This document shows positions 1 to 64,000 of a stretch of 64,000 bases of DNA, piece after piece; the first letter of the stretch is position 1, and every line of letters begins with the position of its first letter. Below the pieces are notes generated by a model. That model did not search any database. It was given only the letters and a program-made list of their open reading frames with translations, and had not been told where the DNA came from. The DNA lies in the NCBI GenBank assembly GCA_014237405.1, contig JABZFO010000113.1:1-64000 (forward strand). The letters run 5' to 3'. The position numbers and the translations under genes were made by a program. This DNA comes from Desulfosarcina sp. (GTDB lineage: Bacteria; Desulfobacterota; Desulfobacteria; Desulfobacterales; Desulfosarcinaceae).

Positions 1-257
1 GCGCACATTGCTGTAAACACCCTCTTGAGACGGCGAAGCTTTAGCGAAGACGCTTGCCTTTGGCTCGCGTTTCCGTTGCACTCCAACTCGCCTCCGTCGG
101 GCTGGGTCTGGACTTTGCCTGGCAGTCGTGTCAAACTACCGAACATCACCATTTAGCAGCCGGGCCTTGCCCGGCACACAACCTTCTGCTTCAGCAGACC
201 GCTGATAGATCGCCGCGGCTGCTGAGCCAACCGTTATACTCAACCAAAGGAATTAAA
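1..257. other. Upstream non-coding stretch with small hairpins
   Basis: No gene is supported here. An open frame runs in from position 54 into the LysE gene, but the translated leader has no family resemblance and the good ribosome binding site lies downstream. A perfect short hairpin (GCCGGGC/GCCCGGC) is at 159-175. The composition is GC-rich, unlike the AT-rich gene that follows, which suggests a junction between two DNA sources. An integron attC site was considered but the core sites are not convincing. Confidence 0.4.
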
Positions 258-890
258 ATGACAATTGAATCATGGATGATATATATAGCGTTGGTAATAG
301 TAGCCACTGCAACACCGGGTCCAGCAGTTCTTTTCATTATTACAAATTCAACATTGCATGGGTGGAAAAAAGCTGTTTATGCCGCACTTGGTAATATTAT
401 TGGGCTTTTTTGTCTTGGCATTATAGCTATCACAGGATTGGGGACAATATTGAATACGTCAGTAACAATGTTCAATATTATTAAATATGCTGGTGCTGCC
501 TATCTGATCTATTTAGGTCTCAAATTGATTTTCCAGAAAAATGCCACTTTTTCGACAATAAAAGATCAATTAAATTTAACTGATCTTTCATCTCAAAAAT
601 TATTTTTCCAAGCCGTGGGTGTCGCAATAAGCAACCCAAAGGCAATCGTATTCCTTACCGCCCTGTTCCCTCAGTTTATAAATATCGAAGAAGCATTAAT
701 TCCACAATTTTCAACACTTATTGTTATATTAATGTTTTTTTCATTTTTCTTTTTAATGTCTTATGCTTTGCTTGCAGATAGAATGAAACGTTGGTTAAGC
801 AAACCAAAAAAGATGAGATACTTCAATCGGGCTAGTGGGGCAATTTTTATTGGTTTTGGTTGTTTATTGGCAACATCGTCTAATAAATAA
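258..890 (+). CDS. LysE/RhtB family amino-acid or metabolite exporter
   Basis: A 210-residue polytopic inner-membrane protein of the LysE/RhtB exporter family, which exports amino acids or small metabolites; the substrate cannot be told from sequence. The family signature is the N-terminal 'ATPGPA' (about residues 14-19) followed by a glycine-rich helix ('ALGNIIG') and the later 'SNPKA' motif. About six hydrophobic segments are visible and the length is normal for the family. The start at 258 is chosen because AAAGGA lies 6 bases upstream and the family begins just before the first helix; the in-frame extension to 54 is not protein-like. The gene is strikingly AT-rich compared with most of the window, which suggests recent acquisition together with the neighbouring toxin-antitoxin genes. 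Confidence 0.9.
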   Translation: MTIESWMIYIALVIVATATPGPAVLFIITNSTLHGWKKAVYAALGNIIGLFCLGIIAITGLGTILNTSVTMFNIIKYAGAAYLIYLGLKLIFQKNATFSTIKDQLNLTDLSSQKLFFQAVGVAISNPKAIVFLTALFPQFINIEEALIPQFSTLIVILMFFSFFFLMSYALLADRMKRWLSKPKKMRYFNRASGAIFIGFGCLLATSSNK

Positions 891-892
891 AA

Positions 893-935
893 CGGCATTA
901 AGAGCGACGGCAAAAAGCCGCCGCGACTTATGCCG
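893..935. terminator. Imperfect inverted repeat after the LysE gene
   Basis: CGGCATTAAG pairs with CTTATGCCG, and an inner CGGC/GCCG stem closes on an A5 loop. It follows the exporter stop codon immediately, so it is a plausible transcription terminator, although there is no U-tract. It could instead be a cassette-boundary palindrome. Confidence 0.4.
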
Positions 936-945
936 GGCGCTGGCC

Positions 946-988
946 TTGACAGGGAACACAGATGATGTATAATCATAATGTATACATT
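946..988 (+). promoter_or_regulatory. Promoter and palindromic operator of the first toxin-antitoxin pair
   Basis: TTGACA (946-951) and TATAAT (968-973) are separated by 16 bases, a near-perfect sigma-70 promoter. A perfect 12-bp palindrome AATGTATACATT (977-988) sits just downstream, over the expected start of transcription. Ribbon-helix-helix antitoxins typically autorepress by binding such palindromes, so this is the likely operator (inference). GGAGG follows at 992-996 for the antitoxin start at 1003. Confidence 0.75.
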
Positions 989-1002
989 GCCGGAGGTGTA
1001 AT

Positions 1003-1236
1003 ATGGTGCGTACGCAAATATATCTGACAGAGCATCAACGTGTTGAATTGTCTGCTATTTCCAAAGCTCTGGGAAAAAAACAGAGTGAACTCATTCGAGA
1101 AGCTGTTGATCGCCTCATCGATCAGGTGGGTCACAGTCGGCGAGAGGTTGTATTGCGCGAGGCTGCCGGAATCTGGAAGGACCGTAAAGATCTTCCTGAC
1201 TTCAAGGCAATACGTGCTGAATGGGACAGGAACTAA
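1003..1236 (+). CDS. Ribbon-helix-helix (CopG/VapB-like) antitoxin
   Basis: A 77-residue protein with an N-terminal ribbon-helix-helix fold: the beta strand 'MVRTQIYLTEHQ' followed by two helices including 'SELIREAVDRLI'. The C-terminal tail 'IWKDRKDLPDFKAIRAEWD' is of the kind that wraps around and inhibits a PIN toxin. It would bind the palindrome 977-988 and neutralise the toxin encoded 2 bases downstream. GGAGG at 992-996 supports the start. An overlapping frame at 1040-1279 is a shadow. Confidence 0.88.
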   Translation: MVRTQIYLTEHQRVELSAISKALGKKQSELIREAVDRLIDQVGHSRREVVLREAAGIWKDRKDLPDFKAIRAEWDRN

Positions 1237-1238
1237 TT

Positions 1239-1622
1239 ATGGCGGGGTCAATTCTTCTCGACACAGATGTTCTAGTTGATTTTTTTCGAGGCTACAGCAA
1301 AGCGGTAGCTTTTGTAAACACATCATCTTCTCGGATTATCTTGTCGTCCATCGTTGTTGCGGAGTTGTATGCTGGAGTTAAAGGATGTGCAGAAGAAACT
1401 GCTTTAGAGAACTTCGTCTCCCTCTTCCGTGTTGTCCCCATAACTGCTGAGATTGCAAAGACCGGAGGACTCTATAAGCGCGATTATGGCAGTTCTCACG
1501 GCGTTGGACTCGCAGACGCAATTATAGCTGCTACCATTGAAGCCGAAAATGCAAAGTTAAAGACCCTAAACATCAAGCACTACCCCATGATAAAGGGCCT
1601 AACACCAGCCTACAAGAAGTAG
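1239..1622 (+). CDS. vapC: PIN-domain toxin (VapC family)
   Basis: A 127-residue PIN-domain ribonuclease toxin. The acidic residues expected in VapC are present: the first Asp in 'LLDTDVLVDFF' (residue 8), a Glu in 'IVVAELYAG', and an Asp in 'GLADAIIAATIEA'. Toxins of this family cleave tRNA or rRNA and arrest growth when the antitoxin is lost. The start at 1239 is preferred because it leaves a 2-base gap to the antitoxin and AGGA precedes it; an upstream ATG at 1221 would overlap the antitoxin. It is co-transcribed with the upstream ribbon-helix-helix gene. Confidence 0.9.
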   Translation: MAGSILLDTDVLVDFFRGYSKAVAFVNTSSSRIILSSIVVAELYAGVKGCAEETALENFVSLFRVVPITAEIAKTGGLYKRDYGSSHGVGLADAIIAATIEAENAKLKTLNIKHYPMIKGLTPAYKK

Positions 1623-1889
1623 AAGGCCAACCATCCAGTGCACCAGACCGGAAGGGCCGAGCGGTTTTCGCGCTTTCGGTCATTTAGGGTCTCCAATTTT
1701 AAGAATATTTCCAACAGCCTCGTTGCCCTTTCGCCGGTGACCGGTTACCCGATCGACCCCGCAGTCACCGAGTCGCTGCGCGCCTCGATAACCACGGAGT
1801 CGACCTGCAAATTTACAATGATAGTCGACCGCAAGCCACCATTGGGCTCACCCTGGATTGGAATAGACACCAAACAGGGGGATGGAATC
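1623..1889. other. Non-coding accessory stretch
   Basis: About 270 bases without a supported gene. An open frame from 1638 crosses it but the translation has no recognisable features before the Met at 1890. The sequence has a different, GC-richer composition than the genes on either side. Confidence 0.4.
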
Positions 1890-2060
1890 ATGGCGGAGGA
1901 AACACCCAGCCCAACGGGTCAGACCGAGGAGATTCAAAACCAAATTAACCAGGCACTAAAGGAACTCGATCAAATTCGAAACCAGCAGCAATCCATCACA
2001 ACACCGGCTGAGCTGCAGGCCGCAGAACGTGCGATAATTGTATTGTGGCCCAGACTATGA
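1890..2060 (+). CDS. Small unrecognised ORF, probably a truncated N-terminus
   Basis: 56 residues beginning 'MAEETPSPTGQTEEIQNQ', with a Gln/Glu-rich helical stretch predicted to form a coiled coil. I do not recognise the family. The frame reads into the start of a carboxymuconolactone decarboxylase-like fragment in the wrong phase and stops at 2060. This suggests that an N-terminal gene piece was joined to an unrelated downstream piece around 2005-2030. It may not be expressed as a functional protein. Confidence 0.35.
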   Translation: MAEETPSPTGQTEEIQNQINQALKELDQIRNQQQSITTPAELQAAERAIIVLWPRL

Positions 2061-2194
2061 GAGCATTAGAAGTTGGAGCCACTAAAGAAGAAATATTGGA
2101 AACAATATCCGTCAACGTTGCCATGAGTGGTACCACTGGAATAGCTGAATCTTTGAGAGTGCTCAAGCTGCTGGATGAATTAGATAAAGAATAA
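2029..2194 (+). pseudogene. Carboxymuconolactone decarboxylase/AhpD-like C-terminal fragment
   Basis: Reading frame 'CDNCIVAQTMRALEVGATKE' followed by 'EILETISVNVAMSG' matches the core of AhpD/carboxymuconolactone decarboxylase domains: the redox CxxC motif, then the 'ALEAGATREEI' helix. The first half of the domain is missing. An in-frame stop lies just upstream, so the fragment could only start at the internal ATG 2057, which would lack CxxC. It is a 5'-truncated remnant joined to the unrelated small ORF that ends at 2060. Confidence 0.6.
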
Positions 2195-2455
2195 GTAAGT
2201 CAGACACATTGGTATAGTCTTTACATGTTACAGTGTATGTTTATTAATGAAAGACCATGCCGAACCAATCGCTTGAAAGGGACCGGGCAAAGCTGTGCCA
2301 TTTTTAAAGAGCGTATCTTTTCGATAGTTTTTACCTTTTTCATAATCCTTCGCTTATCATTGCCTGGCCCCTCAGCTTTCCGTTCTACCTCGCTTGATAC
2401 TTGACAAATAAGCTCTCTGTTGTACAATTGTCTATAATATATTCTGGAGGTAACT
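2195..2455 (+). promoter_or_regulatory. Intergenic region with sigma-70 promoter for the second toxin-antitoxin pair
   Basis: No gene is seen between 2195 and 2455. The right end carries TTGACA (2401-2406), a 16-base spacer and TACAAT (2423-2428). The -10 overlaps the palindrome TTGTACAA, a possible autoregulatory operator. GGAGG precedes the toxin ATG at 2456. A leftward frame (2221-2586) overlaps the toxin and is a shadow. Confidence 0.6.
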
Positions 2456-2848
2456 ATGGATGTTGTAATTGATACATCTGCATTGATTGCAGTTATTGTT
2501 GGTGAACCTGAACGGAATAGGATTGTTGAATTTACAACTGGGAATATACTTATAGGACCAGGTTCTATTCCATGGGAAATTGGCAATGCCTTTTCTGCTA
2601 TGTTTAAACAGAATAGGGTGACACTTGATGAAGCCCAAAAGGGTCTTTTAATTTTCGATAGTATCCCTCTTCGGTATATTCAACCAAACTTTGTTAATGC
2701 TTTAAAAATATCCAAACAAACCAATATGTATGCATACGATGCCTATTTCTTGGATTGTGCTATTAGACATAAAGCACCGCTATTGACGTTGGATAGAAAG
2801 CTAAAGATAGCTGCTCAAAATCTTAATGTCGAAACCATGGAGGTCTAA
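2456..2848 (+). CDS. PIN-domain toxin, encoded first in the operon
   Basis: A 130-residue PIN-domain protein: 'VVIDTSALIAVIVGEPER' carries the first catalytic Asp (residue 5), 'IPWEIGNAF' the Glu, and 'YAYDAYFLDCAIRH' with 'LLTLDRKL' the C-terminal acidic cluster. It is a probable ribonuclease toxin. GGAGG lies 5 bases before the ATG. Gene order is reversed relative to the pair at 1003-1622, since the antitoxin follows by one base. The gene is AT-rich, in keeping with acquired DNA. Confidence 0.88.
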   Translation: MDVVIDTSALIAVIVGEPERNRIVEFTTGNILIGPGSIPWEIGNAFSAMFKQNRVTLDEAQKGLLIFDSIPLRYIQPNFVNALKISKQTNMYAYDAYFLDCAIRHKAPLLTLDRKLKIAAQNLNVETMEV

Positions 2849-2849
2849 A

Positions 2850-3068
2850 ATGCAAGTTTATACATATTCAGAAGCCCGACAAAAGCTCGCTATAGTTCTT
2901 GAGCAGGCAGAAAATACTGGAAAAGTACTAATTCGAAGGAAAGACGGTCGAACTTTCGCGTTAGTTCCAGAAAAGATCGCTTCTTCTCCCTTAGATGTCC
3001 CATCAATTAAAGCGAATATCACGACGCAAGAAATAGTGGGTATTGTTCGAGAAGGAAGAGAAAGGTAG
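2850..3068 (+). CDS. Phd/YefM-family antitoxin
   Basis: A 72-residue protein beginning 'MQVYTYSEARQKLAIVLEQA', the typical Phd/YefM N-terminal DNA-binding fold, followed by 'VLIRRKDGRTFALVP', which is diagnostic of the family. The C-terminal helix ('TTQEIVGIVREGRER') would bind the toxin. The start at 2850 has GGAGG (2838-2842) upstream, overlapping the toxin's last codons, so translation is probably coupled. The longer in-frame start at 2826 would lie inside the toxin gene and is rejected. Partner of the PIN toxin at 2456-2848. Confidence 0.85.
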   Translation: MQVYTYSEARQKLAIVLEQAENTGKVLIRRKDGRTFALVPEKIASSPLDVPSIKANITTQEIVGIVREGRER

Positions 3069-3159
3069 AACAAGTCACTTCAGCAGACAACCAGGGCGTA
3101 GCGGCTGTGGGTATTAGAAAGTCCGAGTTGCCCTGGCTGCAGCTGAGTTCGGAGTTATC

Positions 3160-3436
3160 GTGCGACACGAAGTCGCACAATTGGCTGATTGGCAAGGCTC
3201 CAAGGTGCCTTGACCAATCCCAGCATTTCCCTGCTGGCACCAATAGGAGGCATGCTTGCTGCTCGCTGTGCAGTTGGTATGAAGCTCTTTCGACAATGTA
3301 CCAAATCCCACGAAAGTGAGTGGGGTGGAAACCGTGAGGTGGATACCTTCAACGAATGCTTGAGCCGTATGACGGGAAACTGTCAAGTACGGTTCTGAGG
3401 GGGCTTGGGGCTGGCGACAGCCCCCGGCTACCCGAT
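3160..3436 (+). mobile_element. ORF-less group II intron remnant (5' GTGCG end, domains V and VI)
   Basis: The 34-base domain V is at 3362-3395: GAGCCGTA pairs with TACGGTTC, and the inner stem GACGG/CTGTC is capped by a GAAA tetraloop, with the catalytic AGC in place. Domain VI follows (GGGGGCT 3399-3405 with AGCCCCC 3419-3425), ending at a CTACCCGAT-type 3' splice boundary near 3436. GTGCGAC at 3160 fits the consensus 5' end of bacterial group II introns. Only about 277 bases separate the ends, so the reverse transcriptase and most of domain I are gone. Splicing is unlikely, but the 3' catalytic domains are intact. Confidence 0.75.
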
Positions 3437-3745
3437 TGTTGACTATGATTATTAAATTGAATGACACGAGGTGCACCATTACACGAAACCCGGTGCGGGT
3501 TGCTTTTAAAACCAGTCGCCGGGAACTGGCCCAATCCTAATGGAAATGAAAACCCGGCGATTCCATCAATACGGCAAGGGCCGCATCAAACTGGGCAACC
3601 ATGCCTGTGCGTTTTCTGCCGGCGGTACAACAGGCGACCCGCCGGTTTGATTTGCAATCCGCACTAAAAGAGGGTATCCGAACGTAAAGAAAAAACCAAC
3701 CAAGTCACATTCACATTGGCACGGGCCTTGAGGGGGAGACGACCC
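3437..3745. other. Intergenic stretch after the intron remnant
   Basis: About 310 bases with no recognised gene. A short frame from about 3540 ('MEMKTRRFHQYGKGRIKLG') is open for about 36 codons but matches nothing I know. No clear promoter or terminator is visible. It marks the change from accessory DNA to the GC-richer chromosomal genes that follow. Confidence 0.35.
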
Positions 3746-4213
3746 ATGAAGAAACCATTGCGACGGGAGGACCGGCGTCTGGACGATACGGCCGCCATGG
3801 CCCTGCTAAAGCGAGGAGAGTACGGCATCCTGTCTACCTCGGACAAAAACAACCGACCCTATGGCATTCCGGTGAATTATGTGGTCATGGAAGAATGCGT
3901 CTTTTTCCACTGTGCCACCGAAGGCCAGAAACTGGAAAACATCACCGCTAACAACGGGGTCTCCTTCTGTGTAGTGGGGGAAACCGACCTGATCCCCGAA
4001 AAATTCTCCACCCGGTACGAAAGTGTGGTGGTTTCCGGCCGTGCCGCCGTTGTCAGCGACGGCGTTCTTAAAAAAAACGTCCTTCGCGCCCTGATCACCA
4101 AATATGCCCCGGATCATATGGCTACCGGAAAAACATATATCGACAAATTGATGGGCAAAACGGCGGTGGTTCGGGTTTCCATCGACCACCTGGTCGGCAA
4201 AGCCAGAAAGTAA
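3746..4213 (+). CDS. Pyridoxamine 5'-phosphate oxidase-fold (NimA-like) flavin-binding protein
   Basis: A 155-residue split-barrel protein of the PPOX/NimA-like family. Visible features are the N-terminal 'RREDRRLDDTAAMALL', strand-rich 'GEYGILSTSDKNNRPYGIPV', 'FFHCATEGQKLENI' (flavin-phosphate-contacting segment) and the 'YESVVVSGRA' strand. Members bind FMN, or sometimes heme, and reduce small nitro or quinone substrates; the real substrate is unknown. The ATG at 3746 fits the family N-terminus; the extension to 3716 is rejected. The gene stands alone on the forward strand after the accessory patch. Confidence 0.85.
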   Translation: MKKPLRREDRRLDDTAAMALLKRGEYGILSTSDKNNRPYGIPVNYVVMEECVFFHCATEGQKLENITANNGVSFCVVGETDLIPEKFSTRYESVVVSGRAAVVSDGVLKKNVLRALITKYAPDHMATGKTYIDKLMGKTAVVRVSIDHLVGKARK

Positions 4214-4216
4214 TCC

Positions 4217-4400
4217 ATGACCACCTCCCCGTTGCTACAGCGTGCATCCGGACACGGTGATCGCCGGCCTGGGCGAACCGTTGAAAAAAAGCGATCTGTT
4301 GAAAAACCGCCTGCGGGGCATCCAGGCCAACACCTCCGCCAAAAACCCCGATGAATCAGTTTGGCCTCGGTGGTTCAAACTGGGCGACTGTTTACTGTAG
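4217..4400 (+). pseudogene. Gene remnant between the PPOX gene and the HNH gene
   Basis: An ATG at 4217 ('MTTSPLLQ') opens 3 bases after the PPOX stop, but the protein-like sequence lies in another phase: 'VHPDTVIAGLGEPLKKSDLL' at 4242-4301, continuing 'RLRGIQANTSAKNPDESVWP' to a TAG at 4398-4400. This looks like a short N-terminus joined to a C-terminus with the middle missing, as in several other genes of this window. The family is not recognised. Confidence 0.35.
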
Positions 4401-4547
4401 GAATTTCGATCTGCAGTGTCAATTGGCAATAATTGAGCATTGACAATGGCGACGAAAACCGATTTACTCATTTTTTTCTGATCCTATCTTTCCTTGGCCA
4501 GGCCCTTAGGAATGGCAACGACTCACATGTAAAAAGGAATCGGAGTC

Positions 4548-4989
4548 ATGAACGGGAATTGCATTCTGCTCAACGGGGATTATACCTTTCTCAGCCTGGT
4601 AGACTGGAAAAGGGCCATGAGCCTGATGTTTGCCGAAAAGGTCAGGATCCTGAAGTTTTCGGACCGGGTGATCCAGGGGGTGGGCCGTACTTTCCGGGTA
4701 CCGGCGGTGGCAGTACTGGTCAAGGTGGTAAGAAGCGTCTACCGGGGCCGAGTTCCCTTTTCGCGCCGAAACGTCCTGATCCGGGACCAGTTTGCCTGTG
4801 CCTATTGCGGATCACGGCCAGGCCTGCAACCATAAAAAGGGCGCCCTTTTGCCCCGGGAAGCCGGGATGGCCCTGCGTCATCGCCCCTGGCAGCCCACCA
4901 TCGCCGAGTTTATCCGGATCCGCCTGCGCCAGTCGGGAGTTTACGGCATGTTGATGGAACTGGGCCTTTCAGCCGTCACCAGCAAATAA
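4548..4989 (+). pseudogene. HNH endonuclease-family gene with its catalytic centre deleted
   Basis: The N-terminal part (4548-4835) begins 'MNGNCILLNGDYTFLSLVDW' and ends '...RDQFACAYCGSRPGLQP', the lead-in and first CxxC of a small HNH endonuclease. In another phase 'QACNHKKG', 'LPREAGM' and 'RPWQPTIAEFIRIRLRQSG' (to 4989) are the end of the same family. The block between the first CxxC and the CN-x-KK motif, which holds the catalytic His, is missing, with a frame change near 4808-4820. As written the gene cannot make a nuclease. AAAGGAATCGGAGTC precedes the ATG. Confidence 0.75.
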
Positions 4990-5011
4990 GGACGGCTGCC
5001 GGTCGCCTTCC

Positions 5012-5560
5012 CTATCGCGCTGTCCCGGAAAGCATCGGCGGAACCGGGTCAAGTTTCCTGAGCTTGTCCAGCAACAGTTGAGGGTCGGCATGGGGAGCCA
5101 AACGATCCCTGTAGCGCTCCAGCACATCGATCGCCTTGCCGGCGATGCTTTTGGCTCCGGTAAGATTTCCCTGCTCCAGGTGCACGTATGCACCGGCTGC
5201 CCGGATAATCGCCTGAAGCAGCAGCTTCTCATCACCTTTGGCCCCCATCCAGTACGGTTCCAGGTACTCGTGCGTTTCGAAAAAGAGTTGTCGGTCCCAG
5301 ATGGACACGGCGATGTCCAGCGGGTCGCCAAGACGGCGGGAAGAGACATCCGTCAGTACCTGTTCGTAAGCGCTTAGGCGCCGCTGGATGTATGCATTGA
5401 CGCAGGCCGGCTGCGGGTCGTTAAGAAAAAAGCCGGCGATGCGGCGCACCGGGACCATATCCCTTTTGTCCAGGACATTTTTAAAGCCCTCGGACAGCGC
5501 GTTACGGACATTCCGGCACAGCCGATTGTTGAACGGGTCAAAGCGGTCAATCTCAATCAT
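5012..5560 (-). CDS. DUF309 domain protein
   Basis: A 182-residue soluble protein. The central segment 'LFFETHEYLEPYWMG' followed by 'LLLQAIIRAAGAYVHLEQGN' is the DUF309 signature (H-E-x-x-E/W and helical Q-x-x-I). DUF309 proteins are small helical bundles with no established function. The C-terminal half contains TPR-like helices. The gene converges with the broken HNH gene (22 bases between the ends) and diverges from rho. Confidence 0.8.
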   Translation of the reverse strand: MIEIDRFDPFNNRLCRNVRNALSEGFKNVLDKRDMVPVRRIAGFFLNDPQPACVNAYIQRRLSAYEQVLTDVSSRRLGDPLDIAVSIWDRQLFFETHEYLEPYWMGAKGDEKLLLQAIIRAAGAYVHLEQGNLTGAKSIAGKAIDVLERYRDRLAPHADPQLLLDKLRKLDPVPPMLSGTAR

Positions 5561-5904
5561 TTACAGCTCCTATCTGCCATTTTTACCTAAATGAGCACTT
5601 CCAAATGAAGGCAATCGGTGACAGGTCATCCGGCGCATGGCATCTTTGCTCTCAGCTGACGATCCATCGGATGCATCGCTGCTGATTAAGGTTGTCAGAC
5701 GGGCTCAACTGTTTTATTATAATAGACACGCATCCGTTATTTTCAACACCAGTCCGTCGCGAGCGTCAATGTAGCGAAATTCCCGCCGGTTTGACATCTA
5801 TCGCAAGGGTATTGCTTTTCATCGCCACACACGATCCGGCCCTGTTAATTCGGTCAGTCCACACCGAAGTCGTTTTGTGTCGTTAAGAAAGAATATTTTC
5901 AGCA
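5561..5904. other. Divergent intergenic region upstream of DUF309 and rho
   Basis: 344 bases with no supported gene. A 64-codon frame at 5692-5886 has no family features. AT-rich patches near 5710-5745 could hold promoters for the flanking divergent genes, but none is clear. Confidence 0.3.
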
Positions 5905-7368
5905 ATGAAACTAAGGACCTCGGAAATAATTAAATCCACGATCTTACTTGTCTTTTTGCCCGTGTTCTGCGTTGCGTCGATGGCCACATACAACCAGTAT
6001 GAAACCATCGACGCGCCTTGCCTGATCTTTGAATTTGGAAAAGAGCCTCACGTTCTACAAAAAGGCACTCAGCCTCGTGGAAACCCGTCGCTGGGAAAAT
6101 CCCGACTTCACCCTAATAGCAACCAGAAAGGTCATCCTGTGGAACCGGTAAGCGGACATCTTGAGATACTGGACAAGGGTTTCGGTTTTCTCCGAAACAT
6201 CGACAATAATTACCAGGCCGGACCGCAAGATACCTTCGTACCGGCCTTTATGATCAACAAATTCGGACTGCGGGAGGGTGCTATTGTCGAGGGCCGGGGT
6301 GAACCGGGCAATCCGGGCAACCAGAACCTGAAGCTGGCGGCAGTGGAACGGGTCAACGGCCTGCCCCTGGACCGATATGCACAGACCGAAACCATGCACA
6401 CCATGACCAGCATCAATCCTGACCAACGCCTGCGCATGTCCCAGGGGTCAAAGGACCTCACCGGCCAGGCCCTGGACCTGATCGTCCCCATGGGCCGGGG
6501 GCAGCGGGGCCTGATCATCTCTCCCCCGAAATCGGGAAAAACCACCCTGTTGCGCCACATGGCCAACTCGGTGACCGCCAACGACCCGGAAATGGACGTC
6601 TTCGTTCTGCTGGTCAACGAGCGTCCGGAGGAAGTAACCGACTTCAAGCGCGGGTTGAAAAACGCCCACGTCCTTTACTCTTCCTCGGACCATAGCATCG
6701 CCCAGCACATGCGCATGACACGACTGGCGGTGCACACTGCCATGCGATGTGCGGAAACCGGCCGGGACACAGTGGTCTTCATCGACTCGCTTACCCGTAT
6801 GGCCAGGGCCTTCAACGTAGAGACGGAAAGCTACGGCCGGACCCTCTCCGGCGGGCTGGGGGCCAACGCCATGGAGATCCCCCGCAAGATCTTCGGGGCT
6901 GCCCGCAATATCGAAGACGGCGGTTCGCTGACCATCATCGCCACCATTCTGGTGGAGACCGGCAGCCGGATGGACGACATCATCTACCAGGAGTTCAAGG
7001 GAACGGGCAATATGGACCTGGTGCTCAGCCGCGACTGCGCCGAACACCGGGTATTCCCGGCCATCGACATCCGCCAGAGCGGCACCCGAAAAGAGGAACT
7101 GCTGTTGGACAAGGATGAACTCAAGAAGGTCGTGGACATCCGTCGGACCCTGTCGCAGAAAGACACCACCGAAGCCATGACGGACCTGCTGGAATACGTT
7201 CTCAAGGCAGACCAGCGCAACGGCCGCCTCACCCGGGGAACGGTTAAAGAGATCCTGACCCGCTCCTCCCATCACCCCCATGGCATCAAGGTTCGCTTGA
7301 CCGACGGGCAGGTGGGGCGCGTCAAGGAGATTTTGACATGGCACGCCGCCACTGTGTCCATTCAGTGA
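5905..7368 (+). CDS. rho: Transcription termination factor Rho with C-terminal YwbE-like (DUF2196) domain
   Basis: 487 residues. The Rho core is complete: cold-shock RNA-binding domain ('[20 protein letters not shown]'), Walker A '[11 protein letters not shown]', Walker B/lid '[16 protein letters not shown]', arginine-finger region and Q/R loops ('[12 protein letters not shown]'). Instead of the usual last ~20 residues of Rho, the chain runs from 'EAMTDLLEY' into '[14 protein letters not shown]' and '[20 protein letters not shown]', which is the YwbE/DUF2196 domain. The N-terminal 75 residues are also atypical: a hydrophobic stretch ('[16 protein letters not shown]') replaces the helical Rho_N domain, so the true start may be later. 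A typical primary rho may exist elsewhere. See findings for the alternative that this is a rho/ywbE deletion fusion. Confidence 0.85.
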
Positions 7369-7421
7369 CAAAACCCGCATTGCCGCATACAATCTTGATT
7401 TGAGGCCTTGGGGCTCTTGCT

Positions 7422-7449
7422 GACGGCTGTCGGGCCTCCGGCAGCCGTC
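7422..7449. terminator. Hairpin between rho and the nitroreductase gene
   Basis: GACGGCTG (7422-7429) pairs with CAGCCGTC (7442-7449) around a 12-base loop, between convergent genes. It is a likely transcription end point for rho, though without a strong U-tract. Confidence 0.5.
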
Positions 7450-7468
7450 GGAGTTGGAAAGCCGCAGT

Positions 7469-8002
7469 TTATTCTATAGTGCCATAACGATTGACGCTCA
7501 CTTTTTCGTACTGAAGGGATGCTTTCGGGTGGGGTGCCAACTCCTGGGCGGGATACCCGATGGCCATAATGGCAGACACCTCCAGTCCCCCCGGCAATCC
7601 CAGCACTTTTGCCGCATACTCACCGGCGGTTTGTGTCTCATCGTGGTTCCGCTTGCGCAGCTGGATCCAGCAGCTGCCTAGCCCCAGGTCGGTGGCGGCC
7701 AGGTGCAGCGCAAAGGTCGCGATGGAGACGTCTTCCACCCAGACATCCGATTTGCTCGGGTCCGCACAGACTACAATGGCCAGTGACGCGTTGGCCAGAA
7801 AGGAAGCGCCGTGGGGTTTGGCCGTTGACAGGCGGCCGATAATCTCCGGATCAGTCACCACAACAAATTCCCATGGATTGAACCCCCGTGAGGATGGTGA
7901 CCGCAGGGCCGCCTCCACCAGCAGATCAACCTTTTCTGCTTCGACGGATCTATCCTGGAATTTGCGAATGCTTCGGCGCGATCTTAACAGGTCGATAAAC
8001 AT
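7469..8002 (-). CDS. Nitroreductase family flavoprotein
   Basis: 177 residues of the nitroreductase (NfsB/FRP-like) fold: 'LLRSRRSIRKFQDRSV' at the N-terminus is the FMN-phosphate binding signature, 'EAALRSPSSRGFNPWEFVVV' the flavin pocket, and 'ATDLGLGSCWIQLRKRN' the dimer core. The C-terminal 'AIMAIGYPAQELAPHPK' is typical. It probably reduces quinones, nitro compounds or a flavin using NAD(P)H; the substrate is unknown. It converges with rho. A leftward SD-like GGAGGAG precedes the ATG. Confidence 0.9.
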   Translation of the reverse strand: MFIDLLRSRRSIRKFQDRSVEAEKVDLLVEAALRSPSSRGFNPWEFVVVTDPEIIGRLSTAKPHGASFLANASLAIVVCADPSKSDVWVEDVSIATFALHLAATDLGLGSCWIQLRKRNHDETQTAGEYAAKVLGLPGGLEVSAIMAIGYPAQELAPHPKASLQYEKVSVNRYGTIE

Positions 8003-8318
8003 TATTTCTCCTCCGACTTTCTACGGATCTGGCACGGCCCCTCATTATTGAAAAAGCCACCGCCCCCGGTCCTCCGCCCTCTGTCCTCAGCCCTCTCTTA
8101 TGAAACTTCAATACCCGTAATTAAATAGCTGAACGCCCAACATCGAACATCCAACGTCGAATAAGGTATTCTATCCTTTTCATAAATCGGTGGAGCGTAG
8201 CGACCTCATCATTCGATGTTCAACGTTCGATGTTCAATTTTTAATCAAGACCACAGCCCAGCGTTCCGGAAATATGGTTTCATTTCCGATCAAACCGGCA
8301 AACTGCCGGCGGCGGCGC
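8003..8318. repeat. Intergenic region with a 25-bp imperfect inverted repeat
   Basis: No gene. 8139-8163 (AACATCGAACATCCAACGTC and following) is an imperfect inverted copy of 8212-8236 (ATTCGATGTTCAACGTTCGA and following), about 50 bases apart. The pair could fold into a long hairpin and looks like a small dispersed palindromic element. A pyrimidine-rich TCCTCCGCCCTCTGTCCTC block at 8067-8098 resembles the tandem repeat at 8319-8364. Confidence 0.55.
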
Positions 8319-8364
8319 TGTCCTCCGACCTCTGTCCTCCGACCTCTGTCCTCTGCCCTCTGTC
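8319..8364. repeat. Tandem 14-base repeat CTCTGTCCTCCGAC
   Basis: About three imperfect copies of CTCTGTCCTCCGAC in a row, abutting the 3' end of the SEC-C gene. A related block lies at 8067-8098. This is low-complexity intergenic DNA; no function is apparent. Confidence 0.65.
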
Positions 8365-8851
8365 AAGCGCCGCAGCACTTCTTGAATTTCTTGCCGCTGC
8401 CGCAGGTGCACGGATCGTTCCTTCCGATTTTAGGGCCCTGGCGAACGGCCTGCACCGGCGGGGGTGCCTGGCCCTCCTTGAAATACCAGCGGCCGTCTTC
8501 CCGAACAAATTCAGCGATTTCACGGTGATCGAAGGCCTTGCTGTTTTTCCGGTAGCGCGCCACGAACTCCACCGTCCCCGTCGAGTCATCAGGGCCGCCA
8601 TTCTCTACATGCCGGATCTCCAGCCGCTGCCAGTCCAGTTTTTTAGACCAGGCAGCCGTTCCCTTCCGGTCGTCGTCCTGGCGGTTGGCGGGATGGGTGG
8701 TCTCAAAAATATAGTCGAACTCCTTTTTCGCATGGGCGCTGTAACGGGAACGTATCATCGCTTCAGCGGTATCGGCGGTCCTATTTCCGTTGATCAGTGG
8801 CTGGCAGCAATCGGCGTAATTTTTTTCGCTTCCGCAGGGGCATAATTCCAT
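8363..8851 (-). CDS. YchJ-family protein with two SEC-C metal-binding motifs
   Basis: 162 residues. An N-terminal SEC-C-type motif ('[15 protein letters not shown]') is followed by the YchJ/NTF2-like domain ('[20 protein letters not shown]', '[18 protein letters not shown]', 'DGRWYFKEG') and a second, canonical SEC-C ('[18 protein letters not shown]') at the very end. Each CxC...CC set should bind zinc. YchJ proteins are widespread and lack a firm role; the SEC-C motif is known from SecA, where it contacts SecB and ribosomes. Monocistronic, transcribed leftward. Confidence 0.9.
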
Positions 8852-8918
8852 GGTGTGGCTCCAATTATTGATGAATTCGTAAAAAGTCAGTTTTCAGACG
8901 GTTTCGTAAAACGTTCGA

Positions 8919-9004
8919 GATCAAGGCTTGCGAATCCCGAGGAATGAGGCGTACTTGCCGTACGCCGCAGTGACGAGGGATGAAGCGCCAACGGCGCCAT
9001 GATC
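8919..9004. repeat. Palindromic dispersed repeat, copy A
   Basis: Begins GATCAAGGC like copies B (34624) and C (58233). The outer stem is ATCCC (8934-8938)/GGGAT (8977-8981); the inner stem GGCGTAC (8948-8954)/GTACGCC (8960-8966). A further GGCGCC palindrome is near 8985-8998. Stem sequences differ between copies while pairing is kept. No coding sequence lies between 8852 and 9065. Confidence 0.55.
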
Positions 9005-9065
9005 AATTCCGGCAACCGCCTATACGGGGTAAGACCTGATCCTGCCAAGTAAAACCGGATGGTCA

Positions 9066-10556
9066 TCAGCCTTCGGCCACTCTCTTTTGGCGGCTCTCCC
9101 GGGAGGCATCCTCCGGGTGAATGCGCCAGGTAAACAGGGGCGACAAGAGATAGAGGATCATGTACCCCAGACAGATCTGCCCGAAAACCGGGGTGAACAT
9201 GATGACGGTCAGCAGGAGCAGATTCGCCCGGCCAAACCAGGGATGGCGGCTCATGGTCCGTCCGATGTGAATGTACCGGATAGGGTACAGGTTCATGATG
9301 ACCCCTGCAAACACCATGGTGCCGGAAGCAAAAAGCCCCCAGAAAACAATCCGCTGTGACGAAAGCGCCAGGGCGTGATCGAAGATCACCAGCGGAGACA
9401 TGACCAGCATGGCCGCTGCCGGTGTTGGCAACCCTTTGAAAAAGCCGGGGATCGGGTGCTTATCCAGGGTGAAGTAGACCAGCCGGCTCATGCCCATCAC
9501 CGCATAGAATACGGCGATCCACCCCACGGGCAGGTGCGCGAAGCGGCCTTCGCCAAACTGGCCCAGGGTGATGTAGAAAATCCAGGCCGGCACCATGCAG
9601 AAGCTGATGGCATCAGCCAGATCGTCCATGATGCTGCCCATGTTGATTTTCTTCTTCGGCAGTTCATCGGGAAGGGGTTCCGTCAGGCCCAAACGGCGGG
9701 CTATGGCACCGTCCAGTTTGTCGAAGGTGGCGGCCCCGATCAGCATGAGGTAGGATTCCCGCAGCCGCCCCTGGTAGGCGAAAAACACGGCGATGAGTCC
9801 CATCAGGGCATTCATCACCGTCAGGGCATTGGGGAACACCGACAGGATCTTGCGCCGGAGCACCTGGTCGCCGAAGCACAGCTCATCCAGACAGGCGGTG
9901 CCGTATTTTCGGCAGTAGCCGGCAATGGAACCCAGGTTGATGATAAAAAACAGAATCTCTACGAAAAACAGAATTCTCAGCGAGACGTTCCCCATGTAGG
10001 AGATGCGAAAATAGATCCAGGATTCCGGGCCCGCCGGGATATAGAAGGCATAGGCATAAAGCAGGGCACTGACCGGTGCGGCCACGATGGTTCGCATGCG
10101 GTTATACTCGCTGCTCTCGGGCTCCACTCCCTGGCGGATGGCAAATCCGCGCATGAAGGATGCAAAGCTGTCCCGTACCAGCACCGTCACGCAAAGCACC
10201 AGCACAAAAATCGCGTGCATCAGCTGGCCGTGAGTGGGGTCTGTCTCTGACACCAGCAGACGCCACATCATACCGGCGGCGATGACCGGAAAGATGATGG
10301 AATAAACCAGCTTGTCCATGAGCCGGTCCGCCAGGGACGCCAAGGGGGCGTTGGGCCGGAACCGGGCCGAAAACCAGCCATCCACCAGGTCGAAAATCAT
10401 GGAGAGGATTAGAAACGAAACCCCGACGGTATAAACCACCGGGTTTCTATCCCACATGATCGCTACGGCGCAGATCATGCCACCAAAAATAAGGACGGGG
10501 CGACTGTATACGAGGATGGCGGCCAGCCGCGCCGGCAGCGAGATTTTGTCGGTCAT
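9066..10556 (-). CDS. Tandem-domain CDP-alcohol phosphatidyltransferase membrane protein
   Basis: About 496 residues with two CDP-alcohol phosphatidyltransferase units. The second is canonical (PssA-like): 'FDKLDGAIARRLG', then after an insertion 'GSIMDDLADAISF', giving D-x2-DG-x2-AR...D-x3-D. The first, 'FDLVDGWFSARF...LASLADRLMDK', has DG-x3-AR, one residue longer than the consensus, so it may be degenerate. Ten or more membrane spans are visible. The enzyme would displace CMP from a CDP-lipid by an alcohol (serine, glycerol phosphate or inositol) in phospholipid synthesis. The ATG at 10556 ('MTDKISLPARLAAI') is preferred over the upstream frame start at 10661. Confidence 0.8.
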   Translation of the reverse strand: MTDKISLPARLAAILVYSRPVLIFGGMICAVAIMWDRNPVVYTVGVSFLILSMIFDLVDGWFSARFRPNAPLASLADRLMDKLVYSIIFPVIAAGMMWRLLVSETDPTHGQLMHAIFVLVLCVTVLVRDSFASFMRGFAIRQGVEPESSEYNRMRTIVAAPVSALLYAYAFYIPAGPESWIYFRISYMGNVSLRILFFVEILFFIINLGSIAGYCRKYGTACLDELCFGDQVLRRKILSVFPNALTVMNALMGLIAVFFAYQGRLRESYLMLIGAATFDKLDGAIARRLGLTEPLPDELPKKKINMGSIMDDLADAISFCMVPAWIFYITLGQFGEGRFAHLPVGWIAVFYAVMGMSRLVYFTLDKHPIPGFFKGLPTPAAAMLVMSPLVIFDHALALSSQRIVFWGLFASGTMVFAGVIMNLYPIRYIHIGRTMSRHPWFGRANLLLLTVIMFTPVFGQICLGYMILYLLSPLFTWRIHPEDASRESRQKRVAEG

Positions 10557-10827
10557 GGAAGTTATGCCTGTTGCCGGAGGCAACCATGGCGGTTGTCGAG
10601 GATTGAAATGTGAGCCCAACACAGATATTGGCTGAAATGGGGCGTTTTGAAATTGGCTCAAGCGCGTAAACCATCAACGCCAAGGCATAATAAAGGGATT
10701 GCCCATTCGAGTCAAGACGCGAGCGGCCGGGCATTTACATCTTAGGGTCGCGGAAACACAAACAATAGTCCCGCGCAATTGAAATTTCCCCGCAGCAAGC
10801 AGCTGGGAATAGGCTTGCTGTCGCGGT
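10557..10827. other. Intergenic gap
   Basis: About 270 bases between two leftward genes. Nothing is recognised beyond the possible promoter region of the phosphatidyltransferase. No hairpin stands out. Confidence 0.3.
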
Positions 10828-12797
10828 TCAGGCATCCGGTATGGTTCCCCCATCAACCGCATCCGGACTGTCTTCCAGGACACTTTCGATGGCGGGAATG
10901 GTGAGCGGCTGGTGAATTCTCAGCGCCGCCAGGTTCACTCCTGAATTGTAGCTCCTGAGCAGCCACAGCGGGAGATCGAATTTTTCCCGGCACAGGGTCC
11001 AGTAACTGTCCCCCGGCTGGACCCGGTATCGCTGGAGTTCGGAATTTTAACCTTCTGGTGCAAGTGCAGCGGCTGGCCGAAGGACAAATTATTGAGGCGA
11101 CGGATCTGGGAGGCACGGACACCGGCCCACTCGGCGTAGTGGCCAAGGGTCTCCTCTACCTCGACCTGTATAATCCCTACCGGCTGCTGCTTGATCTGGA
11201 TAATCCGGGCTAAACCGACATCGGCGGTAACGATTCCTATCGTTGTCCCCAAAACATGCCCAACCGAATCTTTCGGCGCTTCTTCGGGTTCAATATCCGC
11301 CATAGCCAGCAGGTCGGCGGGAGACGGTCCCGGGCGCCGGTATCGGGCAACAAGGCTTTCCACAGGAATGTTCTCCGGTATGGCAGAAGATGTATCGGCA
11401 CTGTCCACGGCCGCCACACGCACCACAGAATTCCCTGGCGTCGGCGGTTGAGCGATTTTTCCAATGCGGACCGATTCCCCGGACTGGGGAATGCGAAGGG
11501 TATGCCGGGCATAAACGGTCGCTCGCCGATCCAGGTTGTTGGCCAGAATCAGGTCGTCCAGTTTCACATGGTGCATCCGGGCAATCTTGCCGGCCGTATC
11601 CCCCCGCTGGACGGTATAGAACCGGCTGGGCTTCTGGGCCGTCTTTAACATCTCTGAGGGAATTTTCGCCAGCGACACGCCGCCCGATTCGACGTGGGCG
11701 GGAAGGTTCAGAACATAACCCTTGGGAACATACTTCTGACCGCTGAACACCGGGGGCCGAAGAGCCGGATTCATGGCCCGAACCACTTTTGGGGAAACCT
11801 TGAAATGGCGACAAAGATCCGCTAAAGCAGCAAAACCATCCAGGCTTACAGACCATGATCGAATGGGGGTATTCAAGGCATGGTCGCCGAAATAGCGCTG
11901 GTAATCGGATGCCACCAGACGGGCGGCCAGAAACTCGGAATAAAAATTTCTCGAAGCGAACTTAAAGGTTCGGCCCTTGTAAGATGTGAAAATATCGGGA
12001 TAATCACCGTGGGCGGCCTTGGCCCGCTGCATGCCTGCGGCACCGTGGTTGTATGCGGTAATGGCCAGGGGCCAGCTGCCTAGCTTGTCGTGGTTTTCCT
12101 TGAGCAGCCGTGCCGCCGCACGGGCGGCAACAATGGGGTCACGCCGTTCGTCCAGCACATAATCCACGGTCATGAATCGCTTGCCCGTGGATCGGGTAAA
12201 CTGCCACATCCCGGCAGCACCGAACTTGCTGTAGGCGTTGGTGTTAAAGGATGATTCCACATGGGGCAGATAGGCCAGGTCCTCGGGCACGCCATGGGAT
12301 TTTAAAATGGCACGCATCTGATCGATGTAGGCTCCGGAACGAACCAGGCCGGCCCGGAAGCGGTCCCGCTGACCGATCTGGCAGCGAACCCGATGACGGG
12401 CGCGGCCGAATGCCCGAGCATCCGCACGAGATCCAAACAGCGCCGCCACTCGCCGGCAGTCGGCATCTTTAGCCAGCGGATTGGCAGCCAGCCGCTTCAA
12501 TACCTGCTCAACCCTTTTGTTGGCCTGTTTCATTCGCTTGCGGTTAATTTTCCGGGCACCCGGATGCTCGGCGGGTTTGAGGTCGATCACCTCGTAGACG
12601 ATATCCAGATGGACGCTGTCGTGCACGACGGCCTGGGTGGTGGGATATTGGGAATAAACATTTATCCAAAAAGAGACATTCGGGCTGATGATGTCGTATT
12701 GGGGAAACGGTTCTTCGGCGGCGTGACCGGATGAGAGGAGCAGGCTGAACAGGGCTGAAACAATGAGAATCCATATCGTTACACGCTTGTGATGCAT
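10828..12797 (-). CDS. mltD: MltD-like membrane-bound lytic transglycosylase with LysM repeats (3' frameshift)
   Basis: A secreted peptidoglycan lyase. Signal peptide at residues 1-27 ('LIVSALFSLLLSSGHAAEE'); SLT domain with catalytic Glu in 'LPHVESSFNTNAYSKFGAAG' and 'MWQFTRSTGKRF', then 'AITAYNHG'. LysM 1 is 'YTVQRGDTAGKIARMHHVKL...LRIP', LysM 2 'GHYAEWAGVRASQIRRLNNL'. The annotated frame then ends in nonsense at 10935, but the next phase reads 'ELQRYRVQPGDSYWTLCREK', a third LysM, to a stop at 10828. A one-base loss near 11046 (CCGAAC where CCGGAAC is expected) explains this, so it is either a sequencing error or a recent mutation removing LysM 3. Confidence 0.85.
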
Positions 12798-13077
12798 GGC
12801 AGTATTTCCTTTTACCTATTCTAATAGTCGATAACCACGGAATTATACAAGCAATATCGATACCATTGGGATGTGATTGTTTATCAACCGCCATCGGCGC
12901 TTAATCTCACACTTACCGCAGGTACTACCGAATCAGCAGAACCGGCCAAAATGCGACAAGATATTGACAAAATCCGTCAGCCTTTGACACTGTTTCCTAT
13001 CGGCTTGCGGGAAAGGCTTGAATGCATCCGACAAATGACCCTATTTTGGTTTAATTTCTTTCGGCTGGAGGATGGAG

Positions 13078-13833
13078 ATGAACCTGCTGCGAAACCTGAT
13101 CCGCCCGTACCTGTACACCCGGTACGGCTTTCATCGAATGACCGGCACCGGTGCCTTTAGAAGCGACCGGATTCGACACATCCACACCCCCGCTCACCCC
13201 CGATGGAACCCCCTCAAACTGGCGATCTGGAAATACCATGTCAAGCAGTTTGACGAATCCTCGTGCTCTGTGGCCGCCGTAGTGTCGTGCATCAATGCCA
13301 TCCGATCCCTTGAAAATGACGGCATCGTTTCCATCGGGCAGCGCGAAATCCTCGATCGGGTGACCACCGGCCACTGGAAAGCACGGATGAGCGACGGCGG
13401 ATACCGCGGACGCCGTGGTTTGCCGCTGCCGCTTTTGGGCCAGGTGGTCAAGGACAGTATCGCTGCCTACGAACTGAAGGTTCGATCCGTAGACATCGTC
13501 CAGACACCGAAAAACACCCCCCCGAGATCGCCCATCCGGACAACGCTGAAAAAGCAGCTGCGGGATTTTGACCGCCATGGCAACGGCCTGATCCTCGCCC
13601 ATTTCGATCAGGGCACCCTTGTCCCCACCTTGAATATCCCCCACATATCTCCTGTGGGTGCTTACGATGCAGCCACCGACCGGGTCACCATGCTCGATGT
13701 GGATCCCGAACAGGAAAAACCCTATCAGGTGAATTTCGACACCTTCTTCAACGGACTGTCCTGTAATTACCATCATGTGTTCGAAGCATTCGAGTACGGC
13801 AGTGGCGGATATGTCCATATTCAGATACGGTAG
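13078..13833 (+). CDS. Phytochelatin synthase-like cysteine transpeptidase
   Basis: 251 residues. A papain-like triad is visible with phytochelatin-synthase spacing: Cys63 in 'FDESSCSVAAVVSCINAIRS', His189 in 'IPHISPVGAYDA' and Asp207 in 'VTMLDVDPEQ'; the 18-residue His-Asp distance matches plant phytochelatin synthase. Bacterial homologues mostly hydrolyse glutathione or process gamma-glutamyl or other thiol peptides, and there is no signal peptide here. The ATG at 13078 has GGAGG (13067-13071) at ideal spacing; the ATG at 13072 is too close. The next gene starts 53 bases later on the same strand, so they may share a transcript. Confidence 0.7.
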   Translation: MNLLRNLIRPYLYTRYGFHRMTGTGAFRSDRIRHIHTPAHPRWNPLKLAIWKYHVKQFDESSCSVAAVVSCINAIRSLENDGIVSIGQREILDRVTTGHWKARMSDGGYRGRRGLPLPLLGQVVKDSIAAYELKVRSVDIVQTPKNTPPRSPIRTTLKKQLRDFDRHGNGLILAHFDQGTLVPTLNIPHISPVGAYDAATDRVTMLDVDPEQEKPYQVNFDTFFNGLSCNYHHVFEAFEYGSGGYVHIQIR

Positions 13834-13886
13834 CCGATCGGCATGCGGTTGCATCTTCTGGTGATCATGGTTAGACTTATGTCACC

Positions 13887-15011
13887 ATGAATATGTTTGA
13901 TTCGAATCAGCGCCTGTCCAGGAGACGGTTCATGGGCAAACTCTCAACGGCACTCAAGGCCACGCTTGCAGCCCAGTTTCTGCCCCGGATGGTGTGGGCT
14001 GCCGCAGACGCCGGAGGCTCAGCGGCGGCACTTCACTATCGCCCTCTGAACGGCGACAACCTGAGGGAACTGGCCCGACGAAAGATGCACCACGGATCGG
14101 ACATCTTTTTAAATCCCATGGGAATCCCGCGCGACAAGCGATTCTGGCAGGTGCTCTCCTGGAAGCTGTTTCATAAAAATGCGTACGGTGATTTCCTTGA
14201 CGACCAGCCGCTTTCACCCGTCACCATCGACTGGGAGCCGGTCAAGGCCCACCGGGGTGTGTCGGTCACCTTCATCAAACATTCGACCCTGCTGATCAGG
14301 GATGAGGGCTGTGTTTTGCTGATCGACCCGGTGTTCGACAACATCTTCTGGTTCATCAAGGATTTTACACCCCTGGCCTTCGAATTGGATGACATGCCTC
14401 GGCCGGACCATGTACTGATCACTCACGGCCACTACGACCACCTGGACAAGCCTTCCCTGGCGGCCCTGGATCCGGGCACCCACGTAATCAGCCCCTTGGG
14501 ATACGACAGCGAATTCAAAGCGGTGGGCATGACCCATCGCACCCGGCTGGACTGGTATGAGCGCTACAGCGACGGCAGCCGGGAGATCACTTTTCTGCCC
14601 GCCAACCACTGGACCATGCGCAACCCAATTTTCGGCCCCAACCGCTCTCTGTGGGGTGGCTATCTGATCAAAACCGCCGGCGGACCAGTAATCTATATTT
14701 CAGGGGACGGTGCCTATTTTGATGGATTCGAACAGCTGGCCGAGGATTACGACATCGACCTGGCCATCTTCAACATGGGTGCCTATGCGCCGCGATGGTT
14801 CATGGCGTCCAGCCACATGAACCCGGCGGAGACGGTCCAGGCATTTCAGGAGATCAAGGCCAGGCAACTGATGATCGCCCACTGGGGAACCTTCCAACTG
14901 GGCGACGAACCGGTTCATTTTCCCCCCGAAGATTTGACAAAAGCCCTTGGTGAAAAAGGGCTTTTATCGCAGAGGCTCGATCTGGGCCACGGACAGACCC
15001 ACTTTTTATAG
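13887..15011 (+). CDS. Tat-exported metallo-beta-lactamase-fold hydrolase (NAPE-PLD/UlaG-like)
   Basis: 374 residues. A twin-arginine signal ('LSRRRFMGKLSTALKATLAA') leads to an Ala-rich cleavage region near residue 38. The metal site is 'ITHGHYDHLDKPSLAA' (first His about residue 180), with later ligands in 'PANHWTMRN', 'YISGDGAYFDGF' and 'LMIAHWGTFQLGDEP'. The order and the 'HFPPEDL' C-terminal motif match the NAPE-phospholipase D/outer-membrane-linked MBL group, which suggests a periplasmic phosphodiesterase or lipid hydrolase. Substrate unknown. Confidence 0.85.
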   Translation: MNMFDSNQRLSRRRFMGKLSTALKATLAAQFLPRMVWAAADAGGSAAALHYRPLNGDNLRELARRKMHHGSDIFLNPMGIPRDKRFWQVLSWKLFHKNAYGDFLDDQPLSPVTIDWEPVKAHRGVSVTFIKHSTLLIRDEGCVLLIDPVFDNIFWFIKDFTPLAFELDDMPRPDHVLITHGHYDHLDKPSLAALDPGTHVISPLGYDSEFKAVGMTHRTRLDWYERYSDGSREITFLPANHWTMRNPIFGPNRSLWGGYLIKTAGGPVIYISGDGAYFDGFEQLAEDYDIDLAIFNMGAYAPRWFMASSHMNPAETVQAFQEIKARQLMIAHWGTFQLGDEPVHFPPEDLTKALGEKGLLSQRLDLGHGQTHFL

Positions 15012-15025
15012 CGACGGAACGCCTG

Positions 15026-15256
15026 GTGAACAATCCCCCGTCGACAGAACCGGCACCGCCCTCCGAACCGCAAAAAGCGTGGGTGCCACCTGTCATGGAC
15101 ACACGCACCGAACCCGGCTATTGGGATTACGGCATAAGGAAGGTGTGGATGGGTGACCACTGGCGTTACGAACAGGATTTTGAGGACAAGACCTGGGTGC
15201 CCGAATCTCAGGTGGAGTACGTCAAGCAGGAGGGGTATTGGAAAATTGTTGAGTAA
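15026..15256 (+). CDS. Small aromatic-rich hypothetical protein
   Basis: 76 residues with a GTG start, 15 bases after the metallo-hydrolase stop. A Pro-rich N-terminus is followed by short repeats built on aromatic residues ('GYWDYGIRKVWMGDHWRYEQ', 'TWVPESQVEYVKQEGYW'), like the YxxGYW-type beta repeats of some envelope proteins, but no signal peptide is seen. Probably co-transcribed with the hydrolase. Function unknown. Confidence 0.55.
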   Translation: MNNPPSTEPAPPSEPQKAWVPPVMDTRTEPGYWDYGIRKVWMGDHWRYEQDFEDKTWVPESQVEYVKQEGYWKIVE

Positions 15257-15257
15257 C

Positions 15258-16283
15258 TCAATCCAGCCGGTAGATTTCTCTCAGCCCTCGCGACATCCGG
15301 TTCACCAATGCAAACACTCGCTCCACGGTCTTCTCCTTGTCCGGGTTAACCAGGCAACAGGTGGCCGGTGAAAGCATGCTTTGGGCGAGCAGCAGATCCT
15401 TGTCCACCCCTTTTTTCCACAATACTTCCCAGACCTCTTCCAAACGCCCGATCAGCGACGGCAGATCCTCACCGGCAAAGGTCTCAAATCCGGTGGGAAC
15501 GATCCCCCACACGATGGTTCCCCCGTTGTCGACGAACCGCTTGATGGATGTACCATAGGATGAAAAGATCTCCGCATTGGTGTAGATGTCCATGGACAGA
15601 ACATCCAGGTCCAGGTTCAGCAGAAAATCCCAGTCCGGGTTGCCGCACAGATGAATGCCTCGCGGCCGATCCACCTGGGAAAAGAACAGGTCGAGGTCGC
15701 CCTTGGCCTTCAAGTCACCGTATCCCGCCAGTGCGGAAAACAGAAACTGGAGCCCCGGTTCATCCACAAACATGAACGCGTTCGGGTTCATCCTTTTCAA
15801 ACGACTCAGTTGGACGTTCAACCGTTTGGCCATGAACTCCAACATAAAGGGCCGGACCGTATCATCGAACAGGATGGGCCGCTCGTCCTGATCGAGAATG
15901 TTGAATCCGAAGCTGATGGGGCCTTCCAACTGCCCCCGGATGGCCGGCCGGTCGGCCAGGTCCAATGCCAGAAACTGGTGGTAAACGGCTGAATAGGTCT
16001 CGCTGATGTCAAAATAATCAGGGTCGTCGAACCGTGCCAGGGTCTCTTCGAGTTCTTCGGCAAACCGGTCCATGGAAAACCGCAGCGTTCGGTTTTCCAT
16101 GTCCAGGACGATGCCTGGAAAATGCTCCGCCGCCTGAACATACATGTCTTCATAGTAGCTGAAGTTGGGCAACTGTGGCCAGAAGGGCACATCCAGTGAC
16201 AGGGCCATTTCAAGTGCCCTTGAAACGTCGGTATGAGGCATCACCGCCATGGCGGTGGTCAACAGGTTTCCGGGAAGAGTCAT
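15258..16283 (-). CDS. Core MetE / UroD-like methyltransferase
   Basis: 341 residues with the C-terminal (catalytic) domain fold of cobalamin-independent methionine synthase only. Zinc ligands expected in this family are seen in 'GIHLCGNPDWDF' (His, Cys) and in 'SPATCCLVNPD' near the end. 'GQLEGPISFGFNILDQDERP' and 'VDEPGLQFLFSALAGYGD' are typical. Short 'core MetE' proteins of anaerobes are thought to use methyl-cobamide proteins rather than methyl-folate polyglutamate; with a Wood-Ljungdahl corrinoid protein in this genome that role is plausible (inference). A small Cys-containing protein is encoded 40 bases upstream. Confidence 0.75.
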   Translation of the reverse strand: MTLPGNLLTTAMAVMPHTDVSRALEMALSLDVPFWPQLPNFSYYEDMYVQAAEHFPGIVLDMENRTLRFSMDRFAEELEETLARFDDPDYFDISETYSAVYHQFLALDLADRPAIRGQLEGPISFGFNILDQDERPILFDDTVRPFMLEFMAKRLNVQLSRLKRMNPNAFMFVDEPGLQFLFSALAGYGDLKAKGDLDLFFSQVDRPRGIHLCGNPDWDFLLNLDLDVLSMDIYTNAEIFSSYGTSIKRFVDNGGTIVWGIVPTGFETFAGEDLPSLIGRLEEVWEVLWKKGVDKDLLLAQSMLSPATCCLVNPDKEKTVERVFALVNRMSRGLREIYRLD

Positions 16284-16323
16284 TATATCACGCTTTCATG
16301 AGTTGACTGCGGTCGTTACGGGC

Positions 16324-16584
16324 TCATGATTTTCCGATGCAGGCCTCATCGGTGCACCCTTGCTTCCCGCCAAAGGACATGGCGGAACCCGATTTTTCCG
16401 TCCGCTTTTCGGACGCCTTGTGCGGTTCATGCGCTGAGGGCGACGGGGCTTTGACAATTTTACCAATGCAGGCCTCATCCTCACAGACGATTTCCGATGA
16501 TATGGTGATGGATGATCGGGGTTTAGGGCTCTTTTCTTTCTTGACAACAGGTTCTTTTTTCATTTCACTTGTTATGATACTCAT
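16324..16584 (-). CDS. Small Lys/Ser-rich protein with duplicated Cys motif
   Basis: 86 residues from the Met at 16584. A basic, low-complexity N-terminus is followed by two copies of a short motif, 'CEDEACIGK' and 'CTDEACIGK', the second at the very C-terminus. Each copy has a C-x4-C pair, so the two could form a metal or disulfide site. Not a family I recognise. The position just upstream of the MetE-like gene suggests a shared transcript; no strong ribosome binding site is visible. Confidence 0.55.
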   Translation of the reverse strand: MSIITSEMKKEPVVKKEKSPKPRSSITISSEIVCEDEACIGKIVKAPSPSAHEPHKASEKRTEKSGSAMSFGGKQGCTDEACIGKS

Positions 16585-16744
16585 TAATCGCTCACATGCA
16601 AACCGACGAGGCAGCCCCACGGTGGCAAACCGAAAGATGGATTGCCAGTGGTCATGGCCATAGGGACCCCTGAAGCGAGCTTCTATACGATTCGGAAAAT
16701 CTCTATGCTTGGGTTATTGAGCTATGTCAGGCAGGCGGATTCTT

Positions 16745-18352
16745 TCAGCTGCTGTTTTCCGACCCCCGCTCATCCAGATAGGTCAGCACCTGGCTGGTGG
16801 TCAGCTGCCGGCTGGAGGGGCCGGAGCGAATGAAGAACATCTCATCTTTTTTATGGGTCATGAATACCGGCCGGGGGGATCGCTGGCACCGAACCACAAA
16901 AACCTGTTCACCTTTTGCGGGCAGCAAAGCGAACTCAACGAATTCCGAAAAATTCAAACCAATATGCTGCTCGAATATGGCGGAAAAGTGGCGCAGGTAT
17001 TTATCGTCGTTGGGGAAGTTGTCCGCGGTAATTCCGGTTACCGTGCCGTCGTCGGCAACGCCCACCAGCAGCGTTCCCCCGTCAGAGTTCATGAACGCCG
17101 CAATGGTTTTCAGGCAGGCCAGTTCGATCTCTTTTCCGGCCTTCCCCGATTTCAGGTTCCACCGCAGCGTGGACTTGAACTCCAGCGTGTCTGTCTCCCC
17201 CTGGTTAATCAGACGAAGGAGTTCCGTTTCAGTCACATGGTGAAGCGGCTTTTGGCCGGGGCCCTGTCTTGACAGGGTGCGGGTCCGCAAGGCCACCGCC
17301 AGCAGAGCGACCCATAACAACCCTAAAACGGCCGGCACAAAGAAAAACCGGTTTAAAGGAAGATGGCGAAGCAGGTCATCTTTGGCGGCAATAACACCGA
17401 TGCCGGTCTGCTGGTGCGCCCCCTTGAGCGTATGGGTCAACCCGTAAAGGCGATCGCCGGCATAAGTGAATCCGAAAGGTTCTCCGGTTTCCCCATTCTG
17501 CTGCCAAGCCTGGCGGGCAGCGGCCAGCTTAGAATCCTGTGAGGAGATGGCGTCGCCAGTGGTCACCAGTAGTTCCTGGGGCGGAGAAGAGGAGTTCTGA
17601 AAATCGATGAAAAGTCCGTTATCACTGAACAGGAAAAATCGATAGGAAGGGCCGGACCGGATGTTATCCAGCAACTGGGCAATTTGCGTGTCCAAAACAC
17701 TGGCTGCACCCACATAACTGGCATTTTCAGCGTTCCATCCGGTGGCGGCAAACAGGCCGGTCCAGCCCGCCGGCGGAAGCGATTCGGTTCGATGCCACAC
17801 GACTTGCTCCGCCTCCAAGAATTCAGGGGCATTGCGCCAGCGACCCAGGGCGCCACCGTCGGCCGTTGCCGATTCCACCCATTGCTCAGTAACCGGTCCA
17901 CCGGGTTTTTTGCTCTGCCACACCCATGAAGATTGGTCCGCGTTTTTTTCTGCAGCGCCCATGAGCAGCGCCTCACCGTCTCGCACCAGCATGAATGCCA
18001 GGCGACCATGGCGCCATAGGCTAAACGCGTAAATCTGGGAATGGTTTTGCATCAACGGCGAAAGCTTGGCCACCAGTATCTCTGGTGCGGTGACGGACAG
18101 CGAACCGTTGAGAGACCACTGGCGGATGAGCAGCAAATCCTCCGTAACCGGACCGAAAAACCGGTCCAGGCGGGACGCCATCTGCTCGGCCACGCGGGTT
18201 ATCTGGGCAGCGGCGACAGCTTCCCGATTCTGCCGGTCCCGGTACAGGACCGCACCGGCGCTGGCCAGGGTCAGGGTCAACAGTATGACTAAAAGTGTTT
18301 TCAGGTTCCGGATGAGGCCTGAATGCGGGGTTTTATCTGAAATTAGCGTCAT
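16745..18352 (-). CDS. Membrane sensor with extracytoplasmic domain fused to AlbA_2 (Schlafen-like) domain
   Basis: 535 residues. TM1 about 16-36 ('LLVILLTLTLASAGAVLY'), a ~300-residue periplasmic region resembling a dCache-type sensor, and TM2 about 343-365 ('FFFVPAVLGLLWVALLAVAL'). The cytoplasmic part carries an AlbA_2 domain: 'ETDTLEFKSTLRWNLK', 'LKTIAAFMNSDGGTLLVGVA' and 'DDGTVTGI'. AlbA_2 domains usually sit in transcription regulators or nucleases; here there is no kinase, GGDEF or chemotaxis output, so AlbA_2 itself should be the output. Last gene of the leftward TAXI-TRAP operon, 27 bases after the binding-protein gene. Confidence 0.78.
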   Translation of the reverse strand: MTLISDKTPHSGLIRNLKTLLVILLTLTLASAGAVLYRDRQNREAVAAAQITRVAEQMASRLDRFFGPVTEDLLLIRQWSLNGSLSVTAPEILVAKLSPLMQNHSQIYAFSLWRHGRLAFMLVRDGEALLMGAAEKNADQSSWVWQSKKPGGPVTEQWVESATADGGALGRWRNAPEFLEAEQVVWHRTESLPPAGWTGLFAATGWNAENASYVGAASVLDTQIAQLLDNIRSGPSYRFFLFSDNGLFIDFQNSSSPPQELLVTTGDAISSQDSKLAAARQAWQQNGETGEPFGFTYAGDRLYGLTHTLKGAHQQTGIGVIAAKDDLLRHLPLNRFFFVPAVLGLLWVALLAVALRTRTLSRQGPGQKPLHHVTETELLRLINQGETDTLEFKSTLRWNLKSGKAGKEIELACLKTIAAFMNSDGGTLLVGVADDGTVTGITADNFPNDDKYLRHFSAIFEQHIGLNFSEFVEFALLPAKGEQVFVVRCQRSPRPVFMTHKKDEMFFIRSGPSSRQLTTSQVLTYLDERGSENSS

Positions 18353-18379
18353 AAAGGGGGGCTAATGTCTGTAGGCTCA

Positions 18380-19291
18380 TTATTTCCCCTGCGCGGACAA
18401 ATACGCATCAGCACCCGGGTGCAGGGATATGCCGATGTCCGGGCCATTTGCTCGCTTCACAGAAAATTCGCCAAGTGCAGGATGGATGCTTTTCAGCTTC
18501 GCCTGATTCTTTTCCAGGGCAGCCATGATCGCATAGGTTGCGGGAATTCTGATTTGTGAAAAAGCAGGATGGGTGTCAACCAGCCGGGTGATATCGGCAT
18601 CATCCATGTCAAGCAGCACGACATCGCACTGATTCATCAGCTTCTGCACTGCCGAATCCGGGTGTACACCGATATGCACCATGGCCTGAATGGAGCCATG
18701 ACAAAACGCCATCGTATCCTGCGAGAGCGTTGCCGGCAGCTCTTGCACGATCCTGAAATCCTTTTTTGACCAGCCCTTGGCATTCATAATCAAATCCACC
18801 ACCTGATGCTCTTTCGAGCGCGGTGCACCGGCATTGATTCGTTTTCCCTTTAATTGTTCCAGCGAATCAATTTTTGAATCACTGCGGGCAATCAGCAGGA
18901 TGGGCAGATCATAAAGGGGCAGAAGGAGACCCAGATTATCATATCGGATATCCAGAAACTCGAAATGGCCGGTTTGGTGAACCGCATCGTACAGCAGGCG
19001 CGAATCGACCAGCGCTACATCCAGAGATCCCTGCTGCAGGTTGGTCAGGTTGTGGATGCCATCAGGAGCGGGGATCACCCGACAATTCAGATCCCCGGCA
19101 GACCGGTTAATGTTTCGGCAGATAGCCCGGCCGGTAAAGTGAGAATCGCTGCCCTCCGCTCCCGTTCCAAGGAGAATGTCAGTGGCGTCAGCACTCATGG
19201 GAACGGTTACCAATACTACGGCAATGTAAAGCAACGTTAATCGTTTAAAGAAAGTCGTAACACCTTTCTGATTGAGGTGCTGGGTGGCCAT
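18380..19291 (-). CDS. TAXI-family TRAP substrate-binding protein (second copy)
   Basis: 303 residues. An N-terminal hydrophobic signal ('RLTLLYIAVVLVTVPMSADA') precedes the TAXI fold: 'ILLGTGAEGSDSHFTGRAIC', 'LTNLQQGSLDVALVDSRLLY', 'LEQLKGKRINAGAP' and 'DAMV/QAMVHIG'-type helices. The start at 19291 has GAGGAAAC upstream; the longer frame to 19378 overlaps the upstream gene. It differs strongly from the TAXI protein at 22628-23611, so the operon has two binding proteins for one permease; this one may act as a periplasmic co-sensor for the membrane AlbA_2 protein encoded next (inference). Confidence 0.85.
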   Translation of the reverse strand: MATQHLNQKGVTTFFKRLTLLYIAVVLVTVPMSADATDILLGTGAEGSDSHFTGRAICRNINRSAGDLNCRVIPAPDGIHNLTNLQQGSLDVALVDSRLLYDAVHQTGHFEFLDIRYDNLGLLLPLYDLPILLIARSDSKIDSLEQLKGKRINAGAPRSKEHQVVDLIMNAKGWSKKDFRIVQELPATLSQDTMAFCHGSIQAMVHIGVHPDSAVQKLMNQCDVVLLDMDDADITRLVDTHPAFSQIRIPATYAIMAALEKNQAKLKSIHPALGEFSVKRANGPDIGISLHPGADAYLSAQGK

Positions 19292-19325
19292 GATGTTTCC
19301 TCTCAGGTATTGAAATTGGCGAGAC

Positions 19326-19760
19326 TTAAACCTGTATATTACGCAACCGCACCACGCTGCAGTTGGCGTGATCGGCAACCCGCTGAGAGCAGGACCTGCT
19401 GAACATTTCGTTAATCTCGCGGTGACGGTTGTGGTAGACGATAATCAGATCAGCCTGCCACTTGTCGGCAACGCTGATGATCTCCTCCCAGTTTTTTCCG
19501 GTCCGCAGACTGTACGTGACGCTTTTGTCACAATGGTCGGCAATAAACTGCTCCATGGCCGCCTTGATCCGCGCTGTGGCTTCCTGACGAACGTCTTCAG
19601 GGACCAGTGAGGCAACGATGGGCATACTGAAACCGGGCATCACGGTAACCAACCGGATTTCGGCACCGCCGAGTTTTCCAATGGCAACGGCCTTCTGGTA
19701 AACTTGGGCGGCAGTTTCCGGATAATCGATATCCACCGGTACAAGAATCTTCTTAAACAT
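19326..19760 (-). CDS. Universal stress protein (UspA family)
   Basis: 144 residues starting 'MFKKILVPVDIDYPETAAQV', with the usual USP beta-alpha fold. The final 'QRVADHANCSVVRLRNIQV' is typical, but the ATP-binding G-x2-G-x9-G-S/T loop is replaced by 'YHNRHREINEMFSRSCSQ', so it probably does not bind ATP in the standard way. GGAG lies upstream of the ATG at 19760. USP genes are often embedded in TRAP operons, where some partners gate transport. Confidence 0.85.
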   Translation of the reverse strand: MFKKILVPVDIDYPETAAQVYQKAVAIGKLGGAEIRLVTVMPGFSMPIVASLVPEDVRQEATARIKAAMEQFIADHCDKSVTYSLRTGKNWEEIISVADKWQADLIIVYHNRHREINEMFSRSCSQRVADHANCSVVRLRNIQV

Positions 19761-19868
19761 AACCGACTCCATTGATCAGTGTATTGAAACGACGCCGACA
19801 AACCATCCCGCCGTAATGATCATCAGGGTACGGCGGCAGGTGTCGCTTGAAAACAGCACGCCGTTCGT

Positions 19869-22457
19869 TTATCCAACAGCAGCAGCGGTTTTTAGCTTCC
19901 TGATGCGGCCCCGCTGCACAAACGCGATCAGGGCATACAACAACAATGCCGGTATAAACATGAGCTGTTTGGGCGGGCGGTGGCTCGGCATCTGGATGTT
20001 CAGGACCTCCTGATCGAAATCGATGCCCGCTTTTTCGGCCAAGCTGGAAAAGACCACATTGTCCACCAGGATCTTGCCATCCTCCTCCCGGGTTTCAACG
20101 CCGATGCCCTCCAGCCGCTCCTTGCCGGTGGCTTCGTCGCCCACCTTTAGCATCAGCGTCTTTTTATATTCTTTCCCGCTGACTTTTTCTCCCTTTACGG
20201 TAATCCTCAACTGGGAGCCGGGATCCATGTCTGCCACCACCTCTTCCAGTTTGGAGGGCGGCTCCTCGATTAGCGGCGGAAACGCCATGTCCCACCAGAA
20301 GCCCGGGCGAAAGAGCGTGAACGCGATCAAAATAAGCGTGACTGTTTCCCAGATTCGGCTTTTCGTCAGAAAATAACCCTGGGTGCCCGCCGCAAATGCC
20401 AACATTGCCGCAACGGAGGCGACAATGACGATCAACAGATGAAGCCAGTTGACTGCACCGATCATCAGCAGTTCGGTGTTGAAGATGAACATGAAGGGCA
20501 ACACCGCGGTCCGGATATCATAGGTAAACCCCTGGATGCCCGTACGGATAGGATCCCCTCCGGAGATCCCGGCTGCCGCAAAGGCGGCCAGCCCCACCGG
20601 CGGCGTGTCGTCGGCCAAGATACCGAAGTAAAAAACAAACAGGTGCACGGCGATGAGCGGCACGATGAGGCCGTTCTGTGCACCCAGGTCCACAATTACC
20701 GGTGCCATCAGGGTGGAGACGACGATGTAGTTCGCGGTGGTGGGCAGCCCCATCCCCAGGACCAGGCTGATCACGGCGGTAAAAAGAAGGATCAGCATCA
20801 GGTTGCCGCCGGAGATGAACTCGACGAACTCGGTCATGACCAGCCCGATGCCGGTCAGGGTTACGGTGCCGACGACGATGCCGGCAGCCGAGGTGGCCAC
20901 GCCGATGCCGATCATGTTTCGGGCGCCGTTGACGAACCCGGTGATCATGTCGTTAAATCCCGTTTTGAAGGCGAATTCATCACCCTTCATCTTGCGGAAG
21001 ACACCTTTGAGGGGTCGCTGGGTCAGCACCATGAAGATAAGCAGTATGGTGGCCCAATAAGCGGACAGTGCCGGCGACAGCCGCTCCACCACCAGGCACC
21101 ACATGAGCACCACAATGGGCAGCAAAAAGTAATACCCGGCCTGGGCCGTGGGGCCCAGCAGCGGCAGTTTGTCGATCTCGTGGCTGGTATCCAGCTCCGG
21201 TACCCGGCAGGCAAACTTGAGCAGCAGCAGGTAGGCGACCAGCAGCAGAACGCAGACGACGTAGATGGTGGCCCCGCCGGCAACGGTCTTGATCCAGCCC
21301 AACCCGTAATAGGTAACACCGCCCATGATGATCATAAACAGAAAGGTCATCACAAAAGCGAGCACTTTCTGCTGCAAGGTCTTGGTTACGGGCTTTTCCA
21401 TGCCCTTAAGGCCCATTTTACAGGCTTCCAGGTGGACGATGTACACCAGTGCCACATAGGAGACGATGGCCGGCAGAAAGGCGTGTTTGATGACCTCCAC
21501 GTAGGAGATGCCCACGTACTCTACCATCAAAAAGGCGGCCGCCCCCATGACCGGCGGCATCAACTGACCGTTGGTGGAGCAGGCCACTTCCACGGCCCCG
21601 GCCTTTTCCGGCGAGAAGCCAACTTTTTTCATCAGCGGGATTGTGAAGGTGCCGGTGGTGACCACGTTGGCAATGGAGGACCCGGATACCAGCCCGGTCA
21701 GACCGGATGAGATGACTGCTGCCTTGGCCGGTCCGCCGCGCAGATGGCCCAGCCCGGCAAAGGCGGTGCGGATAAAGTAATTGCCGGCGCCGGCCGACTC
21801 CAGCAGGGCGCCGAAGAGCACGAACATGAAGACCATACCGGTGGAAACCCCCAGGGCAACGCCGTAAACGCCCTCCGTGGTCAGCCAGTAGTGGGTCATA
21901 CCCTTGGTCAGGCTGGCGCCTTTGTGGGCAATGACATCAGGCATGTATGGCCCGGCAAAGGTGTACGTGATAAAAACGGCGCACACCACCATCAATGGCG
22001 GACCCAGCGCGCGACGGGTGGCCTCCAGCAGCATGACCAGGCCGACAACGGCCACCACCAGGTCAAATGGTATCGGGTTACCCGGCCGGTTCGCCAAGCC
22101 CTCATAGAACCAGAAGAAATAGGACGCGCAGAATGCGGCCACCAGTGCCATTACCCAATCCTGCACCGGTATGTAGTTCCGCGGTGAGGACTTGAATGTG
22201 GGATAAGCGCTATAGGCCAGGAACATGGCAAAGGCAAGGTGAATGGCCCTGGCTTCGGTGTCGTTGAGAACAAAGAAATTGAAAAGAAACGGCAAGGGCG
22301 AGGCGTACCACAGCTGGAACAGCGTCCAGATCAGGGGCACGAAAAAAAGGATTTTTTTAGGAATCGCGCCGGCGGGATTACGTGCCCCTGATTCCGTCTC
22401 GGCAACCATCGCGTTAGGATCGATTGGTACCGCCTTTTTGCTTTTTAGTTTGACCAT
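19869..22457 (-). CDS. TAXI-TRAP transporter fused permease (4TM/12TM) with DUF3394 tail
   Basis: 862 residues, a fusion of the small (DctQ-like) and large (DctM-like) TRAP membrane subunits. The DctM core shows 'GLTGLVSGSSIANVVTTGTF', 'MPPVMGAAAFLMVEYVGISY' and 'GMGLPTTANYIVVSTLMAPV'. The C-terminal ~150 residues hold a soluble DUF3394-type domain ('LVDNVVFSSLAEKAGIDFDQ') followed by a final helix. The start at 22457 has GGAGGAG upstream. It imports an organic anion by ion symport with the TAXI binding protein encoded just upstream. Confidence 0.93.
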   Translation of the reverse strand: MVKLKSKKAVPIDPNAMVAETESGARNPAGAIPKKILFFVPLIWTLFQLWYASPLPFLFNFFVLNDTEARAIHLAFAMFLAYSAYPTFKSSPRNYIPVQDWVMALVAAFCASYFFWFYEGLANRPGNPIPFDLVVAVVGLVMLLEATRRALGPPLMVVCAVFITYTFAGPYMPDVIAHKGASLTKGMTHYWLTTEGVYGVALGVSTGMVFMFVLFGALLESAGAGNYFIRTAFAGLGHLRGGPAKAAVISSGLTGLVSGSSIANVVTTGTFTIPLMKKVGFSPEKAGAVEVACSTNGQLMPPVMGAAAFLMVEYVGISYVEVIKHAFLPAIVSYVALVYIVHLEACKMGLKGMEKPVTKTLQQKVLAFVMTFLFMIIMGGVTYYGLGWIKTVAGGATIYVVCVLLLVAYLLLLKFACRVPELDTSHEIDKLPLLGPTAQAGYYFLLPIVVLMWCLVVERLSPALSAYWATILLIFMVLTQRPLKGVFRKMKGDEFAFKTGFNDMITGFVNGARNMIGIGVATSAAGIVVGTVTLTGIGLVMTEFVEFISGGNLMLILLFTAVISLVLGMGLPTTANYIVVSTLMAPVIVDLGAQNGLIVPLIAVHLFVFYFGILADDTPPVGLAAFAAAGISGGDPIRTGIQGFTYDIRTAVLPFMFIFNTELLMIGAVNWLHLLIVIVASVAAMLAFAAGTQGYFLTKSRIWETVTLILIAFTLFRPGFWWDMAFPPLIEEPPSKLEEVVADMDPGSQLRITVKGEKVSGKEYKKTLMLKVGDEATGKERLEGIGVETREEDGKILVDNVVFSSLAEKAGIDFDQEVLNIQMPSHRPPKQLMFIPALLLYALIAFVQRGRIRKLKTAAAVG

Positions 22458-22627
22458 GGTGATGACTCCTCCTTGCAGGGCAACAGACAACCGCTATCAC
22501 TGGCGCCATTCTGCCGGCGGAGACAGAAAAATGCCGCCGGTGCAGAAGACCTCACAATGCAAAATTAAGAATTGAAAAGTGCTGCGTGTGCGCAGTTTAA
22601 AGACCACGCACACGCATGATGGAAACG

Positions 22628-23611
22628 CTATTTCAGCAGACCTACTTCCTTGTAATACTTCTTTGCACCGTCGTGCAGAGGTGCGGAAAGGCCGTCTTTG
22701 ATCATCTCCTCTTTTTTCAGATTGGCAAATGCCGGATGGAGCTTTTTGAAATCTTTAAAATTATCAAAGACCGCTTTGACGATCTCGTAGATCACCTTTT
22801 CAGGAACATTGGTTGAGGATACGAACGTGGCGCCCACACCAAAGGTCGGGGTGTCGGTGTCCGTGCCGCGATACATGCCGCCGGGGACAGTGGCCGAACG
22901 GTAATAATCATTATCGGCAACCAGTTTATCGACTGCCGGGCCGGTCACGCTGACGATGACGGCATCACAGGAAGTGGTGGCCTCCTTGATGGATCCGCTG
23001 GGATGGCCAACGGTAAATACCATGGCGTCAATCTTGTTGTCGCACAGGGCACTGGACTGCTCGGCGGATTTCAGTTCGGAGGCCAGCTTGAAGTCCTTTT
23101 TGGTCCAGCCCAACGCCCCCATGACCACCTCCATGGTGCCACGCTGACCGGATCCGGGATTGCCGATATTGACCCGTTTTCCCTTGAGGTCCATAAAGTC
23201 TTTGATGCCGGAATCGGCACGTGCAACCACCGTGAACGGTTCAGGGTGGATGGAGAATACGGCCCGCAGCTCTTTGTTGGGCCCCTGTTTTTCGAATTTG
23301 GCGGTGCCGTTATACGCGTGGTACTGCCAGTCGGACTGGGCTACACCCATGTCCAGCTCGCCGGCTCTGATGGCGTTGAGGTTATACACGGAGCCACCGG
23401 TGCTCTCCACCGAGCAGCGGATGCCATGCTCTTTTCTCCCTTTGTTGACCAGACGTGAAATGGCTCCGCCTGTCGGATAATACACACCGGTCACACCACC
23501 GGTACCGATGGTGACGAAGGTGGTTTCGGCCTGTACCGGTGCAGGACCGAAGCCGACCAGAAGTGACAGGCCAAAAAACAGGGCAGTAGCAAGAATTAAT
23601 GACTTTTTCAT
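22628..23611 (-). CDS. TAXI-family TRAP substrate-binding protein
   Basis: 327 residues with a clear Sec signal ('[20 protein letters not shown]', cleavage after 'VQA'). Hallmarks: '[20 protein letters not shown]', '[20 protein letters not shown]', '[20 protein letters not shown]' and '[12 protein letters not shown]'. The start at 23611 has AAAGGAGG upstream. First gene of a leftward operon (binding protein, permease, stress protein, second binding protein, AlbA_2 sensor). A consensus sigma-54 promoter lies about 240 bases upstream on the same strand. Substrates of TAXI proteins are often glutamate or C4-dicarboxylates; not assignable here. Confidence 0.93.
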
Positions 23612-23821
23612 CCGAACCTCCTTTGGTTTGGTCAATGATAATGACCGGGTTTTAAACAACTGGGTATGCAATGCCGCTTTTGTTTTTTCCCTCCTCTATA
23701 TTGCTGTTATCAATAGATCATAGGCGCCATCCGGCATCCTATCAAACCATGCACGTAAAACGGAAAGCACTGTCAGTATGCGTTATTAGGGTGGGTGTGC
23801 TAAAAATAAATCAGTAATTAA

Positions 23822-23838
23822 AAGGCACACGTTTTGCT
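23822..23838 (+). promoter_or_regulatory. Rightward sigma-54 promoter candidate
   Basis: AAGGCACACGTTTTGCT has GG and GC with exactly 10 bases between, as required for -24/-12 recognition by RpoN. It points toward the lipoprotein, kinase and regulator genes starting at 24122. The long leader (about 270 bases) contains the direct repeats at 24002-24081. Confidence 0.55.
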
Positions 23839-23851
23839 GAACCAAATATCT

Positions 23852-23868
23852 GAGCAAGGTTTGTGCCA
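23852..23868 (-). promoter_or_regulatory. Leftward sigma-54 promoter of the TAXI-TRAP operon
   Basis: Reading leftward, TGGCACAAACCTTGCTC matches the RpoN consensus TGGCAC-N5-TTGCW at every conserved base. It faces the TAXI binding-protein gene whose ATG is at 23611. A sigma-54-dependent response regulator is encoded in the adjacent divergent operon (26850-28232), and a TGTGG-CC-CCACA inverted repeat near 23889-23902 is a candidate enhancer. Confidence 0.75.
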
Positions 23869-24001
23869 CCTGCATTTGAAGGCGCGGTGTGTGGCCCCAC
23901 AGGTGTTGGTACCTTTATTAATGCCGTTATTTAAGGCAATCTTGAAGAAAAACCGGGCTGACATAACTTGATCAAGGAATAAGGATAATATAAAGGAAAT
24001 A

Positions 24002-24081
24002 GATCATTTCATCAAGCACGAAAATATTACCACGCTTTTTCATGCCCACAGGGGGCTGTAAAGATCTGATCATTTCATCAA
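24002..24081. promoter_or_regulatory. Direct repeats GATCATTTCATCAA (possible activator sites)
   Basis: The 14-base sequence GATCATTTCATCAA occurs at 24002-24015 and again, identically, at 24068-24081; related GATCAAG cores lie near 23970 and 24093. They sit 130-210 bases upstream of the leftward sigma-54 promoter, where enhancer-binding proteins typically bind. Candidate sites for the adjacent response regulator (inference). Confidence 0.5.
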
Positions 24082-24121
24082 TTTTAGATGATATGATCAA
24101 GCCAGGTTGGGAGATACCGGA

Positions 24122-25012
24122 ATGAGGAACATGCCTGGGAAAACGAAATGCCATCGCCGGTCGGAATGTGGGTGGTTCGGCCTGTTCTTGGTTCTTCAGA
24201 TTCTCATGGGGTGCGCGGCCGAGGCGCCGGATGTTGCTGAACCGTCCAATGACCTCACGGACGTCACCGTTTCCGGCTTCACCATTCCAGTCTTCGCTAC
24301 GGCGACTGAACAGCTCAATTATGCAAAATCCCTGTCTGTAAATCTCCTGGAGAAATCAGCGGCCTTGAAACTGATTGTCGGCCGCTTTCCCAATGATCGG
24401 CAGCAGCAGGGGGGCGCCCGCCTGGAGCTGGCATACATTCATCTTGGTGATGATTTCAGGCTGGCGGATGCAGCCGCATGCGAAAAGGCCCTTGCCGCCT
24501 ATGAAGCCATTGCCCGGGAATTTGCCGATCTGCCGGCGGTGCGTGCAAAAGCATACTGGTATATGGCCTGGATCTATACCGATCTGTTGGAAAAAAAGGA
24601 AAAGGGCCTCGCCCTCTATTCACTGCTGGCTGAAAAATATCCTGAAGACCGCTTCTCGAGAATCTTTCCGGTTCCCTGGTTGAAGCTGGTTTTCCCCAAC
24701 CCGGAAATCAAACACTATACAGCCGATGACGAACATACCCACTCGTGGGCCGGCCTGGCGCTGCTGGAAATCGTCCGCAATGCCGATAACCCGGAAACGC
24801 GAATGAATGCCTTCGAAAAATTGTGGCTGGAACACCGCCACAGCCTGACAACCGGTTACGCCCTGAAAGAGATCCTGCGCCAGCCACCGACTTCGGAAAC
24901 CATGGCTCGAATCGTCGATGAATACGTGAAAGGCAACACCATCAATTCGGAACTCAATAAAGATCTGCTATCCGGGCTGGCACAATGGGCATCGCCCATA
25001 GCAACCAACTGA
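24122..25012 (+). CDS. Lipoprotein with TPR-like helices, first gene of the sensor operon
   Basis: 296 residues. The N-terminal segment 'WFGLFLVLQILMGCAAE' is a lipoprotein signal with the lipobox LMGC, so it should be anchored in a membrane facing the periplasm. The rest is helical, with TPR-like repeats ('LELAYIHLGDDFRLADAAAC', 'AKAYWYMAWIYTDLLEKKEK'). No enzyme motifs. It lies 6 bases before the histidine kinase gene, so a role as an accessory input or scaffold for that kinase is plausible (inference). Confidence 0.75.
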   Translation: MRNMPGKTKCHRRSECGWFGLFLVLQILMGCAAEAPDVAEPSNDLTDVTVSGFTIPVFATATEQLNYAKSLSVNLLEKSAALKLIVGRFPNDRQQQGGARLELAYIHLGDDFRLADAAACEKALAAYEAIAREFADLPAVRAKAYWYMAWIYTDLLEKKEKGLALYSLLAEKYPEDRFSRIFPVPWLKLVFPNPEIKHYTADDEHTHSWAGLALLEIVRNADNPETRMNAFEKLWLEHRHSLTTGYALKEILRQPPTSETMARIVDEYVKGNTINSELNKDLLSGLAQWASPIATN

Positions 25013-25018
25013 CCCATT

Positions 25019-26860
25019 ATGCGTAACGCACTGATGTTGCGTGCCTATCGGCACTCATTCCAGATTCGCCTTTTTGCTGCCATAACGGGGATGACCATCC
25101 TTTTTATCGCCGCGACTGGATATTTTTCCTATCTTCTGGGAAGGCGGTCGGTGGAGAAACAGATCGAGCGGTACGCCGTCGGCACGGCGGCCCAGATTAC
25201 CGAGCGGGTCCGCACCTTTCTGTTGCAGCCGGCGAAAGAAGTCAGCCTGCTCAGCGCAGCCATTGAAAACGGATTTATCGATCCGTCGAACGCAAAAGCG
25301 TTGATCCGGTTTTTTCACCTGGTCCAGGATGACTACCCGGAATTTCTCAATATCAATTACGGGGACAAGGATGGTCGGTTTACCATGGTTCCGCCGCAGC
25401 GGCCTGAGGTGCACAAGCTGTTCGATCCCAGGATACGGCCCTGGTATGTGGGCGCCCTTGAGCAGAAGCGCCTTTACTGGACCCAGGTTTACGTGTTTGC
25501 CTCTTCTCAGCATCCCGGGATCACGGTGTCCACACCGGTAATGGATAAGAATCGGTCCGTTTCCGGGGTTTGTGCCATCGATATCGACCTGTCCACGTTT
25601 TCCCGGTTTTTAAACACGTTGAAAATCGGGGAAAAAGGGTATGCCTATATCATCGACAATGAACAGGGCCGTGTCATCGCTCACCCGGAACTGCTCAACC
25701 CCCATTTCAATCCGGACCAGATCCGCTTCTTGAATGCTGGTTTGACCAGCCTTAAAGCATCAAACAAAACGTTCGATCTCGTTGTTGTCAAGGGAGAAGC
25801 GTTCTTCACCGCCTACACCGATTATCCCGAAAGCAACTGGTCGGTGGGCGTAAATCTTCCCGTATCGGATTTTCTTGAAAACATCAATGCCATCAAGAAA
25901 GCGACAGCGACCCTGGTCCTGGTGGCGATCTGCATCTCGTGCGTCGTCAGTTATCTGGTGGCCCTGACCATCGTCAAACCCCTCAGAACCCTGGAGCAGG
26001 GCATCAAGCGGGTCAGTGCCGGCGATCTGGACTATAAGGTCAGGCTTCACGACCCCAGCATTGTCGGGACTCTGGCAGATGCTTTCAACCAGATGGCCGC
26101 TTCACTGAAGCAGAGTCAGAAAGAGCTGAAGAAAACCTACTTCGAACTGGCGGAGAAAGAGAAAATGGCCGCCCTGGGGCAGCTCACTGCAGGTATCGCC
26201 CACGAAATCAAAAATCCTCTGGGCATTATCCTCGGTTCGGCCCAGGTGGTGGCCAACCCCAAAAAGCCGGAAGCCATGAGAAACCGGGCGGCACAGTTCA
26301 TCATCGATGAGGTGATCCGGCTGAACAACACCTTAACGGCCTTTCTTGCCTTTGCCCGGCCGGCCCCGCCCAACCTGGTCAAGACAGACCTGATTCAACT
26401 GCTGGATGAGACCCTGGAAAGCATCTCAGAGACCTTTGACAACCAGATGATTCAAGTTGAAAAAACGATTGGCGCCCCCACTGTCCAGTGCGCTGCAGAC
26501 CCGGATCAAATGCGGCAAGTGTTTTTGAACATCCTGCTCAACGCGACCCAGGCGATGCCCAGCGGCGGCAGGCTGACCGTAAAGGCTGTTTTGAAGAAAC
26601 AACGTACCGCGGCAGATACTGGTCGATTCATCGTCATAACCATAAGCGATACGGGAGAGGGCATCAATTCAGATCGATTGGAAAAAATATTCGAACCCTT
26701 CGCCACATTCAAAGATGACGGAACCGGGTTAGGTTTGTCCATCGTCACCCAGATACTGAAGCTGCACCATGCCGGCATCACCGTTGAAAGCGAACCGGGC
26801 AGAGGCAGTGTATTTGCGATCCATTTTCCCTGTTCAGAGGAAACCAACCATGCATCATAA
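25019..26860 (+). CDS. Membrane sensor histidine kinase (dCache-HAMP-HisKA-HATPase)
   Basis: 613 residues. TM1 about 19-39, a periplasmic dCache/PAS-like domain to about 290 (including 'RPWYVGALEQKRLYWTQVYV'), TM2 'LVLVAICISCVVSYLVALTI', HAMP ('LEQGIKRVSAGDLDYKVRL'), then HisKA with phospho-acceptor His395 in 'LGQLTAGIAHEIKNPLGIIL'. HATPase motifs: N box 'QVFLNILLNATQAMP', G1 'ISDTGEGIN', F box 'IFEPFATFKDDGTGLGL'. The stop overlaps the regulator start by 11 bases, indicating translational coupling. Together with the regulator it resembles DctBD-type control of TRAP transporters. Confidence 0.92.
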   Translation: MRNALMLRAYRHSFQIRLFAAITGMTILFIAATGYFSYLLGRRSVEKQIERYAVGTAAQITERVRTFLLQPAKEVSLLSAAIENGFIDPSNAKALIRFFHLVQDDYPEFLNINYGDKDGRFTMVPPQRPEVHKLFDPRIRPWYVGALEQKRLYWTQVYVFASSQHPGITVSTPVMDKNRSVSGVCAIDIDLSTFSRFLNTLKIGEKGYAYIIDNEQGRVIAHPELLNPHFNPDQIRFLNAGLTSLKASNKTFDLVVVKGEAFFTAYTDYPESNWSVGVNLPVSDFLENINAIKKATATLVLVAICISCVVSYLVALTIVKPLRTLEQGIKRVSAGDLDYKVRLHDPSIVGTLADAFNQMAASLKQSQKELKKTYFELAEKEKMAALGQLTAGIAHEIKNPLGIILGSAQVVANPKKPEAMRNRAAQFIIDEVIRLNNTLTAFLAFARPAPPNLVKTDLIQLLDETLESISETFDNQMIQVEKTIGAPTVQCAADPDQMRQVFLNILLNATQAMPSGGRLTVKAVLKKQRTAADTGRFIVITISDTGEGINSDRLEKIFEPFATFKDDGTGLGLSIVTQILKLHHAGITVESEPGRGSVFAIHFPCSEETNHAS

Positions 26861-28232
26861 AGTGCTCATCGCCGAAGATGAATCCAGAATGCGCGAAGTG
26901 ATAACCATGCTGCTCAGCGATCTTCCCCTTGATTTTGTGGAAGCCAGAGACGGCAAAGAAGCCATCGACCTGTTTGACAACGATACGTTCAGCCTGGTCG
27001 TTACCGACATCAAGCTCCCCAAAGTCAACGGAATGGAGATCCTCCAGCACGTCAAGATGATGGATTCCGAACTGCCGGTGATCGTGATTACGGCCTACGG
27101 ATCCATTGAAAACGCGGTTGAAGCCATCCATCTGGGGGCCTTCGATTACGTTACCAAACCGTTCAAAGAGGACCGGCTGCGGGACTGTGTGGAAAAGGCC
27201 CTTCGGATCAGCCGGCTGACATCTGAGGTACGGTATCTTCGCAAAGAGATCGAGAGAAAGTACAACTTCGGCAATATCATCGGCAACTCACCCCAAATCT
27301 GCGATGTGCTGCGGCAGGCAGGCAGGGTGGCCGGAACCAACACTACTGTATTGGTGACCGGGGAAAGCGGCACCGGTAAGGAACTGCTCAGTAAGGCCCT
27401 TCATTTCAACAGTGCCCGAGCGGCAGGGCCCTTTCTGCCGGTCAACTGCGCAGCCATACCAGCCCCGCTGTTGGAATCGGAGCTCTTCGGGTATGAAGAG
27501 GGGGCCTTTACCGGCGCCGTCCGCCGGCAAAAGGGAAAGCTCGAACAGGCCTCCGGCGGAACCCTTTTTATGGATGAAATCGGCGATATGGCGGTGGACG
27601 TGCAGGCCAAATTGCTGCGGGTACTCGAATCACACAGTTTTCAGCGTTTAGGCGGGTCGACACCCATCAACACCGATGTTCGTTTGATTGCGGCAACCAA
27701 CCAGAACTTGGAAAAGTTGGTCAACAAGAAGTTATTTCGTGAAGACCTCTACTACCGGATCAATGTATTTCCCCTTCATATCCCCCCCCTTCGGGATCGC
27801 CAGGAAGACATCGGTCCTTTGGCCAACGCCTTCATTCGAGACTTCAGCACCGCCTTCGGTCGCAAGATGCCCAAACTCTCCGACAAAGCGCTTTCTCTGC
27901 TGGTGGCCCATCCCTGGAAAGGCAATATCCGGGAATTGAAAAATGTGATCGAAAGGGCGCTGATTCTCTGCAAGGGTGATCAGATCACGACCCGGCACCT
28001 GATCCTGCAAACCAGCAACAACCTCCGTTTTAACGAGATGGATATGGAGAAGATGGTCAACGTAATGATCAACGGTGGAGGCTTCGACATCGTCGATCTG
28101 GAAACCCGATTCGTCCGGCGAGCCATGCACCTGGCAAAGAACAATGTATCCAAAGCCGCCCGGCTCTTGGGCCTCACCCGCCCCACCCTGCGGTACCGGC
28201 TGGAGAAGTACAACATCGACATTTCCGAATGA
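26850..28232 (+). CDS. Sigma-54-dependent response regulator (NtrC/DctD type)
   Basis: 460 residues. Receiver domain with phospho-acceptor Asp53 in 'LVVTDIKLPKVNGMEIL'; AAA+ domain with Walker A 'GESGTGKELL', the sigma-54 contact loop 'EGAFTGAVRRQKGK' and Walker B 'GGTLFMDEIGDMA'; C-terminal Fis-type helix-turn-helix 'VSKAARLLGLTRPTLRYRLE'. All elements needed to activate RpoN polymerase are intact. The ATG at 26850 lies inside the kinase 3' end; the upstream frame to 26769 is rejected. The likely targets are the two sigma-54 promoters at 23822-23868. Confidence 0.94.
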   Translation: MHHKVLIAEDESRMREVITMLLSDLPLDFVEARDGKEAIDLFDNDTFSLVVTDIKLPKVNGMEILQHVKMMDSELPVIVITAYGSIENAVEAIHLGAFDYVTKPFKEDRLRDCVEKALRISRLTSEVRYLRKEIERKYNFGNIIGNSPQICDVLRQAGRVAGTNTTVLVTGESGTGKELLSKALHFNSARAAGPFLPVNCAAIPAPLLESELFGYEEGAFTGAVRRQKGKLEQASGGTLFMDEIGDMAVDVQAKLLRVLESHSFQRLGGSTPINTDVRLIAATNQNLEKLVNKKLFREDLYYRINVFPLHIPPLRDRQEDIGPLANAFIRDFSTAFGRKMPKLSDKALSLLVAHPWKGNIRELKNVIERALILCKGDQITTRHLILQTSNNLRFNEMDMEKMVNVMINGGGFDIVDLETRFVRRAMHLAKNNVSKAARLLGLTRPTLRYRLEKYNIDISE

Positions 28233-29080
28233 CGACCACGATGACCGGCAAACAAGCAGAACCGAGGATCAGCGTTGTCCTTCCCACATACAATCGGGCC
28301 TGGATCTTAAAGGAAGCGATCGATTCGGTACTCCATCAGGATTACGGAAATTTTGAACTGATCGTGGTGGACGACGGCTCCACAGATGAGACCCCTCACC
28401 TGCTCTCAGCTTACCAGGGTCGGATCACCGTCATCCGGCAGCAGAACCAGGGGGTCAGTGCGGCAAGAAATGCCGGCATCCGGGCTGCGGGCGGGGACCT
28501 GATCGCCCTGCTGGACTCGGACGACACCTGGCTGCCGGGAAAACTGACCGCCCAGGTGGATTTCTTCAGCGCCCATCCCGATGCCCGGATCTGCCAGACC
28601 GAAGAGATCTGGGTCCGCAACGGCGCGCGGGTAAATCCGGGCAAGCGCCACCGCAAGGAAACGGGCATGATCTTCGAACGAAGCCTGGCCCTGTGCCTGG
28701 TAAGCCCGTCGGCGGTGATGATGCGAAAATCGCTCCTGGACGAGGTGGGGCTGTTCGACGAATCCCTGCCCGCCTGCGAGGATTACGACCTGTGGCTGCG
28801 CATCGCCTGGAAGCACCCCATCCACCTGATCCACCAGCCGCTGATCGTCAAGCGCGGCGGGCACGGGGACCAGCTTTCCCGAATGCCCGAGTTGGACAAA
28901 TACCGGATCCGGTCCATCGCCCGGCTGCTGGAGAGCGACTGCCTCTCCCCAAACCAGAAAAAAGCCGCACGCGCCATGCTGAAAACCAAATGCGCCATCT
29001 ACGCCCAGGGCTGCCGCAAGCGGGGACGGATCGAAGATGCAGACTATTATGAACAGTTGGGAATAGATCGGAGTTCATAG
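28229..29080 (+). CDS. Family 2 glycosyltransferase
   Basis: 283 residues with a GT-A fold: 'ISVVLPTYNRAWILKEAIDS', 'FELIVVDDGSTDETPHLL', 'QQNQGVSAARNAGIRAAGGD' and the DxD-type 'IALLDSDDTWLPGKL', followed by the catalytic-region 'LPACEDYDLWLRIAWKHP'. It transfers a sugar from a nucleotide-sugar to an unknown acceptor in the cytoplasm. It overlaps the response-regulator stop by 4 bases, so it belongs to the same transcript, an unexpected partner for a transport two-component system. Confidence 0.9.
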   Translation: MTTTMTGKQAEPRISVVLPTYNRAWILKEAIDSVLHQDYGNFELIVVDDGSTDETPHLLSAYQGRITVIRQQNQGVSAARNAGIRAAGGDLIALLDSDDTWLPGKLTAQVDFFSAHPDARICQTEEIWVRNGARVNPGKRHRKETGMIFERSLALCLVSPSAVMMRKSLLDEVGLFDESLPACEDYDLWLRIAWKHPIHLIHQPLIVKRGGHGDQLSRMPELDKYRIRSIARLLESDCLSPNQKKAARAMLKTKCAIYAQGCRKRGRIEDADYYEQLGIDRSS

Positions 29081-29124
29081 TTCTTATCCCCCGCATCTGC
29101 TCTGATCAAACGCACCGAAAACCC

Positions 29125-29345
29125 AGGGCAACCACATGGGGTTGCCCCTACGCCCACCCCCTGCCATTGTTCTTGCCCTTCCCCTTGAACCCTCGCACTT
29201 ATATCATCCTCTCGATCTCGCCGATCAGGGCAACCACAGGGGGTTGCCCCTACGCCCGGTTCCCTGCCATTGTTCTTGCCCTTCCCCTTGAACCCTCGAA
29301 TCCTTGAACCCTCGCACTTATATCATCCTCTCGATCTCGCCGATC
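29125..29345. repeat. Tandem duplication including the 3' end of hrpA
   Basis: A unit of about 102 bases (29125-29226) is repeated at 29227-29345 with a 16-base insertion (AATCCTTGAACCCTCG) in the second copy. Each unit starts with the palindrome GGGCAACC-A..-GGGGTTGCCC and ends with the last ten codons of the leftward helicase gene (CTTATATCATCCTCTCGATC...). Only the right copy is in frame with hrpA. The duplication is recent: copies differ at only a few positions. Confidence 0.8.
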
Positions 29346-32300
29346 AGCTTTTTCAGCCGCTTAACCGACACCGGCCCGTCGGTACCCACCTCCTGGGCAA
29401 AGACCGACACCTTGTACTCCTCGATCATCCAGAAAAAAACTTCAACGGCCGCCCGCTTTTCAGCAGATGTCGACGAATCCATGGACTGGAGCATGCGGTT
29501 CAGGTGATCGGCAAACGGCGCCAGCATGGTTTCCCGGGCCCGGTCCTTCTCCAGGTCGGTGGTTCCACGCTGGACCCGGATGGACAGGGCTCTCAGATAA
29601 CGCACCAGGTGCGACAGGCGCTGCCGGTCATAGAGAAGGACGAAGTTATCGGGGACCAGGCGGGTCAGTTCGTCCTTCAGGGTCTTTAGGAACTGCTCCG
29701 CCACCGGTGCGAGGATGCGCTTTTTTTCCACGTCCATGATCCGGCACCGGGCCTCGTGGTGGGCCTCGACCACGGCGATGACCGCATCCCGCAGATCCTG
29801 GCCGCACTGGTGCACCCGCAGCGCAGTCAGCTCGTTCAATCGGGCGTTGTAGTCCGCCGCAGTGAGGGCGTTCAGAGAAAACAACTCTCGGGTGACGCAC
29901 TGGAACAGCTGCCCCTCGATTGCCCCCATACCACCGAAATAATGGGCCTGACGTTTCAGCAGCGCCGGCAGCTTCAAATTCTTTTTCAGAAATTTGAGAT
30001 CTTCGGTAAAATGGCGGGTCAGCAGGGCCGCAACTCCTTCGACATGCGCCGCATCGGCCGCCTTCAAATCGCTGAACAGCCGGACCCGGATCTCACTGCC
30101 GCCGGTATCCAGCCTGGGAAAAAGGCGCCACGGTGTACCACGATTGTCGTCGGCGGTGAGCACTTCCGGAAGGTCCTCGAAATCCCATTGCATGATTCCC
30201 TTTCGCTCCCATTGCCGTTTCAATGTTTTCAGCCCCGACGGTATGGCCGGATCTCCCGATTCCCGGTCCAACAGGTATTCGTCCCGGCCGCTGGCCACAA
30301 CCCGGCCCTTGGCATCGGTGATGGCCAGGCGCATCTTCAAATGGTCCGGCAGGTCATCCACGGGCCAGGCCGCCGCCGGAATATCCACATTCAGGCGCTG
30401 AAAGAGAAACCGGCTCAGGGCGGTGGGCAGGCTTTCCCGGCCCCGGAGCATCTCGCGGATAATGGTCTTCACAGTGTCGGCCACCGGAACCAGCTTGACC
30501 CGGTAAGCTTTGGGCAGCCCCTTGATCAGGGCGGTAATCTTTTCGGTCAGCATGCCGGGCACCAGCCAGTCCAACTGCTGCCGGGGTACGTCGCCGGTCG
30601 CTTCCGAGGGAATGGTCACAGTAACGCCATCGGCCTCCGTTCCCGGCTCGAACGCATAATCACAGTCCAGGATCCGGTGGCCCAGGTCCAGCTGCCGGGG
30701 AAACTGGTCCAACACTTCCGGATCCGGTGCGTAGCGGATCAGCATCTCCCGGTCCAACCGCAGGAAACGGTCGTTTCCCTGTTTTCGTATCTGGTGCTTC
30801 AAGGTTCGGATGTCGAAAATGCCGGAAATTCGTTCCTTGTAGAACGCCACCAGCACCTCGTCGTCCACCAGAATATCCCGCCTCCGGATCCGGTCCTCCA
30901 TGCTGCGCACTGCTTCCACCAGGGCGGCATTGTGGTCCATGAACCCCAGCGGCTGTCTCACGTCCCCTTCCACCAGGGCGCTGCGGATAAAGATGTCCGA
31001 AGCCTGCAGTGGGTCGATGCGGCCGAAGGCCACGCGCCGGTCCTGGACGATGGGCAGGCCGAACAGGGTCACCTGCTCCCGAGCCACAACCTCTCCGCGG
31101 CTGCGCTCCCAGTGGGGATCGGACCAGCTGGTGCGGCACAGGTCACCGCCCAGCGGCTCCAGCCAGGCCACGTCCACCACCGCCGCCTTGCGGGCAAACA
31201 GGCGGGAGGTCTCCACCATCTCCGCCGCCACGATCCAGTTGCCCGGATTCTTGAACAGGCCCGAACCGGGGAAAAGCATCACTTCGCGATCCTTGGCCGC
31301 CCTGAAGAACACCTTCTCTTTTTTCAGGGCGATGTTGGACAAAAAACCGCTCAGGATGGAGCGGTGAATGGCGGCATACAGGGGATGGAACGCCCCGTCA
31401 TCAGCCTGGCCGGCCGCTGAAAGATCCGGAGGAGCCTGGCCGTTGGCCTTCAGCGGGCTAAACCGCTGCTCCTTCAGCACTGCCATGATCTGGCCGTGGA
31501 TGTCCCGCCATTCGCGGATCCGCCGGAAGGAAAGAAAATGCTTCCGGCAGAACTTTTTCAGCAGGTTCATGGTGCCGGGCCGGCTGGCGCCGTCATGGAC
31601 CGCCTGCCAGATGTTGAGAATGGTGATGAAGTCGGACAGGGGATCCACAAACTGCCGGTGAGCCTGGTCGGCCAGGGCCTCTTTCTCCAGGGGCCGCTCC
31701 CGAACGTCCTGGATGCTCAAGGCGGCGGCGATGATGACGATTTGCCTGAGACAACCTTCCTTTTGCGCTTCGATGAGCATTCGGGAAAGCCGGGGATCGA
31801 TAGGCAACCGGGCCATGGTGCGGCCGTTTTCCGTCAATTGATATCGCACGGCGCCTTTCCGTTTTTCGTTCACTCGCTGGATGGCCCCCAGTTCCACCAG
31901 CAGATCGAATCCGTCCCGAATGCTTTTTTCCGCCGGCCGGTCAATGAATGGAAAATCGGCGATCTCTCCGAGTTTGAGCGCGATCATCCGCAGGATGACC
32001 TCGGCCAGATTGGACCGGAGGATTTCCGGCTGGGTGAACAGGGGCCGGTTAAGATAGTCCTCCTCGGGATAGAGCCGGATGCACACCCCGTTTTCCACGC
32101 GCCCGCAGCGCCCTTTGCGCTGGTCGGCACTGCTTCTGGATATGGGCACCACCGGCAGGGAGGTGGTTCGAGACCGGGGCACGTACTGGGAGATGCGCGC
32201 CAGGCCCGTGTCGACCACGTACTTGATGCCCGGAATGGTGATAGAGGTTTCCGCCACGTTGGTGGCCACGATAATCTTGCGGGCCGCGATTCCTGCGAAA

Positions 32301-33231
32301 ACTTTTCGCTGCTCCGCGGCACTGAGCCGGGCAAACAGCGGCAGGATCACGGTCCGCGGGAAATGGCGGCCTCCCAGCGTCTCGCAGGTCTCCCGGATAT
32401 CCTGCTCGGTGGGCATGAAGATCAGGATGTCGCCCCGGGTGTGGCGCGCCACCAGCTGATCCACGGCCAGTACCGCCAACTCAACAGCCGTGCGGTCTTC
32501 CTTCTCTTCCGGGTCGACATCGGGGTATAAATAACGGGTCTCTACCGGGTAAAGCCGCCCTGAAACCTCGATCACCGGTGCATCGTCAAATGCCTTGGAG
32601 AATTTCTCGGTATCGATGGTGGCCGAGGTAATGATCAGCTTCAGGTTCCTGCGTTTGTGGACCAGCTGTTTCAGGATGCCCAGCACGAAGTCGATGTTCA
32701 GGCTGCGCTCGTGGGCCTCGTCCACGATGATGGTGTCGTACTCGTTGAGCCAGGGATCTCCCTGGGTTTCCGCCAGCAGAATGCCGTCTGTGACCACCTT
32801 GATGTAAGCGTCGGGATCAGTCTTGTTCTGAAAGCGAATTTTGTAGCCCACCGATTGGCCGAGATCCTCCCCCAGCTCCTCGGCAATGCGGGCGGAATCT
32901 GGGTGGTTTTGCCGGATCCGGTCTCACCGGAGATGATGGTCACCGGATTTTTTTGGATACTGTCGATTATCAAAGATTTTGCATCGGTAATGGGCAGGTG
33001 GGTCAGGTTCTGAAAGCAAGGGACCCGTTCACGGCGACGCTGCCTTCTGGCAACGGCGTTACGGATGCGCGGCGCCAGATTGGCCAGGCGTCGGGTTAAG
33101 TCATCGTCCGCCAGCTTTTTCCGGGACCGCACCAGCCGGTCCAGTTCACGGCGCAGGGCGATGCCGTCGCTGTGCATGACCTTTTTCAGCTGCGTTCTGA
33201 ACTGGTCAATCTGTTTTCGGTTGTCGGTCAC
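29318..33231 (-). pseudogene. hrpA: ATP-dependent RNA helicase HrpA (DEAH box), interrupted near motif Ia
   Basis: A ~1300-residue HrpA-type helicase. The N-terminal frame (33231-32698) has Walker A 'ETGSGKTTQIP'; the second frame (32851-29318) resumes at 'RIAEELGEDLGQSVGYKIRF' and carries 'IIVDEAHERSLNID' (DEAH), 'ITSATIDTEKF', 'QRKGRCGRVENG', the helicase-associated domain and the DUF3418 C-terminal region. The ~27 residues that normally join Walker A to this point, including the conserved TQPRR motif Ia, are absent and the frame shifts at about 32889-32898. As written it encodes two non-functional parts. Compare with the same kind of gap in acsD, acsB, acsE and the HNH gene. Confidence 0.85.
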
Positions 33232-33283
33232 GCAACTTCCTGTTCCCCTGAATTAACCGGTTTCACGGCGCCCCTTTATAGAA

Positions 33284-33310
33284 CCCTCTCAAAAAGCATT
33301 TTTGAGAGGG
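33284..33310. other. Perfect hairpin upstream of hrpA
   Basis: CCCTCTCAAAAA-GC-ATTTTTGAGAGGG is an almost perfect stem of 12 base pairs with a tiny loop. It lies between the divergent hrpA and 33481 genes, so it is not a classical terminator for either. It may be an attenuator or protein-binding site. Confidence 0.45.
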
Positions 33311-33480
33311 CTTCTACCATGACCAATAATGATTACAACCCTTTTTGCCGGCTGCCATCCGCGAATCGTTCAATCCATCCGGTTCTTATTTGTGCCGGTT
33401 ATCTTTATCTGCTAAGGATTGGAAGGAAATAGATTGAGCAAAATTCCCGACGCATACAGGAATTGAAATTCGGAGGCATG

Positions 33481-34047
33481 ATGAGGGACTATTATAAGTG
33501 GCTTGGGTCGATCGCCGTTATCTGTTTAGCCGTGGTTCTGACCGGCGGGATCGACCAGACGACCAAAGATGCGCTTAAGGTCAAACACATACTCAGGACC
33601 ATCGAAAGGCAACACCCCCGGTCCGATGGCAGAGATCTCACCGCTGAAGTGACTGAAAAAGAGCTGAACGCCTACATCGCCAACCGTCTGGCACAGGAAA
33701 AAAGACCGGTGGTCAAAAGCCTCAAGGTCGATCTGTTGGATAGAAACCATGTTCAAGGAAAAATCAGGTTTGCAGTGGATTTTATAAATCTTGCCGACCT
33801 TCTTGGCGATGATTTGGATTTCGATTTCAAAGGCATCTTTTATACCCGGGATGGTGCGGCCCGTCTTGATCTGATCTCTCTGCACCTTTGCGGCCAACCC
33901 GTCAAGCCACAAGTGCTGGATTACGTACTCAGTACCGCGGCGCGGTATTACGGAGCCGAACTCGGCAGTAGCAGCGACTGGTATAAATTGCCCAAAGGGA
34001 TAAAACGGATAAGTGTAAATCAAGCCCAGGCCGTCCTATATTACTAA
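33481..34047 (+). CDS. Hypothetical protein with N-terminal membrane anchor
   Basis: 188 residues. A single N-terminal hydrophobic segment ('WLGSIAVICLAVVLTGGI') acts as signal or anchor; the rest is a soluble, probably periplasmic domain with mixed strands and helices ('TEKELNAYIANRLAQEKRPV', 'VKSLKVDLLDRNHVQGKIRF'), somewhat like LPS-biogenesis or lipid-binding barrels, but no family can be named. The ATG at 33481 has GGAGG at 5 bases; the ATGs at 33463 and 33478 are less well placed. Confidence 0.6.
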   Translation: MRDYYKWLGSIAVICLAVVLTGGIDQTTKDALKVKHILRTIERQHPRSDGRDLTAEVTEKELNAYIANRLAQEKRPVVKSLKVDLLDRNHVQGKIRFAVDFINLADLLGDDLDFDFKGIFYTRDGAARLDLISLHLCGQPVKPQVLDYVLSTAARYYGAELGSSSDWYKLPKGIKRISVNQAQAVLYY

Positions 34048-34049
34048 CT

Positions 34050-34207
34050 CGTGCCCATCCATGATTGAGAATCATGGATGGAAGGCGTTAGCTTTTAGCC
34101 ATTAGGTTTTAGATAAAACGGTTAAAAAACAGGGTATTATTTAATTGCTAACTGCTAAGAGCCAATAGCTCCATCCTGAAATCTTGGATTTATGGATGGA
34201 CACTAAC
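34050..34207. repeat. Terminal-inverted-repeat element containing a TTAGC palindrome (copy E)
   Basis: The ends are inverted: CGTGCCCATCCATGATT at the left and ATGGATGGACAC at the right, the same GTGTCCATCC-type termini as copy C at 58233-58380. The left end also folds on itself (CATCCATGATT/AATCATGGATG). Inside lies a second palindrome (TTAGCTTTTAGCCATTAG ... TTGCTAACTGCTAAGAGC), related to the element at 62076-62221. No coding sequence. It resembles a non-autonomous MITE-like element, possibly one nested in another. Confidence 0.6.
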
Positions 34208-34213
34208 TCGCGT

Positions 34214-34546
34214 TCAGCGATTGCTTTCATGAACAATTTCGGGAAAATGCCCCTCCTTGCAGATCAATCCTTCAATCGGCTGATCGAACACCACGGAAAA
34301 CCCCTTGGGGTTGCTCCGCACCACCATCCCCGTGACCTGGAGCTGGTTTTCGAATTCGAAAACCGGGAATTGGAGTTCAATGGGCTGCCCTTCGGCGATC
34401 CCCCGCCAGGTCCTGACAAATATCCCCGTGGCACCAATATTTTTGATGATATCCCGGAACGTCCCCTCCTTGACGGTGTATTTCGCAATAATGAAGGCCG
34501 CTCGACGGGGAAATCGGCGCTGATTCTGATTCGATTTTGCGTTCAT
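34214..34546 (-). CDS. PilZ domain protein
   Basis: 110 residues. The PilZ signature 'RRFPRRAAFIIAKY' (R-x3-R) and the later 'IGATGIFVRTW' (D/N-x-S/A-x-x-G) are recognisable, with 'GQPIELQFPV' strand order as expected. PilZ domains bind cyclic di-GMP; here the DxSxxG motif reads NIGATG, so binding may be weakened. The ATG at 34546 is preferred; a GTG at 34576 would extend it by 10 residues. A stand-alone PilZ adaptor with no obvious neighbour partner. Confidence 0.8.
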   Translation of the reverse strand: MNAKSNQNQRRFPRRAAFIIAKYTVKEGTFRDIIKNIGATGIFVRTWRGIAEGQPIELQFPVFEFENQLQVTGMVVRSNPKGFSVVFDQPIEGLICKEGHFPEIVHESNR

Positions 34547-34623
34547 TGAGTCAGTAGGGGCGGGATTGATCCCCACCCGGTTCTTTTTTGATAGAATTGG
34601 CGGCTAATGGTTGGCTCTTATTG

Positions 34624-34766
34624 GCGTCTATCCAGAAATGGTAGATTGGGGTCCAGATCAAGGCCGCAGGGTTTTGGAACCCGCAGGCGTAGCAACGCTA
34701 CGTTGAGGATTTCCAAAACACGAGAACGCAGAGCTGGGCCGCAAGATGCCGTTTCCGGATGGGCAC
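34624..34766. repeat. Palindromic dispersed repeat, copy B
   Basis: Imperfect terminal inverted repeats TATCCAGAAATGG (left) and CCGTTTCCGGATG (right), with an internal GATCAAGGC. The middle stem GTTTTGGAA (34671-34679)/TTCCAAAAC (34711-34719) is perfect, and the inner stem CGTAGC/GCTACG (34688-34702) closes on AAC. The linker GCAGG...GAGG is shared with copies C and D while the stems differ. Non-coding. Confidence 0.65.
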
Positions 34767-34856
34767 CACAAAAAATCATCGGTTCCGGCAACAAGCCGGA
34801 ACCGATGGCGTGGTGATACGTTGACGGCCCGAAGCTCAGGACTCCGGAATTGCCGT

Positions 34857-35957
34857 TTATCCCTTCAGGGAAAATTTGGGCAGAATGATATCATAGTAGG
34901 CCTTTTCCGATACACTGCCCCAGGTACCGACCACCTTCTGGAAATCCTTGAAGGCCTTGTTGACCTTGGTGGCCATGGGGCTCTTGGCCGCCTCTTCGGC
35001 CACCACTTCGTCGGCCAGCTTGCGCAGGTCGGCCAGCACCTGATCGGGAAACTGGATCAGCTGCACCTTCTTCTCGTTGATCAGGGTCTGCAGGGCCTGG
35101 CCGTTCAGGGCCTCGAACTGGGCCAGGACCCAGTGCTCGGTTTCGATACAGGCGGCGTCAATGATATGCTGCAGGTCTTTGGGCAGGCTATCGAACACCT
35201 TTTTATTGAAAAAGTACTCCAGGTAGGTGCCCGGCTCATGCCATCCGGGGTAGTAGTAGTATTTGGCGGCCTGGTAGAAACCCATTCTCAGGTCATGCAG
35301 GGGTCCCACCCACTCGGTGGCATCGATTACGCCGCGCTCCAGGGAAGTAAAAATTTCACCGCCGGGCAGCAGGACCACCGTACCGCCGGCCTTTGCCAGC
35401 ACTTTGCCGCCCAGGCCCGGGATTCTCATCTTCAATCCCTTGAAGTCGTTGATGGACTCGATCTTCTTGTTGAACCAACCGCCCATCTGGACGCCGGTGG
35501 AACCGCCGGGCCGGGGAACGAGGTTGAAGGGAGCATAGGTCTCCTCCCACAGCTTCAGTCCGTCACCGCCGTGAAACCAGGCGCTCATGCCCTGGCCGTT
35601 CAGGCCGAAGGGTACGGCGGCAAACCACTGGGTCGCCGGCTCTTTACCCGCCCAGTAGTATGCAGCCCCGCTGCCCACCTCCACGGTGCCGTCGGAGACC
35701 GCCTGGAAGCTTTCCAGGGGCGGTACCAGTTCACCGCCGGCAAACACCTGGATCTTGATGCGGCCATCGGACAGTTCCCCGATGCGCCTGGCCAGACGCT
35801 CACAGCCGTCCTGGAGCACCGGCAGCTTGGGGGGCCACGTGGTGACCATCTTCCAGTTGTAGGTTTTCTTGGCCAGTACCGCCGGTGCGTTGACTGTGGT
35901 TGCCGCGACCGCCGCTGCACCGATACCCGCCTTCTTCAGAAAATCTCTTCTCTTCAT
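34857..35957 (-). CDS. dctP: TRAP transporter solute-binding protein (DctP family), Tat-exported
   Basis: 366 residues. Begins with a Tat-type signal ('MKRRDFLKKAGIGAAAVAAT') ending near 'APAVLA'. DctP-fold features: 'WKMVTTWPPKLPVLQDGCER', 'GRIKIQVFAGGELVPPLESF', 'VSDGTVEVGSGAAYYWAGKE' and 'ERGVIDATEWVGPLHDL'. The Trp- and Tyr-rich pocket resembles the group that binds 2-oxo acids or aromatic acids, but the substrate is unproven. The start at 35957 has AAGGAGGTCC upstream. First in order of function with the DctM/DctQ genes upstream on the same strand. Confidence 0.92.
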   Translation of the reverse strand: MKRRDFLKKAGIGAAAVAATTVNAPAVLAKKTYNWKMVTTWPPKLPVLQDGCERLARRIGELSDGRIKIQVFAGGELVPPLESFQAVSDGTVEVGSGAAYYWAGKEPATQWFAAVPFGLNGQGMSAWFHGGDGLKLWEETYAPFNLVPRPGGSTGVQMGGWFNKKIESINDFKGLKMRIPGLGGKVLAKAGGTVVLLPGGEIFTSLERGVIDATEWVGPLHDLRMGFYQAAKYYYYPGWHEPGTYLEYFFNKKVFDSLPKDLQHIIDAACIETEHWVLAQFEALNGQALQTLINEKKVQLIQFPDQVLADLRKLADEVVAEEAAKSPMATKVNKAFKDFQKVVGTWGSVSEKAYYDIILPKFSLKG

Positions 35958-36162
35958 CGCTGGGACCTCCTTGGTTAGAGATGGGGTGATGGGAAAAATA
36001 CTAAATTGACTAATCAGATAAGGGTTTGAACAAAAACGATCCCAAAATCTGTACTTCAATGCTGTGATTGGTCAGCCTTAACGGCCAACGCCGTATCCCT
36101 CACAAACGCGACGCAGTTTATTCAACCATTGTACTGTGGTTAAAAAAAATCCATTGTACGAT

Positions 36163-37488
36163 TTAAGGTCCAAACACCACCTTCGGCAGCCAGGTGGCCA
36201 ACTGGGGAAAGAGGACCACGATGGTAAGACCGATCATCTGAACGATGACAAAGGGGATGATCCCCCGGTATATATGCCCGGTGGAAATTTCCGGCGGCGT
36301 CACCGCCTTCAGGTAAAACAGGGAAAACCCGAAGGGCGGCGTCATGAACGAGGTTTGCAGGTTCACCGCGATCAGGATACAGAACCACACCGGGTCGAAA
36401 CCGAATTCGATCATGATGGGGGCCAGCACCGGCACATGGATAAAGGTAATTTCAATAAAATCCAGGAAAAAGCCGATGACGAAAATCAGCGCCATAACGA
36501 TGGCCAGTACCATGCCGTGGCTGTATTTGTCGGCCAGGGATCCCAGGAATTCCCTGACCAGTCCGTCGCCGCCCAGCCCGCGGAAGACCAGTCCGAAGGC
36601 GGCGGCCCCGCAGAGGATGATGAACACCATGCAGGTCAGGCGCACGGTGGTCTGCATCACCTCCTGGAGAATCTTCAAGGAAAATTTACGGCTGGCTACC
36701 GTCAGGACCGTCGCACCGACAGCGCCCACGGCGGCTGCTTCCGTGGGTGAGGCAATTCCTGCAAAGATAGAGCCCAGGACCGCCACCATGAGAAACAATG
36801 GGGGGAACAGGGCTTTGCCCACGCGGGCCATCAACTGGCTGGATGAAATGGCATCCAGTTCGGCCTTGGGCATGGCCGGTGCCCACTGGGGGCGCAGCCA
36901 AGAGATGATCGCAATGTATAGGATAAACAGGCCCACCAGGAGAAACCCCGGGAAAACCGCACCCATAAATAGGTCCCCGACGGAAACGCCGACGATATCA
37001 CCAATGAGCACCAGGACGATGCTGGGGGGAATGATCTGGCCGAGGGTGCCGGACGCAGCAACGGTGCCAGTGGCCATTTCCTTCTGGTACCCGCGGCGAA
37101 GCATGGTGGGAACGGCCAAAAGGCCCATGGTCACCACCGTGGCGCCGACGATGCCGGTGGAGGCTCCCAGCAGGGCACCAACGACAACGACGGAGATGGC
37201 CAGCCCGCCGCGCATGCGGCCGAACAGGAGACCCATTGTGTCCAGAAGTTCTTCGGCAAGACCGGAACGCTCCAGCATGACCCCCATAAAGACAAACAGG
37301 GGAACGGCAATGAGGGTGACGTTGGTCATCACCCCCCAGATGCGAAGGGGGAGCAGGTTAAAAAAGGACCAGCCGAACCCGATGAGCCCGAAGCACAGGG
37401 CGGTGCCCATCAGGGTAAAGGTGACCGGGAAGCCGGCCATGAGCAGTATGGTCAAGGCCAGGAACATCCACGCGGGCAAAAACTCCAT
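36163..37488 (-). CDS. dctM: TRAP transporter large permease (DctM family)
   Basis: 441 residues, 12 or more membrane spans. Typical DctM motifs: 'VPLFVFMGVMLERSGLAEEL', 'VVVGALLGASTGIVGATVVT', 'GQIIPPSIVLVLIGDIVGVS' and 'GIASPTEAAAVGAVGATVLT'. It forms the ion-coupled transport channel with DctQ. The start overlaps the last base of the DctQ stop, so the two are translationally coupled. Confidence 0.95.
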   Translation of the reverse strand: MEFLPAWMFLALTILLMAGFPVTFTLMGTALCFGLIGFGWSFFNLLPLRIWGVMTNVTLIAVPLFVFMGVMLERSGLAEELLDTMGLLFGRMRGGLAISVVVVGALLGASTGIVGATVVTMGLLAVPTMLRRGYQKEMATGTVAASGTLGQIIPPSIVLVLIGDIVGVSVGDLFMGAVFPGFLLVGLFILYIAIISWLRPQWAPAMPKAELDAISSSQLMARVGKALFPPLFLMVAVLGSIFAGIASPTEAAAVGAVGATVLTVASRKFSLKILQEVMQTTVRLTCMVFIILCGAAAFGLVFRGLGGDGLVREFLGSLADKYSHGMVLAIVMALIFVIGFFLDFIEITFIHVPVLAPIMIEFGFDPVWFCILIAVNLQTSFMTPPFGFSLFYLKAVTPPEISTGHIYRGIIPFVIVQMIGLTIVVLFPQLATWLPKVVFGP

Positions 37489-38021
37489 CAGGCGTTCTCC
37501 TCCTCAACGGTTTCGATCCCCATGATTTGCAACAGCGCATGCAGACCCATGGAGAGCCCCTGAAGTAAAAGGAGAGTGTAGCCTACGGTCATGGTTCCCT
37601 TAACGATAAATCGAAAAGGAATACCTCCGGGATCCGGGGAGCCTTCCAGCACGGAAAAGGAGTTACCCACGAACTTCCAGGATGTGACGATCACCAGGTA
37701 GCAGCTAGGAATTAAAAAGAAGATCACGCCGATGAGATTTATCCATGCCCGTCCCTTGGCGCTCAGCCGCTGGTAGATGATATCCACCCGCACATGGCCG
37801 TCGTGAAGCAGGGTGTAGCCGGAACCAATAAGAAAGATGAAGGCGAAGAGGTGCCACTCCAGCTCCTGGGTGAAAACAAAGCTGGTTTTAAACAGGTACC
37901 TCATGACCACATCGACAAAAACCACCAGCACCAGCAGCAGGCTGACCCAGGAGACCATACGGCCCACCGCCTCGTTGGTGCTGTCTATGGCACCGCTGAA
38001 AACCTTTAACAAATTGACCAT
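37488..38021 (-). CDS. dctQ: TRAP transporter small permease (DctQ family)
   Basis: 177 residues with four membrane helices ('WVSLLLVLVVFVDVVMRYLF', 'ELEWHLFAFIFLIGSGYTLL', 'INLIGVIFFLIPSCYLVIVT', 'GTMTVGYTLLLLQGLSMGLH'). The 'LEWHLFAF' and 'GHVRVDIIYQRLS' motifs are diagnostic. The ATG at 38021 has AGGTGG 5 bases upstream and is preferred over the GTG at 38030. First gene of the leftward TRAP operon (DctQ, DctM, DctP). Confidence 0.92.
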   Translation of the reverse strand: MVNLLKVFSGAIDSTNEAVGRMVSWVSLLLVLVVFVDVVMRYLFKTSFVFTQELEWHLFAFIFLIGSGYTLLHDGHVRVDIIYQRLSAKGRAWINLIGVIFFLIPSCYLVIVTSWKFVGNSFSVLEGSPDPGGIPFRFIVKGTMTVGYTLLLLQGLSMGLHALLQIMGIETVEEENA

Positions 38022-38339
38022 GAACACCACCTGTGTAGAAAAACCAGCATGAACTCGATTTTCCGCGGTCCTAATACCACGTTCCGGATCGCCGGTTTCT
38101 CCAGCGTTGCTTATAGATAAATACTTTGAGTAGGAAGGGCTTTAATTCGTTATAATATACTGGTCATTATGTCAACATATAGAAAAATGAATCGGCTTCA
38201 GTTTCCGTCAAAACCGGCCTGACGCCTGTTGCCGGATTATCCCGGAAGGACTTTTCCTTGATAAAGGCTGAACGAACCGTTATGAATATACGCTCAAACC
38301 GCAATCCGGTACCTGCGGTGATAAAACAAAGGGGAAAGC
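38022..38339. other. Divergent intergenic region
   Basis: About 320 bases between dctQ (leftward) and the acyl-CoA transferase (rightward). TATAAT at 38151-38156 with TTGAGT 19 bases upstream is a weak rightward promoter candidate. A short leftward frame at 38167-38355 has no protein features. Nothing else is recognised. Confidence 0.35.
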
Positions 38340-40217
38340 ATGGCGGACAATTCATACTGGGCGGACAGCTACGTACAGAAAAGATGCACGGCCGAGGATG
38401 CCATCGGACGCATCCGAAACGGCCAGCGGGTATTTATCGGCTCGTCCTGCGGAGAACCCCAGCACCTGGTCAAGACCCTGTCCGAGGCCGCTACCCGGTT
38501 CACCGATCTGGAAATCGTCCGGCTCATGTCACTGGAAACGGCGCCGCTTTCCCTCATCGCCGACCGTACGCGGGGGCAACGCCTGAATATTCGCTCCTTT
38601 TACATGGGATCGGCTAAATCCAAACACCTGGCCGAAAAAGCCCGGTTTCTCACACCGCTGAACCTTTCCGCCGTGCCCCGGCTGTTCAAAAGCCAGCGCC
38701 TGCCCATCCATGTGGCATTGATTCAGGCCACCCCACCCGATGATTTCGGCTGGATGAGCCTGGGGGTTTCCGTGGACATTACCCTGGCGGCGGCAAGCTC
38801 TGCCGACCTGGTCATTGTTCAGGTGAACCCGGAAATGCCCCGAGTACTGGGCCGCAGCTTCATCCACGTCAACGACGTCCACCTGGTGGTGGAAAAGCAG
38901 GAGCCCATCCTCACCCTGCCGCCTGGCCCCGAATCCGAGGCCGCGGACACCATCGCCCGGCTCATTGCCCGGCTCATCGAAGACGGCTCCACGCTTCAGA
39001 TCAGCCCGGGCACCACCTCCCAAGCCACCATGATGACCCTGTGGGACAAAAACGACCTGGGCATTCACACCCAGTTCATGACCAATGAGATCATGCACCT
39101 GTTTGCCCGGGGGGTGATCACCAACCGCAGGAAGGGGCTAAACAACGGCAAAATGGTGGCCAGCAGCGCCATCGGACCGCCAAACCTCTACGAGTTCATC
39201 AATGACAACCCGGCGGTCGAATTTTATCCGTCCGATTACGTAAATGCCCTGGACGTCATCGCCGGCCACAACAAGATGGTTTCCCTGTCCGTGGCCATGG
39301 CCATGGACCTCACCGGTCAGGTGGCGGCCGATGCGTTAGCTTTCAACAATTTTTCCGGTGTCACGGGTATGCTGGACTTCGTTCGCGGTGCCTTTCAGTC
39401 CGAGGGGGGGCGGAGCATCATCATGCTGCCCGCCACTGCCGTGGGTGGAAAGAAAAGCCGAATCGTTCCGATGCTGGGCGATACCGCCGTAGTGGTACCC
39501 CGGGCCGACGTCCATTACGTGGCCACCGAATTCGGCGTGGTGAACCTGTTCGGCAAAAGCCTCCAGGAGCGGGCCACGGCCATGATCAGCATCGCCCACC
39601 CGGATTTTCGGGACGAACTGTTGCACCAGGCAAAGCAGATGAACCTGATAGGCGCCGAACGAACGCTGAAAGGCTCCCTGCACGGGGTTTATCCCCTTCG
39701 TCTGGAAGAGACACTGGAGATTGACGGAGAAACGGTAACCATCCGGCCGGCCAAACCCGTTGACGAACGGCGGATCCAGGAGCATTTTTATGCTCTGGAC
39801 AAAAACGATATCGTCTCCCGCTTCTTTCACGAGAAGACCAGTTTCGTCCACGACGACGTGGGAGAGGTCTCCCAGGTGGATTACATCAAGAATCTCACCA
39901 TCCTGGCGGTGGTTGGCGAGTTCGGCTTCGGCAAGGTAGTGGGCATCGGCGAATACCTGCTGGACCCGTCCTGCAACCTGGCCGAGGTGGCCTTCTCCGT
40001 CAGCGGCCCCTGGCAGGGAAAGGGGCTTGGCAAACGGATGATGAAAAAGCTCTTCGAAGGATCTCTGGACAACGGCATCGCCGGGTTTACCGCTTATACG
40101 GCGCCTGAAAACCAGGGAATGATCGGCCTGTTCAACAGCCTTCCGGCAAACGTGTCCACCACCCTGGAAGACGGCATGGTAGCACTGAGCTGCCGGTTTG
40201 ATGACTTGAAAAGATAA
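38340..40217 (+). CDS. Acetyl-CoA hydrolase/transferase fused to a GNAT acetyltransferase domain
   Basis: 625 residues. Residues 1 to about 440 are an acetyl-CoA hydrolase/CoA-transferase (Cat1-like): 'GQRVFIGSSCGEPQHLVKTL', 'QISPGTTSQATMMTLWDKND', the catalytic-region Glu in 'VATEFGVVNLFGKSLQERA', and 'AHPDFRDELLHQAKQM'. Residues ~465-625 are a GNAT domain ('VTIRPAKPVDERRIQEHFYA', acetyl-CoA loop 'GPWQGKGLGKRMMKKLFEG'). It would move CoA between acetate and other acids, while the GNAT part may acetylate a protein. AGGGGAAAGC precedes the ATG. It starts the rightward acetyl-CoA gene block. Confidence 0.9.
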   Translation: MADNSYWADSYVQKRCTAEDAIGRIRNGQRVFIGSSCGEPQHLVKTLSEAATRFTDLEIVRLMSLETAPLSLIADRTRGQRLNIRSFYMGSAKSKHLAEKARFLTPLNLSAVPRLFKSQRLPIHVALIQATPPDDFGWMSLGVSVDITLAAASSADLVIVQVNPEMPRVLGRSFIHVNDVHLVVEKQEPILTLPPGPESEAADTIARLIARLIEDGSTLQISPGTTSQATMMTLWDKNDLGIHTQFMTNEIMHLFARGVITNRRKGLNNGKMVASSAIGPPNLYEFINDNPAVEFYPSDYVNALDVIAGHNKMVSLSVAMAMDLTGQVAADALAFNNFSGVTGMLDFVRGAFQSEGGRSIIMLPATAVGGKKSRIVPMLGDTAVVVPRADVHYVATEFGVVNLFGKSLQERATAMISIAHPDFRDELLHQAKQMNLIGAERTLKGSLHGVYPLRLEETLEIDGETVTIRPAKPVDERRIQEHFYALDKNDIVSRFFHEKTSFVHDDVGEVSQVDYIKNLTILAVVGEFGFGKVVGIGEYLLDPSCNLAEVAFSVSGPWQGKGLGKRMMKKLFEGSLDNGIAGFTAYTAPENQGMIGLFNSLPANVSTTLEDGMVALSCRFDDLKR

Positions 40218-40232
40218 ATTAAGGAGTTATCC

Positions 40233-42179
40233 ATGACCACCCATACAATCAAATTTCTCCCCCATAACCGGGAAATTACCGTTCAAGGGGGTGAAAACCT
40301 GATCCGGGCGGCCATGGAGGCCGGCGTTCACATCAACGCTTCCTGCGGGGGGGAGGGCGTCTGCGGCAAATGCCGGGTCATCGTGGAGGCCGGCGAAGTT
40401 GAAGGCGGCGTTAGCGAGCAGCTGAGTCCGGCCGATCGTGAGAAGGGCTACCGGCTGGCCTGCCGGTCGACGATCACCCACGATGTGGTTGTCCGTGTGC
40501 CTGTGGAATCGGCCATTGACGCCGGCGTCCTCAGCCAGCGCTACATCCCGCGGCGCACGGCCAGCATCCGCCAGATGGACCTCAACGATTTGAAGGAACA
40601 GGGGCTTTTCATCCCGCCGGTGGAAAAGATCACCATCGAATTGCCCGAGCCCGACAACCAGGACCACCTGCCCGACGTCACCCGGCTGGTGAGCCACCTG
40701 AAGCTCCACCACGACGAACACCGCTTGACCGTGAGCCTGCCGGTGATCCGAAAGATTCCCGATACGCTGCGAAAGGACGGGTTCCGGGTCACCGCCACCC
40801 TGGCCCGGCCGGTGATGGACAGCGGCAAAACCGAGATCATCAACGTCCAGCCCGGAGACACCGCTGACCGCAACTATGCCATCGCCATGGACATCGGTAC
40901 CACCACCATCTACGGCCAGCTCATCGATCTGAAGAGCGGGGAGGTCCTGTCCGAACATGGTGAGTTCAACGGCCAGATCAGTTACGGTGAGGATGTGATC
41001 AGCCGGATTGTGTTTGCTGAAAAGGAGGGGGGGCTGGACCGGCTCCACAAGGTGGTGGGGGAAACCATTAACACCATCATCGGTAAAATCGTCCGACGGG
41101 CCAAGGTGGATCCGGATGACATTGCCGCCATCACCCTGGCAGGCAACACCACCATGACCCAGCTGCTGCTTCGGGTCAATCCCCGCTACATCCGACGCTC
41201 CCCATACGTACCGGCGTCCACCCTCTACCCTCCCATTCGGGCGGTGGATATAGGCCTGGATCTACGGGATCACGTCACGGCCCTGGTCTATCCGGCCGTT
41301 TCCAGCTACGTGGGCGGGGATATCGTGGCCGGAGTCATGGGGTCGGGTATGTATTTGAGTGACCGGCTGACCCTGTTCATGGACATCGGCACCAACGCAG
41401 AAATTGTCATCGGCAACCGGGACTGGCTCGCTTGCGCCGCCTGCAGTGCCGGACCGGCCTTCGAAGGCGGCGGCATCAAGTTCGGCATGCGGGCGGCCAA
41501 GGGCGCCATCGAAGATTTTTCCCTGGATCCGGCCACCTGGGAGCCCATGCTCATGACCATCGGAAACGTCCGGCCCAAAGGCATCTGCGGTTCGGGCTTG
41601 ATCATCATGACCGCCGTCATGTTCGAACTGGGCCTGATCGACAACCTGGGCAAGTTCAACCGGGATCTGGGCACCCATCGCATCCGGGAGGATAACGGGG
41701 TGTGGGAATACGTATTGGCCTGGGCCGGGGAAACCCAGATCGACCGGGACCTCGCCCTTACCGAAATCGACATCGAAAACCTGATCCGGGCCAAGGGGGC
41801 CATCTACAGCGGCTGCATGACCCTGCTCACCGAAGTGGGGATGAGCATGCAGGATATCGACCGGATCATCCTGGCCGGCGGTTTCGGCAGCTACGTGGAC
41901 CTGGAAAAGGCCATAACCATCGGGTTGCTGCCGGAAATCGAACCGGAAAAGGTGACCTTCATCGGAAACAGCTCCCTCCTGGGAGCCAAGATGAGCAGCC
42001 TGACCAACCGGATCCGCAAGGATGTGGTAGAGGTCACCCGTAGCATGACCAATTTCGAGTTGTCGGAAACCCCATCCTACATGGACAACTATGTAGCGGC
42101 CCTGTTTCTGCCGCACACGGATATAGCCCAGTTTCCCCGGCTCAAGGAGCGGATGGCTCAGCGGCGGCAAACGCCCTGA
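40233..42179 (+). CDS. acsV: RACo-like corrinoid protein reductive activator ([2Fe-2S] ferredoxin-ASKHA ATPase)
   Basis: 648 residues. An N-terminal [2Fe-2S] ferredoxin domain ('INASCGGEGVCGKCRVIVEA', with a fourth Cys in 'RLACRSTI') is followed by linker and middle domains and a C-terminal DUF4445/ASKHA fold with ATP-binding 'AIAMDIGTTTIYGQLIDLKS' and 'TLFMDIGTNAEIVIGN'. RACo-type proteins use ATP to reduce the inactive Co(II) form of the corrinoid iron-sulfur protein to Co(I). It lies 15 bases after the acyl-CoA transferase, upstream of acsD and acsC, its expected substrate. GGAG precedes the ATG. Confidence 0.92.
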   Translation: MTTHTIKFLPHNREITVQGGENLIRAAMEAGVHINASCGGEGVCGKCRVIVEAGEVEGGVSEQLSPADREKGYRLACRSTITHDVVVRVPVESAIDAGVLSQRYIPRRTASIRQMDLNDLKEQGLFIPPVEKITIELPEPDNQDHLPDVTRLVSHLKLHHDEHRLTVSLPVIRKIPDTLRKDGFRVTATLARPVMDSGKTEIINVQPGDTADRNYAIAMDIGTTTIYGQLIDLKSGEVLSEHGEFNGQISYGEDVISRIVFAEKEGGLDRLHKVVGETINTIIGKIVRRAKVDPDDIAAITLAGNTTMTQLLLRVNPRYIRRSPYVPASTLYPPIRAVDIGLDLRDHVTALVYPAVSSYVGGDIVAGVMGSGMYLSDRLTLFMDIGTNAEIVIGNRDWLACAACSAGPAFEGGGIKFGMRAAKGAIEDFSLDPATWEPMLMTIGNVRPKGICGSGLIIMTAVMFELGLIDNLGKFNRDLGTHRIREDNGVWEYVLAWAGETQIDRDLALTEIDIENLIRAKGAIYSGCMTLLTEVGMSMQDIDRIILAGGFGSYVDLEKAITIGLLPEIEPEKVTFIGNSSLLGAKMSSLTNRIRKDVVEVTRSMTNFELSETPSYMDNYVAALFLPHTDIAQFPRLKERMAQRRQTP

Positions 42180-42253
42180 AATAAAAGTGTTAAAAAAGCA
42201 TCGGGACGGGAAAAGAGATATTTTGGGTTCTTTTCCAATTTAGTTGGAGAAAA

Positions 42254-42393
42254 GGGTTCAAGGGGCCCAGGGGTCGAGGATATTTATACCCGATGTTAAG
42301 AAATTGGACCCGTTGCTCCAAACAAGCATATCGGCTATCGAACAGGATAGAACAGCATTGATATATCACTGGAATCCTTGACCCCTTGAACCC
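42254..42393. repeat. Inverted-repeat element with GGGTTCAAGGGG termini
   Basis: GGGTTCAAGGGG (42254-42265) is an exact inverted match to CCCCTTGAACCC (42382-42393), bracketing about 116 bases. The CCTTGAACCCT word also recurs in the 29.1-29.3 kb duplication. No coding content. Probably a small non-autonomous element or recombination footprint. Confidence 0.6.
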
Positions 42394-42441
42394 TCAGGAT
42401 CACGCCAGCTCTCTTGGAGATGGTCCTTATTAAACTGTTCT

Positions 42442-42484
42442 AGTGGCAGATATTTCGGCGGCCTTTACCGGCCGCCGGCCACTG
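42442..42484. terminator. Long GC-rich hairpin
   Basis: AGTGGC...GGCGGCC-TTTACC-GGCCGCC...GGCCACT forms a two-part stem. It lies between acsV and the acsD leader and could end the upstream transcript, although no U-tract follows. Confidence 0.45.
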
Positions 42485-42527
42485 AAGACAATCTAGTAGA
42501 AAATTGGGATTCAGTCGCACTCATCTA

Positions 42528-42555
42528 TTGACAAGTAAACCATCCAACATATAAG
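42528..42555 (+). promoter_or_regulatory. Candidate sigma-70 promoter for the acs operon
   Basis: TTGACA (42528-42533), 16-base spacer, TATAAG (42550-42555). If used, acsD would have a leader of about 380 bases, which contains several inverted repeats (for example TGGCCACAGTGGCC near 42598) but no riboswitch I can recognise. The whole 42180-42940 gap is otherwise without a gene. Confidence 0.45.
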
Positions 42556-42940
42556 AATAATACTTGGTTTTTCGCCTTTGGGAAGCGGGAAGCCATCCTG
42601 GCCACAGTGGCCCTTTCGTCTTATTTTTACAAGTTGCTCTTCCAACAGACAAATAAGTCATTATTTGCTCACCAGAGGACTGTTTTGCCGATGCTGCGTA
42701 GCATAAACACGAGAAGTGACCATCACGCAAACCGCAACGGAATCCTATACCCGCCCATATCCTTCCCCGGCTTCTTATCTACCGCTGTAGATAATTCATA
42801 TAGAAAATATTTTTACGAAAGGGGGCCTAAGATTTTCAGTTAGCTGCCGGGTTTCTGAACACCGGCAACAAGCAAACACGAACCACCGCAATGCTGTAGT
42901 TAACCTCAATCATTAACCGGAAGCTGATAAGGAGGTAACT

Positions 42941-44397
42941 TTGAGTTTCGAATTCTACAAGGAATCCTATGCAGGTACGATCAAGGCGATCTCCATCGGT
43001 AACCGAAAGTCGCCATGGAGATCTGGGATATGGCACCTGAAGAGTGGGCGGCAGCGGCACTGGAACCCTTCAAAGACGTAGTCTCCGACCCGGCCGCATG
43101 GGCAAAAAAATGTGTCGATGAGTACGGCGCCGAGATCATTGTGCTCCAGCTCAAAAGCACCGACCCCAACGACAAAGATGCCAGCCCGGCGGATGCGTCG
43201 GCCACGGTGAAAAAGGTGCTGGGTGTCATCGATGTTCCCCTGGTGGTCTGGGGTATCGCCAACCACGAAAAGGACGAGGCGGTCTTCAAACAGATCGCCG
43301 AGGACTGCCAGGATGTGCAGTTGACCCTCGGGCCCGTGGAAGACAAGAACCACAAAGGCATCGGCGCGGCGGCCATGGGCTACGGCCACGCCATCATCAG
43401 CTCGTCTCCCATCGATGTGAACCTGGCCAAGCAGGTCAACATCCTGCTGGAGAACCTGGGCATGCCCATGGATCGGGTGGTCATCGACCCCACCACCGGC
43501 GGTCTGGGCTACGGCCTGGAGTACAGCTACTCGGTCATGGAGCGGCTGAGAATGGCTGCCATGGCCCAGGGCGACGACAAGCTCCAGATGCCCCTCATCA
43601 ACAACCTGGGGAACGAGATCTGGAAGTGCAAGGAAGCCAAACAGGGTGTGGACGAAGCCCCGACACTGGGTGATCCGGAAAAACGCGGCATCCTCATGGA
43701 GGCCGTGGGTGCCGTGACCTACCTGATGGCCGGCTCCGACATCCTGATCATGCGCCACCCCGAGTCTATCAGGCTGGTGAAGGCGTTCATCGATATCGCC
43801 ATGGACGGCGGCAGCGCCGCTGACATCGCCCCCATCGCCAAACGGCTGGAAGGCGTATCCGTGGATCTGGCCGCCCTGGCACCGGCACCGGACCTGACCA
43901 TCGAGGAAGAGAAGAAAGCCGCACCGGCCAAACCGGCCGCCGCACCCAAGGCCGCCGCCAAACCCGCCGCCGCACCCAAGGCCGCCGCCGCACCGGCACC
44001 CGAGAAAAAGGCCGAACCGGCTCCGGCTGCTGCCCCGGCCGCACCCAAGGTAGACGCAGAAGCGGATGCCAAAGCCAAGGCCGAAGCCGAGGCCGCCGCC
44101 AAGGCGAAGGCAGAGACCGATGCTAAGGCTAAAGCGGAAGCCGCAGCCAAAGCCGAAGAGGAAGCAAAGGCAAAGGTAGAGGCTGAAGCCAAAGCAAAAG
44201 CTGATGCTGAAGCCAAGGCTAAAGCCGAAGAGGTTGCCAAGCGTGAGGCCGAAGAAGATGCCTTGAGACAGCAGAGAGCAAAAGAACGTGAAGAGCGAAC
44301 GGCAAAGGATGCCACAACCCAGGATAAAAAGGTTACAATGACGGCGGCCAAGACACAGAAATCCGCTTTATCTAAATTTAAGAAGATTAGAAGATAA
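42941..44397 (+). CDS. acsD: Corrinoid iron-sulfur protein small subunit AcsD (frame-interrupted, long Ala/Lys tail)
   Basis: The delta subunit of the CODH/ACS corrinoid protein, which carries the methyl group with AcsC. A TTG start at 42941 follows a strong AAGGAGG ('MSFEFYKESYAGTIKAISIG'), but the frame then changes near 43000-43012 and the family sequence resumes at 'VAMEIWDMAPEEWAAAALEP' (43015 frame). About 30 residues are missing. The body is typical ('GHAIISSSPIDVNLAKQVNI', 'DRVVIDPTTGGLGYGLEYSY'). After residue ~295 of this frame comes a ~165-residue tail rich in AKAxAE repeats, TolA-like, predicted helical. The gap is probably an assembly or deletion event rather than a natural feature. 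Confidence 0.85.
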
Positions 44398-44479
44398 GGC
44401 ATCATGGGTATCACTAAAGGCTGAAGTTCAAAAACCCACTGTTGTTAAATTCAGTAACTAATAAGAGGAGGAACCTCTA

Positions 44480-46498
44480 ATGGCAGAAATAACAAAGGCT
44501 AAGGTAGCCAAGGCTCCAAAACTGGCTGATCCGGTTGCATCTTCCATAGATGTAGCATCACAGGAGATGATAGCGCGTTCCCATGAACTCGGGGTTGAAA
44601 CCATATTTGACAGAGCCCTGACCATGAAACAATGTGCCATAGGCGTCCAGGGCACGTGCTGTAAAAACTGTTCCATGGGACCCTGTCGTCTGCCTCTCCC
44701 CAAAGGCGGGATTGAAGGAGAAGACACAAGAAAAGGCCTTTGCGGCGCAACAGCTAACACTATCGCCGCCAGAAACTTTATCAGAATGATAGCCGGCGGC
44801 GCAGCAGCCCACTCTGACCATGGGCGCTGTGTTGCAGAAGTCTTTTTGGCTGCGGCACGAAAAGAGACGGAAGCTTATAAGGTAAAGGATATAGACAAAC
44901 TGCTGGCCGTTGCTCAAGACCTTGGTGTTGCAACAACTGTTGAGGTGGACGGAGAGGAGCTGGACAGGGATATTGATGAAATTGCAGTTGAAACAGCAGA
45001 AACTGCATTGAACGAATGGGGCAAAGCTGAAGGAGAACTCCTGACCTTGAAAAAGGCGCCTGAAGCCCGTTATGAAATCTGGAAAAAACAGGGGGTGCTT
45101 CCGAGAAATATAGACCGGGAGATCGTGGAGATCATGCACCGCACCCATATGGGCGTTGATCAGGATTATAAAAACCTGATGAAACAGGGAACCCGGGCGG
45201 CCATTGCAGACGGGTGGGGCGGCTCCATGCTGGCCACCGATCTGCAGGATATTCTCTTTGGAACCCCTTATCCGGTCCAGTCTGAGGCCAACCTCGGCGT
45301 GATGAAGGAAGATCTTGTAAATCTCGTTATCCACGGCCATGAGCCTGTTTTGTCGGAAATGATCGTTGCCGTTGCCCAGAAGCAGGAGATGATCGATTAT
45401 GCCAAAGCACAGGGTGCAAACGGGATCCAGCTCTCAGGGATCTGTTGTACAGCCAATGAACTGCTTCAGCGCCACGGCGTACCGTTGTGCGGAACCTTTT
45501 TGCAGCAGGAGCTGGCCATCATCACCGGCGCAGTCGATGCCATGGTGGTGGATATCCAGTGTATCATGCAGAACATTGCCAATGTTGCAAAATGCTTCCA
45601 CACCAAGGTAATTACCACCCATCCCATCGCCAAAATGGAACAGGATAATGTGATCCATATCGAGTTTGACGAGCACCATGCCATAGAAGATGCCGAGCGG
45701 ATCGTTAAACTGGCCTGTGACAATTTTAAAAATCGCGGTGCAGAGGTTATGATTCCGAAGCACAAAGCACCTGTCGTGGCCGGCTTTGGGGTTGAATCCA
45801 CAGAGTATCATCTTGGGGGATCGTTCCGCGGTACTTACTATACCCTCAACGACAACATAATAAACGGACGCATCCGGGGTGTTGCCGGCGTTGTAGGATG
45901 CAATAACGCCAGAACAAGGCACAATTATGATCATATAACCATATGCAAGGAGCTGATTAAAAATGATGTGATTGTCCTTACCACCGGATGTACGGCAATC
46001 GCCTGCGCCATGGAAGGACTGTTGACACCGGAAGCCGCAGCGGTTCACTGCGGTGCAGGTTTGGCTGAAGTATGCGAAACCGTCGGTATTCCTCCTATTC
46101 TTCATCTGGGTTCTTGTGTGGACAACAGCCGGATTCTTCTGGCTGCAACAGCAGTGGTTAAGGCCGGAGGGCTGGGAAATGACATTGCTGATCTGCCGGC
46201 TGCGGGAAGCGCACCTGAATGGATGAGTGAAAAGGCGATCAGTATCGGCCATTATTTTGTCGCATCCGGTGTTTATACGGTTTTTAGTAACCTGCCCACA
46301 ACGGGTGCCCCGGTGTTCAACGATTACATCTGCAAGGAGTTTGAAAAACTTTACGGGGGCATGTGGGGTGCTGAGCAGGATCCGATCAAGCATGCCCATC
46401 TGATGATTGCTCATATCGATAAAAAGCGCAAAGAGCTCGGTATCGACAAGGCAAGGGAAAGGGTCATGATGGATTTTGCCGATCGCCAGGCGCTTTAG
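44480..46498 (+). CDS. acsA: Carbon monoxide dehydrogenase catalytic subunit
   Basis: 672 residues, full length. Ligands of the B and D clusters are in 'GTCCKNCSMGPCRLPLPKGG' and 'CGATANTIAARN'. The Ni-Fe C-cluster region is seen in 'SGICCTANELLQRHGVPLCG', 'GVAGVVGCNNARTRHNYDHI', 'TTGCTAIACAMEGLL' and 'LHLGSCVDNSRILLAA'. It interconverts CO2 and CO and passes CO through a tunnel to AcsB. GAGGAGG precedes the ATG. The gene has distinctly lower GC than acsC, acsE or acsV, and this composition continues into acsB until about 48040. Confidence 0.96.
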   Translation: MAEITKAKVAKAPKLADPVASSIDVASQEMIARSHELGVETIFDRALTMKQCAIGVQGTCCKNCSMGPCRLPLPKGGIEGEDTRKGLCGATANTIAARNFIRMIAGGAAAHSDHGRCVAEVFLAAARKETEAYKVKDIDKLLAVAQDLGVATTVEVDGEELDRDIDEIAVETAETALNEWGKAEGELLTLKKAPEARYEIWKKQGVLPRNIDREIVEIMHRTHMGVDQDYKNLMKQGTRAAIADGWGGSMLATDLQDILFGTPYPVQSEANLGVMKEDLVNLVIHGHEPVLSEMIVAVAQKQEMIDYAKAQGANGIQLSGICCTANELLQRHGVPLCGTFLQQELAIITGAVDAMVVDIQCIMQNIANVAKCFHTKVITTHPIAKMEQDNVIHIEFDEHHAIEDAERIVKLACDNFKNRGAEVMIPKHKAPVVAGFGVESTEYHLGGSFRGTYYTLNDNIINGRIRGVAGVVGCNNARTRHNYDHITICKELIKNDVIVLTTGCTAIACAMEGLLTPEAAAVHCGAGLAEVCETVGIPPILHLGSCVDNSRILLAATAVVKAGGLGNDIADLPAAGSAPEWMSEKAISIGHYFVASGVYTVFSNLPTTGAPVFNDYICKEFEKLYGGMWGAEQDPIKHAHLMIAHIDKKRKELGIDKARERVMMDFADRQAL

Positions 46499-46567
46499 TA
46501 TAATCAAGATCATGTATTTTGAATGATAAAAAAACAAATCTGAAATCCTCAACGAAGGAGGAACAAA

Positions 46568-48708
46568 ATGTCAAGATTGATCGCATTTGCTGCCATCCAG
46601 GGCGGCTATAAAGTTGTCTCACAGGCCGAAGGAGCGTATCAAAAAGCGCTTGCGACCTAAAGGTTGAAACCCTCGAAGACCTGCAGGAGCCCCTGGATAT
46701 TGCACGGGGTCTTCTCCCCGCCCATATCAAAGGTAAAAACTGGCTTCCTTTCCTCGGTCCGCTTCTGGATGCAGGCATGGCCGGCATCATATCCTTTGAA
46801 GTGATAGAGGCTTTGAGATACCTGAATGAGCCTGATTTCTATATCCATGCCGAAGATCCGGATATCGAGGCGGGAAAACTCTGGACCGGCGCTGCAGACG
46901 ATACCATCTTCAGAAAAAGAGGGGTCGAGTTCGTTGACGGCACCGCTCCCGGTTTTGCGGCAATAGTAGGCTCTGCCCCTGATCCGGAAACAGCCAAGAT
47001 GATCATTGAAGATTACCAGCAAAGGGGTCTTTACATGTTCCTGGCTGCCAACCACAACGGAACCACCCTGGTCGAGCAGCTTATCGAAGCCGGCGTGCAG
47101 GTGGGGTGGAGTACACGAATCGCCTGCTTCGGCCCCGATATCTCTTCAGCAGTGTTTGCAGCAGGTTTTGCAAACCGCGTTGCAATGGCCTTCGGCGGGG
47201 TTCAGCCCGGTGATTATAAAAAGATTCTCATGTACAACAAAGAGCGCGTATTTGCATTTGTCAATGCCCTGGGCGATGTGGGAACCGAGTGGGGTGTTGC
47301 CGCCGCCGGCTGTGTCAACTGGGGATTCCCGACATTGGCCGACACCGACATTACCCAGATCTTGCCCACGGGTATCTGTACCTACGAGCATGTTGTATCC
47401 CCGATTGCCCATGATGAAATCTGCGCAAAGTCGGTTGAAGTCCGTGGCCTTAAAACCCTTGTATCCGACATCGAGATTCCGTGTGCCTTCGGTCCGGCCT
47501 ACGAGGGTGAGCGGATCAGGGGTGCCGATCTACACTGCCAGACAGGCGGTGGCAAGACCCAGTGCACCGAACTTTGCAAGATGGCGGAGATGAACGAGAT
47601 CGAGGACGCTAAGGTTGAGGTCATCGGCCCTGATATCGGTGATCTCAAAGAAGGTGATACGCTGCCGCTGGGTATTTATGCACAGGTAGCAGGCCGTGAA
47701 TTCCAGACTGATTTCGAACCTATTATTGAACGTCAGGTTCATCATCTGGTGAACTACATTCAGGGTATAATGCATATCGGGCAGAGAGATATTTCCTGGA
47801 TCAGGGTGGGCAAGGCCGCCGTAGAAAAAGGCTTCACCTTAAAGGACATTGGTGTTGTATTACATGCCAAGTTCCATCAGGATTTTGGCAATATCCTGGA
47901 TAAGGTGCAGATCACCATGTACACCAAGGAAAAAGACGTTGATGCTCTTACCAAACGTGCAAGAGCTGAATACAAGAAAAGGGATGAGCGTGTTGAGAAC
48001 ATGACCGACGAAGATGTCGAAACCTACTACTCCTGCACGCTGTGCCAGAGTTTTGCCCCCAACCACGTCTGTTCGGTGAGCCCGGAAAGAACAGGCCTGT
48101 GCGGCGCCTACAACTGGATGGACTGCAAGGCTTCCTTCGAGATCAATCCCACCGGACCCAACCAGCCCATTGAAAAGGGCGAGTGTCTGGATCCGGTTAT
48201 GGGGCAGTGGAAGGGTGTCAACGACTTTGTCTACAAGGCCTCACGCGGGGCGGTCACCCACTACAACTTCTACTCCCTGGTGGTCGATCCCATGACCACC
48301 TGCGGCTGCTGCGAGTGCATCGCCGCCATGCTGCCCTCCTGCAACGGCGTTATGACCGTGGGCCGGGATTATGCCGGTGAAACTCCCTGCGGCATGAAGT
48401 TTACCACCCTGGCCGGTGTCATGGGCGGTGGCGCTTCTTCGCCGGGTTTCGTTGGCCATTCCAAGTTCAACATTACCCAGGGCAAGTTTATCCTGGGTGA
48501 TGGCGGGTTGCTGCGCATGGTCTGGATGCCCAAGATACTGAAGGAAGAAATCAAGGAGCGCATCGAAAAACGGGGCGCCGAAATGGGCGTACCGGATCTC
48601 TATAACATGATCGCTGACGAGACCGTGGGCCTCACCGAGGAGGAGATCCTGCCCTTCCTCCAGGAAAAAGGCCATCCGGCCCTGACCATGGATCCGCTCA
48701 TTGGCTAA
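46568..48708 (+). CDS. acsB: Acetyl-CoA synthase AcsB (frame-interrupted near the N-terminus)
   Basis: The acetyl-CoA synthase subunit that joins CO, methyl and CoA at the Ni-Ni-[4Fe-4S] A-cluster. The ATG at 46568 (SD AAGGAGG) gives 'MSRLIAFAAIQGGYKVVSQA' and stops at 46659; the family sequence resumes in another phase at 'KVETLEDLQEPLDIARGLLP' (46660 on) and runs intact to 48708. The conserved block around 'NTAYYLPVIY' of homologues, about 25 codons, is absent. A-cluster cysteines are present in 'YYSCTLCQSFAPNHVC' , 'GLCGAYNWMDCKA' and 'TTCGCCECIAAMLP'. Composition switches from moderate to high GC near 48040. Confidence 0.9.
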
Positions 48709-48720
48709 CAGGCAAGACGA

Positions 48721-48746
48721 CGGGGCGGGCTTCATCGCCCGCCCCG
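48721..48746. terminator. Strong intercistronic hairpin between acsB and acsC
   Basis: CGGGGCGGGC-TTCATC-GCCCGCCCCG: ten perfect base pairs and a six-base loop, 12 bases after the acsB stop. No U-tract follows and acsC lies 70 bases downstream, so it may stabilise or process the operon mRNA rather than end it. Confidence 0.6.
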
Positions 48747-48815
48747 TACCACAGATGAACCGATTCCCCGGTCTTTTCGATCGGGTGAATTGCCCATACA
48801 GACAAGGAGAATAGT

Positions 48816-50153
48816 ATGGCATTAACCGGTATTCAGATTTTTAAACTCCTGCCCAAGACCAACTGCAAGGAATGCGGGGTACCCACCTGTCTTGCCTTTG
48901 CCATGAACCTGGCATCCGGCAAGGCCGAGCTGGACGCCTGCCCCTACGTTTCCGATGAAGCGCGGGAAAAACTCTCCGAAGCCTCTGCACCGCCCATCCG
49001 CCCCATCGTGGTGGGCAAGGGCGTCCGCAAAGCTACCACCGGTGGAGAGACCGTTCAGTACCGCCATGAAAAAACCTTTTTCAACCCCACCCTGCTGGCG
49101 GCCCAGGTGGGCAGCGACATCGCGGCGGCAGACCTGGAAACCAAACTCAAAGGGTGGAACGCGCTGCAGTTCGAGCGCGTGGGCCTGAATCTGCGGCCGG
49201 AACTGGTGGCCGTGAAAGATGTCGGCGGCAGTGCCGACGCCTTTGCCGCCGTGGCCAAACAGGTGGCCGAAACGTCGGAATTCAATGTGATTTTGATGAC
49301 CGAAGACGCCGAGGTGATGAAGGCCGGCGTGGCTGCCGCCGGCTTCAAGCGCCCACTGATGTATGCGGCCACCGAGGCCAATGTGGACGCCTTTGGCGCC
49401 ATCGCCAAGGAGAACGACCTTCCCCTGGCCATCAGGGCCGATTCCATCGAGGGCCTGGTTCCCCTGTCGGACAAGCTCACCGGCATGGGTGTCAAAGACC
49501 TGGTGCTCGATCCCGGCTCACGGGAACCCAAACAGTGCCATCAAGATATGATCGCCATCCGCCGTTCCGCCCTGAAAGACCAGAATCGTACCGTGGGCTT
49601 TCCCACCATCGCCTTTCCCTGTGAAATGGCCGACAACCTGGATGTGGAGACCATGCTGGGCGCCATGTACGTAGCCAAGTATGGCGGCATCGTGGTGATG
49701 TCCGACTTTGCCGGTGAATCTCTGTTCCCGCTGCTGCTGGAACGTCTCAATATCTACACCGACCCGCAGCGGCCCATGACCGTCACCGAGGGCATCTACC
49801 CCATCAACAACCCCGACGAAAACTCGCGGGTGCTGGTTACTACCAACTTTGCCCTCACCTACTTCATCGTTTCCGGTGAGATCGAGGCCAGCAAAGTGCC
49901 CTCCTGGCTGCTTATCAAGGACTCCGAAGGGCTGTCCGTACTCACCGCCTGGGCGGCCGGCAAGTTCGCCGGCGACGACGTGGGCATGTTCGTGAAAAAG
50001 AGCGGCATCACCGACAAGATCAAACATCAGGAAATAGTCATCCCCGGCTATGCCGCCTCCATCGTGGGCGACGTGGAAGAGGAACTGCCCGGCTGGACCA
50101 TTACCGTCGGTCCCCGGGAAGCAGCGCACATTCCCGGTTTCCTCAGAGCGTAA
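48816..50153 (+). CDS. acsC: Corrinoid iron-sulfur protein large subunit AcsC
   Basis: 445 residues, intact. The N-terminal [4Fe-4S] motif is 'LLPKTNCKECGVPTCLAFAM' plus a fourth Cys in 'DACPYVSDEA'. The TIM-barrel core contains 'KDLVLDPGSREPKQCHQDMI', and the C-terminal corrinoid-binding domain 'GLSVLTAWAAGKFAGDDVGM' and 'IVIPGYAASIVGDVEEELPG'. With AcsD it carries the methyl group from methyltetrahydrofolate (via AcsE) to AcsB. GGAG precedes the ATG. High-GC codon use contrasts with acsA. Confidence 0.95.
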   Translation: MALTGIQIFKLLPKTNCKECGVPTCLAFAMNLASGKAELDACPYVSDEAREKLSEASAPPIRPIVVGKGVRKATTGGETVQYRHEKTFFNPTLLAAQVGSDIAAADLETKLKGWNALQFERVGLNLRPELVAVKDVGGSADAFAAVAKQVAETSEFNVILMTEDAEVMKAGVAAAGFKRPLMYAATEANVDAFGAIAKENDLPLAIRADSIEGLVPLSDKLTGMGVKDLVLDPGSREPKQCHQDMIAIRRSALKDQNRTVGFPTIAFPCEMADNLDVETMLGAMYVAKYGGIVVMSDFAGESLFPLLLERLNIYTDPQRPMTVTEGIYPINNPDENSRVLVTTNFALTYFIVSGEIEASKVPSWLLIKDSEGLSVLTAWAAGKFAGDDVGMFVKKSGITDKIKHQEIVIPGYAASIVGDVEEELPGWTITVGPREAAHIPGFLRA

Positions 50154-50168
50154 CCGCTGTTTGATCTA

Positions 50169-50211
50169 ACGGTCAGGGCCGAAAGGCGTCGAATATGCCG
50201 GTCCTGACCGT
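50169..50211. terminator. Hairpin between acsC and acsE
   Basis: ACGGTCAGG (50169-50177) pairs with CCTGACCGT (50203-50211), 16 bases after acsC; a second short palindrome (GGCCGGC/GCCGGCC) follows at about 50220-50236. As with acsB/acsC, this may partition expression within the operon. Confidence 0.55.
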
Positions 50212-50312
50212 CGTTTCCTGGCCGGCACGCCGGCCATCATGTTGGCAATAGCGTCATCCGTGGCCGGAACACTGGCCGGAGCATGATGCCGAGAAAAAGA
50301 AAGGAAGGTCGT

Positions 50313-51102
50313 ATGCTACTAATCGGCGAGAGTTTGAATGTCATTTCAACAAAGATCGGCCGCGCCTACAAGGAGCGGGATCCCAAGCCGATCCAGGAAG
50401 AGGCCCTTTTCCAGAAGGAAAAGCGAATGGACTATATCGAATATCGATGCCATAGAAGCGGCACTGAAGGTGATCAAGCAGATCCCCGACGGAACACCCC
50501 ATATCGTCAACTCCATCATGTGCCGCCCCGAGCGCTACGAGCGCATGGTGCCCATCGCCGCCGAGTACAACGCGGACTTCATCGCCCTCATGTGGGGCCC
50601 CGAGGGCCTGCCCCGCGATGAAAACGAGCGCGCCGCCCTGTGCGTCGAACTGCTCTATTTCGCCAACGAAGCCGGCATCCCCAACGAGAAGATCTGGGTG
50701 GACGGCATCGTAACCCCGGTAAACATCCAGCAGCCCCAGGCCATCAGCCTCATGGAGTTCCAGCAGATGATTCCGGATATGTCCCCGGGGGCAAAAAGCA
50801 CCTGCGGTCTTTCCAATATCTCCAACGGCCCCCCCGAACACCTGCGCCCCATCCTGAACCAGACCTTCATGGTCATGCTGGAAAAATGCGGCATGCTGTC
50901 CGTCATCTCCGATCCCAGGGATGAACAGCTGACCGCCATCGCCAAGGGTGAGCGCCAGGACATCGTGGACCTGATCTACGGCATGCTGGACGGCACCGAC
51001 CCCGACCGCGCCAGTCTCTCCAAAGAGATGCTGGACTACGCCAAAACCGTGGATGTCATCCTCGGCAAAGCCCTGTACTCGGACTCCTGGCTGGAAATCT
51101 AA
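50313..51102 (+). CDS. acsE: Methyltetrahydrofolate:corrinoid protein methyltransferase AcsE (frame-interrupted)
   Basis: Transfers methyl from methyl-H4folate to the corrinoid iron-sulfur protein. The ATG at 50313 (GGAAGG upstream) gives 'MLLIGESLNVISTKIGRAYK' through 'KEKRMDYIE'; at about 50434-50444 the frame changes and the family resumes at 'IDAIEAALKVIKQIPDGTPH'. The ~34 residues between, which in homologues include the folate-binding LNVGPA/CLDST segments, are missing. The rest of the barrel is normal ('IALMWGPEGLPRDENERAAL', 'TCGLSNISNGPPEHLRPILN'). The short direct repeat ATATCGA-ATATCGA lies at the join. As written it would be inactive. Confidence 0.85.
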
Positions 51103-51126
51103 GCCTCGGGTGCATCTTTTCAAAAT

Positions 51127-51163
51127 GAAAAAAGCCCCTTCCAGACTGGAAGGGGCTTTTTTT
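51127..51163. terminator. Bidirectional rho-independent terminator
   Basis: An A-tract, then AGCCCCTTCCAG-A-CTGGAAGGGGCT, then a T7 tract. It is a near-perfect 12-bp stem with A and T runs on the two sides, located between the convergent acsE and the leftward redox cluster. It should terminate transcription from both directions. Confidence 0.92.
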
Positions 51164-51971
51164 ATTCAGGCAACTTTTCATTTTTCGGCTTGTAGCCGTG
51201 AGGTTTGGAAAAAACCGGCGCGGTTAAACGCTGGGTTTTTCTCGAATAGAGTTTGGCGCATGTGGGACAATACTGGTGATGATTCTTAACATCGGGATGT
51301 TCCTTGGCATGCTCCTGCTTCTCTACGTGCTGCAGGAACTTCGGTGTCGCAAACAGCCTCCCGCACATTTCACATCGCTCCAGCGGGTGGCGGCCAATCA
51401 CTTCATCCCGGATCATGATGGTTCTCACATTGCCCTTATCCACCAATTGGATGGCCCCGGTGGGGCAGATATTGGCGCAGGTGCCGCACCCGATGCAGGT
51501 CCCCTCCTCCCGTGGCGCCACATAATTAATGCCCTTCCGCTTGACTATTTTCAACGCCTGCGCACCGATGATCTCCCGGCAAACCCGAACGCACAGGCGG
51601 CAACGGATGCAGCCGTCCGGAATCACCCCGGTGATCAAATTGAACTCCTCGCCGATCTCGATAATCCGCTGCGACCGAGGCGCCATCTTCAGGAGATTGC
51701 CGATGGCCAGATTCCGCATTTTGTAGATCATGGCGCTTTCGGTGACCACTTCCATCCCATCCCGGGTTTTGATGGCACAGGAGAGCTTGGTCGTTGGCGG
51801 CTCGTCTCCGACTCTTACCTCCACGACGCAGAGTTTACACGAGGCCGCCGGCGTCAACGCATGGTGAAAGCACATGCTCGGAATTTTGAATCCTTTTTCG
51901 GTCAGCACCGTCAGCAGCCTCACCCCTTTTTCGACTTCAAATTCCTGACCGTTAACCTTGATCTTCGCCAT
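51162..51971 (-). CDS. NuoG/HoxU-like [2Fe-2S]/[4Fe-4S] protein with C-terminal Cys module
   Basis: 269 residues. N-terminal [2Fe-2S] plant-type ferredoxin domain ('CFHHALTPAASCKLCVVEV' plus 'LSCAIKTRDGMEV'), a helical segment, then two [4Fe-4S] sets ('GCIRCRLCVRVCREIIGAQA', 'GTCIGCGTCANICPTGAIQL'). The end carries 'CEMCGRLFATPKFLQ' and 'YCPTCAKLYSRK', a module shared with two other proteins of this cluster. It transfers electrons between the NuoF-like flavoprotein and other subunits. The ATG at 51971 has GGGAG upstream. Last gene of the leftward operon, ending in the strong terminator. Confidence 0.85.
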   Translation of the reverse strand: MAKIKVNGQEFEVEKGVRLLTVLTEKGFKIPSMCFHHALTPAASCKLCVVEVRVGDEPPTTKLSCAIKTRDGMEVVTESAMIYKMRNLAIGNLLKMAPRSQRIIEIGEEFNLITGVIPDGCIRCRLCVRVCREIIGAQALKIVKRKGINYVAPREEGTCIGCGTCANICPTGAIQLVDKGNVRTIMIRDEVIGRHPLERCEMCGRLFATPKFLQHVEKQEHAKEHPDVKNHHQYCPTCAKLYSRKTQRLTAPVFSKPHGYKPKNEKLPE

Positions 51972-51982
51972 GGGTATTCTCC

Positions 51983-52192
51983 CTATTCTTTCAGCCTGCG
52001 CAGACAATCCTGGGGTAAGCGATGGGTGCCCTTATCGACCAGGCTCACTTCAACCAACGCATCCGGATCGTTGATTGCCGAATCCGGATCAGTGATGATG
52101 CCATGCAGCCCGACGAATTCGTCCATATAGTCCTGCCAGCTCTCATCTGTTGATTTTTTAAATATTTCGACCTTTTCACCTCTTCGAAACAT
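51983..52192 (-). CDS. Small hypothetical protein of the redox operon
   Basis: 69 residues ('MFRRGEKVEIFKKSTDESWQ', 'EFVGLHGIITDPDSAINDPD', 'ALVEVSLVDKGTHRLPQDCL'). The pattern of short strands and a conserved 'GLHGIITD' turn suggests an SH3/KOW-like barrel. It lies 21 bases after the flavoprotein gene and 11 bases before the next, clearly in the operon, so an assembly or maturation role is possible (inference). Confidence 0.7.
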   Translation of the reverse strand: MFRRGEKVEIFKKSTDESWQDYMDEFVGLHGIITDPDSAINDPDALVEVSLVDKGTHRLPQDCLRRLKE

Positions 52193-52213
52193 GTTGACCT
52201 CCGTTGTTGCAGG

Positions 52214-54376
52214 TTAGCGTATCGGGATAATCTCCTCGTTATGCTTCTTGGCGGTCTTTTTACGGGCACATGCCATGCAGATCGCCCGTCCATCCACCAC
52301 CGTGGCGATCCCTTTCAGCCGACGGGTGATATAGTCATGATATTTGGCAGGGCCCAGGGCGGTGCCGCACTGGGCGCAATACTCCAGCTTCAGGCGGTTC
52401 AATACGGTTCCGCACAGCGACAGAATTCGTTCTCCACCCACATCTTTGATCTGCATCGCGCCATTGGGGCAGTTTTCTGCACAGGCGCCACAGGTAATGC
52501 AGCGGTCAGCCGTATCTCTAAAATCGGTCTTAACCGGATGGTCAAAATCCAGGTAGCCAAGCTGAAGCGCATTAATTCCCATTTTGTCTCTACAGACATC
52601 CACACAGGCCCCACATCGGCGGCACACATCGCATCGCAGGCAGCGGCGGGCCTCTTCACGGACCTGGTTTTCCGAGTATCCCAACTCCACCTGTTGAAAG
52701 GTCACCCGTCTCCTGTTGTAGTTGAGCAGGCTCATTTCCGGTTTCTTCAGGTTCATTTTTGTGCTGGCCGGCACCTCCAGAAAATCGAGGCGGGCACGGC
52801 GTACCGGTACCGGCGGCATGCTCGGCTGTGGAATGCCTAAAAGGTAACGATCGATGGCCTGGGCAGCCTTTTTACCGCCGCCGATGGCCTCCACTACCGT
52901 TGCCGGCCCCAGCACGGCATCACCGGCGGAGAAAACCCCAGGCGTGGAGGTCTCCATGCAGGCGCGGTTGACATCAATGGTGTTGCGCCGGGTCCATTTC
53001 AGCCCGGTGAGGCTTTCCATACACTCATTGTCCACACGCTGGCCGATGGCGGGGATCACCACATCGGTTTCGATGGTATATTCGCTTCCCTCAATGGGCA
53101 CCGGGTATTTACGGTCACTCCCCGCTTTGGCCACCAGTTCGGCTCTCAGGCAGCGAAGGCCGGTAACGCGGCCGTTTTCACCGATGATTTTCACCGGAAC
53201 GGTGAGAAACGACATGGCAATATCTTCTTCTTCGGCCTGCTCGACCTCTTCCGGATCAGCCGGCATCTCTGAGTGGGTTCGGCGATAGGCGATCGTCACC
53301 TCTTCACATCCCAGCCGGACGCAGGTTCTGGCCGCATCGATGGCCACGTTGCCGCCACCGATGATCACCACCCGCTTGCCCGGGGCATGGCGCTCACCGA
53401 GGGCGACATTTTTTAAGATGTCGATGGCATCCAGCACCTGGGGGTAGTCGTTTTCCCCTGGAATGCCTAAATGGTAAGGTTTATGGGCACCGATGGTGAA
53501 GAGAAAGGCTTCATACCCTTCGTCTTTAAGCTGCTGAAGGGTGATGTCCGTGCCGAATCGCGTATTATAGGCAAAAGTCACGCCCAGATCTTCGATCATG
53601 GCGACCTCCCGATCGATCACCTCCCGGGGCAGGCGGTATCGGGGAATGCCCACCATCATCATACCGCCGGCCACCGGCAGCGCTTCAAACACCTTCACCG
53701 TGTACCCTTTCAGCGCCAGATAATAGGCCGCACTCATACCGGCCGGACCGGCACCGATTACGGCCACCTTTTTACCTTGATCAGGTGCCTTCTCGGGATT
53801 CTTGTATTGCCGGTCCGACATGGCCCGTTCGGCGGCATACGCCTTTAGAAATTTGATCGAAATCGGCGTATCTATTCTTGCTCGGACACACATGAATTCA
53901 CAGGGGCGGGTGCAGACCAGTCCGCACACCCATGGAAACGGGTTATCCTTGCGGATGATATCGATGGCCTCTGCATCACGGCCCATACCGATCAGGGTCA
54001 CATAGGAGGGGACATCGATACCTGCCGGACAGGCCGTCTGACAGGGCGCCGGTGCCAGGAGAATGCACTCCCCGGTGGTACAATTATGCGTTTTCACGTG
54101 ACTGGCAAAGGTTTCCGCGTTTTCCTGAATGGTGGATTGCACAAACTTGCCGGTTTCCATACTCACGGCGTCGGACCCCTTTTCCACCAGTTCCCGGGCC
54201 AGGTCGTCGATGGCGGACAAATGATCGTCCCCGGCCCGTCCCCAGGCAATGTCATCTGTCAGTACCAGAATCTCTTCGGCGAGCCGGCGGCAATATGGAT
54301 CCACCAGGCGGTTGGCATCAAGCGTCTCTTTCAATTGGACAATAGCGCTGTGTACCGGACATTTTCCAGCGATCAT
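52214..54376 (-). CDS. Glutamate synthase small-subunit-like FAD/NAD(P) oxidoreductase with [4Fe-4S] domains
   Basis: 720 residues. A ~110-residue helical N-terminal extension, then the GltD/NfnB core: cluster motif 'CQTACPAGIDVPSYVTLIGM' with 'GLVCTRPCEFMC', FAD 'KKVAVIGAGPAGMSAAYYLA', NAD(P) 'GKRVVIIGGGNVAIDAARTC' and 'TPGVFSAGDAVLGPATVVEA'. The C-terminal third has further [4Fe-4S] motifs ('CLRCDVCRRCGACVDVCRDK', 'RCITCGACAENCPNGAMQIK') and the shared tail 'YCAQCGTALGPAKYHDYI...ICMACARKK'. Such subunits often take part in electron bifurcation or confurcation with NuoEF-like partners (inference). Confidence 0.88.
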   Translation of the reverse strand: MIAGKCPVHSAIVQLKETLDANRLVDPYCRRLAEEILVLTDDIAWGRAGDDHLSAIDDLARELVEKGSDAVSMETGKFVQSTIQENAETFASHVKTHNCTTGECILLAPAPCQTACPAGIDVPSYVTLIGMGRDAEAIDIIRKDNPFPWVCGLVCTRPCEFMCVRARIDTPISIKFLKAYAAERAMSDRQYKNPEKAPDQGKKVAVIGAGPAGMSAAYYLALKGYTVKVFEALPVAGGMMMVGIPRYRLPREVIDREVAMIEDLGVTFAYNTRFGTDITLQQLKDEGYEAFLFTIGAHKPYHLGIPGENDYPQVLDAIDILKNVALGERHAPGKRVVIIGGGNVAIDAARTCVRLGCEEVTIAYRRTHSEMPADPEEVEQAEEEDIAMSFLTVPVKIIGENGRVTGLRCLRAELVAKAGSDRKYPVPIEGSEYTIETDVVIPAIGQRVDNECMESLTGLKWTRRNTIDVNRACMETSTPGVFSAGDAVLGPATVVEAIGGGKKAAQAIDRYLLGIPQPSMPPVPVRRARLDFLEVPASTKMNLKKPEMSLLNYNRRRVTFQQVELGYSENQVREEARRCLRCDVCRRCGACVDVCRDKMGINALQLGYLDFDHPVKTDFRDTADRCITCGACAENCPNGAMQIKDVGGERILSLCGTVLNRLKLEYCAQCGTALGPAKYHDYITRRLKGIATVVDGRAICMACARKKTAKKHNEEIIPIR

Positions 54377-54481
54377 AGCAGGTTACCTCATTTGTTGGAC
54401 TCGGGGCCACCGGATACCTCCGGCATCCACTCATCGTAAAACCGAAGGATCGGAAAACAGCCCGTTCAGAATCTCATGGCA

Positions 54482-54982
54482 TTATTGCGCAGCTTCCAAC
54501 CGGGCATGTCTTTCTCGTTTGATGGGATTGATATTTTCGGCCACATCGAAATGGAGACAGCCGGTGGTGCATACCGCTACACACGCCGGTTCCAAGCCGG
54601 CATCCAGTCGGTCCATGCACAGATCACACTTGACCACCCGGCCGCGACTGGGGTCCCATTGGGGTGCACCCCATGGACATGCCGAAATACAGCTTTTGCA
54701 CCCGACGCACAGGTCATGATTGACAAATACGATCCCGTCCTTGGCTCTGCGCTGCATGGCCCCTGCCGGACAGGCCTCGATGCACCAGGGTTTCTCACAG
54801 TGAAAGCAACCCACATAGATATAGGCCGCTTCCGGCTGTCCGTTCACCATCCTGGGCCCCACTTCTATAATCTCGCAGAGTTTCGGCCCAACCGGCAGCG
54901 ATTTATTGCTTTTGCATTGAATTTCACAGGAGTGGCATCCGATGCATTTGTCCGTGTCCTGATAGAGATGATATTTGCTCAT
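54482..54982 (-). CDS. HycB/PsrB-like four-cluster ferredoxin (copy 2)
   Basis: 166 residues with four [4Fe-4S] motifs: 'KCIGCHSCEIQCKSNKSLPV', 'CFHCEKPWCIEACPAGAMQR', 'LCVGCKSCISACPWGAPQWD' and 'CDLCMDRLDAGLEPACVAVC'. It is a close paralogue of the protein at 58381-58884. These subunits relay electrons from a molybdopterin enzyme. The start at 54982 ('MSKYHLYQDTDKC') matches the paralogue start; the upstream frame to 55033 is rejected. Two copies in one operon suggest two entry points or exchangeable partners. Confidence 0.9.
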   Translation of the reverse strand: MSKYHLYQDTDKCIGCHSCEIQCKSNKSLPVGPKLCEIIEVGPRMVNGQPEAAYIYVGCFHCEKPWCIEACPAGAMQRRAKDGIVFVNHDLCVGCKSCISACPWGAPQWDPSRGRVVKCDLCMDRLDAGLEPACVAVCTTGCLHFDVAENINPIKRERHARLEAAQ

Positions 54983-55054
54983 TAGGCTTTTCGACTCCTT
55001 CATGCGGGGTAAAGCGGATAGGGCCGCATCCAAAATAAAGAAAAGGTTATTCCC

Positions 55055-55861
55055 TCAAACAACAAAGGGCATGGCGCCGCCCCCAAAGGGGACATTGACC
55101 GGCGAGGGGCGCTCTTTGTTCTTAACGCATTCCGGGCAGATATAATCCACCAGTTCCAGTCCTTTTGTTTTGTATGCCCGCTCATTGATGCGATCCAAAT
55201 ATTTTTTAGGGGCAAAGGGACGGCCGCACTCAGTGCACTTCTCCAACTTGAATCGGGCGATGACCTGCCCCCACGTGTAAATTTTTCGCTCATCACCCCG
55301 ATCCTCGATCCGAATCGCACCGGTCGGGCAAACCTGGGCACAGGATCCGCACCCGATGCAGTATTCCGACAATCGTTCAAAATCCGTGGTCACCTTCCGG
55401 TCATAGCCCCGGTTGACCCAGCACAGGGCATAGGCGCCGATTTTATCCCGGCAGACCCGAACACATCGCCCACACCGCACGCAATCGTCTTCTTCACCGG
55501 TTCGGAAACGGCTGGTGGCGACGCCGCATTTACCGGCAAGGTCCAGCAGTTCTTTACTGTAAGGGGAGCGCCCCAGCAGCAGCTCGATAATCAGGCGGCG
55601 ATCTCTACGAATCCGCTTGGTTTCGGTCTCCACAATCAGGCCCTCTTTAACTTCCTGAATACAGGATACACGGATAGAATGCCGGATGGCTCCGCTGACT
55701 TCAACGATGCAAAGCCGGCAGGTGCCTTCGGGTTCCAGGGCTTCATGATGACAAAGCGTGGGGATAAAAATCCCTTCGTTTTTAGCCGCCTCCAGTACGG
55801 TCATCCCTTCCGGAGCCTGAATCTCACGGCCGTTGATTGTCAGATTGACCAGTGTTGCCAT
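55055..55861 (-). CDS. NuoG/HoxU-like [2Fe-2S]/[4Fe-4S] protein (copy 1)
   Basis: 268 residues. [2Fe-2S] domain ('LCHHEALEPEGTCRLCIVEV', 'VSCIQEVKEGL'), helical middle, [4Fe-4S] sets 'DDCVRCGRCVRVCRDKIGAY' and 'EYCIGCGSCAQVCPTGAIRI', and the C-terminal module 'KCTECGRPFAPKKYLDRINE...YICPECVKNKE'. Paralogue of 51162-51971. GGAG lies before the ATG at 55861, and it follows the NuoF-like gene by 10 bases. The frame extending to 55981 overlaps NuoF and is rejected. It would pass electrons from the FMN subunit to the molybdopterin side. Confidence 0.88.
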   Translation of the reverse strand: MATLVNLTINGREIQAPEGMTVLEAAKNEGIFIPTLCHHEALEPEGTCRLCIVEVSGAIRHSIRVSCIQEVKEGLIVETETKRIRRDRRLIIELLLGRSPYSKELLDLAGKCGVATSRFRTGEEDDCVRCGRCVRVCRDKIGAYALCWVNRGYDRKVTTDFERLSEYCIGCGSCAQVCPTGAIRIEDRGDERKIYTWGQVIARFKLEKCTECGRPFAPKKYLDRINERAYKTKGLELVDYICPECVKNKERPSPVNVPFGGGAMPFVV

Positions 55862-55871
55862 GGATAATCTC

Positions 55872-57653
55872 CTATCCTTTCTGGACCGCGTCGAACTTGC
55901 ACCCTTCGTAGCATACGCGGCATTTGACGCATTTTTCCTGATCGATATAATGCGGTTCTTTCTTCTCGCCGGATATGGCACCGGTGGGACAGTTTCTCGC
56001 GCAAATGGTGCATCCGGTGCATTTTGCCTCGTCGATGGTAAAGGTGGTGAGTGCCTTGCACACCCCGGCCGGACATTTCTTGTTTACAATATGGGCCTCA
56101 TACTCTTCGCGGAAGTACTGCAATGTGGACAGCACGGAATTAGGGGCACTGGTGCCCAATGCGCAGAGCGAGGCATCCTGCATCATCAGGGAAAGTTCTT
56201 CCAGCATGTCGATGTGCTCGGGTGTTCCTTTTCCTTCGGTGATCTCCGTGAGCAGTCTCACCATCTGGGCCGTCCCTTCCCGGCATGGGGTGCATTGGCC
56301 GCAGCCCTCGTCTTTGCAGAACTGCAGAAAATATTTGGCCATATCCACCATGCAGGTGTCCTCATCCAGGACGATCATGCCTCCGGAACCCATCATGGAT
56401 CCGGCCTTGCTCAGGTTCTCGTAGTCCACCGGCATATCCAGGTGGCTGGCCGGAATACAACCTCCGGAAGGGCCACCGGTCTGGACCGCCTTGAAGGCTT
56501 TTTTCTTGGGGATCCCACCACCGATCTTGTAGATGATGTCCCTTAGCGGAATACCCATGGGCACTTCCACCAAACCGGTATTGTTGATTTTGCCGACCAG
56601 GGAAAAAATTTTGGTTCCCTTGCTGGTCTCCGTGCCGATACCCGCGTACCACTGGGCGCCCTTATCGATAATCAGCGGAACATTGGCCCAGGTTTCCACG
56701 TTGTTCAGATTGCTGGGTTTGCCCCACAGGCCCCTGTCCGTGGTATGGACGTATTTGGGTCGCGGTTCACCGGCCCGATCTTCAATGGAGGTCATCAGGG
56801 CCGTGGACTCTCCGCAGACAAAGGCACCGGCACCCAACACGACCTTGATTTCGAAGTTGACATCCGTCCCGAAGATTTTTTCTCCAAGAAAATGATGCTC
56901 CCGGGCCTGATCCAACGCCATGCGCAGCCGCGCCACCGCCAGCGGATACTCCGCACGAATGTAAACATAGCCCTCCTCAGAGCCGATGGCATGGGCACCG
57001 ATGATCATTCCCTCGATGACGGCGTGGGGATTACCCTCGACGATGGATCGGTCCATAAAGGCCCCCGGATCCCCCTCGTCCGCGTTGCACAACACATATT
57101 TTATCGTTCCGGGTGCCCGGCGGCAACTCTCCCACTTGATGCCAGCGGGGAACCCACCGCCACCCCTTCCCCGCAATCCGGACGCCTTGATGTCGGCAAT
57201 GATCTGTTCCGGATCCATTTTCAGGGCTTTGCGTACCGCATGGTAACCGCCGGCGTCCATGTACTCGTCGATGGATTCGGGATCGATCTGTCCGCAGTTG
57301 GCCAGCACCAGCTTTTTCTGCAGGCTGTGAAAATCATGGTAGTCTTTTTTGACCAGCCATTTGGACACCGGCTTGCCGCCGATAATATGTTCCTCCACAA
57401 TCTTGATCGCTTTTTCCGGCGTAACGAACTGGTATGTCTCGGTCTGGCCATTGACGGCGACATCCACGAGCACATCTTTGGCACAAAACCCGCGGCACCC
57501 AACCTTGTGGGTTCTCGGGGTAAATTTGGCATCCAGACTCTTTTCCGTGAAAGCCGACTGAAAGGCCTCGATAACTTTGTATCCACCGGCGGCAACACCA
57601 CCGGTGCCTGTGCAGATACTGACAACGATATCCTTGCTTGCTTTTTTCGCCAT
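55872..57653 (-). CDS. NuoF/HydB-like NAD-dependent flavoprotein subunit
   Basis: 593 residues. A thioredoxin-like N-terminal domain, then the NuoF core: NADH/FMN-binding 'GLRGRGGGGFPAGIKWESCR', 'YVLCNADEGDPGAFMDRSIV', 'FVCGESTALMTSIEDRAGEP', the [4Fe-4S] motif 'CKDEGCGQCTPCREGTAQM', and a C-terminal pair of [4Fe-4S] motifs ('CTGCTICARNCPTGAI', 'CVKCRVCYEGCKF'). In the N-terminal domain the usual C-x-G-T-x-C reads 'CTGTGGVAAGG', so one [2Fe-2S] ligand is replaced by Gly, while the 'GCRGFC' pair is kept. It is the NAD(H) site of the complex. It follows the NuoE-like gene by 15 bases. Confidence 0.93.
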   Translation of the reverse strand: MAKKASKDIVVSICTGTGGVAAGGYKVIEAFQSAFTEKSLDAKFTPRTHKVGCRGFCAKDVLVDVAVNGQTETYQFVTPEKAIKIVEEHIIGGKPVSKWLVKKDYHDFHSLQKKLVLANCGQIDPESIDEYMDAGGYHAVRKALKMDPEQIIADIKASGLRGRGGGGFPAGIKWESCRRAPGTIKYVLCNADEGDPGAFMDRSIVEGNPHAVIEGMIIGAHAIGSEEGYVYIRAEYPLAVARLRMALDQAREHHFLGEKIFGTDVNFEIKVVLGAGAFVCGESTALMTSIEDRAGEPRPKYVHTTDRGLWGKPSNLNNVETWANVPLIIDKGAQWYAGIGTETSKGTKIFSLVGKINNTGLVEVPMGIPLRDIIYKIGGGIPKKKAFKAVQTGGPSGGCIPASHLDMPVDYENLSKAGSMMGSGGMIVLDEDTCMVDMAKYFLQFCKDEGCGQCTPCREGTAQMVRLLTEITEGKGTPEHIDMLEELSLMMQDASLCALGTSAPNSVLSTLQYFREEYEAHIVNKKCPAGVCKALTTFTIDEAKCTGCTICARNCPTGAISGEKKEPHYIDQEKCVKCRVCYEGCKFDAVQKG

Positions 57654-57668
57654 AGTGAGAACCCCGGT

Positions 57669-58136
57669 CTATCCGTTTTCAGACGATTCGTGTTGTTTCA
57701 AAATGGTCGAGACCTGTTTCGGTTTAACCTGCCCGTAGGTTTCTTCATTGACAACCACTGCCGGGGCCAGGCTGCAGGCACCGATGCACCGCACCTCTTC
57801 CAGGGAAAAATTCATATCGTCGGTACTTTCTCCGATGTCGATATTCAATTTCTCCCGGAGTGCGTCCATCACCTTTCCAGCCCCTTTGACGTGGCAGGCC
57901 GTACCCAGGCAGACGGATATCACGTTTTTCCCTTTGGGCTCTAAGCTGAACCGGTTATAGAAATTGACGATACTGTAAATCTGGGTGATGGGTATCTGGG
58001 TTCGTTTGGAGATATACCGCAGCTCTTCTTCCGGAAGGTAACTGTAGCGGTTCTGCACTTCGTGGAGAATCCCGATCAGATTTCCCTTGACGCCCTGGAA
58101 CTTTTCCAGGATTTCATTAACACCGGCCACATCCAT
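57669..58136 (-). CDS. NuoE-like [2Fe-2S] subunit
   Basis: 155 residues with the thioredoxin-like 24-kDa fold. The four ligands are in 'VCLGTACHVKGAGKVMDALR' (C-x4-C) and 'VRCIGACSLAPAVVVNEETY' (C-x3-C). 'GILHEVQNRYSYLPEEELRY' and 'IPITQIYSIVNFYNRFSLEP' are typical. It carries one [2Fe-2S] cluster beside the FMN of the NuoF-like subunit, with which it forms the NAD(H) module. Confidence 0.94.
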   Translation of the reverse strand: MDVAGVNEILEKFQGVKGNLIGILHEVQNRYSYLPEEELRYISKRTQIPITQIYSIVNFYNRFSLEPKGKNVISVCLGTACHVKGAGKVMDALREKLNIDIGESTDDMNFSLEEVRCIGACSLAPAVVVNEETYGQVKPKQVSTILKQHESSENG

Positions 58137-58232
58137 GGTTCGACTCCTTGTTGGTCTCTATCCCCATCCATTAAGAGCACCCGGTCGTTGCCGGTATGCT
58201 ACTGTGGAACGAAATACGTATTCGGTAACCAT

Positions 58233-58380
58233 CTCGTGTCCATCCAGAAACGATGATTTTTGTTCAAGATCAAGGCATGCGAAAAAAAATAACCACAGGC
58301 ATATGGTTGATATTCCGAGGATTATTTTTTGAGCATAACGAAGATATTGGGCAAAAAGACCGTTTATGGACGGACACGAA
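58233..58380. repeat. Palindromic dispersed repeat, copy C, inside the redox operon
   Basis: Terminal inverted repeats CGTGTCCATCCAGAAACG (58235-58252) and CGTTTATGGACGGACACG (58361-58378). Internal GATCAAGGC, a middle stem AAAAAATAA (58284-58292)/TTATTTTTT (58322-58330), and an inner ATAT/ATAT stem between CAGG and CCGAGG. It fills the gap between the NuoE-like gene and the ferredoxin gene, ending exactly at that gene's stop codon, so it must be transcribed as part of the operon. Confidence 0.7.
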
Positions 58381-58884
58381 CTATCTCAGTGGTGCCATAG
58401 CCCGGGCATACCGATCACGCTTGGTCTGCGGGATATGCTCCGCCAGGTCAAACTTCAGACAATGGGTGGTACAGGCGGTCACGCATGCCGGTTGAAGCCC
58501 GGCATCGATCCGGTCCATGCAATAGTCGCATTTGACCACCTTGCCCTTTTCCGGATCCCACTGGGGCGCCCCCCAGGGACAGGCGGAAATGCAGGTTTTA
58601 CAGCCAACACAGAGGTTATGATCCACATATACGATGCCGTCCTTTTCTCGCCTTGTCATGGCACCTGTGGGGCAGGCCGCCACACACCAGGGATTCTGGC
58701 AGTGAAAACAAGGCATGAAGATATAGGAGGCCCGCGGTATATTGTCGATCAGTTGCGGACCGACCTCAACAATCTGACAGAGCCGGGGGCCGGGGGGCAA
58801 CGATTTATTGGTTTTGCATTGAATCTCACAGGCGTGGCAGCCGATGCATTTTTTCGTATCCTGAATCAGGTAATATTTACTCAT
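58381..58884 (-). CDS. HycB/PsrB-like four-cluster ferredoxin (copy 1)
   Basis: 167 residues with four [4Fe-4S] motifs: 'KCIGCHACEIQCKTNKSLPP', 'CFHCQNPWCVAACPTGAMTR', 'LCVGCKTCISACPWGAPQWD' and 'CDYCMDRIDAGLQPACVTAC'. It directly follows the molybdopterin subunit (about 108 bases) and is the expected electron-transfer partner of that enzyme. Close paralogue of 54482-54982. GGAGGATT lies upstream of the ATG. Confidence 0.92.
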   Translation of the reverse strand: MSKYYLIQDTKKCIGCHACEIQCKTNKSLPPGPRLCQIVEVGPQLIDNIPRASYIFMPCFHCQNPWCVAACPTGAMTRREKDGIVYVDHNLCVGCKTCISACPWGAPQWDPEKGKVVKCDYCMDRIDAGLQPACVTACTTHCLKFDLAEHIPQTKRDRYARAMAPLR

Positions 58885-58992
58885 TCAATCCTCCTAAAAA
58901 TTGAGCGGGACCGAAAGCGGTATCGGAGCAGGGGCCGATGGGGCATAAATCTTCCATAGCCTTTTCTTCCTGTATCACCGCACTCAGGTCGA

Positions 58993-61077
58993 CTATACCG
59001 GCTTGACGGTCACAAATGTTTCATGCAAGGCCGGACTGCCACCGATCATATCGGAAACATTCTTCATCAATGCGGCATCATTTACCCCTTTGTTGTAAGA
59101 GCGGGTGGCCGACTCGGCCTCATGGCCAAAACCATGGAGCATGAATACGCTTTCCGGATGGATCAGATTGGTCACATAGGCCTTGATGACACCGGTTCCA
59201 TGTTCGGAAAAAACCTCGACCATATCTCCGTTTTTAATGCCCAACACGGCCGCTTTTTTGTCGTTAATCCAGAGAACATTTTCCGAACAGATCTCGTTCA
59301 GATAGGGATTGTTTTGAGTCGATACATGGGTGTGCAGCGCGTTCCGCCCTGTCGACAGTCGGAACTGTCCCTCGGGGGGCGACGGCATGGGCTCATATTC
59401 GGGAAAGGATTCAAACCCGGCATCTTCCAGCAGGGACGATTTAAATTCGATTTTGCCGGAGGGGGTCTTGAACTTTATCCCGTCGGCCCGGTCCCAGAAG
59501 ATCTTTTTACTTCCGTAGGCAACGCTGCCTTTGGCATTGAAATCTTCCCGTGTAAAGCCCGTCCCCTCCAACTGCCACTTCACAAGGTCTTCCATGGATT
59601 CGTAGGGGAAATAGTCGCCGATACCGATCCGTTCACCGACCTGTTTGAGGATAATGGCACCCTCCCGGGTATCGTACCTGGGGGGGACCACCTGTTGACG
59701 CAGGAACATCTGGGGTTTGAGGCCGTTGGCCTGCTGGACGCAGTCGGTTCGTTCCAGGTAGGTGGACTCGGGAAGGATGACATCACTGTACCAGGCGATA
59801 TCGCTGTAATTGATATCGATAGTGACAATGAGATCAAGCTCTTTCAGGGCTTTTTTTGTAAAATTGGTGTCGTTGATGGACATGAGTGGATCGAACCGGT
59901 AGGCAATCAATGCTTTTACGGGATAGGGGTCTTTGTTGAGAATGGCAAAAGGCAGCATCTGCCCCACGCCGTGGGCAGGATCGGGAAGGGGAAAGTCCGG
60001 TGTTCCCACCTTGTCGAACCGCGGGACGCCGATGCTCGGAAATTTTTGCTCGGTCAGCTTCCGGGCCGGCTTGCCCCCCTCTTCACCGGGGCCTTTTTTA
60101 ATGAAAAACCCGCCTTTAGCCTCCATGCTTCCCAACAACGCGTTGAGGATCATGATGGAACGGCGCATGTAGATTTCGTTGGTATGGTTGGCGCCGCGGT
60201 AACCGAAATGAAAAATCACATGGGGGGCGTCCTGGCTGATCTCCTGGGCGAGGGTTTCGATTTCATGGGCCGCGATACCGGTCTCCTTTTCGGCCCACTC
60301 AGGCGTATACTCCCCGACAAACTCCTGGAGTTCGCTCAAACCGACCACCCAACGATCCACGTAGGCATCATCGTAGAACCGGTCTCTGAGGATCACATGA
60401 ATCAGGGCATAGTTCAGGGCCAGATCGGTGCCCGGCCGGATCATCCAGTATCGTTGGGATTTGGTGGCGGTTTTGGTCACCCTGGGGTCGATGTATGTCA
60501 TTTTAGCCCCATTCTCCAGGGCATCCATCAGGTTGTTGACTTCTTTGACGGCAATGGCCTCAAATATATTGCGCCCATACAGGACGATCTGCTTACAGTT
60601 CTTGTAGTCCATGCTCATCTGAGCATCGGTATAGCCAAATAGAGACCGACAGGCGGTATTCACCGATCCCTTGCACAGCGCATCATGGGTGAAATGGTTG
60701 GGGGATTTGATGGCCTTTAAAAAGGTCTTGCTCACATGGGTGGCCAGCTGGGTCCGTTCCCCAAGCACCACGCTGTGGCCGCCGTACTTGTCGATAACCC
60801 CTTTGAGCTTGCCGCCCACATAATCCAGGGCTTCATCCCAACTGGCTTTTCGCCAGTGGCCGCCGCCTCTTTCCCCCACCCGAATCATTGGCGACTTCAC
60901 CCGTTCATTGTCGTACAGCAGGGCGATGCCGGCGGCGCCACGAGGACACAGGCTCCCATCCATACCAGGCACGTGTGGGTTGCCTTCGATCCATTTTACC
61001 TGGCCGTCTTTCACAATGACCTTGATGGGACATCTCACCGAACACATGAAACAGAGCGTAAATACTTCTTTTTCCAT
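58993..61077 (-). CDS. Molybdopterin-dependent oxidoreductase catalytic subunit
   Basis: 694 residues of the DMSO-reductase superfamily. The N-terminal [4Fe-4S] motif is 'CFMCSVRCPIKVIVKDG...LCPRG'. The likely Mo/W ligand is the Cys in 'FTHDALCKGSVNTACRSLFG', which places it nearer to the thiosulfate/polysulfide reductase group than to typical formate dehydrogenases with Sec or Cys in CHGPS. MGD-binding: 'QIVLYGRNIFEAIAVKEVNN', 'GAKMTYIDPRVTKTATKSQR' and 'TGRNALHTHVSTQNNPYLNE' near the end. No Tat signal, so it is cytoplasmic. With NuoEF-like partners it could be an NAD-linked formate dehydrogenase or sulfur-compound reductase; I cannot decide. The start at 61077 has GGAGGATT upstream. Confidence 0.88.
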   Translation of the reverse strand: MEKEVFTLCFMCSVRCPIKVIVKDGQVKWIEGNPHVPGMDGSLCPRGAAGIALLYDNERVKSPMIRVGERGGGHWRKASWDEALDYVGGKLKGVIDKYGGHSVVLGERTQLATHVSKTFLKAIKSPNHFTHDALCKGSVNTACRSLFGYTDAQMSMDYKNCKQIVLYGRNIFEAIAVKEVNNLMDALENGAKMTYIDPRVTKTATKSQRYWMIRPGTDLALNYALIHVILRDRFYDDAYVDRWVVGLSELQEFVGEYTPEWAEKETGIAAHEIETLAQEISQDAPHVIFHFGYRGANHTNEIYMRRSIMILNALLGSMEAKGGFFIKKGPGEEGGKPARKLTEQKFPSIGVPRFDKVGTPDFPLPDPAHGVGQMLPFAILNKDPYPVKALIAYRFDPLMSINDTNFTKKALKELDLIVTIDINYSDIAWYSDVILPESTYLERTDCVQQANGLKPQMFLRQQVVPPRYDTREGAIILKQVGERIGIGDYFPYESMEDLVKWQLEGTGFTREDFNAKGSVAYGSKKIFWDRADGIKFKTPSGKIEFKSSLLEDAGFESFPEYEPMPSPPEGQFRLSTGRNALHTHVSTQNNPYLNEICSENVLWINDKKAAVLGIKNGDMVEVFSEHGTGVIKAYVTNLIHPESVFMLHGFGHEAESATRSYNKGVNDAALMKNVSDMIGGSPALHETFVTVKPV

Positions 61078-61540
61078 TATAATCCTCCAACATGGTGATC
61101 CGCCAAGTGGCGTTAATATTCCTTCCGAACAAGAATCGGCCTTTTGCAACTCAGAGCAATAAGCATACCAGAAAAATTCACACGCGAGAACAAAATAAAA
61201 ATATCCAATACCATAAAAAATAATTATTTTTTCAGCATGTTAAAAAATATATGAACATGGCGGGGGTTAATCTTGGTTACTCTTTTTTTAAACCCAAAGC
61301 GCTTATTTTTTTATGCACTGAAATATTTTTATTGCTTTCCTTTCCTTTGTTATAATTAATATAATCAAATGGATAATTTCATAGCAACAAAAAAACTGCG
61401 CTTTAATTACTTGCACAGGTGGATTTTATTGCATGGAAACTGACACGCGCATTTGACCAATAAACATATACAACTGTTATTGTTATGATTTTTTTTAAGT
61501 TGCCAACATGTTGCATCGCTTTACCAAGGTAAAATGCCCA
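61078..61540. other. AT-rich divergent intergenic region
   Basis: About 460 bases without a gene and markedly AT-rich, containing AAAAAATAATTATTTTTT (near 61215), which could form a cruciform or bind nucleoid proteins. It must hold the promoter for the leftward redox operon. No canonical -35/-10 is clear on that strand. Confidence 0.4.
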
Positions 61541-61555
61541 TGGCATGCAACTTGC
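61504..61555 (+). promoter_or_regulatory. Sigma-54 promoter candidate and palindrome upstream of the membrane protein gene
   Basis: TGGCATGCAACTTGC (61541-61555) has the GG-N10-GC spacing of RpoN promoters, 63 bases before the ATG at 61618. A CAACATGTTG palindrome lies about 30 bases further upstream. Together they suggest regulated expression of the small membrane protein and perhaps the TauE/SafE gene after it. Confidence 0.5.
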
Positions 61556-61617
61556 TCGATACCGGACAACCATTTTATTTCACATGACTGGATGCATTGT
61601 CCATAGGAAGGAACCTG

Positions 61618-62049
61618 ATGAGAAAAGTTTTTGTCCATATCGTATGCGCACTGCCGACCATACAGTCTTTTGGCTGGAGCATGCTTTCCGGTATAATCGG
61701 TACACTGATTCTCGCTGGCTTTTTCAGCGGCATCATGAGCCTGGAAACCCTGTCCATGCTGCTCCCCTTGATTGTGGGAGTTAATGCAGCCATCTCCGGT
61801 TATATGCTGATCGAACGCGCCGAGGATGAAATTATACGAAAAAAGACCATGTCCGCTGCTGTGGGAATGATGGTGGCACTACTGTCTTTTGCATCGATCA
61901 ATACCCTGTGCTTTCAGATGGGTGGTTTTTTTCTGATGTCCGGTTCCCAGGCGCTGGCTGCAACCATCATCGGCATCATCGGCGGATGGTCCGGCGGGAT
62001 TCTGGCTGTAAAATATAGAGAACTCAAAGCGAAGGTACCCGCCCTTTGA
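61618..62049 (+). CDS. Small polytopic membrane protein
   Basis: 143 residues with about four hydrophobic segments ('MLSGIIGTLILAGFFSGIMS', 'LSMLLPLIVGVNAAISGYML', 'MSAAVGMMVALLSFASINTL', 'ALAATIIGIIGGWSGGILAV'). No known family motif. The ATG at 61618 has AGGAAGGAAC upstream; the frame start at 61597 is rejected. It lies upstream of a TauE/SafE gene in the same direction, so it might be an accessory of that exporter (inference). Confidence 0.7.
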   Translation: MRKVFVHIVCALPTIQSFGWSMLSGIIGTLILAGFFSGIMSLETLSMLLPLIVGVNAAISGYMLIERAEDEIIRKKTMSAAVGMMVALLSFASINTLCFQMGGFFLMSGSQALAATIIGIIGGWSGGILAVKYRELKAKVPAL

Positions 62050-62075
62050 TGGCTTTTTGCTACTGCCTAAATTAA

Positions 62076-62221
62076 GCGATTAGCAGTTAGCTTTTTAGCA
62101 ATTAGCACAATAATTTCAATATATTGCCAAAGGTCATCATTCCACCCAATGGGCGAAAATCGCATTACTGGTAAACGCCTGAAATATTGGAGCTAACCGC
62201 TAATTGCTAAGGGCTAATCGC
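62076..62221. repeat. TTAGC-type inverted-repeat element
   Basis: GCGATTAGCAGTTAGC...TTTAGCAATTAGC (62076-62106) is an inverted match to GCTAACCGCTAATTGCTAAG... (62192-62221), with about 85 bases between. The same arm sequences occur inside the element at 34050-34207. Non-coding and MITE-like. Confidence 0.65.
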
Positions 62222-62300
62222 TCATCTTAGGTTAAAATAAATGTGGAAAGGGGGGAGACAACGAAGGGTAACCCGAACCGCTTATCGCAAAGGGTTCGCG

Positions 62301-62411
62301 CTCAGATTTGGTTCAGGTTTGGCTGATCCGAGAGAGCAAAGCCGCAGGAATAGCGTGCTATTTCGAGGATTTTGGGAGTGAGGTATCAGCCAAAGATGGG
62401 CTGAAGCTGAG
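62301..62411. repeat. Palindromic dispersed repeat, copy D
   Basis: Nested stems: CTCAG/CTGAG at the ends, TTTGGCTGAT (62318-62327)/ATCAGCCAAA (62385-62394) perfect over 10 bp, and an inner AATAGC/GCTATT (62349-62362) flanked by GCAGG and CGAGG, as in copies B and C. Stem bases differ from the other copies but pairing is kept. Non-coding. Confidence 0.65.
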
Positions 62412-62520
62412 ATGTAAAAATGTGAAGTTATTTTTGAGTGAGCCCAAAGGTGTTGCGCTTCTTTTTGTATAACGTGCCTGACAGGAAGGCAAATTTAAAT
62501 TTTCTAAGAGGAGGTTGATA

Positions 62521-64000
62521 ATGAAGAAAGCATTACTCCCGGCTATTATGATAGCAGTAATAGCTGTTTTCGCGGTAACCGGTATCTGCAGCGCCGCTGC
62601 CACCATTTCCTCGACCGAATATAAGGCGGGGGATGTGGTGTCCATCGAAGGCACGATCCCACCCGGCCAGGATCTGTACTTGACCATTGCACAGCAAGAA
62701 AGGTTTGCTCCCCAAGACACCAACGGTGTTCATGAAATCAAACGGTTAAAAAAAGACCAGAAGAAGGCGAATTTTAACGCAGACACGTCTATTGCGCCCC
62801 TTTATTATATCGTAACCAACAATCCCGATGTATTCGGCACGGTGGGGAAAAAGAAATTTGGCGGCCCGTCGGTTCTCCTGGGAAAAGGCAACGGGATCTA
62901 TTCCACCACCATGTTCTACCTGAAAAAGAAGTTCGATGAACTCGATGCAACGGCAAAATCCATGCTGGGACCCATCCAGACCGAGGATCAGTGGAACTTC
63001 TTTCGGTATAGCCATGAAAGCAGCTACGGCATCAACACCATTGTAAAAGAGGGGAGCCGGGTCGGAAAAGTGGTCATTTTTGCCCGCAGTGTCATCACGG
63101 ACCACAACACCAGCGGCAAATACTGGGATAAGGGGACAACGATCAATCTTGACAAAGCCACCGGTAATTTCAAGGTATCGTTTAAATCTTTTCGCCATAC
63201 CCCCCCGGACACCGCCTTTGACGTCTATGTAAACGGGGAGAAAGGCGGTTCTTACAACATCACCGGCAACGGGTACTGGCTGAACAAAGGGTTCCGTTAT
63301 ATGAACCCGTTGTGGATCGTGATCGGCGCCATTCTCGTGGGGACCTACTTCTCCATGATCGGTGCCGCCGGCGGCATGCTCATGGCCGCCTTTCAGGTCT
63401 TGGTGGTCAATACCATGGGACCGGTGGGGATCAATGCGGCCAACGTTTTGAAACCGTCAAACATGGCCCTGACCCTCTTCTCTCCCCTGGGCTCTTTTTA
63501 CCGGTATGCAAAAATAGAAAAACGGGTGGCTTGGCCGATTGGCCTCTCCTTTGGCGTGGGAATTTTTATCGGGTCCATATGGCTCGGTAAATATGTCTCC
63601 GCATTGCTTCCCATGAAAGCATACAAGGAGTGGCTGGCCGTCCTGGTGGTGCTCATGGGGATTAAAACCCTCATGGAAATGCGGCCTGCCGCCATGAACA
63701 AGCGGAAAAACATCAAGGCAATGACCAAAAAGTTCAACGAGGCCGTTGCCAAAGCCAAAGCCGAAGGCACAGCCGTTGAAATGGGACGTATCGAACCGAT
63801 AAAAACCGGTATAACCGATTATCGGTTTAAATTCTGGGGAGAAGAATTCAGGATCAACCCGCTGCTCTTTGCCATCCTCGGTGTGGCAATTGGTGTGGTA
63901 TCCAGATCCTTCGGCATCGGCGGTGGTTTTCTGCTGGTACCGGCCATGACGACCCTTGGCGCCCTTCCCATGTATGTGGCCGTTCCCATCTCGCTGATCG
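62521..64000 (+). CDS. TauE/SafE family exporter with large N-terminal extracytoplasmic domain (partial)
   Basis: Open from the ATG at 62521 (SD AGAGGAGG) to the window end, 493 codons, no stop. A signal peptide ('LLPAIMIAVIAVFAVTGICS') leads a ~230-residue soluble domain ('SSTEYKAGDVVSIEGTIPPG', 'TTMFYLKKKFDELDATAKSM'), then the TauE/SafE membrane domain ('PLWIVIGAILVGTYFSMIGA', 'AGGMLMAAFQVLVVNTMGPV', and the second half 'SFGIGGGFLLVPAMTTLGAL'). The family exports sulfite, sulfonates or organic anions; the extra periplasmic domain is unusual. Truncated by the window edge. Confidence 0.88.
   Translation, partial: MKKALLPAIMIAVIAVFAVTGICSAAATISSTEYKAGDVVSIEGTIPPGQDLYLTIAQQERFAPQDTNGVHEIKRLKKDQKKANFNADTSIAPLYYIVTNNPDVFGTVGKKKFGGPSVLLGKGNGIYSTTMFYLKKKFDELDATAKSMLGPIQTEDQWNFFRYSHESSYGINTIVKEGSRVGKVVIFARSVITDHNTSGKYWDKGTTINLDKATGNFKVSFKSFRHTPPDTAFDVYVNGEKGGSYNITGNGYWLNKGFRYMNPLWIVIGAILVGTYFSMIGAAGGMLMAAFQVLVVNTMGPVGINAANVLKPSNMALTLFSPLGSFYRYAKIEKRVAWPIGLSFGVGIFIGSIWLGKYVSALLPMKAYKEWLAVLVVLMGIKTLMEMRPAAMNKRKNIKAMTKKFNEAVAKAKAEGTAVEMGRIEPIKTGITDYRFKFWGEEFRINPLLFAILGVAIGVVSRSFGIGGGFLLVPAMTTLGALPMYVAVPISLI

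Follow-up and report, generated by a model that had tools for sequence, protein, structure and literature searches.

The C-terminal cysteine tails of three redox subunits encoded in one operon of Desulfosarcina sp. are best read, from their sequences, as copies of the Cys4 module found in HycF of the E. coli formate hydrogenlyase, a module that usually stands right after a 2x[4Fe-4S] ferredoxin domain. The three copies lie on the minus strand of the 64,000-nucleotide stretch of DNA that was analyzed (hereafter the window) and were most likely inherited together with their subunits. There is about an even chance that such a tail has no catalytic role and serves to clamp a ferredoxin-type partner subunit.

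According to open reading frames and domain models, the tailed proteins are two HoxU/NuoG-like subunits, BfuA2 (51,162–51,971), which comprises an N-terminal [2Fe-2S] part, two [4Fe-4S] motifs and the tail, and BfuA1 (55,055–55,861), and a GltD/NfnB-like flavoprotein of the pyridine nucleotide type with Fe-S motifs (52,214–54,376). The operon also encodes, on the same strand, a 69-residue protein (51,983–52,192), two DmsB/HycB-like 4x[4Fe-4S] subunits (first copy, 58,381–58,884; second copy, 54,482–54,979), a BfuB/NuoF-like NADH/FMN subunit with C-terminal [4Fe-4S] motifs (55,872–57,653), a BfuC/NuoE-like [2Fe-2S] thioredoxin-like subunit (57,669–58,136) and a molybdopterin catalytic subunit (58,993–61,149). 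By its Pfam content (Complex1_51K, SLBB, NADH_4Fe-4S and Fer4 in BfuB, 2Fe-2S_thioredx in BfuC, Fer2_4 and Fer4 in BfuA), the operon has the domains required of the BfuABC set of the Bfu family, and this BfuABC would perform bifurcation with NAD(H) and ferredoxin.

The best solved match of the catalytic subunit is the polysulfide/thiosulfate reductase PsrA (2VPW chain A, 377 bits); of the six listed chains, those of formate dehydrogenases scored 159 bits or less. Its NCBIfam scores are 599 for PhsA (under the cut-off of 694) and 249.5 for Fdh-alpha (under the cut-off of 666). NAD(P)-dependent formate dehydrogenases carry a catalytic Cys or Sec followed by a His. Aligned to PsrA, the window protein has a Lys after the Cys of its LC motif (LCKGS), where the His is required, and a formate dehydrogenase was rejected for this reason. 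The operon resembles Type 2 of the Bfu family (BfuABC plus extra catalytic subunits; PMC9304861) in the domains of BfuA, BfuB and BfuC and in the addition of catalytic and Fe-S subunits within one operon, but differs from it in having a catalytic subunit closest to PsrA and in additionally encoding a GltD flavoprotein with a tail, another tailed BfuA and the 69-residue protein. Similarly, the StnABC transhydrogenase (PDB 8OH5; PMC10482914) combines a BfuBC core with a GltD-like NADPH part and a NuoG-like part; the latter two are fused in StnC, whereas in the window they are separate chains accompanied by a molybdopterin enzyme.

The pattern CxxCG-x28-30-CxxC forms the C-terminal end of all three tailed proteins. 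Its cysteines are residues 200, 203, 235 and 238 of BfuA2 (269 residues; tail at 51,258–51,383, LERCEMCG...CPTC, spacer of 31), 667, 670, 700 and 703 of the GltD-like protein (720 residues; 52,268–52,387, LEYCAQCG...CMAC, spacer of 29), and 209, 212, 242 and 245 of BfuA1 (268 residues; 55,127–55,246, LEKCTECG...CPEC, spacer of 29). The second cysteine pair begins with CP in both BfuA tails and with CM in the GltD tail. Eight positions (L, E, C, C, G, K, C, C) are invariant, which bears out the common arrangement described in the sequence-only reading except for its isoleucine, a valine in BfuA2. That reading had also taken the shared module to be about 45 residues long; the tail is real, but the similarity extends upstream of it, and the shared part is a unit of about 119 residues that includes two [4Fe-4S] motifs. 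As delimited by pairwise comparison, these units (51,258–51,611 in BfuA2, 52,268–52,624 in the GltD-like protein and 55,127–55,483 in BfuA1) are 42%, 45% and 32% identical over 125–130 columns.

A chance origin of the tail pattern was rejected because shuffles of each protein's own stretch following the last [4Fe-4S] motif almost never yielded CxxCG-x22-45-CxxC (1, 0 and 7 occurrences per 20,000 shuffles). Compared pairwise by BLASTP, single sequence against single sequence with composition correction and masking off, the tails matched each other with E values of 1e-8, 1e-8 and 2e-4. A 29-sequence profile recovered the three window tails from the source assembly (92% complete, 201 contigs) at E ≤ 8e-16 and no fourth tail, the next-best place having an E value of 0.21. 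None of the three tails reaches a Pfam cut-off.

Among 18,950 NCBIfam models, the one for HycF (PRK12387) came first for both the BfuA1 and the BfuA2 tail when these were compared alone (E = 0.0048, profile positions 114–163 of 180, and E = 0.0015, positions 114–161 of 180, respectively), and the matched segment is the site of the HycF metal cysteines. The GltD tail, which is more diverged from HycF than the BfuA tails, did not match HycF at E ≤ 1 and is thus linked to HycF via the BfuA tails only. The HycF tail scored 13.5 bits on the tail profile, a value exceeded by 2 of 500 shuffles with the cysteines kept in place. A PDB search with profiles of the tails alone returned mostly zinc-finger and ribosomal proteins, with repeat-rich zinc fingers as the best matches (E = 4.7e-5 with three tails, 0.0015 with 29 tails); HycF was found at E = 0.26 with the 29-tail profile, and 9MQX is absent from the best 60 of 71 matches. 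As the tail profile by itself does not establish this relation, we base the kinship with HycF on the NCBIfam match of the isolated tails and on their position after the ferredoxin domain. HycF (PDB 7Z0S chain F) and HyfH share with the window tails the cysteine quartet following a 2x[4Fe-4S] domain (CxxC-x34-CPxC in HycF), and the RPFA-x-x-K core of HycF resembles theirs. Unlike the window proteins, HycF lacks any [2Fe-2S] or flavin part, serves a NiFe hydrogenase, and has a spacer of 34 rather than 29–31 residues.

A solved parallel for the BfuA proteins is PDB 9MQX chain A, the BfuA of an electron-bifurcating enzyme and a full-length relative of both window BfuA proteins that includes the tail (CPICG...CPTC), with its cysteines in register with those of the window tails. 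The predicted model of BfuA1 (mean pLDDT of 87.6) has the same fold (Z of 24.3, 3.4 Å over 244 residues). The tail spacer of 9MQX is shorter (22), and its catalytic part is a tungsten aldehyde oxidoreductase as opposed to the PsrA-like molybdopterin subunit of the window. A literature text search for 9MQX returned no related paper; judging by a citation in PMC13328260, PMC12318220 is probably the paper on this structure.

In HycF, the four cysteines of the C-terminal module hold one metal ion, tentatively iron, at a site reported in 2022 as unpredicted and with its role left open (PMC9474812). By analogy, the window modules would be small ribbons in which the CxxC(G) and CxxC pairs hold one Fe or Zn, in keeping with the zinc or iron ribbon originally suspected. 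The zinc hinge of HydB was rejected as the identity of the tail, as this hinge consists of three cysteines and one histidine and belongs to a different subunit (PMC9499530). Literature searches for the module by name gave no further relevant description among the titles and abstract openings returned.

Citing the Fe:Ni ratio, charge patches and Arg122, the HycF authors proposed that a redox-active rubredoxin-like iron senses the redox state and tunes the binding of the catalytic subunit (PMC9474812). For the window proteins we consider this quite improbable. Both BfuA1 and BfuA2 have an arginine at the place of Arg122 (CGR), but the GltD-like protein has a threonine, and the arginine is not general among tailed units: it is present in 9 of 21 BfuA1, 16 of 28 BfuA2, 3 of 35 Por-associated BfuA and 0 of 48 GltD units. 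Furthermore, the HycF authors themselves describe the iron as tentative and the HycF fold as unlike that of characterised rubredoxins (PMC9474812).

The tail is widespread and not specific to this operon: of the 198 genomes that were sampled across the phylum, 95 have it. It is also not a general feature of all HoxU/NuoG-like proteins, the outcome that would have counted against the sequence-only reading: 60 of the 150 BfuA-like matches listed lack it at E ≤ 1e-3 and 90 carry it. We examined 69 BfuA loci taken in listing order, 49 of them chosen as tailed and 20 as untailed (L115 was left out); two of the latter (L234 and L238) proved tailed at a looser threshold, resulting in 51 tailed and 18 untailed loci. 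Genes of pyruvate oxidoreductase (Por) accompany 35 of the 51 tailed loci, one of them (L210) by virtue of a weak PorA match beside CooS, and none of the 18 untailed ones; conversely, HdrA is encoded in none of the tailed loci but in 13 of the 18 untailed ones. No partner gene was seen in 16 of the 69 loci (12 tailed, of which 10 are on stretches shorter than 8 kb, and 4 untailed). With related loci treated as independent in these counts, tail presence goes with BfuA operon type, albeit with exceptions: an untailed BfuA adjoins a tungsten-oxidoreductase gene in L223, whereas the BfuA of 9MQX is tailed; and in L180 and L181, where DmsB and molybdopterin genes are present, the GltD relative is tailed but the BfuA (440–453 residues) is not. 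In L092, a tail follows a NuoF-type Fe-S domain in the absence of the 2x[4Fe-4S] domain.

Orthologues of the GltD-like subunit (matches above 800 bits) define 44 distinct loci, with L090 and L091 included and L149, L155 and L158 left out because they are on the same contigs as others. As a tail match was what had brought 11 of these loci into the set, we judged tail frequency on the other 33, where 31 carry the tail and the two misses are cut by contig ends (42 of 44 overall). A DmsB-like gene is present in 41 of the 44 loci. Matches below 800 bits were kept outside these counts: 16 in 14 loci, which include tailed GltD fusions and L178–L181, and that of L176 (737 bits, 655 residues, aligned over query positions 5–478 only), which has no tail.

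In a tree of tailed units, the three window copies group apart from one another, each next to its own orthologue in a clade of its own, and each was therefore most likely passed down along with its subunit; a duplication of the tail within the operon is rejected on the same grounds. The constancy of the four cysteines in the tree and in alignments A2 and A3 reflects the choice of sequences, as only tailed ones were taken in. Despite its three tails, the operon looks ordinary in origin. A rival explanation that takes up the symmetric assembly of the sequence-only reading, namely that the tails were added here as an address tag gathering three subunits on a symmetric scaffold organized by the 69-residue protein, is very improbable. 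In its favor, at least two tails within 6 kb occur in only 7 of the 95 tailed genomes, and three only in the window's genome, with one cluster (G105) running into a contig end; three tails are also seen at L036, L037 and L039. However, the three units belong to separate clades, and the numbers of tails and DmsB-like genes do not fit a symmetric set (3:2 in the window, 3:1 in L036 and L037, 1:1 in L084–L088). The 69-residue protein gene is found with the GltD-like gene in 38 of the 44 loci, 12 of which show a tailed GltD-like protein and no other tailed BfuA in the available stretch; its occurrence goes with the GltD-like gene and not with how many tails there are, which speaks against an organizing role. 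Its model (mean pLDDT of 86.5) suggests a small SH3-like barrel but singles out no family, with KOW, YorP, PsaE and PetP tied at Z of 7.3–8.5 and no Foldseek match at E ≤ 0.001.

The docking role first ascribed to the tail remains plausible in the form of a clamp. The unit of about 119 residues is joined to differing N-terminal parts: BfuA has a [2Fe-2S] NuoG-like one, GltD a pyridine-nucleotide flavoprotein and HycF almost nothing. Its tail would clamp the outer [4Fe-4S] cluster of the unit onto HycB, DmsB or PorD, the ferredoxin-type subunit of a catalytic enzyme that is itself separate, such that electrons pass from cluster to cluster and the tail metal is off the main path. The clamp is supported by (i) the contact of the HycF C-terminal extension with HycB, where the HycF metal is about 17 Å from a HycB cluster and near FdhF (PMC9474812), together with the resemblance of HycB to the window DmsB-like subunits (56 and 51 bits), (ii) the DmsB-like gene present at nearly all loci of GltD orthologues, most of which are tailed, (iii) the Por/HdrA split among BfuA loci, and (iv) the HycF match of the BfuA tails and the in-register tail of 9MQX. 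It is weakened by the missing HycF match of the window GltD tail, the missing arginine of GltD units, the BfuA loci at which none of the partner genes was seen, the Por loci, where the candidate partner is the 2x[4Fe-4S] PorD rather than DmsB, and the exceptional loci L180, L181, L223 and L092, to which L090, L091, L178 and L179 must be added. L090 and L091 encode tailed GltD relatives of the same length (854 and 858 bits) with no DmsB, molybdopterin or 69-residue protein gene in 6.6 and 15 kb, respectively, and no DmsB gene was seen at L178 and L179.

These last four loci, which carry the tail with neither a DmsB nor a Por gene seen nearby, along with the wide variation of spacer length and partner genes between carriers, are also what one would expect if the metal, probably zinc, merely stiffened the end of its own subunit's ferredoxin domain and had no partner-specific role. 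We find this explanation possible but somewhat unlikely: the 18 untailed BfuA loci have the same ferredoxin domain, which can thus exist without the tail, and the HycF tail sits at an inter-subunit boundary (PMC9474812).

Under the clamp reading, the three tailed subunits of the window would be three electron ports onto the DmsB-like subunit or subunits of the PsrA-like molybdopterin enzyme, with NADH and ferredoxin entering through BfuABC, NAD(P)H through the GltD-like flavoprotein, and BfuA2 forming the third port. A broader version, in which the tail is a portable partner selector that helps direct a bifurcating BfuABC core, or else a flavoprotein using NAD(P)H, to ferredoxin-type enzymes (Por, molybdopterin-DmsB, CODH, formate hydrogenlyase) as opposed to HdrA, is unlikely. 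The presence of the HycF module on many BfuA-like and GltD-like subunits, together with its tie to operon type, turns a single observation into a family whose natural tailed and untailed BfuA variants provide material for testing the role of the module. If the tail is indeed a partner-selecting clamp, the three-tailed operon would encode a hub enzyme in which three electron ports may serve one ferredoxin-type acceptor.

A single gene run on the minus strand, from 61149 down to 51162, comprises the Bfu/molybdopterin operon. It encodes, in order, a molybdopterin catalytic subunit (58993-61149), a DmsB-like 4x[4Fe-4S] protein (58381-58884), a NuoE-like protein (57669-58136), a NuoF-like protein (55872-57653), the HoxU/NuoG-like BfuA1 (55055-55861), a second DmsB-like protein (54482-54979), a GltD/NfnB-like flavoprotein (GltD, 52214-54376), a 69-residue protein (51983-52192), and a second HoxU/NuoG-like protein, BfuA2 (51162-51971). 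The NuoE/NuoF/NuoG-like trio has the domain content of a BfuABC set, as described in PMC9304861. As the sequence-only reading had observed, BfuA1, BfuA2, and GltD share a cysteine ending, LExCxxCG-28-30 residues-CxxC, which is followed by 17-31 further residues. This observation is real and well read: when the post-ferredoxin stretch of each protein was shuffled, the pattern appeared in 1, 0, and 7 of 20,000 shuffles. The similarity extends upstream over the last ~119 residues, i.e. two [4Fe-4S] motifs and the tail (BfuA1-BfuA2, 42% identity; BfuA1-GltD, 45%; BfuA2-GltD, 32%), and all three thus carry a common electron-transfer unit at the C terminus, which ends in the tail. A fourth tail was not found in the Desulfosarcina sp. 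assembly.

The module is already known from HycF and is present in a solved BfuA. Among 18,950 NCBIfam models, the HycF model (PRK12387) is the best match to the BfuA1 and BfuA2 tails taken alone (E 0.0048 and 0.0015, respectively), and both align to it at the positions of the HycF C-terminal cysteines. The GltD tail alone does not reach the HycF model in the same search, and none of the three window tails reaches a Pfam cut-off. Against the tail profile, the HycF sequence in the E. coli genome record reaches 13.5 bits, a value exceeded by two of 500 HycF shuffles in which the cysteines were fixed. According to PMC9474812, the solved formate hydrogenlyase shows a single metal ion, tentatively assigned as iron, bound by HycF Cys117, 120, 155, and 158. 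The C-terminal extension touches HycB; the metal itself is close to the interface with FdhF and ~17 Å from a HycB cluster, a position that argues against its membership of the main electron path. The second solved tail belongs to an electron-bifurcating tungsten aldehyde oxidoreductase (PDB 9MQX, chain A); the chain can be aligned with BfuA1 over almost the full length and has a CPICG...CPTC of its own. The BfuA1 model (36-sequence alignment; mean pLDDT 87.6; block means of 82, 58, and 85 over residues 221-250) matches this chain with a Z of 24.3 and 3.4 Å over 244 residues.

The tail is not specific to this operon but is matched in 95 of 198 phylum-sample genomes (profile of 29 tails, E ≤ 1e-3). 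Nor is it general to NuoG-like proteins, since it overlaps 90 of the 150 BfuA-like matches listed in that sample. Proteins other than the BfuA-like matches listed carry 41 of the 131 tail matches: 11 in frames of 701-740 residues (GltD-like where fetched), 10 in frames of at least 1000 residues (GltD fusions where fetched), and seven in frames shorter than 210 residues. Two arrangements were seen in fetched loci where catalytic and DmsB-like genes adjoin. A 194-residue frame (L092:7103-7684, +) joins a NuoF-type C-terminal Fe-S domain to the Cys4 tail without the usual ferredoxin domain, and GltD-like frames of 1006-1232 residues end in the tail (L097, L098, L099, L100, and L109), that of L097 having a NuoF-like N-terminal part.

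Operon type was compared across 69 fetched BfuA loci, 51 tailed and 18 untailed. Genes of pyruvate oxidoreductase (Por) were flagged in 35/51 tailed versus 0/18 untailed loci, and HdrA-like genes in 0/51 versus 13/18 (Fisher tests on these related loci, 1e-7 and 2e-10, respectively). CooS accompanies two tailed and no untailed BfuA, DmsB three and none, and tungsten oxidoreductase none and one. As the loci are related, the link is an association by lineage and not a tested rule. It also has exceptions: BfuA is untailed in L180 and L181, where DmsB and molybdopterin genes are present, and the untailed BfuA of L223 adjoins a tungsten oxidoreductase, whereas the 9MQX BfuA is tailed.

GltD orthologues, counted at > 800 bits, occupy 44 distinct loci and carry the tail in 42; in the 33 loci not fetched via the tail it is present in 31, both misses (L041 and L174) being cut by contig ends. 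Of the 44 loci, 41 show a DmsB-like gene, 39 a catalytic-subunit gene, and 38 the 69-residue protein; BfuA2 occurs in 23 (all tailed, 20 without BfuB), BfuA1 in eight (all tailed), and BfuB in seven. The usual cassette thus consists of the catalytic subunit, DmsB, tailed GltD, and the 69-residue protein, often with tailed BfuA2. BfuC, BfuB, and tailed BfuA1 are added in the window and in a few relatives among loci L034-L043 (Desulfobacterales, Desulfobacteraceae, Desulfobacula, and one Deltaproteobacteria), and all three tails occur together in the window, L036, L037, and L039. Near the cassette, a PAS histidine kinase (Pfam; 21/43 clustered loci, e.g. L177:15946-17457) and a response-regulator-like protein (by eye; 20/43) recur, one contig being counted twice, as do small membrane-like proteins without a Pfam match.

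In a tree of 145 C-terminal units, the window units fall into three separate clades, each next to its orthologue in L039 (GltD, 48 rows, support 96/78; BfuA1, 11 rows, 94/98; BfuA2, 27 rows, 100/99), and require three changes even on well-supported branches alone. This placement speaks against copying of the tails within the operon. The tree rests on few columns and contains open forks; its bootstrap has not settled, and some of its long branches meet. We read it as suggesting that the tails arrived with their subunits.

The 69-residue protein, 57-86% identical to the window copy across 15 relatives, is modeled as an SH3-like barrel, whose structure matches are fold-level only (KOW domains, PetP, PsaE, and others, Z 7.3-8.5). 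It had been proposed to organise the three tails; its presence in 12 loci where the GltD tail is the sole tail seen argues against that role, and it more likely acts on GltD or its acceptor.

Among solved structures, the molybdopterin subunit (58993-61149, −) is nearest to the polysulfide/thiosulfate reductase PsrA. It lacks the Cys-His pair expected of formate dehydrogenases. A signal peptide was not noticed upstream of its first [4Fe-4S] motif, so the subunit is likely cytoplasmic. A TauE/SafE-family (sulfite exporter) gene lies divergent to it (62482-63999, +) and recurs, e.g. at L177:13181-14557, in 27 of the 44 cassette loci versus 0/70 Bfu control loci, which include some short stretches. 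Together, this neighbor and the PsrA-like subunit hint at a sulfur compound, rather than formate, as the substrate. Convergent to the operon are CODH/acetyl-CoA synthase- and methyltransferase-like genes, named by eye (43015-51102, +); no copies were flagged in the remaining cassette loci inspected, and their adjacency may therefore be particular to this genome.

In the HycF-HycB/FdhF, BfuA-Por or -tungsten enzyme, and GltD-DmsB pairs, electrons have to pass from the unit bearing the tail into a second enzyme, entering at a ferredoxin-type subunit, and in the loci examined the tail is missing from BfuA that faces HdrA. Considering both, the tail is most likely a clamp at this crossing. For the window proteins, we infer a metal that would hold the ribbon together, clamp contacts, and a shared acceptor: the DmsB-like part of the catalytic enzyme, onto which BfuABC (NADH and ferredoxin), GltD (NAD(P)H), and BfuA2 would all dock. 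Against a strict rule stand L090, L091, L178, and L179, in which a tailed GltD relative occurs and no DmsB is visible. A redox switch, as proposed for HycF, leans on Arg122; at this position both window BfuA proteins have an arginine but none of the 48 GltD units does, which makes a switch unlikely as the general role of the tail.

Our literature search found no account of this tail distribution; the probable paper on 9MQX lies outside that search, and we therefore do not claim the BfuA tail as unreported. What the analysis adds is the breadth of the tail, its association with operon type, and the apparently separate descent of the three copies.
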